DNA from: Candidatus Blautia faecipullorum
Lineage (GTDB): Bacteria; Bacillota; Clostridia; Lachnospirales; Lachnospiraceae
NCBI GenBank assembly: GCA_019115125.1
Contig: DXEG01000015.1
Span: 62,001 to 126,000 of the forward strand
Length of the DNA stretch: 64,000 nucleotides
Direction: 5' to 3'
The notes beneath the pieces are model-generated. The model saw only the letters and a program-made list of their open reading frames with translations, made no database searches and was not told the DNA's origin. Of this stretch, positions 1 to 64,000 are shown in pieces (the first letter of the stretch is position 1; each line of letters starts with the position of its first letter). The translations under genes and the position numbers were made by a program.

Positions 1-289
1 CGGCTCCGGTAGTCACTACCTGCACGCCTTCCTCCACGATGACCTTGGCCACCTTGTCAGCCTCCGGGCTCATCAGCATGATATTCACGCCGAAGGGCTT
101 GTCTGTCAGCTTCTTCGCCTGACGGATCTGATCTCTCACCCACTCCGCCGGAGCCGCAGCAGCAGCGATCAGGCCAAGACCGCCCGCGTTCGACACCGCG
201 GCCGCCAGATGACATTCCGCCACCCATGCCATGCCTCCCTGAATGACTGGATATTCGATTCCTAATAATTCTGTGATTTCTGTTTTCAT
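1..289 (-). CDS. fabK: Enoyl-ACP reductase II (FabK), N-terminal part, cut by window edge
   Basis: Flavin-dependent enoyl-ACP reductase of type II fatty-acid synthesis. Only the first 96 or so residues are present; the gene continues beyond base 1. The visible N-terminus has the TIM-barrel opening of the FabK/nitronate-monooxygenase family: 'GIEYPVIQGGMAW' near residues 10-22, then 'SNAGGLGLIAAAAAPAEWV' and 'DKPFGVNIMLMSPEAD'. The start at 289 lies in the correct place for the family, with AGAGAGGG upstream. It is third in the fabH-acpP-fabK order typical of Firmicutes fab operons. The family call is secure; catalytic residues further downstream cannot be checked. Confidence 0.9.
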   Translation of the reverse strand, partial: MKTEITELLGIEYPVIQGGMAWVAECHLAAAVSNAGGLGLIAAAAAPAEWVRDQIRQAKKLTDKPFGVNIMLMSPEADKVAKVIVEEGVQVVTTGA

Positions 290-375
290 CTGAAACCCTC
301 TCTCATATTCCATAAACTTCTGCCATTATAACCTATGTAACACAGCGGATCATACCGCGCTTCGCGGTACCGCTG

Positions 376-600
376 TTATTTATGCTCTTCGATATACGCG
401 ATAACATCTCCTACAGTTGTGATCTTTTCCAGATCTTCGCTGGGGATCTCTACGGAAAATTCCTCCTCCAGCGCCATTGCCAGCTCAAAAAGATCAAGGG
501 AGTCCGCGTGAAGATCCTCTGTAAAGGAAGTGGTCTCCGTAATAGAGGACGCCTCTGCTCCTAAAGTTTCTGCTGTAAGTTCGATTACTCTTTCTAACAT
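376..600 (-). CDS. acpP: Acyl carrier protein
   Basis: Small acidic protein of 74 residues that carries growing acyl chains on 4'-phosphopantetheine. The attachment serine is Ser34 in 'HADSLDLFEL', the classic DSL motif at the start of helix II. Length and acidity fit AcpP. AGGAGAAC precedes the start. It sits between fabH and fabK on the same strand, 75 bases after fabH, so it is almost certainly the fatty-acid synthesis ACP rather than a polyketide carrier protein. The gap to fabK contains a GC-rich dyad without a T-run. Confidence 0.95.
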   Translation of the reverse strand: MLERVIELTAETLGAEASSITETTSFTEDLHADSLDLFELAMALEEEFSVEIPSEDLEKITTVGDVIAYIEEHK

Positions 601-675
601 GATTGTTCTCCTTTTCTTATGATAGTTTTTTATTTAAATTTTGTTATGAACTGTATATACCTGCCTGAGCCGGGT

Positions 676-1683
676 TTACTTTCCCCACTCAAGCACCGCA
701 GCTCCCCAGGAAAGCCCGGCTCCGAAGCCTGCCAGAACCAGTTTCTGCCCCTTTTTCAGAAGCCCCTTCCGGTTCATCTCATTCAGAAGGATCGGGATGC
801 TGGCCGACGAAGTATTGCCGTATTCCTGAAGGTTCATGGGAAATCTGGCCATGTCTGTTTTCAGCCTTTTGGCCACTGATTCCACGATCCTTTTGTTTGC
901 CTGATGGAGGATGAACCAGTCGATATCCTCCTCGGACAGCTCATTCGCGTCCAGAACCTCCCGGATCACCTCGGGAACCTTCCGCACCGCGAACTGGAAC
1001 ACTGCCTTTCCGTCCATGGAAATATAGTTTCTCCCGTTTCCCGCGGCAGTCTCTTCCCCGGAGCTGTCTCCCGGAAGATTTCCGGTTTTCTCTCCCTCTG
1101 TCACATTCAGCCCCCGGCAGAGAAGCGCCGGTCCGCCTTTTCCATCGGAATGTGCCGCGGAGATCCAGTTTCTCCCCTCCGCAGCTTTCAAAAGCGCGGC
1201 GCCGGAGCCGTCTCCAAAAAGGATACAGGTTCCCCGGTCCTCCCAGTCTACCACCCGGGAAAGACATTCGCTTCCTACCACAAGTATTGTGCTGTATATT
1301 CCGGCGGCGATATAGGCCTGGGCTGTCTGATAGGCAAACAGGAACCCGCTGCAGGCTGCGTTCAGATCGAAGCATACGGCGTTGACCGCCTGAAGTTTTT
1401 CCTGTATCTCACAGGCGGCGCAGGGAAAAATATGATCCGGCGTCGCTGTGGCAGCCAGGATCATGTCAATTTCTTCCGGCTTCACTCCGGCCTCCTCTAT
1501 GGCCTGTCTGCCGGCCTCAGCCGCCATGGATGAGGTCGTCTCCTCCACGGCGATCCGGCGGCGGGCCACTCCGGTCCGCTCCTGTATCCACTGATCGCTT
1601 GTGTCCACAAACTGTGCTATCTCGTTGTTATCCAGGACACGGTCCGGCACGCACGCCCCGGTTCCGCAAATCACACCTGTCAT
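676..1683 (-). CDS. fabH: Beta-ketoacyl-ACP synthase III (FabH)
   Basis: Initiating condensing enzyme that joins acetyl-CoA (or another acyl-CoA primer) with malonyl-ACP. From the start chosen here the protein has 335 residues. The catalytic triad is visible: Cys111 in 'NAACSGFLF', His in 'WFILHQANKRI' and Asn in 'EYGNTSSASIP'. The start at 1683 is preferred to one 57 bases upstream because AGAGGAGA lies 8 bases before it and residue 1 then matches the family N-terminus. First gene of the operon, directly downstream of a consensus promoter with a FabT-like operator, so it is probably repressed when long-chain acyl-ACP accumulates. Confidence 0.95.
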   Translation of the reverse strand: MTGVICGTGACVPDRVLDNNEIAQFVDTSDQWIQERTGVARRRIAVEETTSSMAAEAGRQAIEEAGVKPEEIDMILAATATPDHIFPCAACEIQEKLQAVNAVCFDLNAACSGFLFAYQTAQAYIAAGIYSTILVVGSECLSRVVDWEDRGTCILFGDGSGAALLKAAEGRNWISAAHSDGKGGPALLCRGLNVTEGEKTGNLPGDSSGEETAAGNGRNYISMDGKAVFQFAVRKVPEVIREVLDANELSEEDIDWFILHQANKRIVESVAKRLKTDMARFPMNLQEYGNTSSASIPILLNEMNRKGLLKKGQKLVLAGFGAGLSWGAAVLEWGK

Positions 1684-1728
1684 GGTCTGCTCTCCTCTCA
1701 CAATATCTTCTAATTCAAGACTCGTCCT

Positions 1729-1773
1729 CTTTGCAAGCAAGCCTGCATTGGATTTTTGTCTATTTGCCCCTGA
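1729..1773 (+). repeat. 45-bp dispersed repeat, copy 1
   Basis: Matches the reverse complement of 63871-63915 at 40 of 45 positions (core AAGCAAG-C-TGCATTGGA). It lies in the leader between the fab promoter and fabH. Confidence 0.7.
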
Positions 1774-1797
1774 AGCATCATTTTAAAAATAAAATAT

Positions 1798-1838
1798 TTT
1801 GATTATCAAAGTATAATCCCGTAAAAGAGCCTTGTCAA
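1798..1838 (-). promoter_or_regulatory. fab operon promoter with FabT-type operator
   Basis: Reading the minus strand: -35 TTGACA (1833-1838), 17-base spacer, -10 TATACT (1810-1815), followed at once by the palindrome TTTGATAATCAAA (1798-1810). The palindrome matches the known FabT (MarR family) operator of streptococcal and lactococcal fab genes. Bound repressor would cover the end of the -10 box and the start site. The leader from here to fabH is about 110 bases. Confidence 0.8.
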
Positions 1839-1902
1839 GAGAAATGATGACGAAAAAAGCGAAATTTTGTGCCGGATATTTTGCTCTTTACAAAATCACC
1901 AA

Positions 1903-1930
1903 AAAATCACCCTGACGCCGGGGTGATTTT
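1903..1930 (-). terminator. Rho-independent terminator of the ABC importer operon
   Basis: A 10-bp stem (AAAATCACCC pairing with GGGTGATTTT) with an 8-base loop, followed on the minus strand by T-rich sequence. It lies 33 bases after the stop of the last ATPase gene and isolates this operon from the fab promoter. Confidence 0.8.
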
Positions 1931-1962
1931 GGGGATCCGTTTATATGAAAACCGATAGTTTT

Positions 1963-2721
1963 TTACAGAACCGAATCTATCAGCTTTTTCGTATATTCCA
2001 TCTGGGGATGGTTGATGATCTCGTCAGGAGTTCCGTATTCCACCACTTTTCCCTGAGAGAGTACCAGAACCTTCTCACAGAAGGCCTGCACCAAAGCCAG
2101 ATCATGGCAGATCAGCAGAAATGAGAGTTTCTCTTTTTCCTTCAGCTCTGTCAAAAGCTCCAGGATCTGTTTCTGAACGGTAACGTCCAGAGCGCTGGTG
2201 GCCTCGTCGCATATCAGGATAGCAGGCTCTACGGCCAGGGCTCTGGCAATAGCCGCTCTCTGACACTGGCCGCCGCTGACCTGATGGGGATACCGGTCCG
2301 CAAATTCCGGCGTCAGGCCGCATCTCTGAAGGAGAGCCTCTGTCCTTTTTCTGGCCTGCGCCTTACTCATACCCATATTCCGCAGACTTTCACCAACCCC
2401 GTCTCCCAGGGTACGGCGGGGATCAAAGGATTCCGCCGACATCTGAAACACCATCTGCATAGCTTTATAGGTTTCCCTCAGCTCCCGCCCCTTCACATCG
2501 GTTATATCCTTTCCATTCAGAAACACTTTTCCCTCTGTAATACTCAGAAGATGGGTAAGCAGCTTCGCGATTGTGCTTTTTCCCGAGCCGGATTCGCCTA
2601 CAATTCCCAGACATTCCCCCTTCTCCAGAGAGAAGCTGACGTCGTCCACTGCTGTAAATGATTTTTTTCCTGTGACGAACACCTTTTTCAGGTGCTGCGC
2701 CTGTAAGATTGTCTCTGCCAC
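1963..2721 (-). CDS. Peptide/nickel-type ABC transporter ATPase (DppF/NikE-like)
   Basis: One of the two nucleotide-binding subunits of a dipeptide/oligopeptide/nickel-family importer. The 252-residue protein shows Walker A 'GESGSGKST', signature 'VSGGQCQRAAIARAL' and Walker B 'ILICDEATSALD', with the H-loop 'LLICHDLALV'. It starts with GTG at 2721, chosen because GGAGG lies 7 bases upstream. Last gene of a five-gene minus-strand operon, 15 bases after the partner ATPase, and followed by a terminator. Substrate cannot be read from an ATPase. Confidence 0.9.
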   Translation of the reverse strand: MAETILQAQHLKKVFVTGKKSFTAVDDVSFSLEKGECLGIVGESGSGKSTIAKLLTHLLSITEGKVFLNGKDITDVKGRELRETYKAMQMVFQMSAESFDPRRTLGDGVGESLRNMGMSKAQARKRTEALLQRCGLTPEFADRYPHQVSGGQCQRAAIARALAVEPAILICDEATSALDVTVQKQILELLTELKEKEKLSFLLICHDLALVQAFCEKVLVLSQGKVVEYGTPDEIINHPQMEYTKKLIDSVL

Positions 2722-2736
2722 GCCCCGCCTCCGTTT

Positions 2737-3534
2737 TTAAGCACGTTTTAAATGCAGAACGGAGCTCATCAGCTTTCTGGTATAGGGATTCTCCGAATGT
2801 CTCAGCACCCGTTCTGTTTCCCCGTAATCCATCACCGTACCGTTCTGCAGAACCAGAACCTGATCCGCCATGGCGCGGACCACTCCGATATTATGTGTAA
2901 CAACGATCATTGCCGTGTGATATTCCGCCCTCATCAGCTTCAGCTCCTCCACTACCTGTTTCTGAACTGTCACATCAAGGGCGCTGGTAGGCTCGTCAGC
3001 CAGAAGGAGTCTGGGCTTCTGCATCATCGCCATACAGATGCCCACCCTCTGGTTCATGCCTCCCGACAGCTCGAAGGGATAGCTGTCAAGTACTCTGCCG
3101 CTGTCGGAGAGACCTATTTTCTGCATGATCTCTTTTGCCCTCCTGCGTGTCTCCTGCTTTGACACCTTCTCATGGGCACGGACAGCCTCGTGTATTTGGA
3201 CGCCTATTGTGCGTACCGGACAAAGCGCCGCGCCGCAGTCCTGAAAGACCATTCCGATTTCCGGGCCCAGAAGCTTTCTTTTATTTTTTTCGGGCATGTC
3301 CACAATATTTTCACCTTTATACCAGATATCCCCCTCTGTGACCATTCCGGACGGTCCCAGAAGCCCCAGGATCCCTCTGATGACCGTACTTTTTCCGCTT
3401 CCGGATTCACCCACGATTCCCAGAATTTCTCCCTGGCCGAGGGTAAAGCTCACATCCTTTACAACCGGCTTTCCATTGTAGCAGATTGTCACATGCTCCG
3501 CATGAAGTAATGGTTCCATTTCTTTCTTATTCAA
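2737..3534 (-). CDS. Peptide/nickel-type ABC transporter ATPase (DppD/NikD-like)
   Basis: Second nucleotide-binding subunit, 265 residues. Walker A is 'GESGSGKSTVIRG', the signature is 'LSGGMNQRVGICMAMM' and Walker B is 'LLLADEPTSALD'. The C-terminus lacks the long Cys-rich oligopeptide-ATPase tail, which fits NikD-like forms. A TTG at 3534 with GGAG 7 bases upstream is used as the start; an ATG at 3519 is an alternative. The gene overlaps the end of the binding-protein gene by 8 bases, so the two are translationally coupled. Confidence 0.9.
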   Translation of the reverse strand: MNKKEMEPLLHAEHVTICYNGKPVVKDVSFTLGQGEILGIVGESGSGKSTVIRGILGLLGPSGMVTEGDIWYKGENIVDMPEKNKRKLLGPEIGMVFQDCGAALCPVRTIGVQIHEAVRAHEKVSKQETRRRAKEIMQKIGLSDSGRVLDSYPFELSGGMNQRVGICMAMMQKPRLLLADEPTSALDVTVQKQVVEELKLMRAEYHTAMIVVTHNIGVVRAMADQVLVLQNGTVMDYGETERVLRHSENPYTRKLMSSVLHLKRA

Positions 3535-5071
3535 TGTTCAGCTCCGCTGTAATCTCATAGTAGTCGCAGGGATGAGGATTGATTCCTGTGACGTTTGCTT
3601 TCGTTACGATGCCCATATTCAGATGAGCCACAAAGAAGAAGGAAGCGTCGTCCAGGATCTTCTGCTGCAGCTCCACCGCCAGCTCTCCTCTCTCTTCCTG
3701 GTCAAAGGTCTTATGAAGAGTTTCCACCAGGCCGCTGACCTCCTCATTCTGATAATTTCCATAGTTCTTTGCCCCTGCCACCGTACTGGTAAAGAAATAC
3801 TCCGGATCTCCTGTGGGAGCCGTGGTTGCGGAACTGATATAAAGATCAAACTCTCCGTTTTCCGCGTAGGTCATATGATCCGGCGTGTTGTTGATCTGTA
3901 CGTCGATACCTATGTTTTTCAGAGTTTCCTGGGCGTATATGGCAAGGAGCGGCTGCTCCAGGCGGTTCGGATATGTCAGCCAGTTAATTGTCAGCTTCCG
4001 GCCGTCTTTGTCCACATAGCCGTCTCCGTCCGTGTCCGTCCAGCCGGACTCCTCCAGCAGAGCCTTCGCTCCCTCAGGATCATAGCCCGGAGCGGTCACG
4101 GCCTCGTTTCCATAGGAAAAGCTGCCTGGAAACGCTCCCACAGCCGGAATACACCTTCCATACGCCAGCACATTGCAGAACTGCTCGCGGTCGATACCCA
4201 TTTCAATGGCTTTTCTCACATTGATATCCTGAACGATCTCAGAATCCATATTAAACTGCCCGAAAAAGCAGCGGCTCGTGGGAACTGAACTGATCGCATA
4301 CTCCGGATTATTCTCAAAAAGCGGATAGTTGTCGTACTGAAGGCCGTAGGTTCCCTGAATATCCCCTGTCTGCAGGGCGGCCGCCAGGGAACCGGCGTCG
4401 GAAAATGATTTTACGATCACGTTGTCCACATTCACCTCTCCGCCCCAGTAGTTCTCATTCTTTACAAGATGGATCTCCGTGGGCGTCACCTCCTCGGCGA
4501 TATAGGGGCCCGTGCCGGAAACATTGGCGTAGCCTGCCTCCCCTTCGATCCCGGCCTCCATATCGATCACAGCGCCGTAGGGATCTCCCAGATAATTGAT
4601 AATGGCCGGACAGGGCTCCTCCGTTACAATAGTCAGGATATTTCCCTCCGCCTCCATATGGTCGATCAGCAGATCATAGGGAGCCCGGTCATGCACCTCG
4701 ATCAGATGCTCAAAACACTCCTTCACCGCCTGAGCGTCCATAGTACGTCCGCTGGAAAACCGCACTCCGTCGCGGAGAGTGATCTTTACGGTAGTGTCGT
4801 CCACAAACTCGTAGTCGGTCGCCAGCCACGGCTCAATTTCCATGTTGTCGTTATACTTAAAAAGGGTCTCGCCCACACCGTACCGGAGAGCGCTCCATCC
4901 GGAATAGTTGTCGTGGGGATTCAGCCCCGCGTCGCCCTGGGCTTCGCCATAGCCTACTGTTCCATAGACAAACGTCTTTTCCTCCGCGGCGGACACACTG
5001 ACTCCCGGCGCCGCTGCCGTCCCGCAGATCATCGCGCATGACATAAGAACTGCCGTGATTTTCTTTTTCAT
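3527..5071 (-). CDS. Extracellular solute-binding protein, family 5 (peptide/nickel type)
   Basis: Substrate receptor of the importer, 514 residues. An N-terminal signal peptide ends near 'VSVSAAEEK'; no canonical lipobox is seen, the nearest Cys being in 'LMSC' and 'MICG'. The mature part has the SBP family 5 core: 'GVGETLFKYNDNMEIEPWLAT', 'VKITLRDGVRFSSGR', 'GTGPYIAEE' and 'FNMDSEIVQDINVRKAIEMGID'. The start at 5071 is chosen because GAGGTG lies 7 bases upstream; a GTG 9 bases earlier overlaps that site. Gene order B-C-binding protein-D-F matches several nickel, metallophore and peptide systems. The ligand may be a dipeptide, a metal chelate or another small amino-acid derivative; the sequence does not decide. 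Confidence 0.88.
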   Translation of the reverse strand: MKKKITAVLMSCAMICGTAAAPGVSVSAAEEKTFVYGTVGYGEAQGDAGLNPHDNYSGWSALRYGVGETLFKYNDNMEIEPWLATDYEFVDDTTVKITLRDGVRFSSGRTMDAQAVKECFEHLIEVHDRAPYDLLIDHMEAEGNILTIVTEEPCPAIINYLGDPYGAVIDMEAGIEGEAGYANVSGTGPYIAEEVTPTEIHLVKNENYWGGEVNVDNVIVKSFSDAGSLAAALQTGDIQGTYGLQYDNYPLFENNPEYAISSVPTSRCFFGQFNMDSEIVQDINVRKAIEMGIDREQFCNVLAYGRCIPAVGAFPGSFSYGNEAVTAPGYDPEGAKALLEESGWTDTDGDGYVDKDGRKLTINWLTYPNRLEQPLLAIYAQETLKNIGIDVQINNTPDHMTYAENGEFDLYISSATTAPTGDPEYFFTSTVAGAKNYGNYQNEEVSGLVETLHKTFDQEERGELAVELQQKILDDASFFFVAHLNMGIVTKANVTGINPHPCDYYEITAELNIE

Positions 5072-5093
5072 TTCTGTCACCTCGTATTTTCTT

Positions 5094-5954
5094 TTATTTT
5101 GACCTTTGTTTCGGATCCATATAATCTCTCAGGGTATCTCCCAGAAGATTAAATATCATAACTGTTACGAAAATCGCGCAGCCGGGAGCCAGAACCATCC
5201 AGGGCGCCACCTGGAGAAGATTTCTTCCCTCGTTGATCATACTGCCCCATTCCGCCATAGGAGGCTTTACTCCAAGTCCCAAAAAGGACAGTCCCGCAAG
5301 CTCCATCATCATGGTTCCGATATCCAGCACAGCCGTTACCAGAACCGGCCCCGCTATATTTGGCAGCATATGCCGGAAAAGAAGCTTCGGCGCCGTACAC
5401 CCCGACAGTCTCGCCGCCATCATATAGTCGGACTCCTTCTGAGCCAGCGCAAGGCCTCTGGCAAGTCTGGCGAACTTCGGCCAGCTTATGACCGCGAGGG
5501 CAATGACCGCATTGTGAATACCCCCGCCCAGCACTCCCGCCACCGCAAGGGCGAATACAAGACTTGGGAACGCAAGAAAGAGATCGGAAATGCGCATCAG
5601 GATCATATCTGTCTTTCCGCCCCGCCATCCGCATATCAGACCGATCGCCGTGCCTCCCGCAGCCGTTACGGCCACCAGAAGAAGGGTGGCGTAAACGCTG
5701 ACTGTGCTTCCAGTGATCACGCGGGAAAGCAGGTCTCTTCCATAGCGGTCTGTGCCAAAGGGATGCGCCAGACTGGGCGGCTTCTGGGCCTGCATCAGAT
5801 CCTGCGCATAGGGATCATAGGGACAGATGTATTGCGCAAAGGCCGCCGCGGCCAGAAGAAGCGCCGCGAGAACCGCGAAAAACAGCAGCTTGCCCTTCAC
5901 ATGATTTTTCTTTATTTTCTGCTTCCTCACCGTAACCGGCGCGGCTGTACTCAT
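5094..5954 (-). CDS. ABC transporter permease (DppC/NikC-like)
   Basis: Inner-membrane permease subunit of 286 residues. One N-terminal helix ('LLFFAVLAALLLAAAAFA') is followed by the short 'HPFGTDRYGRDLLSRVITGS' segment typical of DppC/OppC/NikC, and then a five-helix BPD_transp_1 domain carrying the EAA-like loop 'AARLSGCTAPKLLFRHMLPN'. Its ATG overlaps the stop of the preceding permease gene by four bases, indicating coupled translation. The binding-protein gene follows after 22 bases. Confidence 0.92.
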   Translation of the reverse strand: MSTAAPVTVRKQKIKKNHVKGKLLFFAVLAALLLAAAAFAQYICPYDPYAQDLMQAQKPPSLAHPFGTDRYGRDLLSRVITGSTVSVYATLLLVAVTAAGGTAIGLICGWRGGKTDMILMRISDLFLAFPSLVFALAVAGVLGGGIHNAVIALAVISWPKFARLARGLALAQKESDYMMAARLSGCTAPKLLFRHMLPNIAGPVLVTAVLDIGTMMMELAGLSFLGLGVKPPMAEWGSMINEGRNLLQVAPWMVLAPGCAIFVTVMIFNLLGDTLRDYMDPKQRSK

Positions 5955-6895
5955 GCGGCGTCACCTCCCAGCTTCACCCGTGGATCCAGATAATGATAAA
6001 TAATGTCCGTGATCAGGTTCACCGCCACATAGATCACCGCCATCCAGGCCACATAGGCCTGGATGATCGGATAATCACGCATGGTGATGGCGTCCACCGC
6101 CATTTTTCCCACGCCGTCCCACATGAAAATGGTTTCAATAATCGTCGTTCCTCCCAGAAGGCTGCCTATTGAGAGAGCCAGCAGGGTGATGATCGTCAGC
6201 ATAGAGGATTTCATGACGCTTTTCCAGATAATAATGTGTCCGCGCACTCCCCTGGCCCTGGCTCCCGCCACATAATCTTTGTTCAGCTCCTCCAGCACCG
6301 TCGCCCGAACCTGTCTCGTGTACTTGGAAGCCATGGAAACGGCAAGAGTCAGCGTAGGCAGAACGATGCTCTGTCCAAGATTGTCGTTCGCGACGACAGG
6401 AAACCATCCTAGCCGTATGGAAAAAAAATACATCAACACCATGGCGGCAAAAAAATTCGGCATGGAATTTCCGATAAAACTTAAGAAACGGATCAGATAG
6501 TCTGTCCACCTGTTATGCTTTACCGCCGACAAGATACCCAGGGGAACCGCCAGCAGGATCGTAAGAATTACCGATGACGCCGTTAGCTGGATTGTGGCCG
6601 GAAGCTTGGGTACGAATGTTTCGTACACATCTCTTTTTGATACATAGCTTTTTCCCATGTCGCCTGTGGCCATTCCGGCGAACCACCTGGCATACTGGAC
6701 GAGAAACGGCTGATCCAGACCGTACTCTGCCTTCGCCTGATCGATCACCTCCTGGGGAACATTGACGCCTGCGTTTTCATACATATAAGTAACCGCGTCG
6801 CCTCCCGCAAGGCGCATCATGGCAAAGGACAAAAATGTAATGCCGATCAGTATGGGAATAAGCTGCAGGAGTCTCTTCAGAATATATTTCCCCAT
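5951..6895 (-). CDS. ABC transporter permease (DppB/NikB-like)
   Basis: First gene of the importer operon; 314 residues. It opens with the conserved 'KRLLQLIPILIGITFLSFAM' helix and contains 'VTYMYENAG..IDQAKAEYGLDQPFLVQYARW' and the EAA loop 'ARARGVRGHIIIWKSVMKSS' of DppB/NikB permeases. The frame is open 102 bases further upstream, but that extension is encoded by the 36-bp repeat region and has no ribosome site; the ATG at 6895 has AAAGGGG 10 bases upstream and starts exactly where the family does. Confidence 0.92.
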   Translation of the reverse strand: MGKYILKRLLQLIPILIGITFLSFAMMRLAGGDAVTYMYENAGVNVPQEVIDQAKAEYGLDQPFLVQYARWFAGMATGDMGKSYVSKRDVYETFVPKLPATIQLTASSVILTILLAVPLGILSAVKHNRWTDYLIRFLSFIGNSMPNFFAAMVLMYFFSIRLGWFPVVANDNLGQSIVLPTLTLAVSMASKYTRQVRATVLEELNKDYVAGARARGVRGHIIIWKSVMKSSMLTIITLLALSIGSLLGGTTIIETIFMWDGVGKMAVDAITMRDYPIIQAYVAWMAVIYVAVNLITDIIYHYLDPRVKLGGDAA

Positions 6896-6925
6896 GATAC
6901 CCGCCCCTTTCTGTGATTTATCTTC

Positions 6926-7033
6926 AGGATGTAGCTGCGCACATCCTCTGTTTGCCATTAGAGGATTCAGCGGCTCACATCCTCTGTGTATCATCAAAGG
7001 ATCCAGCGGCTTACACCCTCATGAAATAGATTC
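6926..7033. repeat. Three tandem 36-bp imperfect hairpin repeats
   Basis: Units begin at 6926, 6962 and 6998 with a strict 36-base period. Each starts AGGAT and carries GCxxACATCCT or a variant. In units 1 and 2 the opening AGGAT(GT) pairs with (AC)ATCCT, forming small stem-loops. The array lies 31 bases upstream of the dppB-like start in its leader or promoter region. The third unit is more diverged (ACACCCT). Role unknown; regulator or RNA-binding sites are possible. Confidence 0.7.
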
Positions 7034-7061
7034 CCGCGGCAGCGTCTCCGCTTCCGCCATC

Positions 7062-7125
7062 AAAAAGAATAGCAGACCCTCCCCGCCGGAACAAGCCCGG
7101 CCGGGGGATATCTGCTATTCTTTTT
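7062..7125. terminator. Bidirectional-type terminator after the LysR gene
   Basis: Perfect 15-bp arms AAAAAGAATAGCAGA (7062-7076) and TCTGCTATTCTTTTT (7111-7125) enclose a GC-rich inner region that can also pair (CCGCCGG/CCGGCCGGGG). T-runs follow on both strands. It terminates the minus-strand LysR gene that ends at 7159. Confidence 0.8.
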
Positions 7126-7158
7126 CTTCATAAATATTTATATTTCAGGAATACCTGT

Positions 7159-8064
7159 TCACTGCAGTCTGTCCGCCAAAAAGTGAATCAGTTCCTCTAT
7201 TTCTTCGGCTATATCCTCCCCTTTATGGCGGATATAGCCGAAGATCACTTTATTTGCCTCAGTATCCAGAGGAATTCCGGGCGTATCTCCCATTTCTCTT
7301 TCCGAAAGATATTTCCCGCTTATATTGGACACATTCGCTTTTTTCAGCATTTTTTCCATAATGTAGTCGCTGTTGGTTACTACGGAAATATCCAGGCTGC
7401 TCCAGGAAAAAGAAGGCTTCTCTTCCGCTGTCTTAAAGTTCAGGAATTCATCCTGATAGTTCTGGATGAACCGCAGCCCCTTCAGATCTTCCGGTTTGGC
7501 AAAGCTTCTCATGGAATGAAAAAGACCGCTTCCGCCGCCCGGATACAGCATCAGCGCCGTCGCGTGCATCGGCACGAATTCCAGCCGGTTTCTTGACAGC
7601 TCATAGAGAAAATCCTCTTTCTGCTGCTCCAGGATATAGACAAAGCCCACATCATCCAGATAGTCCCTCATTCTCTCCATCACGGTTCGGACTCCCGCCG
7701 TATAGATCTGAAAATGATAGTTCTTATCATAATTTTCATTATAAAAGTCCACGAACTGATTGGCGAACCAGGAGCTTGGATTCAGAGAAATCCGGATCCA
7801 TTTCGTCATGCCGTGTTCCGCCATTCCCTCCAGCGCCCGGATCTCTCCCAGGATCTTAGAGGCATGACGGTAAAACTTTTTTCCGGCGGCTGTCAGGCGT
7901 ATCCCTCTGGGAAGCCGTTCAAATAACTGCAGCCCAAGAGAGTCCTCCAGTCCTTTGATCACCTTGCTCACACTGGGCTGGGTAGAATATAAGATTTTCG
8001 CGGCCTCGCTGACGGAACCTGCTTCCGCGCAGGCCATAAAATACTCAAGCTGTTTGATGTCCAT
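7159..8064 (-). CDS. LysR-family transcriptional regulator
   Basis: A 301-residue regulator. The N-terminal winged helix-turn-helix is clear: 'MDIKQLEYFMACAEAGSVSEAAKIL' followed by 'STQPSVSKVIKGLEDSLGLQLFERLPRGIRLTAAG'. Residues about 90-295 form the effector-binding domain, which is rather divergent. It lies between the importer operon (downstream, separated by a terminator) and the AstE-methyltransferase fusion gene (upstream, 141 bases), all on the minus strand. It is therefore the natural candidate to control one or both, perhaps through the 36-bp repeats; no effector is inferable. Confidence 0.9.
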   Translation of the reverse strand: MDIKQLEYFMACAEAGSVSEAAKILYSTQPSVSKVIKGLEDSLGLQLFERLPRGIRLTAAGKKFYRHASKILGEIRALEGMAEHGMTKWIRISLNPSSWFANQFVDFYNENYDKNYHFQIYTAGVRTVMERMRDYLDDVGFVYILEQQKEDFLYELSRNRLEFVPMHATALMLYPGGGSGLFHSMRSFAKPEDLKGLRFIQNYQDEFLNFKTAEEKPSFSWSSLDISVVTNSDYIMEKMLKKANVSNISGKYLSEREMGDTPGIPLDTEANKVIFGYIRHKGEDIAEEIEELIHFLADRLQ

Positions 8065-8205
8065 ATAATTTTAATCTCTCCGTTTAACGCCAGTGCGAAA
8101 GGCAGTAATTCTCACGCTCCTGATTTTTTTAACTGAACCGATTAAAGCTCCAGACCTTGTAATCCCAGTAATTTTCAATTTCTTCTTTCTCGGGGCGCCG
8201 ACATG

Positions 8206-9918
8206 TCATTCAGGCTTCTGTGTCCGCAGCATAAACATGGGCACCGGATTATAAAAGGCGTCCTTCTCCAGATAGATCCTGCCGCTGATCCCAAGATCCA
8301 CCGCGAACTCCTGAAGCTTCATGGCTCCCAGCGTTTCCAGATCCCAGGCCGGACGGCTGTAGGAGCTGATGGGAAGCTGACGTTTGATCTCCTCGCACTC
8401 CCGCATCATCTCATCTCCGATCTGCTGGTGAGCATGATTTCCCGGAAGGGCGGATACGTCCGTAAAATCGCTGAGACCGTAGTTCGCGTCAAAATTCAGA
8501 AGCACGCCGCCTTTTTTCAGTACGCGCACCCACTCTCTGTAGGCATGGCGCACATGAGGCAGCGTCCAGGTGAGATTTCTGGAGATCACCACGTCGAAGG
8601 TTTCATCCGCAAAATCCAGCTTCTCAGCGTCCATAACCATAAATTCGCAGTCCGCCTTTTCCTCGGCCGCCAGAACTCTGGCGTTTTCCACCATATCGGG
8701 CGTCAGATCCACCCCCGTCACCTGATGTCCTTCTCCCGCAAGCAGCACGGAAAAAAATCCGGCTCCGCAGCCTACGTCCAGGATCCGCAGACCTTTTTTC
8801 TCCGGGATCCGGCTTCTGATCTCCTTCATCCAGCGTCCGGCCATGGCGCTGTGAAGCTCCGCCCTTTTATGCGTCAGAAAATCACTGCTTCGTTTCTCCC
8901 AGTAGTGCACGATCCGTTCTTTCCGCTCATCATAAGGGTTTACTACCTTTCCGTAGGCGACCATCGGGCCGTCCCCCAATACCTGGAGGCTTCCTGTCTG
9001 ATAAAGGATCACGCCGCCAAACTCAGCGATACTTGTCTCTATTACCTTTCCCTGGTAATCCCGGACTTCTCCCAGCTTTTCTCCTCTGTGGATCATATCT
9101 CCCGGCTTTCTCGCGGGATACCAGAGACCGTCCTGGGAAGCGTCCTGATAGCGCACATCCGTCACCTCCAGAGGATAATAGGTACGGTAATCCTTCTGTC
9201 CCTGGTAAAGCCCCAGATGGCAGAGGATATTCCGCACATCCCTCCTTGTGGAGCGCACCTCCTCATAGGTCCAGCCGCCCATACCGCCTCTTTCTATGAG
9301 AATACTGGGGATTCCCTGGGAGGCGGCGTAGTTGTAGGAGCCTCCCGAGGCTACATTTGATCTTACCATATACGGCACGTCCACCTGCTCCGCCATCCTT
9401 CTGGACTCAGCGGCAACCTTCTCCTCCGCTTTTCCCGCATAGTACACATACGGCGTAAGCTGTTCATAATCGTCGCCGCTGTGAAGATCGATATAGTAAT
9501 CCGCCGCAGGCTGCAGCTCTCTGGACACCGCCCAGGCAAGACGCTCCATCTCTGTCCCGTCGGGGCTTCCCGGAAATTCTCTGTTCAGGTTTTTTCCGTC
9601 CTCCAGCCCCATGCTTCCGCTTCTTTTCTCAAAAGCAGGAAGATTCATCACCTTTACAATGATCACCGTTCCCACAATCTTTTCCGGCTTCAGCTTGCAG
9701 GAAAGCTCTATGGCCGCCTGGATCCCCACATATTCTCCCGCGTGGACTCCCGCCGTGATCAGCATGGTTTTTCCTGGCTTTTCTCCGTGAAGGACGGATG
9801 CCGGAAGACGTATGCTTCCTCCGGCCAGTTCCAGAAAGCCGTCCCAGCGCTGTCCCGGCAGCGCTTCTATGTTATTTAGTCTGAAAATATCTGTTGTTTC
9901 CCTTTTTTCTTCCATCAT
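8206..9918 (-). CDS. AstE/aspartoacylase-like deacylase fused to class I SAM methyltransferase
   Basis: A 570-residue two-domain protein. Residues about 25-325 are an M14-type zinc deacylase of the succinylglutamate desuccinylase/aspartoacylase family. Zinc ligands His59 and Glu62 ('GVHAGEYVG') and His146 ('YIDLHSGDD') are present, as is the substrate motif 'NLNREFPG' and Glu209 in 'SILIERGGMGG'. Residues about 335-570 are a Rossmann methyltransferase with SAM motif 'LRILDVGCGAGFF' (378-388), acidic loop 'VTGVDLTPDM' and 'RNLTWTLPHVRHAYREW'. Both halves appear intact. The methyltransferase half resembles the separate protein of the gene just upstream. The domain pairing suggests sequential deacylation and methylation of one small substrate, possibly that of the neighbouring importer; this is inference. 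Confidence 0.85.
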   Translation of the reverse strand: MMEEKRETTDIFRLNNIEALPGQRWDGFLELAGGSIRLPASVLHGEKPGKTMLITAGVHAGEYVGIQAAIELSCKLKPEKIVGTVIIVKVMNLPAFEKRSGSMGLEDGKNLNREFPGSPDGTEMERLAWAVSRELQPAADYYIDLHSGDDYEQLTPYVYYAGKAEEKVAAESRRMAEQVDVPYMVRSNVASGGSYNYAASQGIPSILIERGGMGGWTYEEVRSTRRDVRNILCHLGLYQGQKDYRTYYPLEVTDVRYQDASQDGLWYPARKPGDMIHRGEKLGEVRDYQGKVIETSIAEFGGVILYQTGSLQVLGDGPMVAYGKVVNPYDERKERIVHYWEKRSSDFLTHKRAELHSAMAGRWMKEIRSRIPEKKGLRILDVGCGAGFFSVLLAGEGHQVTGVDLTPDMVENARVLAAEEKADCEFMVMDAEKLDFADETFDVVISRNLTWTLPHVRHAYREWVRVLKKGGVLLNFDANYGLSDFTDVSALPGNHAHQQIGDEMMRECEEIKRQLPISSYSRPAWDLETLGAMKLQEFAVDLGISGRIYLEKDAFYNPVPMFMLRTQKPE

Positions 9919-9995
9919 CCTGATTTCGCCTCTGCAATTTTCTAAGTCTCGGGACTGCTTTCCATTTTAAACCGTCCCCGCCGCTGATTCATTTT

Positions 9996-10859
9996 TTACC
10001 TCTCTGTGCTCTCCGTTCTGAAACCGCTCAGAAGGAACACAGGCGTAGAACTGTTATTGACGATCTCCTCCTCTGTCCAGACCTCTGTCCAGACCTTTTC
10101 ATCGCAGGCCACATTCCGGAATCCGGCTCTTTTCATAGCCTCCAGATCCCACTGAGGCCGTTTCAGCCTGCTCAGCGGAACCTGTCTGGCGATGTTTTCC
10201 ATACGTTCGATATCCGTTCCCTGATAGTAATCCTCAAATTCCTGTTCTTCCACCTGGCGGCGGTCTTTTTCGTACCCGTTTCTTTTTTCCTCATTGAAAA
10301 GATGTCCGTACCAGTCCGCGTCAAAATTATAAAGCGCGCCGCCTTCCTTCAGAACACGGAACCACTCTCTGTACGCCTGCTCCGGTTTCGGAAGATTCCA
10401 GGTTACATTTCTGGTAACGACCGCGTCAAATACGCCGCTGTCTTCCCTGAGTTCCTGAACATCCTCCACCCTCCAGTGGATTTTTCCCGCCAGCTCCCCC
10501 GCGTTTTTGCGGGCTTCCCTCAGCATCTCCTCCGTGGCGTCCGCGGCTGTGACCTGATATCCCGCCTCCGCCAGAAGAATCGCGAAAAATCCGGGGCCTG
10601 TACCTGCGTCCAGTATCCTGATCTCACCTGGCTCCCTGTCCGGAAACGCCTCCTTTAATAAAGAAAGGAGCTTTTCCTTCCACATACTTCTCCTGGCGTC
10701 CGCCATTTCCTGGCGGTTATATTTTGAATAGCCCTCCGCTCTCTCCGTCCAGTAATCACGGATTTCCTGACGCAGTGAAGCGTCCTCCGCGCAGGCTTCC
10801 TGTCCTTCTGATCTATATCCCGCCCTCTCCGGGGCTGTGTTTTCCTGTAATTTGTCCAT
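9996..10859 (-). CDS. Class I SAM-dependent methyltransferase
   Basis: A 287-residue methyltransferase of the UbiE/type 11 fold. SAM-binding motif 'IRILDAGTGPGFFAILLAEAG' and 'VTAADATEEM' are followed by 'AVVTRNVTWNLPKPEQAYREW' and 'GGALYNFDADW'. The same signature words, in the same order and with the same 'RPQWDLEAM' and 'PVFLL' tail, occur in the methyltransferase half of the next gene, so the two are paralogues. The start at 10859 is preferred over an upstream ATG at 10901 because AGAGAGAGA precedes it. Substrate unknown. Confidence 0.85.
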   Translation of the reverse strand: MDKLQENTAPERAGYRSEGQEACAEDASLRQEIRDYWTERAEGYSKYNRQEMADARRSMWKEKLLSLLKEAFPDREPGEIRILDAGTGPGFFAILLAEAGYQVTAADATEEMLREARKNAGELAGKIHWRVEDVQELREDSGVFDAVVTRNVTWNLPKPEQAYREWFRVLKEGGALYNFDADWYGHLFNEEKRNGYEKDRRQVEEQEFEDYYQGTDIERMENIARQVPLSRLKRPQWDLEAMKRAGFRNVACDEKVWTEVWTEEEIVNNSSTPVFLLSGFRTESTER

Positions 10860-10930
10860 ATTCTCTCTCTCTTTTATTCTTTGGTTCCACAGCATCTCCA
10901 AATAAACCTGACTCTGTGCCTACCCATTAT

Positions 10931-10970
10931 AAAAAAAAGGATCCCCCGGGACAAGCCTCCCCGGGGGATA
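10931..10970 (-). terminator. Terminator of the glycosyltransferase gene
   Basis: On the minus strand, CTATCCCCCGGGG and CCCGGGGGATCC form a very GC-rich stem followed by eight Ts. It ends the plsY-like/glycosyltransferase unit and separates it from the methyltransferase gene. Confidence 0.85.
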
Positions 10971-10976
10971 GTTTTT

Positions 10977-12098
10977 TCAAATTTTTCTGTTTTCCACCTG
11001 TTCCCTGATAAATTCATAAAGCCGCACTGCCGCGTCCCCGTCTATCTGGGTTTTCTGGCAGTCCTTCATCCTTTCGGCAGCCGTGGGATCCCTCATAAGC
11101 TCTATCCCTTTCTTCACCTGGCCTTTCACAGTGCCGGCGGACCAGCTCATCCCCGAGCGGACAAAAAATTTGCGGTTCGCGGTTTCGCATCCGGGAATAG
11201 GATTGGTATGGATCATGGGAACTCCCGCCACCGCGGCCTCTGTGGAGGTAAGACCTCCCGGCTTCGTAAAGAGAACGTCGCAGGCCTTCAGATACAGCGG
11301 CATCTGGGTGGTAAAGCCCAGGATCTCTACTTTTTTGTCCTCCGCGTATTTCTTTTTCAGCTTCTGCTCCGCCTTCTGGTTGCTTCCGCAGATCACAATG
11401 ATCTTTTCTTCCTGGACGCCGCTCAAAAGCGCCTTCAGAAATTCGTCCAGATCTCCGGCTCCCATGCTTCCTCCCGCCGCGAGGAAATATTTTTTATCCG
11501 CCTCCAGGCCAAGCCTTTTTCTGGCCTCCGCCTTTGATATCTGTTTCCGGCAGGCTCTTGATACCGGGATTCCGAAGGGCAGGAGCTTCTCCTGGGAAAG
11601 CCCTCTTTTCACGCAGGATTTTCTGAGAGCCTCGTGGGACATCACATAATAGTCGCAGTCCGTCTCCTCCCAGAAAGGAATACAGGTGTAATCCGTCATC
11701 ACCGCCACAGTCAGCGGCAGCTTCATTCCCCGGCGTCTCATGTAAGTGATCGTTTCCGCCGGATAAAGATGAGGCATCACCAGCACATCCACCGGATGCT
11801 CTCTCAGATAACGGTCCAGATATTTTGCCATTCTTCCGTTGAGATAATAAACCGGGGACTTCCGGGCAAGCTTGCTGACGCACATCCCCAGCTTATAAGC
11901 CGCCCCGAACAGTCTCGGCGTTTTTTTTACAATCTGTACATACCCGTCTCCCACCAGTCTGGAGACGCCTTCTCCCGCCAGGCAGAGGTAATCCAGGACA
12001 TAGGCCTCGTCGCCTCTGTCCTGCATCTCCTCCGCAATCGCCCGGGCGGCTGAATTATGGCCGCCTCCTGTATTGCAGGACAAAATCAATGCTTTCAT
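10977..12098 (-). CDS. MGDG synthase/UgtP-type glycolipid glycosyltransferase
   Basis: A 373-residue GT-B enzyme of the diacylglycerol glycosyltransferase family (GT28). The N-terminal MGDG_synth domain starts 'MKALILSCNTGGGHNSAARAIAEEM'. The C-terminal nucleotide-sugar half has 'GGSMGAGDLDEFLKAL' and 'CDVLFTKPGGLTSTEAAVAGVPMI', the latter being the UDP-sugar loop. It probably makes membrane glycolipids from UDP-glucose or UDP-galactose and a lipid acceptor. Its ATG overlaps the stop of the PlsY-like gene by four bases, linking acyl-lipid and glycolipid steps. Confidence 0.88.
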   Translation of the reverse strand: MKALILSCNTGGGHNSAARAIAEEMQDRGDEAYVLDYLCLAGEGVSRLVGDGYVQIVKKTPRLFGAAYKLGMCVSKLARKSPVYYLNGRMAKYLDRYLREHPVDVLVMPHLYPAETITYMRRRGMKLPLTVAVMTDYTCIPFWEETDCDYYVMSHEALRKSCVKRGLSQEKLLPFGIPVSRACRKQISKAEARKRLGLEADKKYFLAAGGSMGAGDLDEFLKALLSGVQEEKIIVICGSNQKAEQKLKKKYAEDKKVEILGFTTQMPLYLKACDVLFTKPGGLTSTEAAVAGVPMIHTNPIPGCETANRKFFVRSGMSWSAGTVKGQVKKGIELMRDPTAAERMKDCQKTQIDGDAAVRLYEFIREQVENRKI

Positions 12099-12706
12099 TC
12101 AAGCCTCCATTCTTCACCCCGCCGGAAAGCCGCGTTTGCCTTCAGGCAGTGTTTATGCACCACAATGGCCGATATTAGGATACAGCCCAAAAGAATCTCC
12201 CTGTGGGGTACCGTCAATATCGAGACAACAAGAAATAGCAGATACGCGTAAACACTTTTTCTCGTATTGGATTTCACCGGGAGCGCCACGGCGAACAGCA
12301 GGTAGCAGCCGATCAGGATCAGCAGAGGCTGACCGATCGGGTACAGACCAATGAGTACGCCGAAGGAGGCCGCGATGGCTTTTCCCCCGTGTCCTTTGTG
12401 AAAAACAGAGTGGGCGTGGCCAAACACAGGCGCCGCCATCACCAGCGAAAATTTCCAGGAATCCATGCCAAGATTCCTGGCGCACAGCGCCGTCGGTATC
12501 AGCCCCTTCGCGATATCCGCCAGAAGCACCAGGATCCCGCAGAAAACACCCCCGTACACAAACGCGTTAAAGGTTCCCGGATTTCCGTCCTCCGACTCCT
12601 TCCTGACGTCCACCCCGTACAGCAGCTCAGGGATCAGCCGCCCAAAAAGGAGGCTCCCCGACAGAAATCCCGCGATGATATAAAAATCATACCCATATTT
12701 CATCAT
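12095..12706 (-). CDS. PlsY-like glycerol-3-phosphate acyltransferase family membrane protein
   Basis: A 203-residue polytopic protein of the PlsY (YneS) family, which transfers acyl groups from acyl-phosphate to glycerol 3-phosphate. The three conserved PlsY blocks are recognisable in diverged form: 'SGSLLFGRLI', 'DGNPGTFNAF' (usual GSGNxGATN) and 'GHAHSVFHKGHGGKAIA' (usual GHxFPxFxxFKGGKG). Divergence in the first two blocks suggests a paralogue rather than the housekeeping PlsY. It is translationally coupled to the glycolipid glycosyltransferase downstream. Confidence 0.8.
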   Translation of the reverse strand: MMKYGYDFYIIAGFLSGSLLFGRLIPELLYGVDVRKESEDGNPGTFNAFVYGGVFCGILVLLADIAKGLIPTALCARNLGMDSWKFSLVMAAPVFGHAHSVFHKGHGGKAIAASFGVLIGLYPIGQPLLILIGCYLLFAVALPVKSNTRKSVYAYLLFLVVSILTVPHREILLGCILISAIVVHKHCLKANAAFRRGEEWRLE

Positions 12707-12797
12707 TTATATAACAGCTCCCGTCTGCATCTAAAAATTTATATCAGTTCAGCCCGCGCCTTTCGGAAACGCTTTCCTGCTGCCCTGCGCCTCGGAA

Positions 12798-13700
12798 TCA
12801 TAAAACCATGCTCCACAGGCAGATACTGGGCAGTGACAGCAAGGTAGAAAAAATCACCATTTTTGTGGCGAAGGCCGGTTCCATTTGATATTTTTCCGCC
12901 AGAATACTTGTGGTGGCCCCCGCGGGCATCGCGGCCAGAAGTACGCACACTCCGAACGCCGTTCTGTCCAGAGGAAGGAAGCGGCAGAGAATATATACCG
13001 CCGCCGGTATAATGACCAGCCGGTGGACCGTGAATTTCACTACCGTCCAGTCCCAGAAATCCCTGAGATCAATGTCGGCAAGTATCATTCCGATCACCAT
13101 CATAGACATGGCAGTATTGCAGTTGGCGACCGCCGTCACCATACCGTCCAGACCGGGCGGAAGACCCTTGTCCGCGGCCATAAGGATGATCCCCAGAATA
13201 CAGGTCAGTATACAGGGATGCGTCATAACCTTTTTTATGGTCTGTTTTCTGTCGCTGACGCCGGAAAAGACCGCCAGACCCGAGGACCACATCATAACCC
13301 TCTGGGGGATCAGATAAATACTGGCCAGCATCAGTCCCTCCGCCCCATAAACACCCTCCGCGATAGGATTTCCCAGAAATCCCGCGTTGGAGCAGATAGT
13401 CGCGTACCGGAGACATTTATTTCTGCCTTCCGGCTCCCGCCTGAATACAATTCTTCCATACAGCACACAAAAAGCCTGTATGCCTACAGAGATCAGCAGC
13501 ACCTCCGCGTAGGATAAAAAGCTTCCCTCCGCGGGACTGTCCAGAAACGCTCTCAGAATGTTGCAGGGCAGAATGACATAAATCACCAGATCATTCATAT
13601 TTTTCTGTCCCTGAGGGCCGATCAGATGAATACGCTTCATGACAAAGCCCACGGCTACAAGGAGAAAAATCGTGATCTGCAGTGTAATAAGTGTTCCCAT
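12798..13700 (-). CDS. AEC (auxin efflux carrier) family transporter
   Basis: A 300-residue protein with about ten hydrophobic segments and an AEC/PIN-like layout: 'LVAVGFVMKRIHLIGPQGQKNMNDLVIYVILPCNILRAF' at the N-terminus and 'VLLAAMPAGATTSILAEKYQMEPAFATKMVIFSTLLS' at the C-terminus. Members in bacteria are commonly malonate, malate or other organic-acid carriers; the substrate here is unknown. It is divergent from the thiamine operon, with about 140 bases to that promoter. Confidence 0.88.
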   Translation of the reverse strand: MGTLITLQITIFLLVAVGFVMKRIHLIGPQGQKNMNDLVIYVILPCNILRAFLDSPAEGSFLSYAEVLLISVGIQAFCVLYGRIVFRREPEGRNKCLRYATICSNAGFLGNPIAEGVYGAEGLMLASIYLIPQRVMMWSSGLAVFSGVSDRKQTIKKVMTHPCILTCILGIILMAADKGLPPGLDGMVTAVANCNTAMSMMVIGMILADIDLRDFWDWTVVKFTVHRLVIIPAAVYILCRFLPLDRTAFGVCVLLAAMPAGATTSILAEKYQMEPAFATKMVIFSTLLSLPSICLWSMVL

Positions 13701-13841
13701 ATTATCCTTCTTTCTTTTTCTTTCACATCCATCAGTTTATCACAAGGGCCAAACCCGCGCAACCGTGACGTGACGCCGTTCCTGCATGGCAGCGGTCATC
13801 TGCAAAAATACGAACTATCTTTCATTCCGAAGAAAAAAACC

Positions 13842-13870
13842 TTGCGCGCTTTCACTTTCCGGTGTATAAC
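13842..13870 (+). promoter_or_regulatory. Promoter of the thiamine operon
   Basis: TTGCGC (13842-13847), a 17-base spacer and TATAAC (13865-13870) place transcription start just ahead of the TPP riboswitch. Confidence 0.65.
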
Positions 13871-13883
13871 TAGAAAAGAAACA

Positions 13884-13975
13884 ACAGGGGAGCTTGTATG
13901 AGCAGGCTGAGAGGAAGTCATCAACTTCGACCCTTTAACCTGATGCGGATAATGCCGCCGTAGGGAGTCATGAAA
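13884..13975 (+). ncRNA. TPP riboswitch (THI element)
   Basis: The conserved THI-box words occur in order: 'GGGGAGC' (13887-13893), 'GGCTGAGAGGA' (13905-13915), 'GACCCTTTAACCTGAT' (13929-13944), 'CGGATAATGCC' and 'GTAGGGAG'. They form the P2/P3 pyrimidine-sensing and P4/P5 pyrophosphate-sensing arms. The element precedes thiW-thiM-thiED-thiC, consistent with repression by thiamine pyrophosphate. Confidence 0.97.
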
Positions 13976-13988
13976 TGAAACTATGTTT

Positions 13989-14022
13989 CAGGAGACACTC
14001 TGCGGGTGTCTCCTGTTTTTTC
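13989..14022 (+). terminator. Riboswitch-controlled attenuator
   Basis: A perfect 10-bp stem CAGGAGACAC/GTGTCTCCTG with a 7-base loop is followed by TTTTTTC. It lies 14 bases after the riboswitch core and about 100 bases before thiW, so ligand binding probably causes transcription termination. Confidence 0.9.
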
Positions 14023-14119
14023 TTTTCTGAAACTTTCCCCGGGACGGCAGCCGGCGAAGCATGGTGGTATCCCCCGGCCCGTGCCGTCTGCCCGGGAGCA
14101 AAAAAGGAGCGTGAATGAT

Positions 14120-14650
14120 ATGAAACATGTAAATGTTAGAAAACTGGCGGTGGCCAGCGTCTTCTGCGCCGTTGCCGTGGTGGGGAGTCTCTTTTCCTTT
14201 CCCATCTTCGGCAGCAAATGTTCCCCCGTTCAGCACATGGTGAACATTCTGTGCGCCGTCCTGCTGGGGCCCTGGTACGGAGTGGGGGCAGCCTTCGGAG
14301 CCTCCCTGATCCGCAATCTTCTGGGGCTTGGCAGTCTCATGGCATTCCCCGGAAGTATGCTGGGCGCCCTCCTATGCGGGCTGGTCTACTGGAAAACCAG
14401 GAATATTCCTGCCACCCTGGCGGGGGAGGTGTTCGGCACCGCCGTTCTGGGCGGCCTGTGCGCTTATCCGGTGGCAGTTCTTCTCATGGGACAGAGCGCC
14501 TCAGAGTTGGCGTTTTACGCCTACATTATTCCCTTCCTGATCTCCACCGGAGCCGGAGCGGTCATCTCCGGAGCTGTGATCTGCAGCCTGGAACGGACGG
14601 GAGTATACCAGGCCATGACGGAAAGCCTGAAGGAGGGCTATGCGCGGTAA
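14120..14650 (+). CDS. thiW: ThiW, thiazole-precursor ECF transporter S-component
   Basis: A 176-residue integral membrane protein with about five or six helices, matching ThiW, predicted to import hydroxyethylthiazole. Diagnostic text includes 'VASVFCAVAVVGSLFSFP', 'GSKCSPVQHMVNILCAVLLGPWYG' and 'GSLMAFPGSMLGALLCGL'. The start at 14120 is chosen because AGGAG lies 10 bases upstream and the family begins with 'KxxVRKLAVAS'. It is first in the TPP-controlled operon and is followed, with an 11-base overlap, by thiM, whose product phosphorylates the imported thiazole. Confidence 0.93.
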   Translation: MKHVNVRKLAVASVFCAVAVVGSLFSFPIFGSKCSPVQHMVNILCAVLLGPWYGVGAAFGASLIRNLLGLGSLMAFPGSMLGALLCGLVYWKTRNIPATLAGEVFGTAVLGGLCAYPVAVLLMGQSASELAFYAYIIPFLISTGAGAVISGAVICSLERTGVYQAMTESLKEGYAR

Positions 14651-15521
14651 GGCGGGGCTGACGTTTGGAAAAATGCTGGAAAACCTGCGTCAGAAGGCTC
14701 CCCTGATCCACAGCATCACCAATCCCGTCACCGTCAACCAATGCGCCAACATACTGCTGGCCTGCGGAGCCTCACCCATCATGGCGGATGATCCCATGGA
14801 AGCGGCTCAGATCACCGGAATCAGCGACGGCCTGGTTCTCAACATGGGAACCCTGAGCCAGAGAACCGTCCCCTCCATGATGGCTTCAGGGGAGCGTGCC
14901 GGCCAGTTGAGCCTTCCCATCGTCCTCGATCCTGTGGGGGTGGCCGCCTCCGGTTTTCGCATGAATACAGCCCGGATGTTTCTGGAAAGGCTCCCCCTCT
15001 CTGTCATCCGGGGCAATCTCTCAGAGTTCCGGGCTCTGGCAAAGCTCTCCGAAGGCCCCGCCGATGCGGATACCCTGACGGAGCTCTCCCGGGGGCCTGC
15101 CGGTGTGGATGCTCTGGCGGCTGACCGGATCACCCAGGAGAATCTGCCGGAGCTTTTAGACTTTGCCAGAGCTTTTGCCCGGAGGACGAAAACGGTGTCT
15201 GTCATCACCGGGGCCATTGATCTGGTCACAGACGGCGGGCGGGCATACTGTATCCGAAACGGCCATCCGCTGATGAGACGTGTCACCGGAACAGGCTGCC
15301 AGCTCTCCGCGCTGACCGGGGCATTTGCCGCCGCCAACCCGGGGTACATCCTGGAGGCGGCGGCAGCGGCAGTGACCGCCATGGGCCTTGCCGGAGAGAT
15401 CGCCTGGAAGCGCCTGGGCCCCGGCGAGGGAAACATGACCTATGGAAACTACATCATCGACGCGGTCTGTCATCTGACTTCGGAAGATTTGGAAAAAGGG
15501 GGAAATTATGAAATTCGATAA
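14640..15521 (+). CDS. thiM: Hydroxyethylthiazole kinase
   Basis: ThiM phosphorylates 4-methyl-5-(2-hydroxyethyl)thiazole for salvage into thiamine. The 293-residue protein has 'PLIHSITNPVTVNQCANILLACGASPIMAD' (substrate pocket), 'LPIVLDPVGVAAS', 'VIRGNLSEF' and the anion-hole/ATP motif 'VTGTGCQLSALTGAF', whose Cys is the expected catalytic-region residue. A stretch around residues 135-165 is longer than usual and contains a near repeat of 'LTELSRGPA'/'LAKLSEGPA', a small local duplication. It overlaps thiW by 11 bases and thiED by 14 bases. Confidence 0.95.
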   Translation: MRGKAGLTFGKMLENLRQKAPLIHSITNPVTVNQCANILLACGASPIMADDPMEAAQITGISDGLVLNMGTLSQRTVPSMMASGERAGQLSLPIVLDPVGVAASGFRMNTARMFLERLPLSVIRGNLSEFRALAKLSEGPADADTLTELSRGPAGVDALAADRITQENLPELLDFARAFARRTKTVSVITGAIDLVTDGGRAYCIRNGHPLMRRVTGTGCQLSALTGAFAAANPGYILEAAAAAVTAMGLAGEIAWKRLGPGEGNMTYGNYIIDAVCHLTSEDLEKGGNYEIR

Positions 15522-16971
15522 AAATCAGCTTCTGCTCTATGCGGTCACTGACCGGGCCTGGACAGGAAAACAGAGTCTGACGGAGCAGGTGGAAGCCGCC
15601 CTGAGAGGGGGCGTCACCTGCGTCCAGCTCAGGGAAAAGGAACTGGATGAGGACACATTTTTAAAGGAAGCCCGGGAGATCGCCGTTCTCTGCAGGCGGT
15701 ATCGTGTACCCCTGATCATCAATGACAATCCCTGGATCGCGGCGGCCTGCGGCGCCGACGGCGTCCATGTGGGCCAGGGCGACCTGACAGTCAGGGAGGC
15801 GCGCGCCATCGCCGGTGAGCAGATGATCGTGGGAGTCTCCGCCCACAGCGTGGAGGAAGCTCTGGCCGCACAGCGGGAGGGGGCGGACTATCTGGGCGCC
15901 GGAGCCATGTTCCTAACCTCCACCAAGTCCGACGCCTCCCCCCTGTCGAAGGACACCCTGAGGGCAATCTGCCAATCGGTATCGATCCCTGTCGTCGCCA
16001 TCGGGGGTATTCAAAAAAATAATATCCGCTCCCTGGCAGGCTGCAAAGCCGCGGGGGTTGCCCTGGTCAGCGCCATCTTCGGCGCGGAGGATATCGAGAC
16101 CGCCTGCCGGGAGCTGGCCATTCTGGCCAGGCAGATGCGGGATGAGGAGACAGGGATGAAGACAGCCCTCTCCATCGCCGGAAGCGACTGCAGCGGCGGC
16201 GCGGGCATCCAGGCGGATTTAAAAACCATGATGGCAAACGGCGTCTACGGAATGAGCGCCGTCACTGCCCTCACCGCCCAGAATACCCTGGGCGTATCCC
16301 GGATCGAGGCAGTCTCCCCCTCCTTGCTGGCCAGCCAACTGGACGCTGTTTTCACCGATATTCGCCCTGACGGGGTAAAGATTGGCATGATCCCCTCCCG
16401 GGAGCTGATGGAGACCGCCGCCAGGCGTCTGCTCTTCTACCGGGCTGAACATATTGTCATTGATCCGGTGATGGCCGCCACCGCCGGCTCCAGCCTGATG
16501 GACGCGGGGGCTTTGGAAACGCTGAAGGAGAGTCTGCTTCCCCTTGCCCAGGTCATCACCCCCAATATCCCGGAGGCAGAAGTTCTCTCAGACAGCCGGA
16601 TCGAGAGCAGGGAGGATATGCTCCGGGCAGCCGCTCTCCTCTCACGCCGATACGGCTGCGCCGTTCTGCTGAAGGGCGGTCATGCAGACTTTCCGGGACA
16701 AAAGGACAGCGGTCAAACCTGCGATGACCTGCTGTTTTCTGAGGAAACACCCCAGTGGTTTTTGGCCAGACGGCTTTCCAATCCCAACACTCACGGCACC
16801 GGATGCACGCTCTCCAGCGCCATCACCGCCAACCTGGCAAAGGGACTTGACCTTGCCGAAGCCGTAAGAGGCGCCAAGGAGTATCTCTCCGGAGCCATCG
16901 AAGCCGGGTTGGATCTGGGCCATGGCAGAGGACCGCTGAACCACGGCTACAGTCTAAGGACGGAGCACTAA
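15508..16971 (+). CDS. thiED: Bifunctional thiamine-phosphate synthase / HMP(-P) kinase (ThiE-ThiD fusion)
   Basis: A 487-residue fusion. Residues 1-210 are ThiE, joining HMP-PP and thiazole phosphate: '[18 protein letters not shown]', '[26 protein letters not shown]', '[14 protein letters not shown]' and 'PVVAIGGI'. Residues 217-487 are ThiD, phosphorylating hydroxymethylpyrimidine twice: '[21 protein letters not shown]', '[13 protein letters not shown]' and '[13 protein letters not shown]'. The linker is only a few residues, and an internal Met217 begins the ThiD half without a clear ribosome site, so a true fusion is likely. It supplies both the last precursor kinase and the coupling enzyme from one polypeptide. 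Confidence 0.95.
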
Positions 16972-17066
16972 ACTCAAAGGAGACTGGCACTTATTTTAAC
17001 TTTCGCTGCGCAAATTGTAAATTGACGCTGCAGCCCCATCAATTTAAGAAAGGATACATAAATATC

Positions 17067-18371
17067 ATGAGAGATTACACGACACAGATGGATGCCGCCA
17101 AACGCGGCATCATCACTCCAGAAATGAAGACTGTTGCAGAAAAGGAATACCGCAGCGAGGAGGAAATCCGGGATCTGGTGGCAAAAGGTCAGGCAGTAAT
17201 CTGTGCTAACCGGCTCCATGCCTGCCTGGATCCGAACGGCGTAGGTTCTATGCTGCGCACAAAGATCAATGTGAACCTGGGCGTCTCCCGGGACTGCAGG
17301 GATTATGACGTGGAGATGGAAAAGGTGATGGCGGCGGTGAACATGGGGGCGGAGGCCATCATGGATCTGTCCTCCCACGGAAATACCCAGCCCTTCCGTC
17401 AGAAGCTGGTACGGGAATGCCCCGCCATGATCGGCACGGTTCCGGTTTACGACAGCGTGATCCACTATCAGCGGGATCTGGCCACCCTCACCGCCAGAGA
17501 TTTTATTGAGGTGATCCGCCTTCACGCCCAGGACGGGGTGGATTTTGTGACCCTCCACTGCGGAATCACCCGCAAGACCATCCAACAGATCAAACAGCAT
17601 AAGCGGAAAATGAATATTGTATCCCGCGGAGGTTCCCTGGTGTTTGCCTGGATGAGCATGACCGGGGAGGAGAATCCTTTCTATGAATATTATGATGAGA
17701 TCCTGGAAATCTGCCGGGAATATGATGTGACCATTTCTCTGGGAGACGCCTGCCGCCCGGGCTGTCTGGCGGACGCCAGCGATGTGTGCCAGATTGAAGA
17801 GCTGGTCCGCCTGGGCGAGCTGACAAAGCGGGCCTGGGAAAAGGATGTACAGGTGATGGTGGAGGGCCCCGGCCACATGCCTCTGGATCAGATCGCCGCC
17901 AACATGAAGCTGCAGCAGACCATCTGTCTGGGCGCTCCTTTCTATGTTCTGGGACCTATTGTCACCGACATCGCTCCCGGGTATGATCATATCACCTCCG
18001 CCATCGGAGGCGCCATCGCCGCTTCTGCAGGCGCGGCTTTTCTCTGCTACGTTACCCCCGCGGAGCACTTGGCTCTGCCAAACGTGAAGGATGTGAAGCA
18101 GGGAATCATCGCCTCAAAGATTGCCGCACATGCCGCGGATATCGCCAAGAAGATCCCCCATGCCAGAGATCTTGACGATGAGATGGCAGACGCCAGACGC
18201 GCCTTCGACTGGGAAAAACAGTGGGCCTGCTCCCTGGACCCGGAGACCGCAAAGCGAATCCGGAACGAGAGCAAACCGGAACACGAGGACAGCTGCTCTA
18301 TGTGCGGCAAGTTCTGCGCTGTACGGAGCATGAACAAAGCGCTGAGCGGCGAGTATATTGATATTCTCTAG
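17067..18371 (+). CDS. thiC: Phosphomethylpyrimidine synthase ThiC
   Basis: Radical-SAM enzyme converting aminoimidazole ribotide to HMP-phosphate, 434 residues. The core matches short anaerobic ThiC: '[19 protein letters not shown]', '[14 protein letters not shown]', '[14 protein letters not shown]', '[11 protein letters not shown]', '[16 protein letters not shown]' and '[13 protein letters not shown]'. The C-terminal cluster-binding cysteines are Cys410, Cys413 and Cys417 in '[10 protein letters not shown]', i.e. CX2CX3C rather than the textbook CX2CX4C. The start at 17067 is used; an in-frame ATG 45 bases upstream lacks a site. It is 95 bases after thiED, so it is the last operon gene. No ThiG/ThiH are in the window. 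Confidence 0.96.
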
Positions 18372-18562
18372 CCCGGAAAAAAAGGCGGAACACCCGGTCT
18401 TTCTGCTGCACACGCCGTCTTTTTCTGAACACAGATATTCCCAAAAAACCGCCGCCATAGTATAATAAGCTCATATGATAGGAATTTTTTCATCGGCCGC
18501 GGTTCCTGAATGAGAATCCTGCGGTACTCCTGTACCAGAAAATATCGGAGGGGCGGATATAT

Positions 18563-19768
18563 ATGAATACAGCGTGGGAAAGCCGCCGGAGGCGGGTATT
18601 TGATATTATCGATATTGGGTCGGACAACGACGCGCTCAGCAGAGGCTACGACTTCTTTAATGTATTCAGTATCCTTCTGAATCTTGCCGCAAGCACGCTT
18701 TACACCTTTGATTCCATGGAGCTGAAATACGGTGCTCTGCTGCTGACGCTGGAGAGGATCACCGTAGCCCTCTTCGCCATAGATTATGTCCTGAGAGTGT
18801 GGACGGCCAAATACCTCTACCCCGGCCTGTCCCAGCTCCGGGCAGTAAAAAAATATATGCTCTCCTTTACAGGTGTGGTGGATTTTCTGTCCTTCGTCCC
18901 CTATTATCTTCCGTTTTTCTTTCCGTCGGGGGCAGTTGCCTTCCGTATGCTGAGGATCGTGCGTATTTTCCGGCTGTTCCGCATCAACGCCTACTACGAC
19001 TCTCTGAACGTGATCACAGAGGTTATTACCAGCAAAAAGCAGCAGCTTCTTTCCTCTGTATTTATCATTCTTGTTCTGATGCTTTCCTCCAGCCTGTGTA
19101 TGTACAGCCTGGAGAACCAGGCCCAGCCGGAGGTCTTTACCAACGCTTTCTCCGGCATCTGGTGGGCCGCCTCCACCCTGCTCACCGTAGGCTACGGCGA
19201 CATTTACCCGATCACCACCCTGGGAAAAATGTTCGGCATTTTTATCACCTTCTTGGGCGTCGGTATGGTGGCGATCCCTACCGGTATCATTTCCGCGGGA
19301 TTCGTGGATCAGTATTCCCGCATTAAGCGTATGAGCGAATACGGCGAGGAGGAGGATATTCACTTTATCCGTATCCGCCTGTCCGAGGAAGATCCATGGA
19401 CCGATCACACTATCGCCCAGCTAAATCTTCCTGCCAGAGTGATCGTGGCCGTGATCAAGCGGGGACAGAAAATCCTTGTTCCCAGAGGCAATACCGTGCT
19501 GAAAGCGGGAGATGTGATGGTTTTCGGCGCGGAGTCCTTCCAGGACAAGGAGCATATACGTCTGAAGGAAATTTTTCTCAAAAAAAGCAACCCCTGGATC
19601 GGTCTCCGGATCCGGGATCTGGATATTTCCCGACAGTCAATCATCGTTTTGGTGAAGCGCGGCCGGAAAATGCGGATCCCTACCGGAAATATGGTGCTTC
19701 AGGAGGGCGACACCGTGATTCTTTACACCCAGTCCCACCTGGCCCATTCCAGCGATATTGAAATTTAA
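18563..19768 (+). CDS. Voltage-gated-type potassium channel with two TrkA-C domains
   Basis: A 401-residue ion channel. Six transmembrane segments cover about residues 30-245. S4 carries regularly spaced arginines in 'FRMLRIVRIFRLFRI' (127-141), and the selectivity filter is 'TLLTVGYGD' (205-213). The cytoplasmic C-terminus contains two RCK-C/TrkA-C domains (about 275-330 and 345-400): 'RVIVAVIKRGQKILVPRGNTVLKAGD' and 'SIIVLVKRGRKMRIPTGNMVLQEGD'. No Rossmann TrkA-N domain is present. TrkA-C domains often bind cyclic di-AMP or other small ligands, which is a possible mode of control here. An upstream GGAGGGG supports the start. Confidence 0.9.
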   Translation: MNTAWESRRRRVFDIIDIGSDNDALSRGYDFFNVFSILLNLAASTLYTFDSMELKYGALLLTLERITVALFAIDYVLRVWTAKYLYPGLSQLRAVKKYMLSFTGVVDFLSFVPYYLPFFFPSGAVAFRMLRIVRIFRLFRINAYYDSLNVITEVITSKKQQLLSSVFIILVLMLSSSLCMYSLENQAQPEVFTNAFSGIWWAASTLLTVGYGDIYPITTLGKMFGIFITFLGVGMVAIPTGIISAGFVDQYSRIKRMSEYGEEEDIHFIRIRLSEEDPWTDHTIAQLNLPARVIVAVIKRGQKILVPRGNTVLKAGDVMVFGAESFQDKEHIRLKEIFLKKSNPWIGLRIRDLDISRQSIIVLVKRGRKMRIPTGNMVLQEGDTVILYTQSHLAHSSDIEI

Positions 19769-19815
19769 GCGGTCAAGCTGTGTGCATACAGATGTCCGCG
19801 CGCGCAAATTCTCTC

Positions 19816-19845
19816 TTGACGCTTCCCGCGGCCCCATGCTACAAT
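19816..19845 (+). promoter_or_regulatory. Promoter of the MATE gene
   Basis: TTGACG (19816-19821), an 18-base spacer and TACAAT (19840-19845). It predicts a leader of about 130 bases ahead of the MATE start, containing the hairpin at 19894-19925. Confidence 0.65.
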
Positions 19846-19893
19846 CAAGCTGTCCAAAACCAGGTGTGGATTTTTCTGGGTAAGCCATTTTTC

Positions 19894-19929
19894 GCCACAC
19901 GACTGCCATCCGGCAGTTGTGTGGCTTTT
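19894..19929 (+). terminator. Leader terminator, likely attenuator, ahead of MATE gene
   Basis: Arms GCCACACGACTGCC and GGCAGTTGTGTGGC form a 14-bp stem (one G-T) with an ATCC loop, followed by TTTTCTTTT. The sequence GTGTGG at 19864-19869 is a copy of part of the 3' arm and could instead pair with CCACAC (19895-19900), giving a mutually exclusive antiterminator. Confidence 0.75.
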
Positions 19930-19981
19930 CTTTTGCCAGCAAAGGCATCCGCAGACAACCGAAGGGAGGAAGCAAGAATTT

Positions 19982-21316
19982 ATGAATGAAACCTTTATGA
20001 AAGAAAAGCCTGTATTTCCACTGATTGTATCCATGGCGCTTCCCATGGTGATATCCATGCTCGTCAATTCTCTATACAATATTGTGGACAGTTTTTTCGT
20101 GGCGCAGATCAGCGAGGAGGCCATGACTGCCCTCTCTCTGATCTATCCTGTACAGAATTTTATCAACGCGGCGGCTATCGGGTTCGGTATCGGGATCAAC
20201 GCTCTGATCGCCATTTACCTGGGAGCCGGAAACAATGAGGCGGCTGACGCCGCGGCCACCAGGGGAACGGTACTGACGATTATCCACGGTCTTCTGCTGA
20301 CGGCAGTCTGCATCGGCGTCATGCCGCGTTTTCTCCGGCTTTTTACCTCGGATCAGGCTGTGGCGGAGCTGGGTATACGCTATTCAAATATCGCTTTTTC
20401 TTTTTCCGTGATTATTGCCCTGGATCTGTCCTTTGAGAAGATTTTTCAGGCTCTCGGCAAAATGAAGGTCACTATGATCGCCCTGATGTGCGGCTGTCTC
20501 ACCAACATTATCCTGGATCCGGTGCTGATCTTCGGACTTGGCCCTTTTCCCCGGATGGGCATCGACGGGGCCGCCCTTGCCACCGGACTCGGCCAGGTGG
20601 TGAATCTTATTATTTATCTTGCCGTTTACAGATTCCGGCCTGTTCATGTACGGATCAGAAAACGTTACCTGAAGCCGGACAGAAGCATCGACCTGCGGCT
20701 GTATTCCATCGGAATCCCATCGGCCCTGAATCTGGCTCTTCCGTCCCTTCTGATCTCCGTGCTGAACAGCCTTCTGGCCGCGTATTCCCAGAGCTATGTG
20801 GTGATACTGGGAATTTATTATAAGCTTCAGACCTTCCTTTATCTTCCCGCCAGCGGGATCGTACAGGGAATGCGCCCGGTCATCGGCTACAACTACGGCG
20901 CGAAAGAATATACGCGGGTTCGTAAGGTGTACCTCATCACTCTGGCTATGAGCAGCGTGATCATGATTGCCGGGACAGTGATCTGTCTCGCGGTTCCCGG
21001 ACAGCTTATGGCGCTTTTTACCTCCAACCCGGAAACCATACAGGCCGGAAAAACGGCCCTGCGCGTCATAAGCGCCGGATTTCTCGTATCCGCGGTCTCC
21101 GTGACCTCCTCCGGGGCTCTGGAAGGACTGGGAAGGGGAACCTCCTCCCTGGTGATCTCCCTGTGCCGTTATGTGCTGATCATACTTCCGGCCGCCTTTC
21201 TTTTGAGCCGTATTTTCGGCGCCGCCGGAGTATGGCACGCCTTCTGGATCGCGGAGGCCGTCACCGCTGCCGTGGCTTTTCTGATCAGCAGGCGGAAGGT
21301 GTATCTCTGTCCCTGA
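19982..21316 (+). CDS. MATE family efflux transporter
   Basis: A 444-residue, twelve-helix Na+/H+-drug antiporter of the MatE family. It opens 'FPLIVSMALPMVISMLVNSLYNIVDSFFVAQISEEAMTALSLIYPVQN', which is the standard helix 1-2 region, and repeats that motif in degenerate form after residue 230. The start at 19982 is chosen because GGGAGGA lies about 14 bases upstream, and upstream codons would run into the leader hairpin. It is transcribed from its own promoter through a terminator-containing leader. The substrate is unknown; cationic drugs or metabolites are typical. Confidence 0.92.
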   Translation: MNETFMKEKPVFPLIVSMALPMVISMLVNSLYNIVDSFFVAQISEEAMTALSLIYPVQNFINAAAIGFGIGINALIAIYLGAGNNEAADAAATRGTVLTIIHGLLLTAVCIGVMPRFLRLFTSDQAVAELGIRYSNIAFSFSVIIALDLSFEKIFQALGKMKVTMIALMCGCLTNIILDPVLIFGLGPFPRMGIDGAALATGLGQVVNLIIYLAVYRFRPVHVRIRKRYLKPDRSIDLRLYSIGIPSALNLALPSLLISVLNSLLAAYSQSYVVILGIYYKLQTFLYLPASGIVQGMRPVIGYNYGAKEYTRVRKVYLITLAMSSVIMIAGTVICLAVPGQLMALFTSNPETIQAGKTALRVISAGFLVSAVSVTSSGALEGLGRGTSSLVISLCRYVLIILPAAFLLSRIFGAAGVWHAFWIAEAVTAAVAFLISRRKVYLCP

Positions 21317-21381
21317 TCATCGTCCGGGAGCGGTATACAGCAGGAGCCGGAGCGCCGGGAATACCGGGGCGGCTTTGCACC

Positions 21382-21410
21382 TTGTGTTCTCCAGGCAGAT
21401 GAAATATAAT
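21382..21410 (+). promoter_or_regulatory. Promoter of the LytTR two-component genes
   Basis: TTGTGT (21382-21387), a 17-base spacer and TATAAT (21405-21410), about 100 bases ahead of the response-regulator start. Confidence 0.6.
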
Positions 21411-21507
21411 AATAGAGATCGCCCGAGGCATGAAGATTTGCCGCCGGGGCTGTAATGACCGGTAATGGACTTCACCGGCAGAGGACATAAAGAAAGCAGG
21501 TAAACCA

Positions 21508-22218
21508 GTGCTGCATATAGCGATTTGTGACGACGAAAAGAACTTTGTTCAGTATTTGACTGACCTTATAAAACAATACGGCAGGGAAACGGGCCGCGAC
21601 ATAAAAATCACCGCCTATTACGACGGCATGGAGCTGATTGAGAAGTACGACACGACTATCGACCTGATTTTCCTTGATATTCAGATGCGGATCGTAAACG
21701 GGCTTCATGCTGCCGGGCGTATCCGGCAGATGGATGAACGGGTGGGAATTATTTTCCTGACTACTCTCGCGCAGTACGGTCTTGAGGGATATAAATATCA
21801 GGCGGCCAATTATATTATCAAGCCCTTAAAGTATGTCCGGCTGAAATCGGAGCTGGATAAATTCATAGAGCGCAGCCGGAAAGAAGAAAATCCCTCTCTG
21901 GTAATTGCCAACGACACGGGAAAATACAAGGTTCCCCTGAAATCTATCCGCTACATTGAAACATATAACAGGAATTTGATGTTCCACACCGAACAGGAGA
22001 ATATCATCTGCTACAAGAGCATGAAAGAAGTGGAACGGGAGCTTTGCGGCACAGGCTTTGTACGCTGCCATACCAGCTACATTGTCAACCTGTTCTATGT
22101 GAAAGGCGTTAAGAAGCTGGATATTGAGCTGATTACAGGCGAGGTCATTCCCATCAGCCAGCCGAAACGGAAAGACTTTATGGAACGGCTGACGGAATAT
22201 TGGGGGGATTTCCTATGA
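21508..22218 (+). CDS. LytTR-family response regulator (AgrA/ComE type)
   Basis: A 236-residue regulator. Residues 1-120 form a receiver domain with acidic pocket 'CDDEKNF' and phospho-acceptor Asp57 in 'LIFLDIQM'; the conserved Lys is in 'IIKPLKY'. Residues about 130-235 form the LytTR DNA-binding domain ('GTGFVRCHTSYIVNLFYVKGVKKLDIELITGEVIPISQPKRKDF'). Its last codons overlap the sensor kinase gene by four bases. The pair lies directly upstream of an ABC transporter that it probably controls. Confidence 0.92.
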   Translation: MLHIAICDDEKNFVQYLTDLIKQYGRETGRDIKITAYYDGMELIEKYDTTIDLIFLDIQMRIVNGLHAAGRIRQMDERVGIIFLTTLAQYGLEGYKYQAANYIIKPLKYVRLKSELDKFIERSRKEENPSLVIANDTGKYKVPLKSIRYIETYNRNLMFHTEQENIICYKSMKEVERELCGTGFVRCHTSYIVNLFYVKGVKKLDIELITGEVIPISQPKRKDFMERLTEYWGDFL

Positions 22219-23498
22219 CACGTTTTTTGGGAATTCTCTCTTTTATGCTGGCATGGGGATATACGGCTGTTTTCTTCCTTATTTTGAAGGCTTTTCTTCC
22301 TCTCCGCAAAAATGTGGCGCTGAAGGTGACAGCGTTTCTGATCTGCGGCTATTTGGCCGATTCCATTATTTATTCCAATGACGCCGGAAGTCTGTTCGGT
22401 ACGATGTTTCTGTTTTTTCTATATGTTCTGCTGTTTTATCGCGGAACCTTTATGGAGAAATTATCGGTCATGCTTGTTTTCTATCCGGCGCTTATCGCCA
22501 TCAACTATTTGATGCTTGATACAGGAGGCAGGCTGTTTCAAATCGTAACCCAGGCAAGCTATGAGGAGGCTCTGCGCTCTCCGGCACTAATGCTCATCAG
22601 CTCAGCCATTCACACGGCGTCGCTTTTGCTGCGCCTGTTGTTCTGGATTGGAGCGTGGCTGATTTTGCGCAGATTTTTGGCAAAGATCCCCTCCCATCTT
22701 AACATAAAGACATGGCTTATCATTGATATGCTGATACTTGCCTCCTTCGTGGCAATCTTTACGATTATTTATTTTATGCCGGAAGATACAACCATCGTAT
22801 ATCCCATCTGCGGGGCCGCTATCTTTTCCAGTTTTGGGTGTATGTATCTTGCAGCCTATATCTACGATTCCATGCAGACGGCATACCGGGTACAGCAAAT
22901 GGAAACGCAGCGGGATTACTACAAGGAGCGCATCACAGAAGAAGAACGGGTCCGCTCCATCTACCATGACCTGAAAAACCATCTGCTTGTGATGGAAAGC
23001 AGGCAGAATACGGAAGAAACCCGCCAAATGGCCCAAACGCTGCGTTCCCAGATTGAGGACTATGAGGACTATGTACATACAGGAAACGACTTCCTTGACA
23101 TCATTCTGAAAGATAAAGCGGCGAAGGCCCGTGAAAAACAGATTGATTTTTCTGCGATGGTTGATTTTAACGGTATTGATTTTATCGAGCCATTGGACAT
23201 CAGCACGATTTTCGGCAATGCCATTGACAATGCGATAGAAGCCAGTGAAAAGCTGCCGGAAGAAAGACGGCTTGTGACTGTCAGGGCCGAGCGTGTCCGG
23301 GATATGCTGCTGATTGCCGTGGAAAATAATATCCTGCCGGGAACGCAGGCAGCCAAAGGTACCACAAAAAAAGACCGCTTTGTGCATGGCTTTGGTATTC
23401 CCAATATCAGAAAAGCCGCAGAAAAATACGGCGGCCAGTGCAGCTTCCAACAGGAAGAAAGAACCTACCGGCTGAAAATTTTAATCCCCATTCTTTAA
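22215..23498 (+). CDS. AgrC-like sensor histidine kinase (GHKL ATPase)
   Basis: A 427-residue membrane kinase. Six or so hydrophobic segments fill residues 5-225. A DHp-like helix follows with His251 in 'IYHDLKNHLLVMES', and then the GHKL ATPase with N-box 'STIFGNAIDNAIEAS' and 'GFGIPNIRKAAEKYGG' as the G-box region. This layout is that of AgrC/ComD-type peptide sensors rather than HisKA kinases. ATG at 22215 is preferred to a TTG 15 bases earlier because it forms the ATGA overlap with the regulator gene. No pheromone precursor gene is seen nearby. Confidence 0.9.
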   Translation: MTRFLGILSFMLAWGYTAVFFLILKAFLPLRKNVALKVTAFLICGYLADSIIYSNDAGSLFGTMFLFFLYVLLFYRGTFMEKLSVMLVFYPALIAINYLMLDTGGRLFQIVTQASYEEALRSPALMLISSAIHTASLLLRLLFWIGAWLILRRFLAKIPSHLNIKTWLIIDMLILASFVAIFTIIYFMPEDTTIVYPICGAAIFSSFGCMYLAAYIYDSMQTAYRVQQMETQRDYYKERITEEERVRSIYHDLKNHLLVMESRQNTEETRQMAQTLRSQIEDYEDYVHTGNDFLDIILKDKAAKAREKQIDFSAMVDFNGIDFIEPLDISTIFGNAIDNAIEASEKLPEERRLVTVRAERVRDMLLIAVENNILPGTQAAKGTTKKDRFVHGFGIPNIRKAAEKYGGQCSFQQEERTYRLKILIPIL

Positions 23499-23510
23499 TG
23501 GATTAGGAAC

Positions 23511-23576
23511 CTGATTGTCCTCTCGGACAATCAGTATCGAAAATCCCCGCCCTCTCGGGCCGGGATTTTCTTTTTT
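23511..23576 (+). terminator. Twin hairpins ending the two-component operon
   Basis: A perfect 10-bp hairpin CTGATTGTCC-TCTC-GGACAATCAG (23511-23534) is followed by a second, GAAAATCCC...GGGATTTTC with the same TCTC loop (23539-23570), and a T-run. The second is a good intrinsic terminator; the first is unusual. Confidence 0.85.
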
Positions 23577-23624
23577 GCGCAGGCTTAGTTTTTTCATCGT
23601 GGATATTAGATTACGCATTTTCTA

Positions 23625-23652
23625 TTGTGCCTTTCTTTCGCCCGGATATAAT
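23625..23652 (+). promoter_or_regulatory. Promoter of the FtsX-type ABC operon
   Basis: TATAAT (23647-23652) with TTGTGC 16 bases upstream (23625-23630). The weak -35 box suits activation by the LytTR regulator encoded upstream. No clear LytTR direct repeat could be fixed by eye. Confidence 0.5.
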
Positions 23653-23691
23653 GGAGAAAAAACACAAAAAAGCAAAGAGAGGTCATAGAAC

Positions 23692-24357
23692 ATGAGCATT
23701 TTATGCACCAGACAACTGACAAAACAGTACGGCAGCGCGCCGAACATTGTGAAGGCCCTGGACTGTGTGAACCTTTCCATTGAACCAGGAGAATTTGTAG
23801 CCATCATCGGTACATCCGGCAGCGGCAAGTCAACCCTGCTGAATATGCTGGGCGGTTTAGACCGGCCTACTTCCGGCACAGTCAAGGTAGATAACTACGA
23901 ACTGGGTAAGCTGAAAGACGAGGACTTGACCGTGTTCCGCCGCCAGCGGATTGGTTTTATCTTCCAGAACTATAATCTGGTTCCCATCCTGAACGTGTAT
24001 GAAAACATTGTCATGCCCATCCAGCTTGACGGGAAAAAGCCGGATAAGAAATTCATCAAAGAGATTGTGGCGCTGCTGGGACTGGAAAAGAAGCTATACA
24101 ATATGCCTAACACTCTTTCCGGCGGCCAGCAGCAGCGCGTCGCTATTGCAAGAGCGTTAGCCAGCAAACCGGCCATTATCCTTGCCGACGAGCCCACCGG
24201 CAATCTGGACAGCAGGACCAGCGATGAAGTGATCGAACTTCTGAAAGTCACCAGCCAGAAATTTCACCAGACCATTGTAATGATTACCCACAACCCGGAA
24301 ATTGCAGCACAGGCAGACCGCACCATCCACATTGAAGATGGCCGGATCCAGGAGTAA
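23692..24357 (+). CDS. ABC transporter ATPase (MacB/LolD/BceA-like)
   Basis: A 221-residue ATPase of the MacB/LolD/BceA group. Walker A '[16 protein letters not shown]', Q-loop '[17 protein letters not shown]', signature '[15 protein letters not shown]' and Walker B '[12 protein letters not shown]' are all intact. These ATPases partner FtsX-type permeases, one of which starts 12 bases downstream. AGAGAGG lies 8 bases before the ATG. With the sensor and regulator upstream, it resembles peptide-antibiotic resistance or peptide-export modules. Confidence 0.93.
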
Positions 24358-24369
24358 GGCGGTGATACC

Positions 24370-26931
24370 ATGAAAGGACAGAAATCAATCATTCGCACAT
24401 TAACAAACCGCAGCTTCAAGGCAAACAAAACGCGTAATCTGATTGCCGCCTTTGCCATCATCCTGACAACGATGATGTTTACATCCCTGTTTGTTTTATC
24501 CCAAAGCATGGTAGAAAACCTGCGGAACATGAATTTCCAACAGGCCGGATATAACAGCCATTTAAGTTCCAGCACCATGACGGACGCGGACATGGAGAAG
24601 ATCACCTCCCATGAAGCCGTCCGCGACTTTGGGAAAAGCATTGTCGTCGGCATTGCGGAAAACGGGGAACTGACCGGGCGGCAGGTGGAAATCCGCTATG
24701 CCGATGAAGCCTATGCCCGTTCCAGCTTTTCCTGGCCCACAACGGGAACCATGCCGGTACAGGAAAACGAGATCGCTTTGGACACCATTACCCTTGACAA
24801 ATTGGGTCTGCCCTATGAATTGGGACAGGAAATCACTTTTGAATGGCGAGGGGACTTAACCACCGATGAATACACCGCCAGCACCTTTGTCCTCTCCGGC
24901 TATTGGGACGGCAATTCTGCTGCTATGGCAAGTATGGCGTGGGTTTCCGAAGCCTTTGTTCAAAGCCAGTGCGCGGACATCGACCAGGCGGAACAGTTGG
25001 CAAACGGGCAGGTATTGGGAACGGTAATGCTCCATATCGACCTGTATAGTGACAAAAATCTGGAACAGGCTGCGGAACAGATTTTGACCGATACCGGCCT
25101 GTCCAATGTGTCCCTTTCTCCCAATGCGGCTTATGATTCCACCATGAACCAGAATATTATCCGCGAAGTGCTGCCGATGGCAATTTGCATGGTACTGGTA
25201 TTTGCCAGCGGTTATCTGATTATCTATAACATTTTTCAGATTTCCGTTGCCGGCGACATCCGTTTTTATGGCAGGCTGAAAACTTTGGGAACCACCAGAA
25301 AGCAGCTGAAGAAAATGATTTACGGGCAGGCCAGCCGTCTGTCGCTGATCGGCGTTCCCATCGGACTTGTGATCGGGTATCTGCTGGGGGCTGTGTTAGT
25401 GCCGGTGATGATAACCGGGACGGCGGGAGAAGCCAAAACAGCGGTCAATCCCTATATCTTTATCGGCTCTGCGCTGTTTGCCTATTTGACTGTCCTGATT
25501 TCCTGCTTGAAGCCTGCGAAAATCGCTGGCAGGGTTTCCCCGATGGAAGCCCTGCGCTACACTGACACAGGCACCGCCAGCAAACGAAAAATCAAGAAAA
25601 GCACCGGCGGCGCAAACATCCCGAAGATGGCGCTGGCAAACCTGGGCCGGAACAAGAAGCGCACCGTTACGGTGATCTGCTCCCTGACGCTGGGACTTGT
25701 GCTGCTTTCCTGCGTCTATGCGAAAAATGCCAGCTTTGATATTGATAAATACATGAGCGGAACTGTTATCAGCGATTTTGAGGTAGAGGACAGCTCGATT
25801 TCTTCCGTTTTTGGAACCTATAACCCATACGGCACGACCATTTCCCCGGAACTGGTACAGCGCATAGAGGGGCTTTCCGGGCTGGAAGCTACGGGACATT
25901 TGTATTCGCAGGTGTTTACCCATGAGATCGGTGCATCGGCTCTGGAAAACATTCAGACCTATTACAATGCCAACGACCGGCTGGCCTATATAGAGGCGAC
26001 GGACGCGGGGCTGGCAGAAGTCTATCACGACATGATCGACAGTGGAGAATGTACTTCCATGCTGTACGGCGTTGACGGCCTGATCCTGGACGCTTTCGCG
26101 CAGGATGGCAGGATATTGGACGGCGCTTTTGAGAAAGAAAAATTCCTGTCCGGAGACTATGTGGTGATGGAGGCGGCTACCGGCACGGAGGACAACCCGA
26201 CAGAAACGCAGCCCACCTATTCCGTCGGGGACATGGTGGAGCTGAACGGGCAGCAATATGAGGTCATGGCGATTGTGGCGGATATTTCCACGATCACCGA
26301 GGGCGTAAACAGCACCACGGCGGACTTCCTCTCGTTCTATCTCCCGGCAGACACATTCCGGGCCATGTACCCGGACAACACCCTGCGAAAGCTGTTTTTT
26401 GATATAGCCGGGGAATACCAGCCCCAGGCGGAAGAAATGCTGATCGACTACCGCGACAACATGGACAAATCCCTGAACTATACCGCAAAGTCCACGCTGA
26501 TAGAACATTATCAGGAACAGACGCGGGCCAATACGGTCATGGGCTTTGCGATCAGCCTGATTATTGCCTTTGTCGGTATTTTGAACTTTGTCAATTCCAT
26601 GCTGACGGCGATTGTTTCCCGCCAGAAAGAATTTGCCATGATACAGAGTATCGGCATGACAAAACGCCAGCTTCGCAGTATGCTGATCGACGAGGGCTTG
26701 TATTATGCTGGCAGCACCTTACTGGCGTCCTACGTTTTGGGTTCTTTGGCCGTAGGGATTGGCGTCCGTATGATGGTGGCCCCTGACTGGACGGCCACAT
26801 TCCACTTTACACTTTTGCCGCTGGTGATCTGTACGCCTATTTTGATTGTGTTTGCAATTCTGATTCCTTATATCTGTTTCAGAAATTTGGAGAAGCAAAG
26901 CATTGTGGAACGATTGAGGGCGGCTGATTAG
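24370..26931 (+). CDS. FtsX-family ABC transporter permease, large
   Basis: An 853-residue permease with two FtsX cores. Layout: one helix near residues 20-40, an extracellular domain of about 220 residues, three helices (about 275-400), a fourth helix near 430-450, a second extracellular domain of about 260 residues, and three C-terminal helices (about 715-845). Each helix bundle includes the FtsX coupling text 'RFYGRLKTLGTTRKQLKKMIYGQ' or 'EFAMIQSIGMTKRQLRSMLIDEG'. Two large ectodomains differ from BceB, which has one. The role may be extrusion or sensing of membrane-active peptides, or release of envelope material; not decidable here. Confidence 0.9.
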   Translation: MKGQKSIIRTLTNRSFKANKTRNLIAAFAIILTTMMFTSLFVLSQSMVENLRNMNFQQAGYNSHLSSSTMTDADMEKITSHEAVRDFGKSIVVGIAENGELTGRQVEIRYADEAYARSSFSWPTTGTMPVQENEIALDTITLDKLGLPYELGQEITFEWRGDLTTDEYTASTFVLSGYWDGNSAAMASMAWVSEAFVQSQCADIDQAEQLANGQVLGTVMLHIDLYSDKNLEQAAEQILTDTGLSNVSLSPNAAYDSTMNQNIIREVLPMAICMVLVFASGYLIIYNIFQISVAGDIRFYGRLKTLGTTRKQLKKMIYGQASRLSLIGVPIGLVIGYLLGAVLVPVMITGTAGEAKTAVNPYIFIGSALFAYLTVLISCLKPAKIAGRVSPMEALRYTDTGTASKRKIKKSTGGANIPKMALANLGRNKKRTVTVICSLTLGLVLLSCVYAKNASFDIDKYMSGTVISDFEVEDSSISSVFGTYNPYGTTISPELVQRIEGLSGLEATGHLYSQVFTHEIGASALENIQTYYNANDRLAYIEATDAGLAEVYHDMIDSGECTSMLYGVDGLILDAFAQDGRILDGAFEKEKFLSGDYVVMEAATGTEDNPTETQPTYSVGDMVELNGQQYEVMAIVADISTITEGVNSTTADFLSFYLPADTFRAMYPDNTLRKLFFDIAGEYQPQAEEMLIDYRDNMDKSLNYTAKSTLIEHYQEQTRANTVMGFAISLIIAFVGILNFVNSMLTAIVSRQKEFAMIQSIGMTKRQLRSMLIDEGLYYAGSTLLASYVLGSLAVGIGVRMMVAPDWTATFHFTLLPLVICTPILIVFAILIPYICFRNLEKQSIVERLRAAD

Positions 26932-26939
26932 CGATATTT

Positions 26940-26969
26940 TATGGGGCCAGCGGCGGCGCTGGCCCCATA
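26940..26969 (+). terminator. Terminator after the ABC permease gene
   Basis: Arms TATGGGGCCAGCG and CGCTGGCCCCATA form a 13-bp GC-rich stem with a GCGG loop. The tail is A/T-rich but has no uninterrupted T-run, so efficiency is uncertain. Confidence 0.65.
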
Positions 26970-27020
26970 AACATAAAATATAATTAAAATCTTCTCACAC
27001 TCGCAAAAACCACGGCTATT

Positions 27021-27273
27021 TCACTCCGCTGACTTCAGTTTATTCACCGTATCATACATTATAGACTGGCATTTTTCAAATTCTTCTTTTGTTACCGTAT
27101 AAAAATCATCCCCCGGATAACGGGCGTCAAAATAAAAATCCGTAAGATACGCCAGACCTACCGTGTCCAGCTTTAATTCCGGCTTCCGCTCATTCAGCTT
27201 CGACGCGATTTTTTTCAGATTCCAAATATTGAAGATCATTTTCCGCTATGGCAATATAAGTATTCTTTATCAT
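27021..27273 (-). pseudogene. Broken HEPN-domain gene, partner of the nucleotidyltransferase
   Basis: An ATG at 27273 overlaps the stop of the nucleotidyltransferase gene (ATGA), as usual for such pairs, and encodes 'IAIAENDLQYLES', the typical HEPN start, but this frame stops after 27 codons (27190). The other frame, from about 27239, encodes 'NLKKIASKLNERKPELKLD' and 'LTDFYFDARYPGDDFYTVTKEE', the typical HEPN C-terminal half. The central helices, including the usual RX4-6H region, are missing at the frame switch. A deletion with frameshift therefore inactivated the gene. A free 72-residue C-terminal product remains possible but lacks a ribosome site. Confidence 0.8.
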
Positions 27274-27653
27274 TCCAATACCTCCAGAAGCAATTTTTTA
27301 TCTCTGTCAAGCTCTTCCTGGAAAACCCGGCTGCCTGGTCCCGCGTTCTCAAAGGTGTAAACCACATCCGTACGCACTCCGTCAATATCCTCGTCCAATG
27401 TCCACCGGATCACTGCCGACAGCGTCCGGTCGGCGATCCGGTTTTTTGTCAGGATCAAAAGATCCACATCGCTGGTGCTTCTGACCTCTCCCCTGGCGCA
27501 GCTTCCAAAAAGATATATTTTTTTCAGATCCGGAATTTCCGCATGGATCAGATACTGCAGATCATGCTCGATTTTATTTTTGAATCTCACAGGAAGATGT
27601 TCATATTCTTCTTTATATATTTTTACCTGTCCGGCCAATTCTACGCCCTCCAT
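27270..27653 (-). CDS. Minimal nucleotidyltransferase (MNT/MntA-like)
   Basis: A 127-residue Pol-beta-fold nucleotidyltransferase. The catalytic motif is 'IYLFGSCARGEVRSTSDVDLLIL' (GSx10DxD), with a further acidic strand in 'TDVVYTFE'. MNT proteins pair with HEPN RNases as toxin-antitoxin systems, the transferase adding AMP to the toxin. The start at 27653 is used because longer versions overlap the DUF5655 gene. Its HEPN partner directly downstream is broken, so this is likely an orphan antitoxin-like protein. Confidence 0.82.
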   Translation of the reverse strand: MEGVELAGQVKIYKEEYEHLPVRFKNKIEHDLQYLIHAEIPDLKKIYLFGSCARGEVRSTSDVDLLILTKNRIADRTLSAVIRWTLDEDIDGVRTDVVYTFENAGPGSRVFQEELDRDKKLLLEVLE

Positions 27654-27669
27654 ATTTACAAAAAAATTC

Positions 27670-28047
27670 TTATTTTCTTTCTGAAAAAAGAGCGGCCTCC
27701 CCAAGCCATCCCATAAGCTCCTCGTCAATTTCCGAAGGCTCAGATATCAGCACATGGTGAGTCCAGCGGTTCGGGTACGGCTCTGTGGCAATGTCAATAC
27801 GCGGCGATTCCACCTTGTACCCAAGCCCGAATGTTACGACAATATAGCTGTCCGGACAGTCTTTTTTCTTTCTCACTCTGGCAAAAGAAACGCAGGAAAA
27901 CATATGTCTGTTGTAAAAAGAAATCTGTGTTTTTTGAACCTTGATCCTGACGTCAGGCACAAGCTCCGTAACACTTCTCTCCAGCTTCTCATACAGGGGC
28001 AGAGCATCTGGATTCTGGTTAAAAAACATGAAAATCTGTTCGTTCAT
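27670..28047 (-). CDS. DUF5655-type protein
   Basis: A 125-residue soluble protein that resembles DUF5655 ('FYNRHMFSCVSFARVRKK', 'YIVVTFGLGYKVESPRID', 'RWTHHVLISEPSEIDEELMGWLGEA'). The family fold is related to proteins used in crystallisable small DNA/RNA-binding or MmcQ-like domains, but no function is established. AAAGGAGAGATGA lies before the start. It is upstream of the nucleotidyltransferase gene with a 16-base gap and downstream of the SnoaL-like gene by 15 bases, so the three are probably cotranscribed. Confidence 0.65.
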   Translation of the reverse strand: MNEQIFMFFNQNPDALPLYEKLERSVTELVPDVRIKVQKTQISFYNRHMFSCVSFARVRKKKDCPDSYIVVTFGLGYKVESPRIDIATEPYPNRWTHHVLISEPSEIDEELMGWLGEAALFSERK

Positions 28048-28062
28048 TCATCTCTCCTTTAT

Positions 28063-28482
28063 TTAAAACCACGCCGCTTTTTCTTCCCTGAACCGCGGCT
28101 TGTCACCGTATTGATAGGGATTATAATAATGGATATTGCAGCCAAATTCTGTCAGAGCCTTTATTTTATTCTCCGGCGACCATTCCACCAGGGACATTCC
28201 GTCAAATTCATCGATTCCGCCATCGTCCATCTCATTCTTAAAATACCATTCCACAGCCGTCTGATCTTCTTTATGGAAAAATTGCTTTATATCCCAGACA
28301 AGAACCCTTCCCCGGGTATTCCATTCCTCAAACCAGTGCTTCACCGTTTCACGGTCCTCATATCTCGGTCCCCAGCTCTCCGTGTAGAGAACATCCTCCG
28401 TAAATATACAGTCTATCCCCAGATCCTCCTGCTCCAGCCACATCCTGAACCAAAGCCGGATGATTTCTTCTCTTTCTTTCAC
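28063..28482 (-). CDS. SnoaL/NTF2-like fold protein
   Basis: A 139-residue protein with the SnoaL-like cone fold: an N-terminal helix pair 'REEIIRLWFRMWLEQEDLGIDCIFTEDVLY', a pocket segment 'RGRVLVWDIKQFFHKEDQTAVEWYFKNE' and 'GMSLVEWSPENKIKALTEFG'. Many members are small enzymes or binding proteins without known substrates. First gene of the small minus-strand group ending in the nucleotidyltransferase. Divergent from the copper operon, with about 95 bases to that promoter. Confidence 0.7.
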   Translation of the reverse strand: MKEREEIIRLWFRMWLEQEDLGIDCIFTEDVLYTESWGPRYEDRETVKHWFEEWNTRGRVLVWDIKQFFHKEDQTAVEWYFKNEMDDGGIDEFDGMSLVEWSPENKIKALTEFGCNIHYYNPYQYGDKPRFREEKAAWF

Positions 28483-28576
28483 AGCAATGTCCCTCCAATT
28501 CTGTATAAAAGAAGCTGCTTTCAGTATATCATAATCACAGGCTTTAAAAAAGATTTTGTATCATTGGATTCTCCCC

Positions 28577-28626
28577 TTGACAAATACCCCGTAAGGGTAT
28601 ATATTAAAAATACCCCATCAGGGTAT
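28577..28626 (+). promoter_or_regulatory. Copper operon promoter with two CsoR-type operators
   Basis: -35 TTGACA (28577-28582), 17-base spacer, -10 TATATT (28600-28605). Two palindromes of the form ATACCC-N5-GGGTAT occur at 28584-28600 and 28610-28626, centred 26 bases apart. One covers the spacer and the other the region after -10. The motif matches known CsoR operators. Confidence 0.88.
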
Positions 28627-28645
28627 ACAGAAAGGAGAAATGCTT

Positions 28646-28954
28646 ATGGCAAACAATACCGTCTGTCCCGGTTGTCAGAAAAAAACCATGCGCTCCGAGG
28701 AAGAACGCCGGAAGCTCATCAACCGTCTGAAACGGGTGGAAGGGCAGATCCGCGGAATTATCGGTATGCTGGAAAACGACGCCTACTGCAATGATATTTT
28801 AGTACAGTCCGCCGCCGTAAACGCGGCCGTGAACTCTTTCAATAAAGAACTTCTGGCCAGCCACATCCGCACCTGTGTGGCAAGGGATATCCGGGAAGGC
28901 AGAGATGAAACCATTGACGAGCTTGTCGCTACCCTGCAGAAGTTAATGAAATAA
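28646..28954 (+). CDS. csoR: Copper-sensing repressor CsoR
   Basis: A 102-residue four-helix-bundle metal-sensing repressor. The Cu(I) ligand set is Cys48 ('AYCNDIL'), His73 and Cys77 ('SHIRTC'), the C-H-C pattern of CsoR. An extra Cys pair 'CPGC' lies at residues 7-10. The start at 28646 gives AAAGGAG a spacing of 8 bases; the ATG at 28640 is too close. It is first in the operon with copA and copZ, and two palindromes of CsoR type overlap its promoter, so autorepression relieved by Cu(I) is expected. Confidence 0.93.
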   Translation: MANNTVCPGCQKKTMRSEEERRKLINRLKRVEGQIRGIIGMLENDAYCNDILVQSAAVNAAVNSFNKELLASHIRTCVARDIREGRDETIDELVATLQKLMK

Positions 28955-29013
28955 TCCCCTGCCGGCTCTCTTTATAAATAATTTCTAAATTGTATTTTAC
29001 AGGAGGAATCAAT

Positions 29014-31548
29014 ATGGAACAATATACCGTAACCGGGATGAGCTGCGCGGCCTGCAGCGCCCGGGTGGAAAAGGCCGTCTCCCATGTTCCGGGAGTTACG
29101 TCCTGTTCCGTCAGTCTTCTGACCAATTCCATGGGCGTTGAGGGAACCGCCTCCGCCCAGGAGGTCATAGCCGCTGTGGAGCAGGCCGGATACGGAGCGT
29201 CCCTGAAGGGGGCGTCCGGCGAAAAGCTTTCCTCCTCCGCGGCGGAGGAGGCCCTGGCCGATCACGAAACCCCTGTGCTGAAAAAGCGCCTGATCGCGTC
29301 CGTGGGCTTTTTGCTTGTTTTGATGTACTTTTCCATGGGACACATGATGTGGGGCTGGCCCCTGCCCGCCTGGTTTGAGGGCAACCACGTAGCCATGGGC
29401 CTGGTACAGCTTCTGCTGGCCGGCATTGTCATGGTCATCAATCAGAAATTTTTTATCAGCGGCTTCAAGGCCCTCTGGCACCGGGCCCCTAATATGGACA
29501 CTCTGGTGGCCCTGGGCTCTATGGCCTCCTTCGTCTGGAGCGTCTACGCCCTCTTCGCTATGACAAGAGCGCAGGCGGACGGAAATATGGCCGCCGTCAT
29601 GGAATATATGATGGAATTTTACTTTGAGTCCGCGGCCATGATCCTGACTTTGATCACTGTTGGAAAAATGCTGGAGGCCCGGTCCAAGGGAAGAACCACC
29701 GACGCGCTGAAAAGTCTGATGAAGCTGGCTCCCAAAACCGCAGTGGTGCTTCGTAACGGAAAAGAAACCACGGTTCCTGTGGAGCAGGTTCATAAAGGAG
29801 ATATCTTCCTGGTCCGCCCCGGCGAAAACATTCCTGTGGACGGAGTTATCCTGGAAGGGACCAGCGCGGTGAATGAATCCGCCCTCACAGGCGAGAGTAT
29901 CCCCGTGGACAAAGCGGCCGGAGATCTTGTCTCAGCGGCCACCGTCAATCAGTCCGGCTTTATCAGATGCGAGGCTACCCGCGTAGGAGAAGATACCACC
30001 CTCTCCCAGATCATCAAAATGGTCAGCGACGCCGCGGCCACCAAGGCTCCTATCGCAAAAATCGCGGACCGGGTTTCCGGGATCTTTGTCCCCGCGGTGA
30101 TCACTATCGCGGTCATCACCACCATCGTATGGCTGGCGGCCGGACAGACCTTCGCCTATGCCCTGGCCCGGGGGATCTCCGTCCTTGTAATAAGCTGTCC
30201 CTGCGCCCTCGGCCTTGCCACTCCGGTAGCCATTATGGTAGGCAATGGAATGGGCGCCAAAAACGGGATCCTTTTTAAAACGGCAGTCTCTCTGGAGGAA
30301 GCCGGAAGGATCCAGATCGTGGCCCTGGATAAAACAGGCACCATCACCAACGGACAGCCGGAGGTCACCGATATTCTCCCCGCGGAGGGCTTCTCAGAGG
30401 AAGAGCTTCTTTCCTGTGCTCTTGCTCTGGAAAAGAAAAGCGAGCACCCCCTTGCGAAGGCCATTCTCAGCCAGGCGGAAAAGCTCCGCCTTGACGCCCT
30501 GGAAGTATCGGATTTTCAGGCCCTTCCGGGCAACGGTCTTTCGGCGGTCCTGAGCGGCGAAGCCCTTCTGGGCGGCAGCATGAAATTCATCGGCGGACAG
30601 ACTGCGGTTCCCCGGGAACTGAAAGAGAAAGCGGAAGAGCTTGCGGAAAACGGCAAAACTCCCCTTTTGTTCGCCAGATCCGGAAAGCTGATCGGTATTA
30701 TCGCCGTTGCCGACGTGATCAAAAAAGAAAGTCCCCAGGCTGTCCGGGAGCTTCAGAACATGGGTATCCGTGTCGTTATGCTCACAGGAGACAACGAGCG
30801 TACCGCCAGAGCCATCGGTAAGCAGGCAGGCGTTGACGAGGTGATCGCCGGAGTTCTTCCCGACGGCAAGGAAAGCGTGATCCGCTCCCTGAAGGAACAG
30901 GGCCGGGTCGCCATGGTGGGAGACGGCATCAACGACGCTCCGGCTCTCACAAGAGCGGATATTGGAATCGCCATCGGCGCGGGAACGGATATCGCCATCG
31001 ACGCGGCGGACGTGGTGCTGATGAAAAGTCTTTTAAGCGACGTTCCCGCTGCGATCCGTCTCAGCCGGGCCACCCTGCGGAATATCCACGAGAACCTGTT
31101 CTGGGCCTTCTTTTACAACGTGATCGGGATACCTCTGGCGGCAGGAGTCTGGATCCCCATATTCGGCTGGACGCTGAACCCCATGTTCGGCGCGGCGGCC
31201 ATGAGCCTTTCCAGCTTCTGCGTGGTCACAAACGCCCTGCGGCTGAATCTGTTCAAGATCCACGACGCTCTTAAGGACAAAAAAATCAAGCCCGCCGGAC
31301 ATGCGCCCGCGGTACAGACGGAGGACACAATGACTAAAACCCTCAGTATCAAAGGTATGATGTGCGAGCACTGTGAGGCTCATGTTAAAAAAGCTCTGGA
31401 ATCCCTTCCCGGCGTGGAGGAGGCGGCAGCCAGCCACACAGCCGGAACAGCGGTAGTCGCCCTTTCCGCTCCGGTAGAGGATGCCGTTCTGAAAAAGGCG
31501 GTGAAAGAGCAGGGATATAAAGTTACCGCAATTACAGAGAATCATTAA
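29014..31548 (+). CDS. copA: Copper-exporting P1B-type ATPase
   Basis: An 844-residue Cu+-translocating ATPase. N-terminal HMA domain with 'GMSCAAC' (residues 8-14); transmembrane CPC motif at 395-397 ('[12 protein letters not shown]'); phosphorylation site Asp439 in 'DKTGT'; TGES loop '[10 protein letters not shown]'; '[10 protein letters not shown]' hinge; helix-8 motif '[15 protein letters not shown]'. A second HMA domain sits at the extreme C-terminus with 'GMMCEHC' (Cys784, Cys787), an uncommon placement. The start at 29014 has AGGAGGA upstream. Under CsoR control; exports cytosolic copper. Confidence 0.96.
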
Positions 31549-31580
31549 AAAAATAAATATAAATAAAGGAGAGATAAGCT

Positions 31581-31835
31581 ATGATCAAAGTAACAGCAAA
31601 TGTAGAAGGTATGATGTGCGGAATGTGCGAGGCTCATGTAAACGACGCGGTCCGGGCGGCATTTAAAGTAAAAAAAGTGACCTCCTCCCACAGCAAGGGA
31701 ACCACGGAAGTTATTTCCGAGGAGCCTGTGGACGAGGCAAAGCTCCGGGACACCATCGAGGCTACCGGATATAAGGTAACAGGAGTCCTGACCGAGCCCT
31801 ACGAGAAAAAGGGATTTTCACTTTTTCATAAATAA
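31581..31835 (+). CDS. copZ: Copper chaperone CopZ-like HMA protein
   Basis: An 84-residue single HMA domain with metal motif 'GMMCGMCEAHVND'. The sequence around it is close to the C-terminal HMA domain of the CopA upstream ('[13 protein letters not shown]'), suggesting that one arose from the other. A short positively charged tail 'EKKGFSLFHK' follows. It is 32 bases after copA with AGGAGAG before the start, and ends the operon. Expected to carry Cu(I) to CopA. Confidence 0.9.
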   Translation: MIKVTANVEGMMCGMCEAHVNDAVRAAFKVKKVTSSHSKGTTEVISEEPVDEAKLRDTIEATGYKVTGVLTEPYEKKGFSLFHK

Positions 31836-31845
31836 ATTTTTTCAG

Positions 31846-31882
31846 GATCCGCCGGAAAGGACACCCCTCCGGCGGGTCTTTT
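31846..31882 (+). terminator. Terminator of the copper operon
   Basis: Arms GATCCGCCGGA (31846-31856) and TCCGGCGGGTC (31868-31878), one G-T pair, then TTTT. Confidence 0.85.
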
Positions 31883-31898
31883 CCTGTTTTCATCAGGA

Positions 31899-31926
31899 TT
31901 GACTTTATCCGCAATTCTGCTATATT
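31899..31926 (+). promoter_or_regulatory. Promoter of the CLC gene
   Basis: TTGACT (31899-31904) and TATATT (31921-31926), 16-base spacer. The leader of about 80 bases has pairable words CTACC...CCCA and TGGGTAG (31938-31975) but does not match the fluoride riboswitch consensus. Confidence 0.55.
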
Positions 31927-32014
31927 TGAAATAAGGCTACCGCAATCCCACTGGCTTTAGACGACAATGGGTAGTTCACTTAGTACATCATTCTATGGAA
32001 AACAGGAGCAGAAA

Positions 32015-33301
32015 ATGAACGATAAAAAATCTTCCCGGATCATCCGGACCCTTCACTATTACGGCAGACGCGTATGGCGCGACGCCTCCAATCTGATCAA
32101 ATGGCTGCTTCTCGCCGTCCTCACCGGATGTCTGGTGGGTACGGTCAGCAGTCTTTTCGCCAGGGTACTGAAGCTTGTCACCAACTACCGCACAGAAAAT
32201 CCTTATATATTCTTTCTCCTTCCATTGTCCGGTATTCTTATTGTTTTTCTGTATCAGAAAATTGGCCGGAATGACGGCGGCACCGATCAGGTGCTCTCCT
32301 CTATCCGCTCCCGGGACGACGTACCCCTTCGCTCGGCTCCGCTGATCTTTGTCTCTACCGCGCTGACCCATCTCACCGGAGGCTCCGCCGGACGGGAGGG
32401 CGCGGCGATCCAGCTTGGCGGCAGCATCGGCAGCCAGTTGGGGAGCTGGCTCCGTCTGGACGAGGAGGACCGCCATGTGATGGTCATGTGCGGCATGAGC
32501 GCCGCCTTCTCCGCTGTATTCGGAACCCCAATGGCGGCCGCCGTATTCTCCATGGAGGTAGTCAGTGTAGGCGTTATGTACTACGCCGCTCTTCTTCCCT
32601 GCGTGATCTCTTCCCTGATCGCCTCAAAATTTGCCGCCGGCATGGAAATCCACCCGGAGAATTTCAGCGTGCGCCAGATTCCGGAGCTCACTGTAGAGAC
32701 AGGGCTTAAAATGGCGGCTATCGCCGTCTGCTGCGGTATTGTCAGTATTCTTTTCTGCATGGCCCTCCAGGGCGCCAGCCGACTTTACAGCCGTTACCTG
32801 AAAAATCCTTATCTCCGTGTCGCGGCGGCGGCTGTGGTGATCATTGGGCTCACCCTCCTTCTGGGAACCAGCGACTATATGGGCGCCGGAAACGAGCTGA
32901 TCCAGCGTGCTGTGGAGGAAGGCAGCGCCCGGCCTCTGGATTTCTTCTGGAAGCTTGTTCTCACCTCCCTGACCATGCGGGCAGGATTCCGGGGCGGCGA
33001 AATCGTCCCCTCCCTCTGTATCGGCGCTACCCTGGGCTGTGTCCTGGGACAGCTTCTGGGACTTGCCGCTCCTATAAGCGCGGCTGCCGGAATGGCCGCT
33101 CTCTTCTGCGGAGTTACCAACTGCCCCATCACCTCCATTTTGATCGCTTTTGAGCTTTTCGGCTTTCAGGGAGTATCCTACTACCTCATTGCCGTCGCCA
33201 TAAGCTATGCCGTTTCCGGGTATTATGGACTTTATAAGGATCAGACCATTGTGTATTCCAAGTACAAGGCAAAATATCTCAACCGGCACACCAGGTTCTG
33301 A
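32015..33301 (+). CDS. CLC-family anion channel/antiporter
   Basis: A 428-residue CLC protein. The gating-glutamate region is 'GGSAGREGAAIQLGGSIG', retaining the Glu of GREG. The third anion-site motif reads 'MRAGFRGGEIVPSLCIGATLG'; a GGE(V/I)xP form instead of GGxFxP is one I associate with fluoride-exporting CLC-F proteins. The first Ser motif (GSGIP) is not recognisable ('GGTDQVLSSI'), and 'GAGNELI' appears later. A fluoride or other halide exporter is plausible; a chloride channel cannot be excluded. ATG at 32015 is chosen because AGGAG precedes it by 6 bases. Confidence 0.85.
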   Translation: MNDKKSSRIIRTLHYYGRRVWRDASNLIKWLLLAVLTGCLVGTVSSLFARVLKLVTNYRTENPYIFFLLPLSGILIVFLYQKIGRNDGGTDQVLSSIRSRDDVPLRSAPLIFVSTALTHLTGGSAGREGAAIQLGGSIGSQLGSWLRLDEEDRHVMVMCGMSAAFSAVFGTPMAAAVFSMEVVSVGVMYYAALLPCVISSLIASKFAAGMEIHPENFSVRQIPELTVETGLKMAAIAVCCGIVSILFCMALQGASRLYSRYLKNPYLRVAAAAVVIIGLTLLLGTSDYMGAGNELIQRAVEEGSARPLDFFWKLVLTSLTMRAGFRGGEIVPSLCIGATLGCVLGQLLGLAAPISAAAGMAALFCGVTNCPITSILIAFELFGFQGVSYYLIAVAISYAVSGYYGLYKDQTIVYSKYKAKYLNRHTRF

Positions 33302-33490
33302 CCGGAGGCTCCCATAGATTTTTCCGCGTTGACGGCCTCACGAAAAACATCATAAAAATTATACATAAATTTGCTTGTAGAATGTCCATAATATGATAAA
33401 ATAAAAGTAACTTTTGGCAGCTTTTCAGTAAAATTCCATTTAAGCGCTGAAAAGATGCCTATCTCTTAAAATTTCAGGAGGAAATATATA

Positions 33491-34915
33491 ATGCGCAAAA
33501 CAAAAATTATTTGTACTTTGGGTCCGTCTACAGATAAAGAAGGAATCCTTGAACAGCTTGCCATCGAGGGTATGGACGTAGCGAGATTCAACTTCTCTCA
33601 CGGTTCCCACGAGGAACAGAAGGGCCGTCTCGACAAACTGAAAGAAATCAGAAAACGCCTGAACAGACCCATTGCCGCGCTTCTTGATACAAAGGGTCCC
33701 GAAATCCGTATCCGCGATTTCGCCGAGGGAAAGGTCACACTGAAGGAGGGCCAGGAATTCACCCTGACATCTGAAGAAATCGAAGGAAACGAAAACATCG
33801 TATCCGTCACCTACAAGGATCTGTACAAGGACGTCAAGCCCGGGGACAGTATCCTGATCGACGACGGTCTGATCGGCATGGAGGTCCAGAAGATCGAGGG
33901 CCAGGAAATCCACTGTATTGTCAAAAACGGCGGCGTTGTCTCCAACAAAAAGGGAGTGAACCTCCCGGGCGTGGAGGTCAATATGCCCTTCATCAGCGAG
34001 AAGGACAGAGACGATATTCTTTTCGGTATTCAGGAGGGCTTTGATTTTATCGCCGCTTCCTTCACCAGAACGGCGGCGGACGTTAAGGAGATCCGTAAGA
34101 TCCTCAATGAAAACGGCGGCCGCGACCTGAACATCATCGCGAAGATTGAGAATCAGCAGGGCGTTGACAATATCGACAGCATCATCGAGGCCGCGGACGG
34201 CATTATGATCGCCCGGGGCGACATGGGTGTGGAAATCCCTCTGGAGGATGTGCCCGTTATCCAGAAGGAGATCATCAGCAAAGTATACACCGCAGGCAAA
34301 CAGGTGATCACGGCTACCCAGATGCTCGACTCCATGATGAAGAATCCCCGCCCTACCCGCGCGGAGACGACAGACGTAGCCAACGCCATTTATCAGGGAA
34401 CCAGCGCGATCATGCTCTCCGGAGAAACCGCCGCCGGAAAATATCCGGTGGAGGCGCTCCGCACTATGGTTAAGATCGCCATGCGTACAGAAAGCGATGT
34501 TCCCTACAATAAACAGTTCAGCATCCTGAACAAGGAATACGCTCCGAACATGACTACGGCCATCTCTCATGCCACCTGCATGACCGCCATTGACCTTGGC
34601 GCAAAGGCCATCATCACTGTCAGCCGCTCCGGTAATACAGCCCGTATGATCTCCAAATACCGTCCGGGCTGCATGATCGTGGGATGTTCTCCCGAAGAGC
34701 ATACCTGCAGACAGTTGAATATGTCCTGGGGAATCACCCCTATTCTCATTAAAGAAGAATACAGCATGGAGATCCTTCTGCTCCACGCCACGGAGGCTGC
34801 TGAGAGAGCCGGATATGTGGAAAAGGGAGATATCGTCGTCCTGACGGCAGGCGTTCCTCTTGGACGCTCCGGTAATACCAACCTTCTCAAAACCACCATC
34901 GTAGGCGAATATTAA
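33491..34915 (+). CDS. pyk: Pyruvate kinase
   Basis: Converts phosphoenolpyruvate and ADP to pyruvate and ATP. The 474-residue enzyme has 'RKTKIICTLGPSTD', 'ARFNFSHGSH', 'LDTKGPEIR', catalytic Lys in 'IIAKIENQQG', 'GIMIARGDMGVEIP' and 'ATQMLDSMMKNPRPTRAE'. It stops at the normal C-terminal domain and lacks the extra PEP-utiliser domain found in bacillar enzymes. AGGAGG lies upstream. Monocistronic, with a strong terminator after it. Confidence 0.97.
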   Translation: MRKTKIICTLGPSTDKEGILEQLAIEGMDVARFNFSHGSHEEQKGRLDKLKEIRKRLNRPIAALLDTKGPEIRIRDFAEGKVTLKEGQEFTLTSEEIEGNENIVSVTYKDLYKDVKPGDSILIDDGLIGMEVQKIEGQEIHCIVKNGGVVSNKKGVNLPGVEVNMPFISEKDRDDILFGIQEGFDFIAASFTRTAADVKEIRKILNENGGRDLNIIAKIENQQGVDNIDSIIEAADGIMIARGDMGVEIPLEDVPVIQKEIISKVYTAGKQVITATQMLDSMMKNPRPTRAETTDVANAIYQGTSAIMLSGETAAGKYPVEALRTMVKIAMRTESDVPYNKQFSILNKEYAPNMTTAISHATCMTAIDLGAKAIITVSRSGNTARMISKYRPGCMIVGCSPEEHTCRQLNMSWGITPILIKEEYSMEILLLHATEAAERAGYVEKGDIVVLTAGVPLGRSGNTNLLKTTIVGEY

Positions 34916-34920
34916 GTATG

Positions 34921-34970
34921 AAAAAAGTGTGCTTTTCTTCTCAAAGCTGAGAGGAGAAGCACACTTTTTT
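34921..34970. terminator. Bidirectional terminator between pyk and tcdA
   Basis: AAAAAAGTGTGCTT...AAGCACACTTTTTT arms with an inner CTTCTC/GAGAGG extension form a long stem with T-runs on both strands. It serves plus-strand pyk and the converging minus-strand tcdA. Confidence 0.92.
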
Positions 34971-35089
34971 GTGCCGGATGCAAATTGACATAATCCGCTG
35001 TATCCGTCCGCAACCGCAGCAGGGCTTTTTATAAGGGAAGAATTTATATAATACAGAATAGATCAATTCGGAATACTTTCCTGTAATGA

Positions 35090-35842
35090 CTAACTCTTTA
35101 CCAGATCTTTTATCACTTCTCCGGCAATGATAAGCCCCGCCACCGAGGGCACAAAAGCCACAGAGCCCGGAAGCGCTCTTCTGGCTCCTGAGGCAGGGCC
35201 CGCCGCTCCGGCTTCCTGAGCTTCCCGGCAATCCGGATCTTCCTCCCAGGCAGGCGTCAGTGGCAGCTCCTGGGAATACACCACCTTTAATTTCTTGATT
35301 CCGCGCTTTTTCAGCTCCCGGCGCATGACCTTCGCCAGCGGGCACACGGAGGTCTTATAAATATCCGCTACCTGGAAGGCCGCCGGATCCAGCTTATTCC
35401 CCGCTCCCATGCTGCTGATGATCGGAACCCCGGCCTCCTTCGCGTCCATCACAAGCTGGATTTTCGCCGTCACGGTATCCACGGCGTCCACTACATAGGA
35501 GTATTGGGAAAAATCAAATTCATGCCTTGTTTCCGGCAGATAAAAACATTTATAAACGTTCACTTCCGCCTCGGGATTGATATCCCGGATCCTTTCCCGC
35601 ATCACGTCCACCTTATATTTTCCGATGCTGCTCTCTGTGGCAATGATCTGGCGGTTGAGATTTGTCAGGCAGACCTTGTCGCTGTCTACAATATCCACCG
35701 CGCCCACGCCGCTTCTCACCAGCGCTTCCACAGTATAGCCGCCCACGCCGCCGATCCCGAACACCGCTACCCGGGAATTTTTCAGTTTCTCCATCGCGCT
35801 TTTTCCAAGAAGCAGTTCTGTTCTGGAAAATCTGTTCTCCAT
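35090..35842 (-). CDS. tcdA: tRNA threonylcarbamoyladenosine dehydratase (TcdA/CsdL)
   Basis: E1-like ThiF/MoeB-fold enzyme that cyclises t6A37 of tRNA to ct6A using ATP. The 250-residue protein has 'VAVFGIGGVGGYTVEALVRSGVG' (nucleotide-binding), 'DSDKVCLTNLNRQI' with the catalytic Arg, 'VVDAVDTVTAK' and 'SMGAGNKLDP'. Length and lack of the zinc CxxC pairs of MoeB/ThiF fit TcdA. A 25-residue Ala/Gly/Glu-rich insert near residues 205-225 is unusual. Start supported by GAGG. Last of four minus-strand genes. Confidence 0.9.
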   Translation of the reverse strand: MENRFSRTELLLGKSAMEKLKNSRVAVFGIGGVGGYTVEALVRSGVGAVDIVDSDKVCLTNLNRQIIATESSIGKYKVDVMRERIRDINPEAEVNVYKCFYLPETRHEFDFSQYSYVVDAVDTVTAKIQLVMDAKEAGVPIISSMGAGNKLDPAAFQVADIYKTSVCPLAKVMRRELKKRGIKKLKVVYSQELPLTPAWEEDPDCREAQEAGAAGPASGARRALPGSVAFVPSVAGLIIAGEVIKDLVKS

Positions 35843-35848
35843 AATTCC

Positions 35849-36385
35849 TCACTCCATTAACACTTCGTAGTCCTCTTTGATAAAACGGTGGTAGATTGTA
35901 TGGCCCATTTCCATTTTCACACAATAATAATATGGATCCACGCAGGGATCGCAAAAATATAGAACATAGTCAAAATCTCCGTTCCCGGAAGGACGGCATA
36001 CATATTCTCCAAATTCCGCGAAACAAGCTCTGATCTGTTCCAGGTCAGGGCTGTGATGGCTTTCAAAAAGACGGATCACCGCGGAAAGAAACGGGGGAGC
36101 CGGAACTTCCCTGTTCACATATACCGCGCCCTCGGGAGGGATGGTGACCTCCGCCCGGCCTTTGTTTTCCCGAAAGCGTAGCTTTCCCAGCTTCCCTTCC
36201 GCAAACACCGGATTTTTATTCAGGTCTTCCAACAGCTTCCGGTGATCCGAACAGTCTGTATCCAACAGGTGTCCAATAGTTTCCCAGGCAAAATACAGCC
36301 GGGTGCTTTCTTTTACAAATCCCAGCTTCAGGTGAACCTCCTTCATCTGGTCAATGATGTTTCGGATCAAACGGTCTTCCTGCAT
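35849..36385 (-). CDS. DUF3877 family protein
   Basis: A 178-residue cytosolic protein resembling the clostridial DUF3877 family. Recognisable stretches are 'LIRNIIDQMKEVHLKLGFVKESTRLYF', 'EVPAPPFLSAVIRLFESHHSPDLEQIRACF' and a Tyr/Cys-rich end 'YVLYFCDPCVDPYYYCVKMEMGHTIYHRF'. No function is established. ATG at 36385 has AAAGGAG 9 bases upstream and is preferred over an open extension. It is 6 bases before tcdA and 49 bases after the PII gene. Confidence 0.75.
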   Translation of the reverse strand: MQEDRLIRNIIDQMKEVHLKLGFVKESTRLYFAWETIGHLLDTDCSDHRKLLEDLNKNPVFAEGKLGKLRFRENKGRAEVTIPPEGAVYVNREVPAPPFLSAVIRLFESHHSPDLEQIRACFAEFGEYVCRPSGNGDFDYVLYFCDPCVDPYYYCVKMEMGHTIYHRFIKEDYEVLME

Positions 36386-36434
36386 AGACGAAAACTCCTT
36401 TCCGAACTGTCTTCTAAAATATGAGCCGCGGCCG

Positions 36435-37133
36435 TTACCGCATTTCCAGGCCGATGATATCCTCCACCGGAACGGAAATGATGATTCCATGCGCCTCGCT
36501 GGCAATGCCGCAGCGGGTGTTGACCGCGCTCATGATCTCCGCCTTTTTCTCTTTAGGCGCTACGATCATCAGGATTTCCTGCTCCTCCTGCAGGGAAATC
36601 CCGAGGAACTGTACGAGAGCTTCGCTGCCCCTGCGTCTTCCCCGGATCACCGAACCGCCTGTAGCTCCGGCCTTAGTGGCGGCGTCAATGGCCGCGTCGC
36701 TGTAGCCCTCCTTCACGGTAACCAATATCATGGAATAAGACGCTTCGCTTTTCATCTGCGATTCCTCCCTTTCTGCGATTTCTTTCCATTTTTCACACAG
36801 CTCTTTGTCCACCAGCTTGCGCACGCACTCCTGAATCCCGGTAAGCGGAACCGTAACCGCGATCCCTCTTCCTTTTCTCCAGATCTGAAGCGTCTCCTCG
36901 AGACGCCGGAACATTCTGTCCGTCATTACTCTGGGCATAATAGCCGCCGTTATCAGCCTCGTGCTCCCGCTGAGGCCGCAGATATCCAAAAGCTCTGTCT
37001 TGGCGGTTCCCTGTCCTCTGCACTGATGATAGACCGGAATCTGTTCTTCCGAAAATAAGCGATGTATTTTTTTATCCGCCTCCGTATCCGTGATAATAAG
37101 CATCAGACGGAGCGGGATCATACCCGATTTCAT
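36435..37133 (-). CDS. Tandem PII-like regulatory protein
   Basis: A 232-residue protein with two PII-type domains. The second (about 130-230) is the clearer: 'YSMILVTVKEGYSDAAIDAATKAGATGGSVIRGRRRG' and 'EILMIVAPKEKKAEIMSAVN'. The first (about 8-100) is degenerate: 'LRLMLIITDTEADKKIHRLF' and 'GSTRLITAAIMPRVMTDRMF'. The T-loop Tyr of GlnB is absent. Its ATG overlaps the stop of the DUF1538 membrane gene by four bases, so it most likely regulates that permease, as AmtB is controlled by GlnK. Confidence 0.85.
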   Translation of the reverse strand: MKSGMIPLRLMLIITDTEADKKIHRLFSEEQIPVYHQCRGQGTAKTELLDICGLSGSTRLITAAIMPRVMTDRMFRRLEETLQIWRKGRGIAVTVPLTGIQECVRKLVDKELCEKWKEIAEREESQMKSEASYSMILVTVKEGYSDAAIDAATKAGATGGSVIRGRRRGSEALVQFLGISLQEEQEILMIVAPKEKKAEIMSAVNTRCGIASEAHGIIISVPVEDIIGLEMR

Positions 37134-38647
37134 AGTTCATCATCCTCCAGTTCAATAATGGTATCTTCCAGTATCAGACTTCCGGCAGCAGTATGTTTCT
37201 TCTTCATCTTATAATTATAGAGAAGGCCCATGATCTGAATGGCGATCAGAGGAGCAAGCGCCACCAGCGCCACTACTCCAAAAGCGTCCGTCACCACATT
37301 GCCTCCCACAGCCGTACACACGCCCATAGTCAAAGGCAGCAGAAACGTGGATGTCATAGGTCCGCTTGCCACTCCGCCGGAGTCAAAGGCAATTCCTACA
37401 AAAACAGAAGGCACAAGATAACTGAAACCGATCGCCAGCAAATATCCCGGAATCAAAATCCAGTAGATCGGAACGCCCGTAAGCACACGGAGCATAGCCA
37501 TTCCCACAGCGCAGGCCACGCCCGCCGACAGGCAGAGATTCATCTGCGTATGGGAAATCATTCCTTCTGTAATATCTTCTACCTGATGATTGAGAAGCTG
37601 GACCGCGGGCTCCGCCTTTACGATATAATATCCCACCAGGATACCCACAGGCACCAGGAACCATTTAAAGGAGCTGGCGGCCAGACTCTCTCCCAGGAGA
37701 GTGCCCATAGGGGCAAACCCAATATTAACACCTGTAAGGAACAGAATCAACCCTATGATCGTGTAAAGAAATCCCATGCACATACGCAGAAACTGACGGC
37801 GGTGATATTTCCGCGTCTTTATCTGGAACAGCAGAAAGACTCCTATGATCGGCAGCATACTGACTAAGACTTCATGCACATATCCGGGAAACGCCTTTAC
37901 AAACTCCCGCGCCACATCCTGAGTGGTGGTCACCTCCGGGATAGACACCGCCGTATAAACCGCGTCCTCCGGATGATAAAAAATCCCCAGAAGAAGCACC
38001 ATCAGGATCGGCCCTACGCTGCTCAGGGCAATGAGGCCAAAGCTGTCGTTGGAGCCTTCCCGGTCGCTTCGGGACGCCGAAAAGCCAATACCGATAGCCA
38101 TGATGAAGGGAACCGTCATGGGGCCCGTCGTCACGCCGCCCGCGTCAAAGGCCACCGCCAGAAAATCAGAGGGCGTTGCCAGAGCGACAAGAAACAGCAG
38201 CACATACATGAGCGTCAGCATCTTTGAGAGCGGCACCCTGTAAAGGATCCTCAGAACCGCTGTCACAAGGAAAACTCCCACGCCCACAGCCACAGTCATA
38301 ACGATCACACGATTGGGTATCGCCGCCACCTGATTGGCAAGCACCTGCAGATCCGGCTCCGATATCGTGATCAGAACCCCCATCACAAAACAGCCCGCAA
38401 TGATCAGCCAGAGCTTTCTCTTCCTGATCATAGCCGTACCGATACCCTGTCCCAGGGGCGTCATGGACATTTCCGCTCCAAGCTGGAAAAATCCCATCCC
38501 AATAATAAGGAAAACAGCCCCTGCCAGAAAAAGATTAACCGCTCCAAGCTCTATGGGAACCAGCACCACGCTGAGGATCAGAACGATCATAGTGATCGGC
38601 AGCACACTCGCCAGTGATTCCTTCACTTTTTCTTTGAATTTATCCAC
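37130..38647 (-). CDS. DUF1538 two-repeat membrane protein (PII-associated permease)
   Basis: A 505-residue protein with about twelve helices built from two DUF1538 repeats. The signature recurs as 'AVAFDAGGVTTGPMTVPF' in the first half and 'GIAFDSGGVASGPMTSTF' in the second; 'SMTPLGQGIG' and 'GFAPMGTLLG' are another repeated pair. The symmetric repeats with buried Asp/Gly motifs look like a transporter, but no substrate is known. It starts with GTG at 38647 behind AAGGTGATG. Coupled to the PII-like gene. Confidence 0.85.
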   Translation of the reverse strand: MDKFKEKVKESLASVLPITMIVLILSVVLVPIELGAVNLFLAGAVFLIIGMGFFQLGAEMSMTPLGQGIGTAMIRKRKLWLIIAGCFVMGVLITISEPDLQVLANQVAAIPNRVIVMTVAVGVGVFLVTAVLRILYRVPLSKMLTLMYVLLFLVALATPSDFLAVAFDAGGVTTGPMTVPFIMAIGIGFSASRSDREGSNDSFGLIALSSVGPILMVLLLGIFYHPEDAVYTAVSIPEVTTTQDVAREFVKAFPGYVHEVLVSMLPIIGVFLLFQIKTRKYHRRQFLRMCMGFLYTIIGLILFLTGVNIGFAPMGTLLGESLAASSFKWFLVPVGILVGYYIVKAEPAVQLLNHQVEDITEGMISHTQMNLCLSAGVACAVGMAMLRVLTGVPIYWILIPGYLLAIGFSYLVPSVFVGIAFDSGGVASGPMTSTFLLPLTMGVCTAVGGNVVTDAFGVVALVALAPLIAIQIMGLLYNYKMKKKHTAAGSLILEDTIIELEDDEL

Positions 38648-38806
38648 CTGTTATCCATCACCTTCTTTCTTACAAAACTATTTTAATTATTCTATCATGG
38701 AGTTCTCCTGTCGTTCAAGTAAGTATAGCGAAACATTCCACAAACATTTTTTTAACACTTTACACATATTTATAATTTTCTTTTCATGAAACACTCTGTT
38801 TCGTGT

Positions 38807-38812
38807 TATAAT
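38807..38812 (+). promoter_or_regulatory. Extended -10 box of the MFS gene
   Basis: TATAAT preceded by GTGT, with a weak TTCATG 18 bases upstream (38783-38788). The rest of the 266-base gap between the divergent genes is AT-rich and otherwise featureless. Confidence 0.45.
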
Positions 38813-38914
38813 CCATAAGTAGAATATATACGTTTCAGAAAAAATAATTCTGAGCGCCAATCCTCCTCATGGTATTTTCCATGATACAGAAAACAAAAGA
38901 AGGAGCTTTATGAA

Positions 38915-40153
38915 ATGAAATTCAAACTAACTTCTATGGAGAAGAAATGGATTCTGTATGATGTAGGCAATTCCGCCTTCACACTTCTGGTATCCACCAT
39001 CATGCCCATCTATTTCAATTATCTGGCCGACCAGGCGGGAATATCCGAGGTCAACTATCTGGCCTACTGGGGCTACGCCACCTCTGCCGCTACCATCATT
39101 GTAGCAGTCCTGGGGCCGATCCTGGGCACCGCTTCAGACACAAAGGGCCGGAGGAAGGTCATCTTTCTGGCGTCGCTGCTCATTGGCGCCATAGGATGTG
39201 TGTTTCTTGGCTTCACACAATCCTGGCTGTGGTTTATCCTTTTATTTGTCATAGCGAAATCCGCCTACTCCCTCAGCCTGGTGGTCTATGACTCCATGCT
39301 TCCCGATGTTACCGACGGGGAACGAAGCGACGAGGTTTCCGCCCAGGGCTACGCCTGGGGCTATATCGGAAGCTGCATCCCCTTTGTCCTGAGCCTTCTT
39401 CTTGTGTTGTTTTATGAGAATCTGGGCATCACCATGAAAACGGCCATGGCCGCGGCCTTTTTCCTGACGGCTGTCTGGTGGGTGGCCATGTCCGTTCCGC
39501 TTTTAAAGAGCTATACCCAGAAGCACTATCAGGAGATCGCCTCCCGCAATAATTTAAGCGCCAGCTTTCACCGTCTGGGCGGAATTTTCGGGGAACTGAA
39601 GGAACGCCGCAAAATTTTATTTTTCCTTCTGGCCTTTTTCTTTTATATTGACGGAGTATACACCATCATCGACATGGCCACCGCCTACGGAACCGCTCTC
39701 GGCCTGGACTCCACGGGACTTCTTCTGGCTCTTCTGGTAACGCAGATCGTAGCCTTCCCGGCGGCCCTGATCTTCGGAAGGCTTTCCAGAAAAGCAAATT
39801 CCTCGCGGCTGATCCTGGTGTGTATCGGCGCCTATTTCCTGATCGCTCTGTACGGAATCATTCTGGAAAAACAGTATCAGTTCTGGATCCTTGCCGTTGT
39901 AGTAGGAATGTTCCAGGGAGCCATCCAGTCCCTGTCCCGCTCCTACTTCGTAAAGATCATCCCCGCGGACAAGTCCGGCGAGTATTTCGGCCTCTACGAC
40001 ATCTGCGGAAAAGGCGCTTCCTTCGCGGGCACCATGCTGGTCTCCGTGATCAGCCAGCTTAGCGGAAGCGTGAATATGGGCGTTGGAGCCCTTTCCGTCA
40101 TGTTCCTGATCGGAATGCTGCTGTTCGTGAAAGCCGACGGAACAAGCCTGTGA
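38915..40153 (+). CDS. Major facilitator superfamily transporter, UMF1/Atg22-like
   Basis: A 412-residue, twelve-helix protein. 'WILYDVGNSAFTLLVSTIMPIYFNYLA' at the N-terminus is the hallmark of the UMF1/Atg22-like branch, whose yeast member exports amino acids from the vacuole. The MFS loop motif appears as 'GTASDTKGRRK' and a second conserved loop as 'YDSMLPDVTDGERSDEVSAQGYAWGYIGS'. AAGGAG lies 10 bases before the start. Monocistronic, ending in a strong hairpin. Substrate unknown. Confidence 0.88.
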   Translation: MKFKLTSMEKKWILYDVGNSAFTLLVSTIMPIYFNYLADQAGISEVNYLAYWGYATSAATIIVAVLGPILGTASDTKGRRKVIFLASLLIGAIGCVFLGFTQSWLWFILLFVIAKSAYSLSLVVYDSMLPDVTDGERSDEVSAQGYAWGYIGSCIPFVLSLLLVLFYENLGITMKTAMAAAFFLTAVWWVAMSVPLLKSYTQKHYQEIASRNNLSASFHRLGGIFGELKERRKILFFLLAFFFYIDGVYTIIDMATAYGTALGLDSTGLLLALLVTQIVAFPAALIFGRLSRKANSSRLILVCIGAYFLIALYGIILEKQYQFWILAVVVGMFQGAIQSLSRSYFVKIIPADKSGEYFGLYDICGKGASFAGTMLVSVISQLSGSVNMGVGALSVMFLIGMLLFVKADGTSL

Positions 40154-40157
40154 TATC

Positions 40158-40190
40158 ACAAAAGGGATTCCGCGGCGGAATCCCTTTTGT
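40158..40190. terminator. Terminator between converging MFS and MATE-acylphosphatase genes
   Basis: Perfect 15-bp arms ACAAAAGGGATTCCG and CGGAATCCCTTTTGT with a 3-base loop, flanked by short T/A runs on both strands. Confidence 0.88.
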
Positions 40191-40251
40191 ACGTTATCAT
40201 CTTGATAAAAAACGGAGCTATGAAACTTACTGAAATTTTCAGTTCTCTCGC

Positions 40252-42042
40252 TCAATTCAGCATCCGGAATCCCCGCTCTTCCTCCTCCAGAGGGATCCTG
40301 CTCCTCCAAGCATGGTCGATGCGGATATATCTGTCCCTGGAAAGGGCCTGGATCACCCGGTCGATCTGGGCTTCCGTCCCCTGCACCTGCGCGGAGACAG
40401 AACCGTCATATTCATTTCTCACCCATCCGGTTACTCCGTACTGCTGCGAAAGATAGTACATTTTATACCGGAAGCCCACGCCCTGGACTCTTCCTGTAAA
40501 CGATACCGCTTCTCTGATCTTCTCACTCATATTCTTCTCTCCTGACGTATTCCGGGCGGAAATCTCCGCCGCTTTTGCCTCTTCCACCAATTTTGTCTCT
40601 GACTTTGCTTCTGTCTCTTCCGCCGTTTTGGTCTCTGACTCCAATTTTCTCTCCGGGGTGTTCTCTTCCCGCGGCTCCCCTGCCGGAAGGGCTTCCTCCT
40701 CCGCCGTCCGGGCGGCGATCACCTTCCATTTTCCTGTTCTGTATCTGCTGTAAGAAATAGCCCAGTTCAAAAACCAGCCCACAGGGACCGCGTACCACAC
40801 CATAGCGATCCCGAACCGCGGCGCCATGGTAACGGCAATGATCACCCGCACGCTTAAATTTACAAGATTGGCGACGGTAAATACTTTCATATCGCCGGAG
40901 CCTCTGAGAACACTGTCCACCGACATTTTAAATCCGATCAGACAGAAAAACCATCCCATAAAAGTCAGATAGCCTTCTCCTGTGGCGACAGCCGCCGCTG
41001 TTCCATCCGTTCCAAGAAACAGAGAAATGATCTCTCCATGGAATACTTCCAGCACCACGCAGATCACCGCGGCGCAGACAAGTACCATTTTAACTGCCGC
41101 ATGAAAGCCCTCCACCACCCGTTTTGTACGGCGGGCGCCTATATTCTGCGCCGTGTAGGACGACACCGCGTTGCCGATGCCGCTCATAGGAACCACACAG
41201 ATAGATTCAATGCGCATAGCCGCGGAAAATCCCGCCAGTGCTTCCGAACCGAAGCTGTTCACAACCGACTGAACCAGCATCATTCCGATGGATACCGTAG
41301 ACTGCTGGAGGATAGAAGGCAGGGCGATCCTTGTCATATTCTTTAATTCCCCGCTGTCAAAAGCCTCCGCCTGCCCGCAGTCAAATTTTCTCAGAACCTT
41401 TATAAGTACACCGAAGGACAGCACCGCAGAGATCCCCTGGGCGATCATAGTCGCCCAGGCCACTCCCGTCACGCCGAGGTCAAAATGTATCACAAGCACC
41501 AGATCCAGGATCACATTGAATACTGAGGAAAAAATCAAAAAATACAGAGGGATCCTGGATTTCCCCAGAGCGTTGAACATAGACGACAGCACATTGTACA
41601 TAAACAGAAACGGCAGTCCATAAAAATAAATATTCAGATACCGGACCGCCATTCCAAGAACATCCTCCGGCGTGTTCAGAGCCGCCATGATCTGCCTGCT
41701 AAACACAAGGCCCAGCCCTCCCAGCAGGACGCTCACCGCCAGAAAGGAAAGGCAGGCTGTAAAAATGGCTGCTTTCATTTTGCGGTACTGCTTTGCACCG
41801 AAATGGCGTCCTACGATCACGGAGGCTCCCATGCCGCCTCCAATAGCTACGCAGATAAAAATATTTGTCAATGAATAAGAGGCGCCCACCGCCGCCAGGG
41901 CCTGCTCGCTGACAAACCGCCCCACAATAGCCGAGTCCGCCATCGTGTAGGTCTGCTGAAACAGATTTCCCAGAATAATAGGAAGAGAAAAAAGCAGCAG
42001 AGCCTCCATGGGCTTTTTCCTGATCAGATAATCACTTTCCAT
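40252..42042 (-). CDS. MATE efflux transporter fused to acylphosphatase
   Basis: A 596-residue protein. Residues about 10-445 are a complete twelve-helix MATE transporter ('ALLLFSLPIILGNLFQQTYTMADSAIVGRFVS'). A charged, Glu/Lys/Ala-rich linker of about 50 residues follows, then an acylphosphatase domain with catalytic Arg in 'GRVQGVGFR' and Asn in 'GWVRNEYDG'. The start at 42042 (third of three consecutive ATGs) gives AGGAGG a 6-base spacing; the first ATG of the open frame includes that site within its codons. An internal ATG at 40530 has AGGAG 8 bases upstream and would give a free 92-residue acylphosphatase, so both products may be made. The link between transport and acyl-phosphate hydrolysis is unknown. 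Confidence 0.88.
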   Translation of the reverse strand: MESDYLIRKKPMEALLLFSLPIILGNLFQQTYTMADSAIVGRFVSEQALAAVGASYSLTNIFICVAIGGGMGASVIVGRHFGAKQYRKMKAAIFTACLSFLAVSVLLGGLGLVFSRQIMAALNTPEDVLGMAVRYLNIYFYGLPFLFMYNVLSSMFNALGKSRIPLYFLIFSSVFNVILDLVLVIHFDLGVTGVAWATMIAQGISAVLSFGVLIKVLRKFDCGQAEAFDSGELKNMTRIALPSILQQSTVSIGMMLVQSVVNSFGSEALAGFSAAMRIESICVVPMSGIGNAVSSYTAQNIGARRTKRVVEGFHAAVKMVLVCAAVICVVLEVFHGEIISLFLGTDGTAAAVATGEGYLTFMGWFFCLIGFKMSVDSVLRGSGDMKVFTVANLVNLSVRVIIAVTMAPRFGIAMVWYAVPVGWFLNWAISYSRYRTGKWKVIAARTAEEEALPAGEPREENTPERKLESETKTAEETEAKSETKLVEEAKAAEISARNTSGEKNMSEKIREAVSFTGRVQGVGFRYKMYYLSQQYGVTGWVRNEYDGSVSAQVQGTEAQIDRVIQALSRDRYIRIDHAWRSRIPLEEEERGFRMLN

Positions 42043-42073
42043 CATCATCCTCCTCATATTCTATAACCTGTTA

Positions 42074-42625
42074 TTATGGATTATATAAAATCATGTGCAG
42101 TACCGCAGTTTCTATACCTGTGTTCCGGTAAGAGTGAACCGTGTCTCCCATGAAGCGTATGCTTTCACCTTTAGCCACAGTAAAGCATTGATCCGCGGTT
42201 ATGATCTCAAGAGTTCCGCTAAAAACAGTGATAAATTCTGTGGTTCCGCGGAGATGAGGCTCTGACTGCCAGTAGCTTCCCGGTTCCAGCTCTAAATAAT
42301 AAACGGCGAATCTTCTGTTTTCATCATCAGGAAATATGGAATAGTTTTTTACTTTTCCATGATCCTCCAGCAAAGGCTGCATATCAGAGGTTTTTACAAT
42401 TTCATAGGGGATTTTTGGCCGTACTGTCAACGCGTCGAAGGGCACCTTCATACCGTTGGATAATTTCCACAGAGTAGAAAGCGTTGGGTTGCCGTCCCCC
42501 CGTTCCACCTGGGCCAGCATACTCTTGCTGACTCCGCTCAGCTTCGCCAGCTCCTCCATGCTCAGATTTCGTTCCTCCCGGAGCCGTCTGATATTTTTTG
42601 CCACGATCAAATTCATTGTATCCAA
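42074..42625 (-). CDS. XRE-family regulator with C-terminal cupin
   Basis: A 183-residue regulator. Residues about 5-65 are a helix-turn-helix ('AKNIRRLREERNLSMEELAKLSGVSKSMLAQVERGDGNPTLSTLWKLSNGM'). Residues about 100-180 are a cupin ('LEPGSYWQSEPHLRGTTEFITVFSGTLEII') that probably binds a small effector. A TTG at 42625 is placed 10 bases after AGGAGG; the next in-frame ATG (42616) is 19 bases away, so TTG is preferred. It is 31 bases upstream of the MATE-acylphosphatase gene and probably controls it. An AT-rich block with near-palindromes lies upstream. Confidence 0.88.
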   Translation of the reverse strand: MDTMNLIVAKNIRRLREERNLSMEELAKLSGVSKSMLAQVERGDGNPTLSTLWKLSNGMKVPFDALTVRPKIPYEIVKTSDMQPLLEDHGKVKNYSIFPDDENRRFAVYYLELEPGSYWQSEPHLRGTTEFITVFSGTLEIITADQCFTVAKGESIRFMGDTVHSYRNTGIETAVLHMILYNP

Positions 42626-42709
42626 GAAATCACCACCTCCTGTTGGTTCACAGATGCCTGTGAGCTGCAGCACAGCCAGTGTCAGGCTTGCAAATAAACA
42701 GCATCCACT

Positions 42710-42810
42710 ATTGACATTATAATTATACGGATGTATTATTATATTAATACAGATATGTTATTATAATGTACAGCATCTAATATAATAATACTTCTATACT
42801 ATTATATGAT
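42710..42810. promoter_or_regulatory. AT-rich region with repeated near-palindromes
   Basis: The block is almost only A and T and repeats TATTATTATA-like words. The clearest dyad is GTATTATTATATTAATAC (42733-42750), a palindrome with two mismatched pairs; related words are at 42758-42768 and 42779-42790. It lies between the XRE-cupin gene and the LysE-type gene and probably contains the XRE promoter and operators. Confidence 0.5.
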
Positions 42811-42882
42811 TTGCATTTTGGAATGTAAAGATGTGAAACACGATATGATATACGTAACAGCCATACAGTGGTCGGGAAGCAT

Positions 42883-42902
42883 AAAACATGCTTGCATGTT
42901 TT
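42883..42902. terminator. Small palindromic hairpin upstream of the LysE-type gene
   Basis: AAAACATGC-TT-GCATGTTTT, a 9-bp perfect stem followed by a T. It could terminate stray transcription or be part of a longer structured element running to 43001. Confidence 0.45.
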
Positions 42903-42930
42903 TGCGAGCGGACATCTGTATGAGCAGAGC

Positions 42931-43001
42931 GCCCGTTTATGAGTAAAACAGTGGCGTCAGCCACAGTAAGCACGCAGTGCGGTTTTACGAATGGCGCGGG
43001 C
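42931..43001 (+). ncRNA. Candidate structured leader RNA with three-way junction
   Basis: P1 GTAAAAC (42943-42949) pairs with GTTTTAC (42982-42988). Inside it, P2 is GTGGC-GTCA-GCCAC (42951-42964) and P3 is GCAC-GCA-GTGC (42970-42980). An outer pairing GCCCG/CGGGC (42931-42935 with 42997-43001) extends the fold. It ends 44 bases before the LysE-type start. No match to a riboswitch known to me; it may equally be a dispersed DNA repeat. Confidence 0.4.
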
Positions 43002-43044
43002 TGAACTGCTACTTATATACCGTGTAAACGAAGGAGGAAAAAAG

Positions 43045-43626
43045 ATGTTCCCTGTATCTGATTTTTTAATATACTGTTTTGTTACCGCCTATACGCCCGG
43101 CGCGAATAATCTATTATCCATGAGCAACGCGGCCCGTCTGGGCTTTAAGAAGAGCTTTAAATTTAATCTGGGCATTACGGCAGGCTTTTTTATTGTTATG
43201 AATATCTGCACCTTATTCAGCTCTGTCCTGTATTCCGCGCTCCCCAAGATCAAATTTATCATGCAGATCTTAGGAGCCGCGTACATGCTGTACCTAGCGT
43301 GGAAAATATGGAAATCAAATTCTGATTTTGAGGTAGAGAACGACAAAACTGCAGGCTTCTTCCCTGGAATGATCCTGCAGTTTATGAATCCCAAAATCTA
43401 TATTTACGCCATCACCACCATGTCGCTGTACATACTGCCTGTCTTTCACTCAATACCCGCGCTGATTGGATTTACTCTCGTATTGACTGTAATAGGCGCT
43501 TCGAGCTCCTTCGTGTGGGCCTTATTCGGCTCCATTTTCTGCAGATTTTTTGCCAGACATACGAAAGCAGTCAATCTTATTATGGCTTTATTGTTGGTGT
43601 ACTGCGCGGTCTCATTATTTTTATGA
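43045..43626 (+). CDS. LysE/RhtB family exporter
   Basis: A 193-residue protein with about six helices and LysE-type N-terminus 'FLIYCFVTAYTPGANNLLSMSNAARLGFKKSFKFNLGITAGFF'. 'TPGANNL' corresponds to the conserved TPGPN motif; 'LQFMNPKIYIYAIT' is the second family marker. It resembles EamB-like cysteine/O-acetylserine exporters more than LysE itself. ATG at 43045 has AAGGAGG upstream and is preferred over an open extension of 18 codons. The structured element ahead may regulate it. Confidence 0.88.
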   Translation: MFPVSDFLIYCFVTAYTPGANNLLSMSNAARLGFKKSFKFNLGITAGFFIVMNICTLFSSVLYSALPKIKFIMQILGAAYMLYLAWKIWKSNSDFEVENDKTAGFFPGMILQFMNPKIYIYAITTMSLYILPVFHSIPALIGFTLVLTVIGASSSFVWALFGSIFCRFFARHTKAVNLIMALLLVYCAVSLFL

Positions 43627-43691
43627 CCGGGCCGCGCCTTGATTACTTCGGAAGCGCTTCAGGAAAATGGACCATCGCAAATGGCAGTTCG

Positions 43692-44180
43692 TTATTTGTG
43701 ATATTCCCATTTTTCTTCCAGGATTTCGTAATCCGCCCATTCCGTATTGGGTTTTGTTTCCGTCTTCCTAAATCCAAATTTTCCGTAAAGATGTCTGGCA
43801 GGTTTCAAAATATCAATCGTCCATAAAATTATATCGTTATAGTCATGCTCTCTGCAAAACTTCATAGCCGTTTCCAACAACTGATTCCCAATCCCCATTC
43901 CCTGTATTTCCATATCAACACCAAACCAGCGAAGCTGGGCCTCATGTTCATGCTTTTTAATGATCGCGATACAGCCCACAATTTTATTGTCCCGCTCCGC
44001 TATCCATAACTGATTTCCTTTCGGATCGTCAAATAACTCAGCCATTCCGCGAATAAAATACGCTTCTACTGAGCCGTTGAAATGATACTGCTGTTCATAT
44101 AGCTTATAGTAAAAATAACAGGCAAGGCTGGGATCCCCCGGACGATAGGTTCTGATCGAAATATCATTTTTATTGCTCAT
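43692..44180 (-). CDS. GNAT family N-acetyltransferase
   Basis: A 162-residue acetyl-CoA-dependent acyltransferase. The acetyl-CoA loop is in 'FGVDMEIQGMGIGNQLLETAMKFC' (Q/RxxGxG/A), followed by 'IILWTIDILKPARHLYGKFGFRKTETK', a typical motif B end. 'LWIAERDNKIVGCIAIIKK' is the beta2-beta3 region. It overlaps the MarR gene upstream by 11 bases, so both are expressed together and MarR probably controls it. Such MarR-GNAT pairs often modify amino-acid-like or drug substrates; substrate unknown. Confidence 0.9.
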   Translation of the reverse strand: MSNKNDISIRTYRPGDPSLACYFYYKLYEQQYHFNGSVEAYFIRGMAELFDDPKGNQLWIAERDNKIVGCIAIIKKHEHEAQLRWFGVDMEIQGMGIGNQLLETAMKFCREHDYNDIILWTIDILKPARHLYGKFGFRKTETKPNTEWADYEILEEKWEYHK

Positions 44181-44637
44181 GGTTTTCTTCCTCCTGACTG
44201 TAATTCGTTTTTGAAAATATATCTATGATCCGCTTCATTGACTTACATAAATCCTCACAGGTAACTGGAGTAAAATTTTCTATCAGTTTCAGGATTTCCT
44301 GGTTTGTGATGCGGATCAGCCTGTCCGTCTCTTTTTCTCCTTTGGGCGTCAGTTTAATGATAAGATTTCTTTTGTCCGCCTTTGAAACTTCCCGCGTAAT
44401 CATCTCTTTTTGCCCAAAATTACGAATCAACCGGCTGATATAGCTTTTATCCAGATGAAGTATCTCTGTTAAATCATTTGCCCTCATCTGGCCATTCTGC
44501 TTCAGTTCAAATAAAATCCGTGTTTCAGTGACAGAATATCCAGAGTTCAGATAGTTTCGATTAAGAAATCCTAAAAGTACCGTATAAAAGCGATTAAATT
44601 CTCTGATTTGATAAATCGTTTCCTTTCTTTTCTCCAT
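44170..44637 (-). CDS. MarR family transcriptional regulator
   Basis: A 155-residue winged-helix regulator. Core: 'YSVTETRILFELKQNGQMRANDLTEILHLDKSYISRLIRNFGQKEMITREVSKADKRNLIIKLTPKGEKE', including the DxR wing as 'KADKRN'. N- and C-terminal helices for dimerisation are present. ATG at 44637 with GGAG 9 bases upstream is used. Its promoter is buried in a 19-bp inverted repeat, suggesting autorepression. Confidence 0.9.
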   Translation of the reverse strand: MEKRKETIYQIREFNRFYTVLLGFLNRNYLNSGYSVTETRILFELKQNGQMRANDLTEILHLDKSYISRLIRNFGQKEMITREVSKADKRNLIIKLTPKGEKETDRLIRITNQEILKLIENFTPVTCEDLCKSMKRIIDIFSKTNYSQEEENHEQ

Positions 44638-44657
44638 TGTATCATCTCCAAACAAAA

Positions 44658-44713
44658 AAGTTGACAAAAGCCACTATATGAAATATATCTCAATTAGTAG
44701 CTTTTGTCAACTT
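44658..44713 (-). promoter_or_regulatory. MarR promoter inside a long inverted repeat, also a terminator for the upstream gene
   Basis: Arms of 19 bases (44658-44676 and 44695-44713) match with one mismatch; the core is AAGTTGACAAAAGC. On the minus strand one arm contains -35 TTGACA, followed by a 17-base spacer and -10 TATATT in the 18-base loop. Transcripts entering from the condensation-like gene would fold it with a trailing TTTTTT, forming a terminator. Confidence 0.75.
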
Positions 44714-44738
44714 ATTTTTTCAACATCATATACGCTTC

Positions 44739-46550
44739 CTACATCCGCAGCTTTTTCCGGAACTCCCGCAGGGTATTTTTCTGTCGGAAAATAAACAAAC
44801 CTGCCAGTGTCAGAAAGCTTAAACCGGCACAGATCACAGAGGGATACCGGAAACGCACCAGTCCGGTCCACACAAGGATCATGGGGATACACCCCGCTAT
44901 GGCCGCCTGCACCAGATAAAACAGATATTCCTCCGGTTCCAGACGGCTGACCCTGGCGATCACAGGCATGGAGCCCAGGACGGCCATAGCTCCGAAGGGC
45001 AGGACAAAATCCAGGGACCAGCCTCTCCAGCCGGTAAATATATCCCACAAGACAGTGATCACCGTTATGATCAGAAGCTGCCACAATTCATTCTTGAGGA
45101 TATTTCTCCGTTTGGTGTAGGCTACCATCACCACCATCCACGCGCACAGGCATCCTGCTCCCGCGAACCAGAACCAATTCAGAGTATCCAGGGTAATATA
45201 GTTGATCATGCCGCAGACCACCGCCACGGCGATACACAAAAACGTAAAAATCTGGACGAGCTTTCTGCTCTCCTGCTTCTGCTCCTCCCCGCATCCCGGA
45301 AAATCATTCTGCTCTTCCTTAAAGGGAATCCCCTCTCTTTTCAGCAGCTTCAGCAAATTTCTCTGGATACTGTCGTCCGGGATTTTGGAGGTAAGCCCCA
45401 GAAGAAGCTCGTCTCCGTAGGAGCAGGAACAAAGCTGCAGAGAATTGGTACTGGTAAAAAATCCGAACCGTTCAATATAATTCTGATATTCCTCCGGAAG
45501 GCGGATCACGCCGATGTTGGAATAAACGGACGTAATACTTCTGCTGCCCAGCTGGGCTCCCACCATAAAGAAATAGCGCTTTACCTCCAGCGGGACGGCA
45601 CGTATAAGCGGATTTTTTTCCAGCCTGACATAGCCGTTCATATGCTCCGCGATCTTTTCTTTTACAAGCTCTGTCTCAAACTGCTTTTTTACATGCTCCA
45701 GCACATCCTGAAAGGCGGTGCCGTCTGTAAATGTATACCCCACCTCGATCCACCCGAAAAAATTCCCCATGGACTGAGACGGAAAATAATTACGAAGATT
45801 TACCGGAACCATAAGGGCCACAGGTTTTTTCTGACGGCTCCTGGGAATCTCCTCATGGATCGCCCAGATCAGCGCCGCCGAAATAAAGGCCGTGACGGAC
45901 GCCCCATAGGATCTTGCCTTTTCAAGCATCTCTTTTACAGGAATTGAAATTTCCAGGATCTGCATCTCGCTGTGGGCCAGTTTTTCACCCTTCAGGCGGA
46001 CGGCAGCGGGATTTTTCTTTTTATTTTTAGGAGAGTCAGAGCTGTAATACTGCGAGAAGCTGTCCTCCTCCTGATCCCTGGCCGTTATCTTTTCTTCTGG
46101 AAGGATTCTTGGGATCTTCTCCTCCGGGTGAGCCAGGATCACATAATTCTGTACAAGCTCTTTCAGAAAATTTACGGCTCCTGTCCCGTCGGTAAGGGCA
46201 TGATAAACCTCAAAATTAATACGGTTCTGAAAGTAGGTCACCTCGAATAAAAGAGACTTTTTATCCGGAATATACAGATGGCTGCAGGGCGGTTTTTTCT
46301 CTTCTCTGGCCAAAGGCCGGATATCCCTCCGCTCCAGATAAAACCAGAACAGCCCCTTCCTCAGAACCGCCTGAAACAACGGATATTTTTCCATAGTCTG
46401 ATCCAGCGCCTCCTGAAGGAGCTCAGGCTGGACGGTCTCTTTCAGCTCACAGTAAAACCGGAACACCCTGGTGTCGTTTTTCCCTGTTACAAGTGGAAAA
46501 GCCAGGGCGGCGTTATCTAATTTTCTCCATCTCGAATATCTTTTTTCCAT
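44739..46550 (-). CDS. Condensation-domain-like acyltransferase with DUF6320 membrane region
   Basis: A 603-residue protein. Residues about 1-420 have the chloramphenicol-acetyltransferase/NRPS-condensation fold: 'WRKLDNAALAFPLV', 'LDQTMEKYPLFQAVLRKG' and the active-site-like motif 'EVYHALTDGTGAVNFLKEL' (HxxxDGxG). Residues about 440-600 hold six or so helices and resemble DUF6320. Related proteins are annotated as alcohol acetyltransferases. The start at 46550 matches the family N-terminus; the upstream 31 codons have no support. It follows an HSL-type esterase gene by about 100 bases; an acylation/deacylation pair on a membrane lipid or glycan is plausible. Confidence 0.75.
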   Translation of the reverse strand: MEKRYSRWRKLDNAALAFPLVTGKNDTRVFRFYCELKETVQPELLQEALDQTMEKYPLFQAVLRKGLFWFYLERRDIRPLAREEKKPPCSHLYIPDKKSLLFEVTYFQNRINFEVYHALTDGTGAVNFLKELVQNYVILAHPEEKIPRILPEEKITARDQEEDSFSQYYSSDSPKNKKKNPAAVRLKGEKLAHSEMQILEISIPVKEMLEKARSYGASVTAFISAALIWAIHEEIPRSRQKKPVALMVPVNLRNYFPSQSMGNFFGWIEVGYTFTDGTAFQDVLEHVKKQFETELVKEKIAEHMNGYVRLEKNPLIRAVPLEVKRYFFMVGAQLGSRSITSVYSNIGVIRLPEEYQNYIERFGFFTSTNSLQLCSCSYGDELLLGLTSKIPDDSIQRNLLKLLKREGIPFKEEQNDFPGCGEEQKQESRKLVQIFTFLCIAVAVVCGMINYITLDTLNWFWFAGAGCLCAWMVVMVAYTKRRNILKNELWQLLIITVITVLWDIFTGWRGWSLDFVLPFGAMAVLGSMPVIARVSRLEPEEYLFYLVQAAIAGCIPMILVWTGLVRFRYPSVICAGLSFLTLAGLFIFRQKNTLREFRKKLRM

Positions 46551-46652
46551 TTCAATCAGCTTTCTTTTTCTGCTTATATGATATGTCTGTTCATTCTGTC
46601 TGGTTCCGGAAAAACACGCCGCTTTCCGTGCTTTCAGTGTCATTCCACAGGA

Positions 46653-47633
46653 CTACTCTTCCTCCGCGCCCGGCTTCTGTCCCAGAAAATCATTGATATA
46701 TCCAAAACTTTCCTGTACATGAAAAAGCTTGATCCCCAGCGCGAAATATCCGTGGAGAGCGCCCGGGATCCTGCGGATCTCCACCTGGTTTCCCGCCTCC
46801 AAAAGCCTTCTGCCGTATTCCTCCCCCTCGTCCCTGAGGGGATCCAGCTCCGCCGTCAGGATCAGCGTCCGGGGCATATCCGTCAGATCCTGTTCCATCA
46901 GAGGAGCAAAGTAGGGATTCTGAAGGTCCTCGGGGCAGCTCTCATACAGTTTCAGATAATCCTGCATTTTCACCGCTGTCAGAAGATAACCCTCCCCGTT
47001 CTCCTGAACCGAAGGATAGGGCGAGGCTTCCGTATAACAATTATTCAGGGCGGGATAGATCAGGATCTGCCTTTCGATCTTAAAATCTCCGGTATCTCTT
47101 GCCCTCAGCGCAACCGCCGCAGCGAGATTTCCTCCGGCGCTGTCTCCCATAATGGTGATTTTATCAGGCTCCGTATTCAGGACAGAACGATTTGTACAGA
47201 GAGCCTTCGCCGCAGCGTAGCAGTCCTCCAGAGGCGTGGGGAAACGATGCTCCGGCGCCAGACGGTACTCCACAGAGGCTACGATCTGCCCTGTAGACTG
47301 AGACATCCGGGCACACACCCGGTCATAGGTCTCCACGCTCTCCGTCACCCATCCGCCTCCATGGAAGAAAAGAAGAACAGGAAGGCTCTGCTTTCCGGAA
47401 ATTCCCTCCTTCATCATTTTTTCCGACGGGAAATAAAGGCGGACAGGTACCTCATAATCTTTATTATACACCTTTGTATCCAGCTTTTTCCAAAAAATCT
47501 TCATTGGATCCAGTTTTTTCAGATCCGCCAGCTTTCTTGACGCCTCCACCTCGATATTCCCATAGGAAAGGGCATGAAGGATCGTCCTCATGGTCTTTGA
47601 AATAAATGTTCCGTCTTTTAACTGATCTGCCAT
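46653..47633 (-). CDS. Alpha/beta hydrolase, HSL (hormone-sensitive lipase) family
   Basis: A 326-residue esterase. Oxyanion hole 'LFFHGGGWV', nucleophile elbow 'ITIMGDSAGGNLAAA', an Asp in 'AELDPLRDEG' and His in 'PGALHGYFAL' complete the triad. The HGGG and GDSAGG motifs define the HSL/bacterial carboxylesterase family. There is no signal peptide, so it acts in the cytosol. It overlaps the end of sbcC by 16 bases and lies ahead of the condensation-like gene. Confidence 0.9.
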   Translation of the reverse strand: MADQLKDGTFISKTMRTILHALSYGNIEVEASRKLADLKKLDPMKIFWKKLDTKVYNKDYEVPVRLYFPSEKMMKEGISGKQSLPVLLFFHGGGWVTESVETYDRVCARMSQSTGQIVASVEYRLAPEHRFPTPLEDCYAAAKALCTNRSVLNTEPDKITIMGDSAGGNLAAAVALRARDTGDFKIERQILIYPALNNCYTEASPYPSVQENGEGYLLTAVKMQDYLKLYESCPEDLQNPYFAPLMEQDLTDMPRTLILTAELDPLRDEGEEYGRRLLEAGNQVEIRRIPGALHGYFALGIKLFHVQESFGYINDFLGQKPGAEEE

Positions 47634-50600
47634 TTCACACGGCTTCCTTTCTCATCTTTCTCTACAAGAAGCTGATCCTCGATCTCCTGCTTCAGCTCCG
47701 TCACATGGGAGATGATCCCGATCAGTCTGGAGCCCTCCGCCATCCTGAGCAGCACTTTCACCGCCTGGTTTCTGGAATGTTCGTCAAGAGAGCCGAAGCC
47801 CTCGTCGATAAACATCATATCCAGATGGATGGACGCGGAGCTCTGCTGGATCTGATCAGCCATTCCCAACGCCAGGGAAAGAGCGGCCATGAAGGATTCT
47901 CCTCCCGAAAGCGTCCGCACCTCCCGCTCCTTACCTGTGACTGTGGAATAAACCATCAGGTCGAGACCTCTGTTTTTTCCCTCTCCGGCTTTTTTGAGAT
48001 CGTACATCCGAAGCTCGAACTGGCCCGCGGACATCTCCCGGAACCTGCGGTTTGCGGCGCGGAGGATCCGCTCCAGATAATACCTCTGCACATAGGTTTC
48101 CAGATCCATTCTGGAACCGCTGACATTGCCGGAGGCCATCCGGTAAAGGCCGTCCAGCCGGGCATGTTCCGCTACGGTTCTCTGCCTCTCCTCTATTTTC
48201 GGCGCCAGAGAATCATATGCCTCCTGATTCGTTTTCAGGAGAGACTGACATAGATTTTTATCTGCTTCCGCAGCCCTCTGTCTCTCCTCCGCTTCCTCCG
48301 CCGCTTTTCTCAGTTCTTCCAGAACCGGAGGCTTTCTGTCTCCAATATACTCCTTCATGGAATCTCTCACCTGCGCCGCCGTATCCCTGCGTCTTTTATA
48401 ATCGCTGATCTCCCTGCCAAGCTCTTCCGCATAACCTTCGCTATAGGCGTCTGTAAGATCCTTCCATCCGGTCTCGTCAAAGCCCCTCTTCTTCATTTCC
48501 TTCTGATACTCCGCCGTCCTTCCGGCAAGCTTTTGTTCTTCCATCGGAAGCTCTCCGGAATACTGAGCAATAAGGGTCTCTGTCTTATCTTTTTCCGTTC
48601 TGCAGGCTCCCCTTACTTTTTCTGCTTTATCATAAATATCTTTGCAGCGGTCTCTTCTCTCCCGGGCCAGACGCTCCCGCTCCCGGGCCTCTTCCGGGGA
48701 GGCGAACTCCGCGGAGCCGGAAAGCCCCGAACGCTCCGCCCGGCAGGCGGCCAGCTCCTTTTCCGCCTGTCCTGCCTGTTCCTCCGCGGATTCCGCGGAA
48801 GCTTTCTGTAATTCCTTTGTTTTTTCCAGTTCCTCCAAAGAACGGCGGAGCCGACGCAGAAGCTCTGTCTCTCTCCTGCACTTTCCGTCCTCCTCCTGAA
48901 CAGAAAGGGCCCAGCGCCTTATGGTATCCGCCGCCTGCTCCCAGGTCATTTCCACGGAAGCCCCCGGGATCACCGCTGTGATTTTTTCCTTCAGCCGCCG
49001 CCACTTATCCTGAAAGTCCGCTTTTCCCGCTTCGGCCGCGGCCCGGGCGGATCCGGCCTCTTCCGCCCGCTTCTCCTGAGTCTGCCTGAATCTCTCCTTC
49101 TCTTCTTCCAGCCTGGAAAGTCTCTCCTCTGACACATCTCCGTACTTCTCTTCCCACTTACAGGGCGCGGGATGGCTGAGGGAGCCGCACACGGGACAGG
49201 GCCTGCCTTCCTCAAGGGTTCTGGCAAGAAGACCCGCCTGGGCGTCCAGAAACATCTGCCTCATTTTTTCATAGACCGCGCCTGTCTCCTGATATTTTTC
49301 TCTGGCTGAAACATAGGCCGCCTGGACTTTTTCCGCTTTTTGACTCTTTTCCTTTGCGGCATCAAATGCCTCCTTCAAAGCTTCGCTGTCCTTTGTCAGC
49401 TCCTCTGACAGGCGCTTTTTTTCATCCAGAAGCGGCAGCCTGCGCTCCGCCTCCGAAAGTTTTGCTTCCTCTTCCCTCCAGGTCTTTTCCTGCTCCTCCA
49501 GCTCCCTCTGCTTTTTCTTTTCAGACTCCGCTTTTTTGCGGGCTTTTTTCAGAGCCGTCTCCGCGGAGGCGATTTTCTGGTCTGCTTCCTTTATTTTCTC
49601 GAACAGCGCAAGAGCCGCCTTCGTCTTTTCTGATATTCTGCTGAAATTCTCCTGCTCCCGGTCATAAGCTTCCCTGGCCCCATCCGCCTCCTGAAAGGCC
49701 TTTTCGGATTTTTTCAGAAGGCCGGGAAGCTGTTCCTGATTTTCCTTCAATGTGAGACGGATCCGGCGGACGGATTTTTCCGCCTCCTCCATCCATTCGT
49801 ATTTTTTCAGAATTTCAAAGGCTCCTTTCAGTTGTTCTGCCAGAGCCTCCTTTTTCTGTATCTCTTCGGCCTGCTTCCCGCAGGCTTCCAGTTCCTCTTC
49901 AGCCTCTTTCAGCCTTTGATACAGCTTTTCCAGATCCTCCGCCCCTTTCAGGGCGTCTCTTTTTTTATCCCTGCTTTCGGCGGCCTCCCTGTATTCCTTC
50001 TCCGCTTTTTTGCAATTCTTTTTCACCGCTTCCGTAAGGAGTCGCAGTTCTTCCGTAAATTCCCCGGCAGACGCCAGAACGCCCTCTGAAATCTGCTTTT
50101 TCAACTCTGTGATCCGGCTTTCCCGCTCGTAGTCCTCCGGGATCCTCACCCGCTCCGCCTCGGTCTGACACCGGGTCTTCAGCGTGTCAAGCTCCTTCTC
50201 CTTCCGGCGTTTCCGGTCTCCCAGCTCCTCCGTGATCTTCTGATACATGCCGGTATTAAAGAGCCTGCGGAAGATCACCTTTTTATCGTCAGATTTCGCC
50301 CGGAGCAGCTCCATAAATTCGCCCTGGGCGATCATTGCCACCTGCATAAACTGGCCCTTCGTCAGTCTTACGATCTCCAGGAGCTTTTTGTCGGCCTCCT
50401 TCTGAGGGTACTCCCTTCCGTCCGGCATCAGCAGCGAGACCGTTCCGGCAATCTCCCGTGTTCCCACACCTTTCGCCGCTCCCCTGGTGATCAGCTTCAG
50501 ATGCCGGGGCGTCCGGCGTACCGTATAAATTTCCCGGTCCCTCTCTGTCCCCTCCGCAAAAACAAGCTCCACAAAGGGCTCTCTGCCGTAATCCGAATAA

Positions 50601-50809
50601 TGACTCTGAAGTACGGTTCCTTCTTTTTTGTTAGCTGTGGAGCTTGCCTCTCCGTACAGGGCAAACACAATGGCGTCAAAGATCGTCGTCTTTCCCGCGC
50701 CCGTATCTCCTGTGATCAGAAAAAGATTCTGATCCGGCTTTGCAAAATCAATAACTGTTCTTTCTCCATAGGAACCAAACGCCTGCATGGTCAGTCTCAG
50801 CGGCCGCAT
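47618..50809 (-). CDS. sbcC: Exonuclease subunit SbcC (Rad50-like ATPase)
   Basis: A 1063-residue SMC-like ATPase that works with SbcD on DNA hairpins and double-strand ends. Walker A 'LITGDTGAGKTTIFDAIVFALYG' is near residue 35. Two long coiled coils flank the zinc hook 'CPVC' at residues 538-541. The C-terminal lobe has signature 'LSGGESFMAALSLALGMAD' and Walker B 'LDMMFIDEGFGSLDE'. The length is normal. It starts one base after the sbcD stop, with GAGGTGA upstream. Confidence 0.95.
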   Translation of the reverse strand: MRPLRLTMQAFGSYGERTVIDFAKPDQNLFLITGDTGAGKTTIFDAIVFALYGEASSTANKKEGTVLQSHYSDYGREPFVELVFAEGTERDREIYTVRRTPRHLKLITRGAAKGVGTREIAGTVSLLMPDGREYPQKEADKKLLEIVRLTKGQFMQVAMIAQGEFMELLRAKSDDKKVIFRRLFNTGMYQKITEELGDRKRRKEKELDTLKTRCQTEAERVRIPEDYERESRITELKKQISEGVLASAGEFTEELRLLTEAVKKNCKKAEKEYREAAESRDKKRDALKGAEDLEKLYQRLKEAEEELEACGKQAEEIQKKEALAEQLKGAFEILKKYEWMEEAEKSVRRIRLTLKENQEQLPGLLKKSEKAFQEADGAREAYDREQENFSRISEKTKAALALFEKIKEADQKIASAETALKKARKKAESEKKKQRELEEQEKTWREEEAKLSEAERRLPLLDEKKRLSEELTKDSEALKEAFDAAKEKSQKAEKVQAAYVSAREKYQETGAVYEKMRQMFLDAQAGLLARTLEEGRPCPVCGSLSHPAPCKWEEKYGDVSEERLSRLEEEKERFRQTQEKRAEEAGSARAAAEAGKADFQDKWRRLKEKITAVIPGASVEMTWEQAADTIRRWALSVQEEDGKCRRETELLRRLRRSLEELEKTKELQKASAESAEEQAGQAEKELAACRAERSGLSGSAEFASPEEARERERLARERRDRCKDIYDKAEKVRGACRTEKDKTETLIAQYSGELPMEEQKLAGRTAEYQKEMKKRGFDETGWKDLTDAYSEGYAEELGREISDYKRRRDTAAQVRDSMKEYIGDRKPPVLEELRKAAEEAEERQRAAEADKNLCQSLLKTNQEAYDSLAPKIEERQRTVAEHARLDGLYRMASGNVSGSRMDLETYVQRYYLERILRAANRRFREMSAGQFELRMYDLKKAGEGKNRGLDLMVYSTVTGKEREVRTLSGGESFMAALSLALGMADQIQQSSASIHLDMMFIDEGFGSLDEHSRNQAVKVLLRMAEGSRLIGIISHVTELKQEIEDQLLVEKDEKGSRVKWQIS

Positions 50810-50810
50810 C

Positions 50811-51965
50811 CTACTTCACCTCCTGAACCGTATGGATCACATCCCGAAGGATTTCTTTTTCTTCGTCGTCCAGCTCTGTCAGAAAAGAACAGCAGAGCTC
50901 ATAAGGATCCGGCATTTCCTCCGCCGTTTTCATCTCCTCTGTGTACTCTGCCCTTCTCCTGTTTTCCCGCCGGATTTCCAGAAGGCCTGGAAAGCTATTA
51001 CGGAGCCTGTCCTGCATATCGATCACATCCAGATCCACTTTGTCTGTCAGAATAACAGACACATAATCTCCGCAGGCCTGTCCCAGCACCTCTTCAAGAC
51101 TGCCTCTGATAACCCGGAGCTGGCGCAGCGGCTTCAGCGGAAGGACGGAAATCTTCGCCGCTTCCCCCTTGGCGCCCAGTTCAACCATCAAAATCCCTTT
51201 CTGCTGCCCGGCCTCGCTTACGGAACAGGCCAGGGGCGTTCCGCAGTATCGGAAACAGTCCTTTCCCGCCTTCATGGGCTTATGGATATGTCCCAGGGCT
51301 CCATAATCAAAAAGCTCCAGAATATCCCCTGTTACCTGATCTATGTTTCCCACCGTCCGTATCTCCGATTCCATTCTCTCCACCTGATCCGCCTGTTTTC
51401 CCACAGGGAGGTAAAACTGGTGGCTGACAAGGACATTTCTCCGGGCTGTGTCGATATGTTCCCGAAGGATCAGCCTGTGCACCGTATCGTTATAGGACAG
51501 ATTGTTCCCGTTTTCCTCTGTTCCTGTTATCATTTTCACCATGGAAGGCTTCACGAAGGGGAGCAGGTAAAAATTCACCGGCCCGTATTCGTCCTCCATT
51601 GTCACCTTTTCAATATGCTCCTCTTCTCTCTGGGGAGGCTGCCCGATCATATAAAGCTTCTGCCGGGAAAGTATATTCCGGAAGCAGTTTACCCTGGGCG
51701 CGCTGTCGTGATTCCCGCTGATCATCATGATCACCGCCTGGGGCAGAGCCTCCCGCAGCTCGGCAAGAAAGCGGTCGAAAACCTCCACCGCCTCGGCGGA
51801 AGGCACCGCCTTGTCATAAATATCTCCCGCGATCACAACGGCGTCCGGCTTCTCCTCCGCCGCCTTCTCCACGATCTGACCCAGGATATATTCCTGATCC
51901 TCCCTGAGATCCCTGTTCATTAATTTTAACCCGATATGCAAGTCTGATAAATGAAAAAATTTCAT
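50811..51965 (-). CDS. sbcD: Exonuclease subunit SbcD (Mre11-like nuclease)
   Basis: A 384-residue Mn2+-dependent nuclease. Metallophosphatase motifs are complete: 'HLSDLHIGL', 'AVVIAGDIYDKAVP', 'MMISGNHDSAPR', 'NVLVSHQFY' and 'DYGALGHIHKP'. The C-terminal part carries the capping region. It is first of the pair and sets up sbcC. No LexA box was recognised in the 60-base upstream gap to the HEPN-like gene. Confidence 0.95.
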   Translation of the reverse strand: MKFFHLSDLHIGLKLMNRDLREDQEYILGQIVEKAAEEKPDAVVIAGDIYDKAVPSAEAVEVFDRFLAELREALPQAVIMMISGNHDSAPRVNCFRNILSRQKLYMIGQPPQREEEHIEKVTMEDEYGPVNFYLLPFVKPSMVKMITGTEENGNNLSYNDTVHRLILREHIDTARRNVLVSHQFYLPVGKQADQVERMESEIRTVGNIDQVTGDILELFDYGALGHIHKPMKAGKDCFRYCGTPLACSVSEAGQQKGILMVELGAKGEAAKISVLPLKPLRQLRVIRGSLEEVLGQACGDYVSVILTDKVDLDVIDMQDRLRNSFPGLLEIRRENRRRAEYTEEMKTAEEMPDPYELCCSFLTELDDEEKEILRDVIHTVQEVK

Positions 51966-52037
51966 AGTCTGCCGTCCTTTATGTTGTGTGTCTGTTTCTC
52001 TGTAATTCCAAAGCTGCGGAAGTTCTCCTGACGAAAT

Positions 52038-52427
52038 CTAAATCCAGTTGTCCTCTACTTCCTGTTTCAAAGCACAGAACATGTCGTAAAATTGACTTTT
52101 GGCCTGTTCTGCAATCTTCATGGCAACCTTCTTATTGTAAGAGTGCGCCACATTATTTCTTTCCTGCAGCGCATGAAGCCATAAACTCTCATCTTTTATC
52201 ATTCCTGCTTTATAAGCCGTTTTCAGTACGATTTTGGGCGATCCCGTAGCCCCTTCCGCATATCCGTGAACTTCCAGAACTTCCTTCATCATTTTCCACG
52301 ACTGCTCAAAAGTGATTTCGTAAAGGCCGACAAGTCCGGTCAGAATCACCGTATCATAGGGTTCCTCATATGAATATATCTCTTTCATATTCAACAAAGC
52401 CTGACAAAAATTATTGAACTTTTTCAT
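52038..52427 (-). CDS. HI0074-type nucleotidyltransferase-substrate-binding protein
   Basis: A 129-residue four-helix protein of the HI0074/HEPN-like family ('FNNFCQALLNMKEI', 'LTGLVGLYEITFEQSWKMMKEVLEVHGY', 'GSPKIVLKTAYKAGMI', 'WLHALQERNNVAHSYNKKVA'). 'RNNVAHSY' provides the RX4-6H-like motif of HEPN RNases. It overlaps the nucleotidyltransferase gene by 17 bases. The pair corresponds to the HI0073/HI0074 two-component nucleotidyltransferase and may act as a toxin-antitoxin module. Confidence 0.88.
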   Translation of the reverse strand: MKKFNNFCQALLNMKEIYSYEEPYDTVILTGLVGLYEITFEQSWKMMKEVLEVHGYAEGATGSPKIVLKTAYKAGMIKDESLWLHALQERNNVAHSYNKKVAMKIAEQAKSQFYDMFCALKQEVEDNWI

Positions 52428-52707
52428 ATAAAACCTGTCCCTCTCTTTGAATTGCCGCACGCAGCTCGTCCTGCATATCCGCATCCAGATTTACAATATC
52501 GTATTCCAGCAAAGTTGTTGTTTCTTCCTCTACATCCAACGCGAATCTGTCAAAGTCTCCCCCCGTTACGGCCAGGTCGATATCGCTGGTCCTCCTGAAA
52601 TCACCTCTGGCCCGGGAGCCGAATAATATGACTTTTATCATACCATATTTCTCTGCCAGCTCCCGTATCTCCTGTATTACTCTGGGATTAATTCCATTGT
52701 CCCTCAC
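52411..52707 (-). CDS. Minimal nucleotidyltransferase (HI0073 type)
   Basis: A 98-residue Pol-beta-fold protein with the motif 'VILFGSRARGDFRRTSDIDLAV' (GSx10DxD) and the third acidic residue in 'YDIVNLD'. It is complete and paired with an intact HEPN-like partner downstream, unlike the decayed pair near 27 kb. The start at 52707 follows GAGGTAAAAAGTGA. Confidence 0.9.
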   Translation of the reverse strand: MRDNGINPRVIQEIRELAEKYGMIKVILFGSRARGDFRRTSDIDLAVTGGDFDRFALDVEEETTTLLEYDIVNLDADMQDELRAAIQREGQVLYEKVQ

Positions 52708-52740
52708 TTTTTACCTCACCCCGCATAAATTGTTTCGCAA

Positions 52741-52766
52741 AGATCTCCGGCGTGAGCCGGAGATCT
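52741..52766 (-). terminator. Hairpin after the ROK regulator gene
   Basis: AGATCTCCGGC-GTGA-GCCGGAGATCT, a perfect 11-bp stem, 10 bases after the regulator stop. The T-run on the minus strand is short (TTTGCG). Confidence 0.7.
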
Positions 52767-52775
52767 GAATTCTCA

Positions 52776-53987
52776 CTATTGCACATTTCTTAAATACATC
52801 CGGGATTCCCCATCGTTTTCGACCATATTTCTCATGCAATTTGACTGGGCGATAAAAGCGGCTCCCGTCATACTGTTGTTCCTGGTCTGAACCTTTATAA
52901 TGCGAAGATTGGAATACAAATTCGAATGTATTAATTTCTCCACCTTTTCCTTCGCGAGCTCCAGCAGCTCCGGATAGTCCAGTATCATAGCTCCCCCTAC
53001 CAGAATATAATTTGTGTTATACATATAAACCAGATTTCGGATCAAAATTGCCAAATCAGACGCCGTTTTGTCAATAAATGTTACCGCCCATTCCTGCTTT
53101 TCTCTGTATGCTTCAAATATCTGTTCTATCTTTGTAATCTTCAGTCCCGCCTCCTGACACACCTCAATGAGACTATTGTGTGTTAAGGTGGTCTGTACGC
53201 ACCCTCTCTGCCCGCAGTCGCATTTACGTCCTTCAGGATGAATGATCACATGGCCGACTTCTCCAAAGGCATTATCGCTTCCCCTGACAATTTCACCGTG
53301 AAACATTACAGCCGATCCTACGCCCATCCCTATTGTCAGATATGTAACATCCTCTTTGAGAAATTCTTTTTCCTGATGAACGACGCTGGTGATCGCCGCT
53401 TTTGTGTCATTCTCCATATATACCTTTTTTTTCAAGACATTCTGGGTCCGCGCTCCAAAATCAATATGGTTCCAGCCAAACTGAGGAGCGAAATAAATAT
53501 CTCCCTTTTTATAATCTACATTTCCAATACAGGATATTCCCACCGCGCTGATCTGCGTCTCCTTAATTGAATTTTTATTACATATATCAATATACATCCG
53601 GCGGATCAATTCAATGATCTCGTCCGGCTCATAATGTCTCTCCTGTAATTCCAGTATACAGGAATCGAGGATCCTGTCTGCAAAATCCATAATGCAGATT
53701 CCAAGATTATCTGAATCTATGGAAACGCCAACTGTGATAATACTCTCCGGCACGATCTTCAGCTTTATCCCTTTTCTTCCAACTTTGTCCGTAGTAATAA
53801 AATCTTCTTTTCGAACCAGCCCTTTCGCAATAAGGTTTTCCACAATTCTTGAAATACTGGTTGGGCTCATCCGCGTGATTTTTACAATATCCGCCTGGGA
53901 AATATCACTGTTTTTATTTGTCTTGATAATTTCCAGGATCATTTTTTCATTATTATTTTTTAAGTTCTGCTGGTTTTGAATCTTCAT
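52776..53987 (-). CDS. ROK family transcriptional repressor
   Basis: A 403-residue NagC/XylR-type regulator. N-terminal helix-turn-helix 'NSDISQADIVKITRMSPTSISRIVENLIAKGLV' is followed by a ROK kinase-like fold with 'GIDIGG'-type loops ('VGVSIDSDNLGICIMD'), 'IGMGVGSAVMFHGEIVRG', and the zinc site 'HPEGRKCDCGQRGCVQTTL'. The start follows GGTGGGG. It lies at the end of the catabolic locus and probably represses it in response to a sugar or sugar phosphate. Confidence 0.92.
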   Translation of the reverse strand: MKIQNQQNLKNNNEKMILEIIKTNKNSDISQADIVKITRMSPTSISRIVENLIAKGLVRKEDFITTDKVGRKGIKLKIVPESIITVGVSIDSDNLGICIMDFADRILDSCILELQERHYEPDEIIELIRRMYIDICNKNSIKETQISAVGISCIGNVDYKKGDIYFAPQFGWNHIDFGARTQNVLKKKVYMENDTKAAITSVVHQEKEFLKEDVTYLTIGMGVGSAVMFHGEIVRGSDNAFGEVGHVIIHPEGRKCDCGQRGCVQTTLTHNSLIEVCQEAGLKITKIEQIFEAYREKQEWAVTFIDKTASDLAILIRNLVYMYNTNYILVGGAMILDYPELLELAKEKVEKLIHSNLYSNLRIIKVQTRNNSMTGAAFIAQSNCMRNMVENDGESRMYLRNVQ

Positions 53988-54358
53988 AACATCCCCACCA
54001 ATACCTTTTCTTTTTAAACTGCAGCAGTTTCAATCCAATTACTCCATGTTTTGTCCCGCTTAAAAACACATCTTTAAACTCTTGCGGAATATCTGCTGCC
54101 GATACGTTTCCATAAAAATTTTCTCTGTAATTATAAGTCCGCAGATCATTCAAAAATTAATTCAGCGTCAGGGTACACAGATGCCGCTTAGTCTCTTAGA
54201 ACAATTTTAACATATATTTCCAATTCTTATCCACTATATTTTACCAATTGGCCTTTAAAGATCCCCTTCATTGATTATGATATTTTCCGGCCTTTTACCT
54301 TCTCCTTAATTACAGTTGCAAATAATTATTAAGCTATATAAAACCCCGCACAGTAAAA
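53988..54358. other. Intergenic region upstream of the ROK repressor
   Basis: About 370 AT-rich bases. It holds the repressor promoter region, a near-palindrome around AATAATTATT (54321-54330) that may be an operator, and a 66-codon minus-strand open frame (53953-54153) without a ribosome site. Nothing else recognisable was seen. Confidence 0.4.
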
Positions 54359-54390
54359 CATGCCAAAATACAGCCCTGTATTTTGACATG
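54359..54390 (-). terminator. Terminator of the M20 peptidase gene
   Basis: CATGTCAAAATACAG and CTGTATTTTGGCATG arms (one G-T pair) with a 2-base loop, then TTTTACT on the minus strand, 19 bases after the stop. Confidence 0.82.
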
Positions 54391-54408
54391 CTCCACCCGC
54401 TCAATGAT

Positions 54409-55755
54409 CTATTTTTCCAGATTACACCATTCCAGACAAGCCGCGGCCACTGTCTTGCAGCATGTCACTACATCCTCTGTCCTGCATCTTTCATTTGTAC
54501 TGTGCGCAAGAGCCGGATTTCCCGGGCCGTAATTTATCACAGGGATCCCGGGCACTCGCATCAGCCATCCGGTATCCGTATGAAAACCGGAGCCGATCAG
54601 CCCGCTTGTTTCACATGTTGACTTCGCGGCCTTTTCCATAACTTTTACAAAAGGATGCTCCTGAGGAACCTCAGAACAGTCCGCCTCACAAACCCACTCA
54701 ATTACCGGGGGATGTTCTCTGAGCCATGGATCTGCCTGACTTACACTATAAATAAAATCTTCAAACTCCCTTTTCACCTCCGGCCCAAGGCCGAATTCAT
54801 CTGTTTCCTGAGGCAGAATCTGAATATTAAATGACAATTCGCAGTATGCCGGATAACTGGATCTGTGGTGTCCTCCGTTTATCATCGCAACCTTTACCTG
54901 GCACGGCAGCTTCTCCAGCGGATGATTTTTGTCTGGTCTTTTCTCCCATTCTTCATTCAGACGGTCAATCTGATCCATAAGATACCTTGCTTTTTTAATC
55001 GCGTCTACCGGACCGCCAAGCGTCCAGTGAGGCTGCCACTCTTCCAAATGTCCCGTGCGTCCGTATACTCGTATATCTCCCCAGGTAATATTCCTGCAAA
55101 GCAGGCTGATGTCCAGATCGGTTGGTTCTCCCATAATTCCCGCGTCAATCTGAATGCCTTTTTTCTTCAGCCAGTCGGCAACTGCCAGCACCCCTGTTCC
55201 TCCTGATTCTTCACATACTACGCTTGAAAACCAGATATCTCCCTTTGGCCGGCATCCTGTCCTGATAATCGCTTCTATTGCCATAAGCTGACTGAGCAGT
55301 CCCCCCAGCTCATCTACACAGCCTCTTCCGTAAAGAATCCCATCCTCAATCTCAGCTTCAAAAGGATGATGTTTCCATTCATCAGTATCATCAGCCGCAA
55401 CCACGTCGCAATGTCCGATCAGCAAAACAGACCGCCCGTGTTCCGGGTCTGTCCCCGGAAGCTTTGCCACAATATTCGGTCTGCCTGTAAAATCAATTTT
55501 ATCTGTGTATCCCGTTATAAATCCCGGCATCCCCCTGTATTCCTCCAGCTTGTCCAGCTCTACATCAAAGGTATACAGTTCCAGACCCAGCTCCCTCACT
55601 TTATCCGCAATGATTTTTTCACACTCTGCTTCGTTGTACCCATGCGCTTTGGCATATAATGGATTTACCGGCCTGGAACGGATACAGGCCTGGAGCAATT
55701 TAATTAAACGTTCTTTATTCTTCTCAATATATTCTTCCGCCATATGAATTCCCAT
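54409..55755 (-). CDS. M20 family metallohydrolase (ArgE/DapE-like)
   Basis: A 448-residue zinc amidohydrolase. Metal and catalytic residues are complete: 'LIGHCDVV' (HxD), 'GRGCVDELGG', the Glu pair in 'VVCEESGGTG', 'MGEPTDLD' and the final His in 'PALAHSTNE'. The lid domain falls at about 195-320. The family removes acyl groups or cleaves dipeptides with free carboxylates. It follows the sugar-type permease by 80 bases, so its substrate is probably delivered by that importer. First ATG used because AGGAGG lies 6 bases upstream. Confidence 0.88.
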   Translation of the reverse strand: MGIHMAEEYIEKNKERLIKLLQACIRSRPVNPLYAKAHGYNEAECEKIIADKVRELGLELYTFDVELDKLEEYRGMPGFITGYTDKIDFTGRPNIVAKLPGTDPEHGRSVLLIGHCDVVAADDTDEWKHHPFEAEIEDGILYGRGCVDELGGLLSQLMAIEAIIRTGCRPKGDIWFSSVVCEESGGTGVLAVADWLKKKGIQIDAGIMGEPTDLDISLLCRNITWGDIRVYGRTGHLEEWQPHWTLGGPVDAIKKARYLMDQIDRLNEEWEKRPDKNHPLEKLPCQVKVAMINGGHHRSSYPAYCELSFNIQILPQETDEFGLGPEVKREFEDFIYSVSQADPWLREHPPVIEWVCEADCSEVPQEHPFVKVMEKAAKSTCETSGLIGSGFHTDTGWLMRVPGIPVINYGPGNPALAHSTNERCRTEDVVTCCKTVAAACLEWCNLEK

Positions 55756-55835
55756 ATATCATGCCTCCTATTGCTATTAATTAACGACTGATCCGACTTT
55801 ATGCACCGGTGTGCATCTGCCGCCTTCCTCTTTTA

Positions 55836-56783
55836 TCAATCGTCTTCTCTCACTGTACTTACCGCAACCGCTATGATGATGACGATTCCCCTGACTATTG
55901 TCTGCTGATACACGCTAAGTCCGTACATAACAAGGGCATTATCCAGCATTCCCATCATCAATGCGCCTACAATAGCGCCGTAAACAGACACCTTTCCTCC
56001 CATCATAGATGTTCCGCCCAGTACTGACGCCGCAATGACAGAAGTTCCGGAATCCTCTCCCAGGGTATAACGTCCGCCTCCAAAACGCCCCGCCCACAGA
56101 ATTCCCGCAAGAGCGCAGAGAACTCCCATCAGCGTCATAACCTGCATCTGGACGCGGGCAATATGGATACCTGAATATTTTGCCGACGTAAGATTTCCGC
56201 CTACAGCGATCACTTTACGCCCAAAAGGCATTTTGTACATCAGCAATACTCCAAGGAAAAATATGATAAGCATCCATATAAAGACCGAAGGGATCACACC
56301 GATATTTCCGCCGCCGAATATATTAATAAACGTCTTATTCGTAATAGGTACAGACTGGAGATTTGTAATCGTTCTTGCCAGTCCAGTAAAAACCGTTTGC
56401 GTGCCAAGTGTCGCAATAAAAGGAGGCATCTTAAGATAAGCAACCAGAAAACCGTTCAGCATACCTGCTAAAACGCCAAATATAAGTCCTGCCGCCACCC
56501 CTGCAGCAAGTCCATAATGCTGAAGAAAAAGACCGCATATCAAAGATGTACATGCCACCACCGGACCGGTGGAAAGATCGATCAGCGCGGCTCCAAGAAC
56601 AAAAGTCATTCCCACTGCCATGATCGCCACCAGACAGGTCTGCCGCAGGATATTCATTAAATTACTGACGGACGCAAAACCACTTCCCACATCCCGTAAG
56701 GTTATTGAAAAAATCAGAAAAAGAGCTACAAACGCAATATAAATAATTGATTTTTGAATATCAAATTTTTTCTTCACTTTCAT
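55836..56783 (-). CDS. Ribose-type ABC transporter permease (RbsC-like)
   Basis: A 315-residue BPD_transp_2 permease with about nine helices. The family core 'AVGMTFVLGAALIDLSTGPVVA' replaces the usual GGIDLSVGS. 'LGTQTVFTGLARTITN' and 'SVLGGTSMMGGKVSVYGAIVGALMMGMLDNALVMYG' are the other RbsC markers. It partners the two-domain ATPase 8 bases upstream and the periplasmic-type binding protein before that. Confidence 0.92.
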   Translation of the reverse strand: MKVKKKFDIQKSIIYIAFVALFLIFSITLRDVGSGFASVSNLMNILRQTCLVAIMAVGMTFVLGAALIDLSTGPVVACTSLICGLFLQHYGLAAGVAAGLIFGVLAGMLNGFLVAYLKMPPFIATLGTQTVFTGLARTITNLQSVPITNKTFINIFGGGNIGVIPSVFIWMLIIFFLGVLLMYKMPFGRKVIAVGGNLTSAKYSGIHIARVQMQVMTLMGVLCALAGILWAGRFGGGRYTLGEDSGTSVIAASVLGGTSMMGGKVSVYGAIVGALMMGMLDNALVMYGLSVYQQTIVRGIVIIIAVAVSTVREDD

Positions 56784-56791
56784 CCACCTCT

Positions 56792-58285
56792 TTATTGTAT
56801 TTCCGCTGCCAGCCGATCCTGTGTGATGGTCAGATAATCTTCATTTTGCAGCTCGCCTGTCAATTTTCTGTTTTTCAGAATCATGATACGGCTGCAGTTC
56901 TGATTTATTTCTTCTATTTCGGAAGATGCAAATAATACAGCCCCGCCGTCTTTTTTAAACTGGTCGATAATTTTCATGATCTCTGCTTTTGCGCCTACAT
57001 CCACTCCATATGTAGGATCATCCATCAAAAGGACTCTGGGGCCTGTCGCCAGTGCTTTGGCTATTACGACCTTTTGTTGATTGCCTCCGGATAAGCTTTT
57101 GACAAGGTCGTCCCTGCTGTTGGATTTAATATTCATCTTATTAATATAATCATCAACGATATCTGAGCCTTTTTTGTCATCAATCAGTAAATGCTTCGTG
57201 ATCTTCTTTAAAAACGGTATTTCTATATTAAATTTTATGGAATGTTCCACGCTGAGTCCCTGAAAACGACGGCTTTCAGGAATCAGGTATATTCCTGCCT
57301 TTACCGCATCCGCGGCGGATCTGATTTCTGTCTTTTTTCCATCTATATATATTTCTCCTGCCACCAGCTTATCCAATCCGAAAACTGCCCTGAAAATTTC
57401 AGTCCTTCCGCATCCCTTCAGCCCGGCAAGTCCTACTACTTCCCCGGAAAAGATACGAAAAGACAGAGGCGTCCGTATCAATTTTGTTACAATTCCCTTG
57501 GCCTCCAGAATCGGACAGTCTTTATGGATCTGTACGATGCTTCTGGAAAAGGCCAGATCCACCTGCTCTTTTCCGAGCATAGCTTCAATCATCATCTGCA
57601 TGGAAACATTTTCTGTTTTTTCATGGAGAGTCATCACCCCGTCTCTGATAACCGCTATACTATCACAATTATCCAGGATCTCCTGCAGGTGATGCGTAAT
57701 CAATATGATGGAAATTCCTTCTTTTTTCAGTTGGTTTACCATACGGTATAATTTCGCCGCCTGCTCGTCGTCTAACGAGGCTGTAGGCTCATCCATTAAA
57801 AGTATTTTTTTCTCTTTCAGCACAGCCTTGCAGATTTCTACCATCTGTTTATCAGCCGAACCCAAATTCTTTATCTTTTCATGGATGTGAATGTCAATAT
57901 CATATTTCTGCATGAAAGAAACCGCTTTTTGCTCTTCTTCCTTTTCATTGATCAGAGAATGATTTTTTATTTCGTTATTTAGGAAAATATTTTCAAGTAC
58001 CGTCATTTCAGGTATCAGGCTTAATTCCTGAAATATCATCCCCACACAGTCAAAGGCTTCTCCATGAGCGCTTTCTTTTATGTTCTGTCCTAATATCTCT
58101 ACTTCTCCTGAGCCAGCATGATATAAACCCTGTATGATCTTGAGCAGCGTACTTTTTCCGGCACCGTTTTTTCCCACCAGTCCGCATACCTCGCCCGTAT
58201 CCAAAGAAAAATTTATATTTTTTAATACCGGTATTCCATTAAAGCCAATACAGATATCTTTCATATTCAGTGCCTTTTGATCCAT
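56792..58285 (-). CDS. Ribose-type ABC transporter ATPase, two domains (RbsA-like)
   Basis: A 497-residue ATPase with two nucleotide-binding domains. The first has 'GLVGKNGAGKSTLLKI', and 'ILLMDEPTASLDDEQ'; the second has the degenerate Walker A 'GLKGCGRTEIFRAVFGL' that is normal in RbsA, signature 'LSGGNQQKVVIAKAL' and 'VLLMDDPTYGVDVG' (Asp in place of the usual Glu before P). AAGGAG precedes the start. Only RbsC-type permeases pair with such ATPases, so the substrate is probably a monosaccharide or glycoside. Confidence 0.93.
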   Translation of the reverse strand: MDQKALNMKDICIGFNGIPVLKNINFSLDTGEVCGLVGKNGAGKSTLLKIIQGLYHAGSGEVEILGQNIKESAHGEAFDCVGMIFQELSLIPEMTVLENIFLNNEIKNHSLINEKEEEQKAVSFMQKYDIDIHIHEKIKNLGSADKQMVEICKAVLKEKKILLMDEPTASLDDEQAAKLYRMVNQLKKEGISIILITHHLQEILDNCDSIAVIRDGVMTLHEKTENVSMQMMIEAMLGKEQVDLAFSRSIVQIHKDCPILEAKGIVTKLIRTPLSFRIFSGEVVGLAGLKGCGRTEIFRAVFGLDKLVAGEIYIDGKKTEIRSAADAVKAGIYLIPESRRFQGLSVEHSIKFNIEIPFLKKITKHLLIDDKKGSDIVDDYINKMNIKSNSRDDLVKSLSGGNQQKVVIAKALATGPRVLLMDDPTYGVDVGAKAEIMKIIDQFKKDGGAVLFASSEIEEINQNCSRIMILKNRKLTGELQNEDYLTITQDRLAAEIQ

Positions 58286-58371
58286 ATTCTTTTCTCCTTA
58301 CTGACAGTATACAAAGAATATTGGCCGGAGCGGCCGCAGCAGCAGACAGCCGCTCCTCTCCTGCCTGTTCT

Positions 58372-59460
58372 TTATTTTCCCGCTGCGTCCAGAGCTTCCG
58401 CCAGAGTATCCGGCACCTCCGTACCAAACGACCACTGCCACATGTCTCTCATATTATCTACGGTTACTTTCTGACCCGGGCCTGCCAGCTCTTCCGGAAC
58501 CTCCTGCCCGAGGAAATCTTTTGCAAGCCCTACTACTGCCGCCGCCGCGTAATAATATGCGGAATCGCAGACAATACCCGCAATATTCCCTTCATTTACC
58601 ATGTCCAGACAGCACACGGTATCCAGGTCTACCGTTACGATTTTAAAATCATTCATTCCCAGGCTTTTCACGATATCCAACACTTCAAGAGCGGGTGTTG
58701 AAAATGTCACAAACATCCCGTCCGCGTCGGGATATCTTGCCAACAAACCACTGGCAACAGATCCCGCGTCACTGGCAGATTCAATTCCCCCAACCTCAAG
58801 AATTTCGATATCCGGATATTTTTCTTCCATGGTATCCAGAAAAGCACCGTCGCGTATATTGGACACCTCGTTTACACTGGAAATTTTGATGGCAAGGATC
58901 TGTCCTTCTCCGCCTATCGCCTCCGCTAAATAATCTGCCGCCATAGCGCCCTCTTCCGCAAACTCATCCGTCACCATGGTTACATACTGATTCCCGGCTT
59001 CGTAGCCCTCAGGCTTTGACCCGGTAAACGCCAGCTTAATTCCTGCATCTACCACAGGATCAAACCTTGAGGAGGCTGTGTCGGCGTCCTGAGGCTGGCA
59101 GACAATTCCATCAACGCCCATGGAAATGAAATTCTCCATATTTGACTGCTGCGTTGCAGGATCAAGCTCGCAGGATGCCTCTCCCGCCACTTTTATGCCA
59201 AGAGCCTCACACGCGTCCTCAAACCCTCTCATCTGGCCATAACCAAATTCTGATTCTGTAGGAGTTTCAATCGCAAAGCTCAGATCCATGGCCTTTACTT
59301 CCTCAATTTCTTCCGCAGACAGCCCCCACTGCTCTCCGGCCCACTCAAAATAGTATCCGTCGCCTGCCTCTTCTCCCGCATATACATTTACAGACCCTGC
59401 TGCTGTCACCGCCATAATTGCCGCTAATCCTAATGCTGATATTCTTTTTCTGGTTTTCAT
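58372..59460 (-). CDS. Sugar-type solute-binding protein (RbsB-like)
   Basis: A 362-residue receptor of the Peripla_BP_4 fold. A signal peptide ends near 'VNVYAGEE' with no lipobox Cys. The mature part has 'FAIETPTESEFGYGQMRGFEDACEALGIKV', 'ISMGVDGIVCQPQDADTASSRFDPVVDAGIKLAF' and 'DGMFVTFSTPALEVLDIVKSLGMNDFKIVTVD', matching sugar receptors. ATG at 59460 with AAAGGAG is chosen over upstream codons. Two hairpins directly ahead of the ribosome site may stabilise this part of the operon mRNA. Confidence 0.9.
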   Translation of the reverse strand: MKTRKRISALGLAAIMAVTAAGSVNVYAGEEAGDGYYFEWAGEQWGLSAEEIEEVKAMDLSFAIETPTESEFGYGQMRGFEDACEALGIKVAGEASCELDPATQQSNMENFISMGVDGIVCQPQDADTASSRFDPVVDAGIKLAFTGSKPEGYEAGNQYVTMVTDEFAEEGAMAADYLAEAIGGEGQILAIKISSVNEVSNIRDGAFLDTMEEKYPDIEILEVGGIESASDAGSVASGLLARYPDADGMFVTFSTPALEVLDIVKSLGMNDFKIVTVDLDTVCCLDMVNEGNIAGIVCDSAYYYAAAAVVGLAKDFLGQEVPEELAGPGQKVTVDNMRDMWQWSFGTEVPDTLAEALDAAGK

Positions 59461-59475
59461 TCTTTCTCCTTTCAT

Positions 59476-59524
59476 GGCGCACTGGCTGCGCCAATAATGG
59501 TAGATTTGGAAGTTTACTTCCAAA
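59476..59524 (-). promoter_or_regulatory. Two tandem hairpins ahead of the binding-protein gene
   Basis: GGCGCA-CTGGC-TGCGCC (59476-59492) and TTTGGAAG-TTTA-CTTCCAAA (59505-59524), both perfect, lie between the M24 gene and the binding-protein ribosome site. They have no T-runs and could be mRNA-stabilising or processing elements. Confidence 0.6.
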
Positions 59525-59628
59525 CTTTATTCCTCCTGTAACTGCTGCCGCTGCCGCGGCGTTTTATCTGTTTTCACTTTTCTCCGTGGACCTCCTTTAT
59601 CCCCCTTTCCTGTCCATGAACCTTCTCC

Positions 59629-61062
59629 TTAATCTGCTATATAAAACGCTTTCTGTTTATCCAGAAGATACGGCCTGAAATAACCGCACAACATAGACAT
59701 CGGAAGCATTTCATCCTTTATGGGAATACCAAGTATATTTCTCATATATTCTCTTCTTTTTTCAAATCTCTTCCACAATTCCGGGTAATGCTCTTTTATC
59801 TGGTTTCTGAGGGACTCGTCCGCAAGCGCCGCGCCGTCTTCAGCATTAGCTCCGCCATAGCCTTTCACATGAATAATTATATCCATCTGAAGCATCATTC
59901 CGCTTTTCAGGACGACGGGTGAATCCGGATAAAACGGAGAGGACATCCATTCTTCTTCCGCCACATAGTGCCCGGGATTCAGACTCCATCCATAAGTTTC
60001 CACCGGAAGTATTTCTTCTGTCCGCCGGTAAATGTCCGCCGCCTTCACACCGATGCCTATACCGGAATACCAGGCTGTCAGAGCTCTGTAATATGGAACA
60101 GCCACTCTTTCCAGGTAATTCCTCTTCCCGGGGTGCAGCTGCTGTTCATCTGATACAGCATATCCGCATCTGTGAGTCAGTCCGCCCCGAAGTCCCATAG
60201 TAACCGTCACCGGCTCTCCTGTCTCTATTTTTTTATTCCGCGGTGCCGCAACCGCATTGGTGAATCGCTGTCCTGACGCGCAGATCGTCTGTACTGACGG
60301 AGGCTGACCGTGAGCTGCCAGAAGATCTGCAAGCTCCAGCTCCGTCTTTTCTGGTTCTATACTGTCCATAACTTTATAAACACAATAGGCGGCCTGAGAG
60401 GCTCCATATTCATAATGCGCGATTTCATTGGCGTTCATCTGGAGTCTGACTCCATACAATGGATGAATAAACAGATCTGTCGCGTTCAGAACCGCGCCGT
60501 CCCCACAAATTCCTTTAATGCTGTCCACAATAAATCCGGGAACATCAAACATTTTTTTATTTTCTTCAAAAAGCCCTGTAAATAGCTTCCACCCCACAAT
60601 GCCCACTGTCCGGCCTTTTTGTATCCCAGCCCTGCCAAGAAGCTCCGAGAATTTATAATCTGTTTTCATGGGCTGGTTTGGAAGCGAAAAATGAGGAACA
60701 TGAACTGCCTGCGCTTTTATCCTTGCATATTGGGTCATTTTCAGATTTTCATTTCCCAGCATAAGAACGGCGTCGCCGTTTTTATGAAAAACCAGAAGGC
60801 CTTCCTCAAAGCGGGGCTCAAAACCTGTCAGATAACCAAAATTAGCCCCGTGCTCCCGGTCTCCATAAACCGCAAGAACATCTATATCGCGTTTTCTCAT
60901 AGCCGCAAGTACCTTCTCTTTATGTTCCCGCATTGTGTACTCTGTTAAATCCACAGGCTCCAAACCTATTGTTACCGGAGGATGCGGCCTGACATCATAC
61001 CGCACTCTTCCGTGTACCTCCTGAGATAAAATGTCTACATCTGTCAAAACCGTTTTTTTCAT
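59629..61062 (-). CDS. M24 peptidase-fold protein (creatinase/prolidase-like), metal site degenerate
   Basis: A 477-residue protein with a creatinase-type N-terminal domain ('AMRKRDIDVLAVYGDREHGANFGYLTGFEPRFEEGLLVF', about 50-100) and a pita-bread C-terminal domain (about 220-440). The usual first metal Asp position reads 'VTVTMGLRGG', without Asp; the His strand is 'LNPGHYVAEEEW'; the 'GMxxTxEP' Glu is replaced in 'GMMLQMDIIIH'. It may therefore be a non-metal hydrolase like creatinase or have another role. It is 16 bases after the ROK kinase gene. Confidence 0.78.
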   Translation of the reverse strand: MKKTVLTDVDILSQEVHGRVRYDVRPHPPVTIGLEPVDLTEYTMREHKEKVLAAMRKRDIDVLAVYGDREHGANFGYLTGFEPRFEEGLLVFHKNGDAVLMLGNENLKMTQYARIKAQAVHVPHFSLPNQPMKTDYKFSELLGRAGIQKGRTVGIVGWKLFTGLFEENKKMFDVPGFIVDSIKGICGDGAVLNATDLFIHPLYGVRLQMNANEIAHYEYGASQAAYCVYKVMDSIEPEKTELELADLLAAHGQPPSVQTICASGQRFTNAVAAPRNKKIETGEPVTVTMGLRGGLTHRCGYAVSDEQQLHPGKRNYLERVAVPYYRALTAWYSGIGIGVKAADIYRRTEEILPVETYGWSLNPGHYVAEEEWMSSPFYPDSPVVLKSGMMLQMDIIIHVKGYGGANAEDGAALADESLRNQIKEHYPELWKRFEKRREYMRNILGIPIKDEMLPMSMLCGYFRPYLLDKQKAFYIAD

Positions 61063-61078
61063 CTCTTAGCCCTTTCAT

Positions 61079-62017
61079 TTAATTTAATACAAGCCTTGCT
61101 GCCCCATATATTCCTGCCAGATTTCCTAAAGACGCTTTCAAAATAGGGGGACGGTTCCCGGACAGCGTGATATATGGCTCGAACTGCTCCTGAAGTATTT
61201 TAATAAGGTAATCTCCCGCCTCGGAAACGCCCCCTCCGATAATAAATGCTTCCGGATCCGCCACATAGACTACTGCCGCCAGTGCTTTTGCAAGATACTT
61301 CATGCAGTATCTCACAATATCTTCCGCAATTCGGTCTCCCTGTTTCGCCGCGTCAATTACAGTCTTTGCAGTTAAGCAGCCTTTTGTCCGTAATATGGAG
61401 TTTCCGTTATTGTCTTTAAGCTTTTTTTCTGCGTAACGCACAATCCCAGTTGCAGAAGCAATCTGATCCACACACCCTCTTCCTCCACAAGTACAAAGCT
61501 CTGTCTCTTCTGGATTCAGCCGGATATGGCCGATCTCCCCGGCCAGTCCATTTGCGCCGTATCTGAGTTTTCCATCTATTATCACCGCTCCACCTACTCC
61601 TGTTCCCAGTGTCACCATTCCGATACTTCTGTAACCCTGGCCGCTTCCTTTCCATTGCTCTCCCAAAGCCGCCACATTCGCATCATTGGCAGCGGCGATT
61701 TTTATATCTCCGGCATCAGAAAAATATGTTCTCAATATTGTCACAGGATTAAAATTACGCAGATTCAAATTTACACACACTTCCACATAACCATTTTCCA
61801 GAACCGGGCCGGGAATACCTATTCCAATTCCTTTTAAGGCTTTCACAGAAAGATGGCGTGCAATTTCTCTGTGAATCTGTTGCCACATATTTTTTCCTCC
61901 ATTACCAAAATCCGTAGGTACAGACCATTTCTCAATCAGATTTCCCTCCCCGGAAAACACGCCGAATTTCAAGTTCGTTCCGCCTACGTCTATCCCTGCA
62001 TAGTATTCCAAATACAT
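61079..62017 (-). CDS. ROK family sugar kinase
   Basis: A 312-residue kinase. 'YAGIDVGGTNLKFGVF' (ATP phosphate 1), 'GIGIGIPGPV', 'AANDANVAALGE' with catalytic Asp, 'MVTLGTGVGGAVIIDG' and zinc-site 'GHIRLNPEETELCTCGGRGCVD' are intact. It has no DNA-binding domain, so it is a true kinase, probably for glucose, N-acetylmannosamine or another hexose or amino sugar. It precedes the M24 gene in the same transcript. Confidence 0.92.
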   Translation of the reverse strand: MYLEYYAGIDVGGTNLKFGVFSGEGNLIEKWSVPTDFGNGGKNMWQQIHREIARHLSVKALKGIGIGIPGPVLENGYVEVCVNLNLRNFNPVTILRTYFSDAGDIKIAAANDANVAALGEQWKGSGQGYRSIGMVTLGTGVGGAVIIDGKLRYGANGLAGEIGHIRLNPEETELCTCGGRGCVDQIASATGIVRYAEKKLKDNNGNSILRTKGCLTAKTVIDAAKQGDRIAEDIVRYCMKYLAKALAAVVYVADPEAFIIGGGVSEAGDYLIKILQEQFEPYITLSGNRPPILKASLGNLAGIYGAARLVLN

Positions 62018-62110
62018 CCCCGCCTTTCCATGAAGTCTTACACGCTTTTATTTCTCCACTGGTGTTAATAATAGGAGGTAAAAGAAGAGGAGATTTTATT
62101 TCTCCTGTGA

Positions 62111-62146
62111 TGTTATTTATTATAACAGAATAACACAGAATGTCAA
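62111..62146 (-). promoter_or_regulatory. Promoter and dyad operator ahead of the ROK kinase gene
   Basis: Minus strand: -35 TTGACA (62141-62146), 16-base spacer, -10 TATAAT (62119-62124). The dyad TGTTATT-N11-AATAACA (62111-62135) overlaps the -10 and spacer and resembles AT-rich NagC/ROK operators. The 95-base leader includes GGAGA/TCTCC pairing words. Confidence 0.72.
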
Positions 62147-62222
62147 ACTAAAAATAAATTAAGTTTTGAAAAATTTGTTTATTTATACGTAAATTTCAAA
62201 TAATTCAAACAGATTTGATCAT

Positions 62223-63521
62223 CTAAAACCTGCAGCTCATTGCCGCGCCGCAGGCGGCTTCTTCTTGGTAAGGCGCGAGGATCACTTTTTTGCCAAAGGC
62301 CTGCTCAAAGGCTTTCTGCAGATATTTGTTCTTCCGGATACCGTTTCCTGAGGCGTAGATCACCTCTGTCTCCAGCCCTGTACGGGCCGCGATTTCCCGA
62401 TACATATCATATAATTCCCCGGCCATGCCCTTCAGCACTCCGTCGATCAACGCGGCGGGAGTAAAATTATCTTCGCCGATCCCTTCAATACTCCCTCTCA
62501 TATCAGGCTTTATCCTGGTACCCTGAAAGGTAGTCCGCACTTTCAGCGGACGGGATATCTCCGCTTCTTCCAGTATTTTCTCCATGATGCCGTACTGAGC
62601 GCAGGCTTCCAGCCCGGCCCCCTCCATATACTGCCGGAAAAAATTTTCAAGTATCGCATAGGCTCTTCCCCCGCAGAGAGAGGCTCCCACCAAAATATAT
62701 CTGCCGTCCAGATACGGCCTTGTCTCAATACCTGAAACCTGGATATTCCTGTCCGTGACCACAGAAATCTGTCCTCCGGTTCCCATATTAATCAGACTTG
62801 CCCCCGGCGCCGTTCCGGCGGCTCCCAAAACGCTCGCCTGATTATCGCCAATCGCAGTATACACAGGCACTCCGCAGAAGGTACCCAGAGGACTTACTTT
62901 GTCCGTAACCTCCGGCGCCATATCTGTTCCGGCTCCAAGCGCTTCCAGAATATCCCGCTTGAATTGTTTTTTCCCGGCGTCAAAAAAACCAAGGCTTGCC
63001 GCCATGCTGCCGTGCAGCAGAGGACTTTTTCTGTCAGTCAGCTTCATTCCAATATAATCCGCTATCGTACAGAAAGACACGGCCGTGTCCGGAACGATAT
63101 TTTTTCTTCTGTTGTAAAGCTGGGTGAGCCACCCGTATCCTGTATATACTTCCTCGCCGTATTCCTCCAGAATACAGGCTGTGAGAGATCTTCCACCAAA
63201 GTCCGGCTGGTTTCCTCTTCCATCCTGCCAGGTATACAGCGGACTGACACAATTTCCCCTCTGATCCACATACAGGATCCCATGCATCTGCCCGGTAAGC
63301 CCTATAGAACTGATATGAGGAATTTCTAAAAGAAGCTCCCGCGCTTTGCCGATCACCTTCTCCTCCAGCAGCGCCGCGTCCTGGAGCTTTTCCCAGGGCT
63401 CCTCCGTCTTTATGAAGCTGCCGTTGGCAACCGTCACCGCCCTTTCCAAAATTTTGCTCTCTTCGTTCAGAACAGCAAAGCTGACTGACGTCGTTCCTAT
63501 ATCGATTCCCAGTATACTCAT
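62223..63521 (-). CDS. FGGY family carbohydrate kinase (sedoheptulokinase-like)
   Basis: A 432-residue kinase, shorter than xylulokinase or glycerol kinase and similar in length to sedoheptulokinase. N-terminal 'LGIDIGTTSVSFAVL', 'IGLTGQMHGILYVD', catalytic Asp region 'AIGDNQASVLGAAG', 'LINMGTGGQISVVT' and adenosine-site 'VIYASGNGIRKNKYLQKAFEQAFGKKV' are intact. First gene of the catabolic locus; a separate promoter follows it before the ROK kinase. Substrate may be a ketose. Confidence 0.88.
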   Translation of the reverse strand: MSILGIDIGTTSVSFAVLNEESKILERAVTVANGSFIKTEEPWEKLQDAALLEEKVIGKARELLLEIPHISSIGLTGQMHGILYVDQRGNCVSPLYTWQDGRGNQPDFGGRSLTACILEEYGEEVYTGYGWLTQLYNRRKNIVPDTAVSFCTIADYIGMKLTDRKSPLLHGSMAASLGFFDAGKKQFKRDILEALGAGTDMAPEVTDKVSPLGTFCGVPVYTAIGDNQASVLGAAGTAPGASLINMGTGGQISVVTDRNIQVSGIETRPYLDGRYILVGASLCGGRAYAILENFFRQYMEGAGLEACAQYGIMEKILEEAEISRPLKVRTTFQGTRIKPDMRGSIEGIGEDNFTPAALIDGVLKGMAGELYDMYREIAARTGLETEVIYASGNGIRKNKYLQKAFEQAFGKKVILAPYQEEAACGAAMSCRF

Positions 63522-64000
63522 AATATCCTCCCCGAAAAAATTATGTATAAATTCTAAGGATCATGCGAGGTGTTTTTGCCTCGCTTTACCGGCCGTGTTC
63601 ATCGTCGATCTACAAAGAGTCTCAATTCTCAACGACTGTATTACCCTCTATGCGCTGACCCAATTCTTGATGCCGTATATTTTCATCATATCACACATTT
63701 TTTGCTGTGTACATGTACAGAGAACGATACTCTCTCTTTTCGGCTCTGTGACCTCAACCATGAAGATAAAAAGAGAGTACCCTTACCGAAAACAACTTCA
63801 GATGAGCTGAATTTCGTTTTTTGATATTTTCCCTTGTAGCCCCATTATATGTGTATTAAAATAACAGATATCAGGATCAAATAGACAAAACTCCAATGCA
63901 CGCTTGCTTGTAAAGGGATTTTTGAATACTTGACCCCAACATCATCATAGAATCAGGGTGTCGAAAGATACCAGATGAATCGTCACAAAAAGCGGAGTCT
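63522..64000. other. Non-coding region upstream of the FGGY kinase
   Basis: No complete gene is recognised. Seen: a small hairpin GCGAGG-N8-CCTCGC (63565-63584); a perfect palindrome TGTACATGTACA (63708-63719), a possible repressor site; a long imperfect stem with TACTCTC/GAGAGTA arms (63728-63779); a 45-bp repeat (63871-63915) that matches the fabH leader; a GNRA-capped hairpin GGTGTC-GAAA-GATACC (63957-63972); and a 40-codon minus-strand open frame running off the end. Confidence 0.5.
63871..63915 (-). repeat. 45-bp dispersed repeat, copy 2
   Basis: Inverted copy of 1729-1773 with five mismatches. The neighbouring sequence beyond the 45 bases is not shared. Confidence 0.7.

Follow-up and report, generated by a model that had tools for sequence, protein, structure and literature searches.

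The eight genes in a contig of Candidatus Blautia faecipullorum may form an operon by which a Blautia-like gut acetogen takes up nickel, with import linked to the processing of a nickel-carrying ligand; we hold this reading tentatively, at close to even confidence. The window, meaning the whole stretch of DNA that was analysed, comprises 64,000 nt (GCA_019115125.1, contig DXEG01000015.1, positions 62,001 to 126,000). In the proposed mechanism, a NikA/Opp5A-like substrate-binding protein (SBP) and OppBCDF would import a nickel chelate, and a cytoplasmic methyltransferase-deacylase-methyltransferase (MT-deacylase-MT), here split into MT2 and a fusion protein, would hydrolyse an amide bond in the ligand and then methylate the ligand or its products. 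Once processed, the ligand would lose its hold on the metal, releasing nickel for urease and CO dehydrogenase (CODH). That the metal cargo is nickel or cobalt is well supported, and nickel is more likely than cobalt in the host genome. We infer that the ligand carries an amide bond and is the substrate of these enzymes, that processing occurs after import and that the steps follow the order given; N-acylation of the ligand and the direction of the pathway, dismantling as opposed to building, are likewise presumed. Both the carrier that brings nickel into anaerobic cells and the way in which the carrier gives up its metal are largely open questions. In Blautia the operon is a candidate route of nickel import, and the conserved enzyme set named here is fit for purification and assay.

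The original prediction described eight same-strand genes joining an importer and a LysR regulator to a fusion protein and a second methyltransferase, and all eight were found on the minus strand between positions 1963 and 10859, the importer being a five-gene NikA-type ABC system. The features are as follows.

1963..2721, minus strand: OppF/NikE-type ATPase (PF00005, 114.6 bits; NikE, 231 bits, below the cut-off of 332.55)
2737..3534, minus strand: OppD/NikD-type ATPase (PF00005, 115.1 bits)
3527..5080, minus strand: SBP of family 5, NikA/Opp5A-like (NF045468, 327.5 bits, below cut-off)
5094..5954, minus strand: OppC/NikC-type permease, Opp2C (NF045474, 313.2 bits)
5951..6895, minus strand: OppB/NikB-type permease, Opp2B (NF045470, 368.4 bits; reading frame open to 6997)
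7071..7087, minus strand: terminator-like hairpin between LysR and OppB (consensus scan only)
7159..8064, minus strand: LysR-type regulator (PF00126, 72.1 bits)
8206..9918, minus strand: fusion of an AstE/AspA/DoeB-like zinc deacylase (residues 1-325) and methyltransferase MT-A (residues 331-570) (PF24827, Methyltransf_11)
8206..8928, minus strand: C-terminal methyltransferase MT-A of the fusion (Methyltransf_11, 91.5 bits)
8944..9918, minus strand: deacylase part of the fusion (PF24827, 98.9 bits; invariant residues; DoeB fold)
9996..10859, minus strand: MT2, class I SAM-dependent methyltransferase, paralogue of the MT-B type (Methyltransf_11, 72.9 bits; paralogue clade; reading frame open to 10901)
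10926..10969, minus strand: terminator-like hairpin (10969-10941) and promoter-like site (10954-10926) upstream of MT2 (consensus scan only)

The terminator-like sites before MT2 and between LysR and OppB, located by consensus scan only, suggest that the eight-gene set is probably divided into two transcription units.

The importer was compared with NCBIfam models. Both permeases passed the nickel permease models, Opp2B exceeding a cut-off of 350 bits and Opp2C a cut-off of 300 bits, whereas the SBP fell below both nickel cut-offs (Opp5A, 600 bits; NikA, 174.1 bits against 393) and that of CntA. The top models for the OppD-like ATPase were CntF, CntD and NikD, all three below cut-off. The closest solved relatives of the SBP in the PDB were 3t66 and SaNikA (4ofj), which are nickel-binding proteins. 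In the phmmer alignment, as judged by eye, the SBP does not carry R and H in the columns of E. coli NikA R137 and H416; the N-terminus of the SBP, also judged by eye, has a signal-like stretch. The system thus resembles NikABCDE and Opp5A-Opp2BCDF as a five-gene family-5 importer with nickel-type permeases and nickel-binding SBP relatives, but it differs from them in that its SBP and ATPases lie below the NikA, NikD and NikE cut-offs and in that LysR and ligand-type enzymes are included in the operon.

The deacylase part of the fusion scored far above the PF24827 cut-off of 25 bits in Pfam, which places it in the AstE/AspA zinc hydrolase family. Residues H59, E62, H146, E209 and R113, which include an HxxE motif and a further histidine, were invariant across 30 aligned fusions, and by alignment and recall we take them to have putative zinc-site or catalytic roles. 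The predicted model gave DoeB (6twm) and 3cdx as the best folds, with a TM-score of 0.83 to 6twm over the target. The protein retains the fold and putative active-site residues of the DoeB/AstE/aspartoacylase family but differs in being fused to methyltransferases, and at 121.5 bits it fell short of the TIGR02994 equivalog cut-off (402.7) for the DoeB N-acetyl-diaminobutyrate deacetylase. MT-A and MT2 both exceeded the Methyltransf_11 cut-off of 21.2 bits and are class I SAM methyltransferases. Their families formed two paralogue clades, MT2 belonging to the MT-B clade, and the alignment of 111 domains contained 14 invariant columns, among them G53, G55, G57 and D74, which belong to the putative SAM site. 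The second methyltransferase is a separate neighbour in the window, as had been predicted, but not generally so: in 20 of the 29 named loci of relatives, MT2 and the fusion were a single MT-deacylase-MT reading frame. The joining of two methyltransferases to one zinc deacylase suggests a single small-molecule pathway.

The association of these enzymes with an importer was conserved. In all 29 named fusion loci, MT2 lay within 1 kb of the fusion, and a family-5 OppB gene followed in the same orientation no more than 8 kb downstream; a fusion occurring widely with no importer nearby, which would have told against the original prediction, was not seen. Orthologues of OppB (at least 45% identity) and of the SBP (at least 44% identity) were present in 26 and 24 of these loci, respectively, and a LysR relative (at least 35% identity) lay within 6 kb in 17, with L035, L043 and L045 having just a distant family-5 importer (25-35%) in the fetched range. 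Among 299 genomes of the family, MT/AspA proteins were also found in 26 of the 28 that matched the SBP strongly (E<=1e-120) versus 17 of the 271 that did not, the absences being approximate because at most 4 or 5 candidates were scored per genome. Two genomes, G202 and G298, had the SBP but no MT/AspA, and five genomes with weaker SBP matches (E<=1e-90) were left out of the strong set, among them G025, which has MT/AspA.

The linkage was looser where the parts are unfused. Among 17 non-fusion regions fetched from the family, family-5 permeases were nearby in 12 and an OppD-like gene only was found in L068, whereas no family-5 importer was near the genes in L061, L063, L065 and L077. AspA relatives without methyltransferases were found in L064, L065 and L073. 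Family 5 importers often transport peptides, and in L064 and L073 the AspA relative accompanies another family-5 importer, as would be expected if the system served ordinary uptake of peptides or N-acyl-amino acids, with AspA trimming the imports for nutrition and the methyltransferases acting on something unrelated. We consider this explanation quite improbable, as the permeases pass nickel-subfamily cut-offs, the SBP has NikA relatives, the fusion tracks urease and CODH, NiCo and cobalamin riboswitches occur in relatives, and the methyltransferases are linked to Nik-type importers across the phylum and in Proteus mirabilis, as described below.

The nickel enzymes also bear on the identity of the metal. 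Urease, a nickel-only enzyme, was found in 10 of 13 fusion genomes and 11 of 286 others (p=6.7e-11), and CODH in 12 of 13 versus 52 of 286. Since CODH alone could reflect acetogenesis, the urease association was given more weight; within CODH-positive genomes (64 by a threshold of E<=1e-50, 61 of them also above the curated cut-off), urease was present in 10 of 12 with the fusion and 9 of 52 without it (p=2.9e-5). These p-values are rough, as the 299 genomes span 298 genera, nearly one per genus, and shared ancestry was ignored. The host genome itself carries urease and CODH. One fusion genome (G150) had no urease, CODH or LarA match, and LarA was rejected as a nickel client, since it did not track the fusion (3 of 13 versus 58 of 286).

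An alternative is that the importer carries cobalt or a precursor of corrinoids instead of nickel and that the enzymes serve cobalt or corrinoid salvage, which we regard as unlikely. Genomes bearing CODH need corrinoids too, and five relatives with unfused genes (L062, L066, L126, L128 and L129) have a cobalamin riboswitch ahead of the importer, L126 and L128 being of one genus. In L062, the same-strand run after this riboswitch extends through the importer into AspA and both methyltransferases; L129 additionally encodes an importer of the FecBCD type and a TonB receptor that is matched best, though below cut-off, by the B12 receptor model. In L066, a NiCo riboswitch precedes a cation-efflux gene. 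Against a cobalt cargo, urease follows the fusion even among CODH genomes, the importer adjoining the fusion is NikA-type, and the host already has a separate cobalt importer, CbiMNQO, encoded elsewhere, with no NicO match in its genome. The sole Rfam match in the window was a TPP riboswitch at 13876-13983 on the strand opposite to the operon, with none near the operon, and a scan of 12 named fusion loci gave no riboswitch ahead of the operon. CbiM/CbiQ-type genes adjoin the gene set in L044, L045, L052 and L054. Taken together, the Opp2B and Opp2C cut-offs, the urease association, the CbiMNQO of the host and the NiCo and cobalamin riboswitches narrow the cargo to nickel or cobalt. The earlier proposal of a metal-ligand importer with tailoring enzymes is well supported and made more specific, whereas its suggestions of an N-acylated ligand and of import or building are still to be read as conjecture. 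Given the relatives in urease-positive and cobalamin-regulated loci, tests of the question need not be confined to a single organism.

The staphylopine Cnt system also places a NikA-type importer beside small-molecule enzymes, and opine metallophore loci pair such importers with tailoring enzymes. The present set shares this arrangement and has an OppD-like ATPase nearest to CntF/CntD, although its own enzymes are SAM methyltransferases and a zinc deacylase and its SBP lies below the CntA cut-off. As the original prediction had already noted, no nicotianamine synthase was found: PF03059 gave 0 matches in the host genome (97% complete) while the control was detected, and staphylopine-type membership was dropped on this ground. 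Opine dehydrogenase (PF10100) also gave 0 matches, its control being likewise silent. A staphylopine-like route, in which the enzymes build a metallophore by deacylation of a precursor and methylation, and the importer retrieves it after secretion, would agree with the pairing in opine loci and with the placement of MATE genes, which would fit ligand export. A MATE gene directly follows MT-A in L062 and directly precedes AspA in L073; others lie near the operon on the opposite strand in 7 of the 29 named loci, as does one in the window (approximately 19982-21307, about 9 kb from MT2). This placement slightly raised the weight of biosynthesis and slightly lowered that of dismantling. The route is nonetheless doubtful, though still to be reckoned with, given the lack of a nicotianamine synthase match in the host, the fact that no recurrent scaffold-building gene was identified across the loci, which were annotated in part, and the occurrence of a single methyltransferase alone with the importer in P. 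mirabilis and others. Genes upstream of the set for choline-binding, NlpC/P60, DAPDH, helicase and DUF6320 acyltransferase proteins recurred in groups of 3-5 loci, one member of each being typed, and were set aside as lineage-bound.

The linkage of methyltransferase and importer extended beyond the family. MT-A matches (E<=1e-20) were found in 36 of 398 phylum genomes, and in 14 of the 20 genomes fetched from these 36 the methyltransferase adjoined a NikA-type importer; no NikA-type importer was found in L114, L121 and L130 of this set, and two methyltransferases on Selenomonas plasmids had no annotated importer within 12 kb. In a P. mirabilis record, the SBP gene of a Nik-type operon is immediately preceded by the gene of a 47% relative of MT2. 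That locus differs from ours in having one methyltransferase and no deacylase relative, an SBP that passes the NikA cut-off (626 versus 393 bits) and permeases that pass Opp1B and Opp1C. One methyltransferase thus suffices beside some importers, which would suit methyltransferases whose target is the transporter itself or a cytosolic nickel chaperone ligand instead of an imported carrier; we judge this very improbable, since two methyltransferases fused with a zinc deacylase point to one pathway for a small molecule. A more specific form of our preferred reading, a nickel chelate processed after import, is possible but on the doubtful side: MT-deacylase-MT, as one polypeptide, would hydrolyse the imported chelate and methylate both halves against re-chelation of nickel. 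If so, methylation would be a general means by which bacteria ranging from gut acetogens to Proteus strip nickel or cobalt from chelates of the Nik type.

According to a review, Nik of P. mirabilis can supply nickel to urease as a secondary importer after Ynt (PMC11026637), and this Nik is presumably the locus bearing the MT2 relative. A transposon study of P. mirabilis reports that none of the genes of its putative Nik transporter contributed significantly to fitness in single-species infection (PMC5484520). Among the open-licence titles and abstracts listed, none paired a Nik importer with a methyltransferase or an AspA protein, which is weak evidence of absence. More distant relatives of about 30% identity were found on plasmids of Rhizobiales, and the one viewed adjoins phn genes.

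All eight same-strand genes of the original prediction were found on the minus strand of the window (G000:C54:62001-126000; host genome size, 3.5 Mb). On the importer side, Pfam identified SBP_bac_5, two BPD_transp_1 permeases and two ABC ATPases; the remaining genes encoded a LysR helix-turn-helix protein, AstE_AspA_cat joined to Methyltransf_11 (the fusion) and a second Methyltransf_11 protein (MT2). Terminator-like hairpins were present before MT2 and between LysR and OppB, so the importer may be transcribed separately from MT2-fusion-LysR.

The deacylase residues H59, E62, H146, E209 and R113 were invariant among 30 aligned sequences and matched the same residues in the solved relative 3na6; from the alignment and what is known of the family, these would include the zinc ligands and the catalytic glutamate. 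The predicted fusion model (mean pLDDT, 83; pTM, 0.66) was most similar in fold to DoeB (6twm), with a TM-score of 0.83 over the target. In a midpoint-rooted tree, the methyltransferase domains formed two paralogue clades of 53 and 58 domains, both including members from outside Lachnospiraceae. The 14 invariant columns among these 111 domains included, at the putative SAM site, three glycines plus one aspartate and, C-terminally, an R-P and a D. Judged from these invariant positions, the deacylase and the methyltransferases both look active, and the enzymes probably work in the cytoplasm, since no signal sequence was evident by eye.

A scan of genome contigs yielded 29 loci encoding a relative of the fusion, all of which were counted; the closest to the fusion were Blautia records. 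All 29 loci had MT2 no more than 1 kb from the fusion, and a family-5 OppB was encoded downstream on the same strand in every one, with an orthologous OppB (at least 45%) in 26. Orthologous SBP (at least 44%) and LysR (at least 35%, within 6 kb) were found in 24/29 and 17/29 loci, respectively. MT2 and the fusion formed one ORF of 813-866 residues in 20 loci and separate ORFs, as in the window, in nine. A second, distant family-5 importer was present in or after the set in L036, L037, L039, L041, L042, L051, L053 and L055, and two of the binding proteins encoded there, those scanned (L041, L051), resembled nickel_nikA below the cut-off; in L035, L043 and L045, a distant importer was the sole family-5 importer in range. 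Some loci end at a contig edge (e.g., L034, L046 and L058). Extra fusion or deacylase copies with an internal stop codon were also listed among the matches (G102:C1:1439388-1440753 and G263:C55:146604-147566).

Searching 398 phylum genomes with the fusion methyltransferase domain (MT-A) gave matches in 36, and regions were fetched for 20 of these. A NikA-type importer adjoined a methyltransferase of the MT2/MT-A family in 14 of the 20 regions, and both methyltransferases and five importer genes formed a single run in L120. L112, L113 and L122 were cut by a contig edge; L114, L121 and L130 contained no NikA-type importer, and FecCD-type importers took its place in L121 and L130. Within Lachnospiraceae, 20 regions were fetched, three with and 17 without the full fusion. 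Family-5 permeases were nearby in 12 of the latter, absent near L061, L063, L065 and L077, and represented by an OppD-like gene only in L068. In L077 (18884-19276, +), a SECIS element and a selenocysteine tRNA lie near the methyltransferase pair. Two Selenomonas plasmid relatives had no annotated importer within 12 kb, which counts against the linkage.

The link to metal is strong. Both window permeases exceeded NCBIfam cut-offs, as Opp2B and Opp2C, which NCBIfam describes as permeases for nickel. Neither the SBP nor the ATPases reached their own cut-offs. The closest solved proteins to the SBP were nickel-binding proteins, with E. coli NikA more distant. In a Proteus mirabilis record, the gene for a 47% MT2 relative stood directly ahead of one for a binding protein, with four importer genes next. 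Its binding protein passed the NikA cut-off (626 vs 393) and its permeases those of Opp1B and Opp1C, whereas the window combines Opp2B/Opp2C permeases with an SBP below the cut-offs. According to a review, Nik is able to supply urease in this species, with Ynt as the primary importer (PMC11026637); we infer that the locus found here is that Nik.

Among 299 Lachnospiraceae genomes, 13 of which had the full fusion, urease occurred in 10/13 fusion genomes vs 11/286 others and Ni-CODH in 12/13 vs 52/286. Within the 64 CODH genomes, urease was found in 10/12 with the fusion vs 9/52 without. LarA showed no association (3/13 vs 58/286), and one fusion genome, G150, had no urease, CODH or LarA match. 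The host encodes urease, CODH and the cobalt importer CbiMNQO, and a search of its genome for NicO gave no match; this operon is thus left as the visible nickel importer of the host among the transporter families searched. A GGGtGRT protein (L136 5360-6370, -) adjoins the host CbiMNQO genes. A study of urease in Blautia locates the genes for nickel transport in another part of the genome (PMC12001548).

An Rfam search covered the window together with 49 loci. Comparison of positions showed that a cobalamin riboswitch immediately precedes the importer in L062, L066, L126, L128 and L129, of which L126 and L128 belong to one genus. The same-strand genes of L062 extended past the importer into the deacylase gene AspA, MT2 and MT-A, and in L066 a NiCo riboswitch was also present, flanked by the methyltransferase and a cation-efflux gene. 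After the fusion in L045, genes for CbiM, CbiN, CbiQ and a CbiO-CbiK-like protein lay on the opposite strand together with a cobalamin riboswitch, as they did in L044; CbiM-type genes adjoined the set in L052 and L054, with CbiQ over the cut-off in L052. None of the 12 fusion loci scanned had a riboswitch before the fusion operon. These riboswitches and CbiM-type neighbours mark the importer class as one for nickel or cobalt, and nickel fits the window operon better. NikABCDE members behind a B12 riboswitch were already noted in two species in an earlier paper (PMC2667541). In the cobalamin-riboswitch importer operons of L126 (10210-10911, +) and L128 (8638-9336, -), a Fer4_16 (4Fe-4S) protein, which might act as a reductase on the imported complex, is encoded between the methyltransferase and binding protein. 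In the L129 cluster (3422-15633, +), a NikA-type importer and a methyltransferase occur with a FecBCD-type importer, a BtuB-like TonB receptor and two cobalamin riboswitches. Within the window, Rfam gave a single match at gathering score, a TPP riboswitch (13876-13983, +; 71.5 bits).

The likeliest role of the enzymes is to process an imported carrier, which would release the metal. Alternatively, they could build the ligand, which would require a scaffold enzyme and an exporter. No scaffold enzyme recurring across the loci was identified, and the host genome had no nicotianamine synthase match. As to an exporter, a MATE gene came immediately after MT-A in L062 and immediately before AspA in L073. 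Near the operon, on the opposite strand, 7/29 fusion loci and the window shared another MATE gene:

19982-21307, + strand, MATE transporter, 89% identical to the one near the operon in L032

These proteins could export a ligand either newly made or already spent. We did not see these known parts in combination among the literature matches listed, and the chemistry of the enzyme set is testable.

The window also encodes a 505-residue DUF1538 protein with the domain present twice (37130-38647, -) and a DUF6320/acyltransferase-like protein (44739-46643, -); in L051, L053 and L055, the fusion operon has a gene for a protein of the latter type (L051 6572-8383) a short distance upstream.
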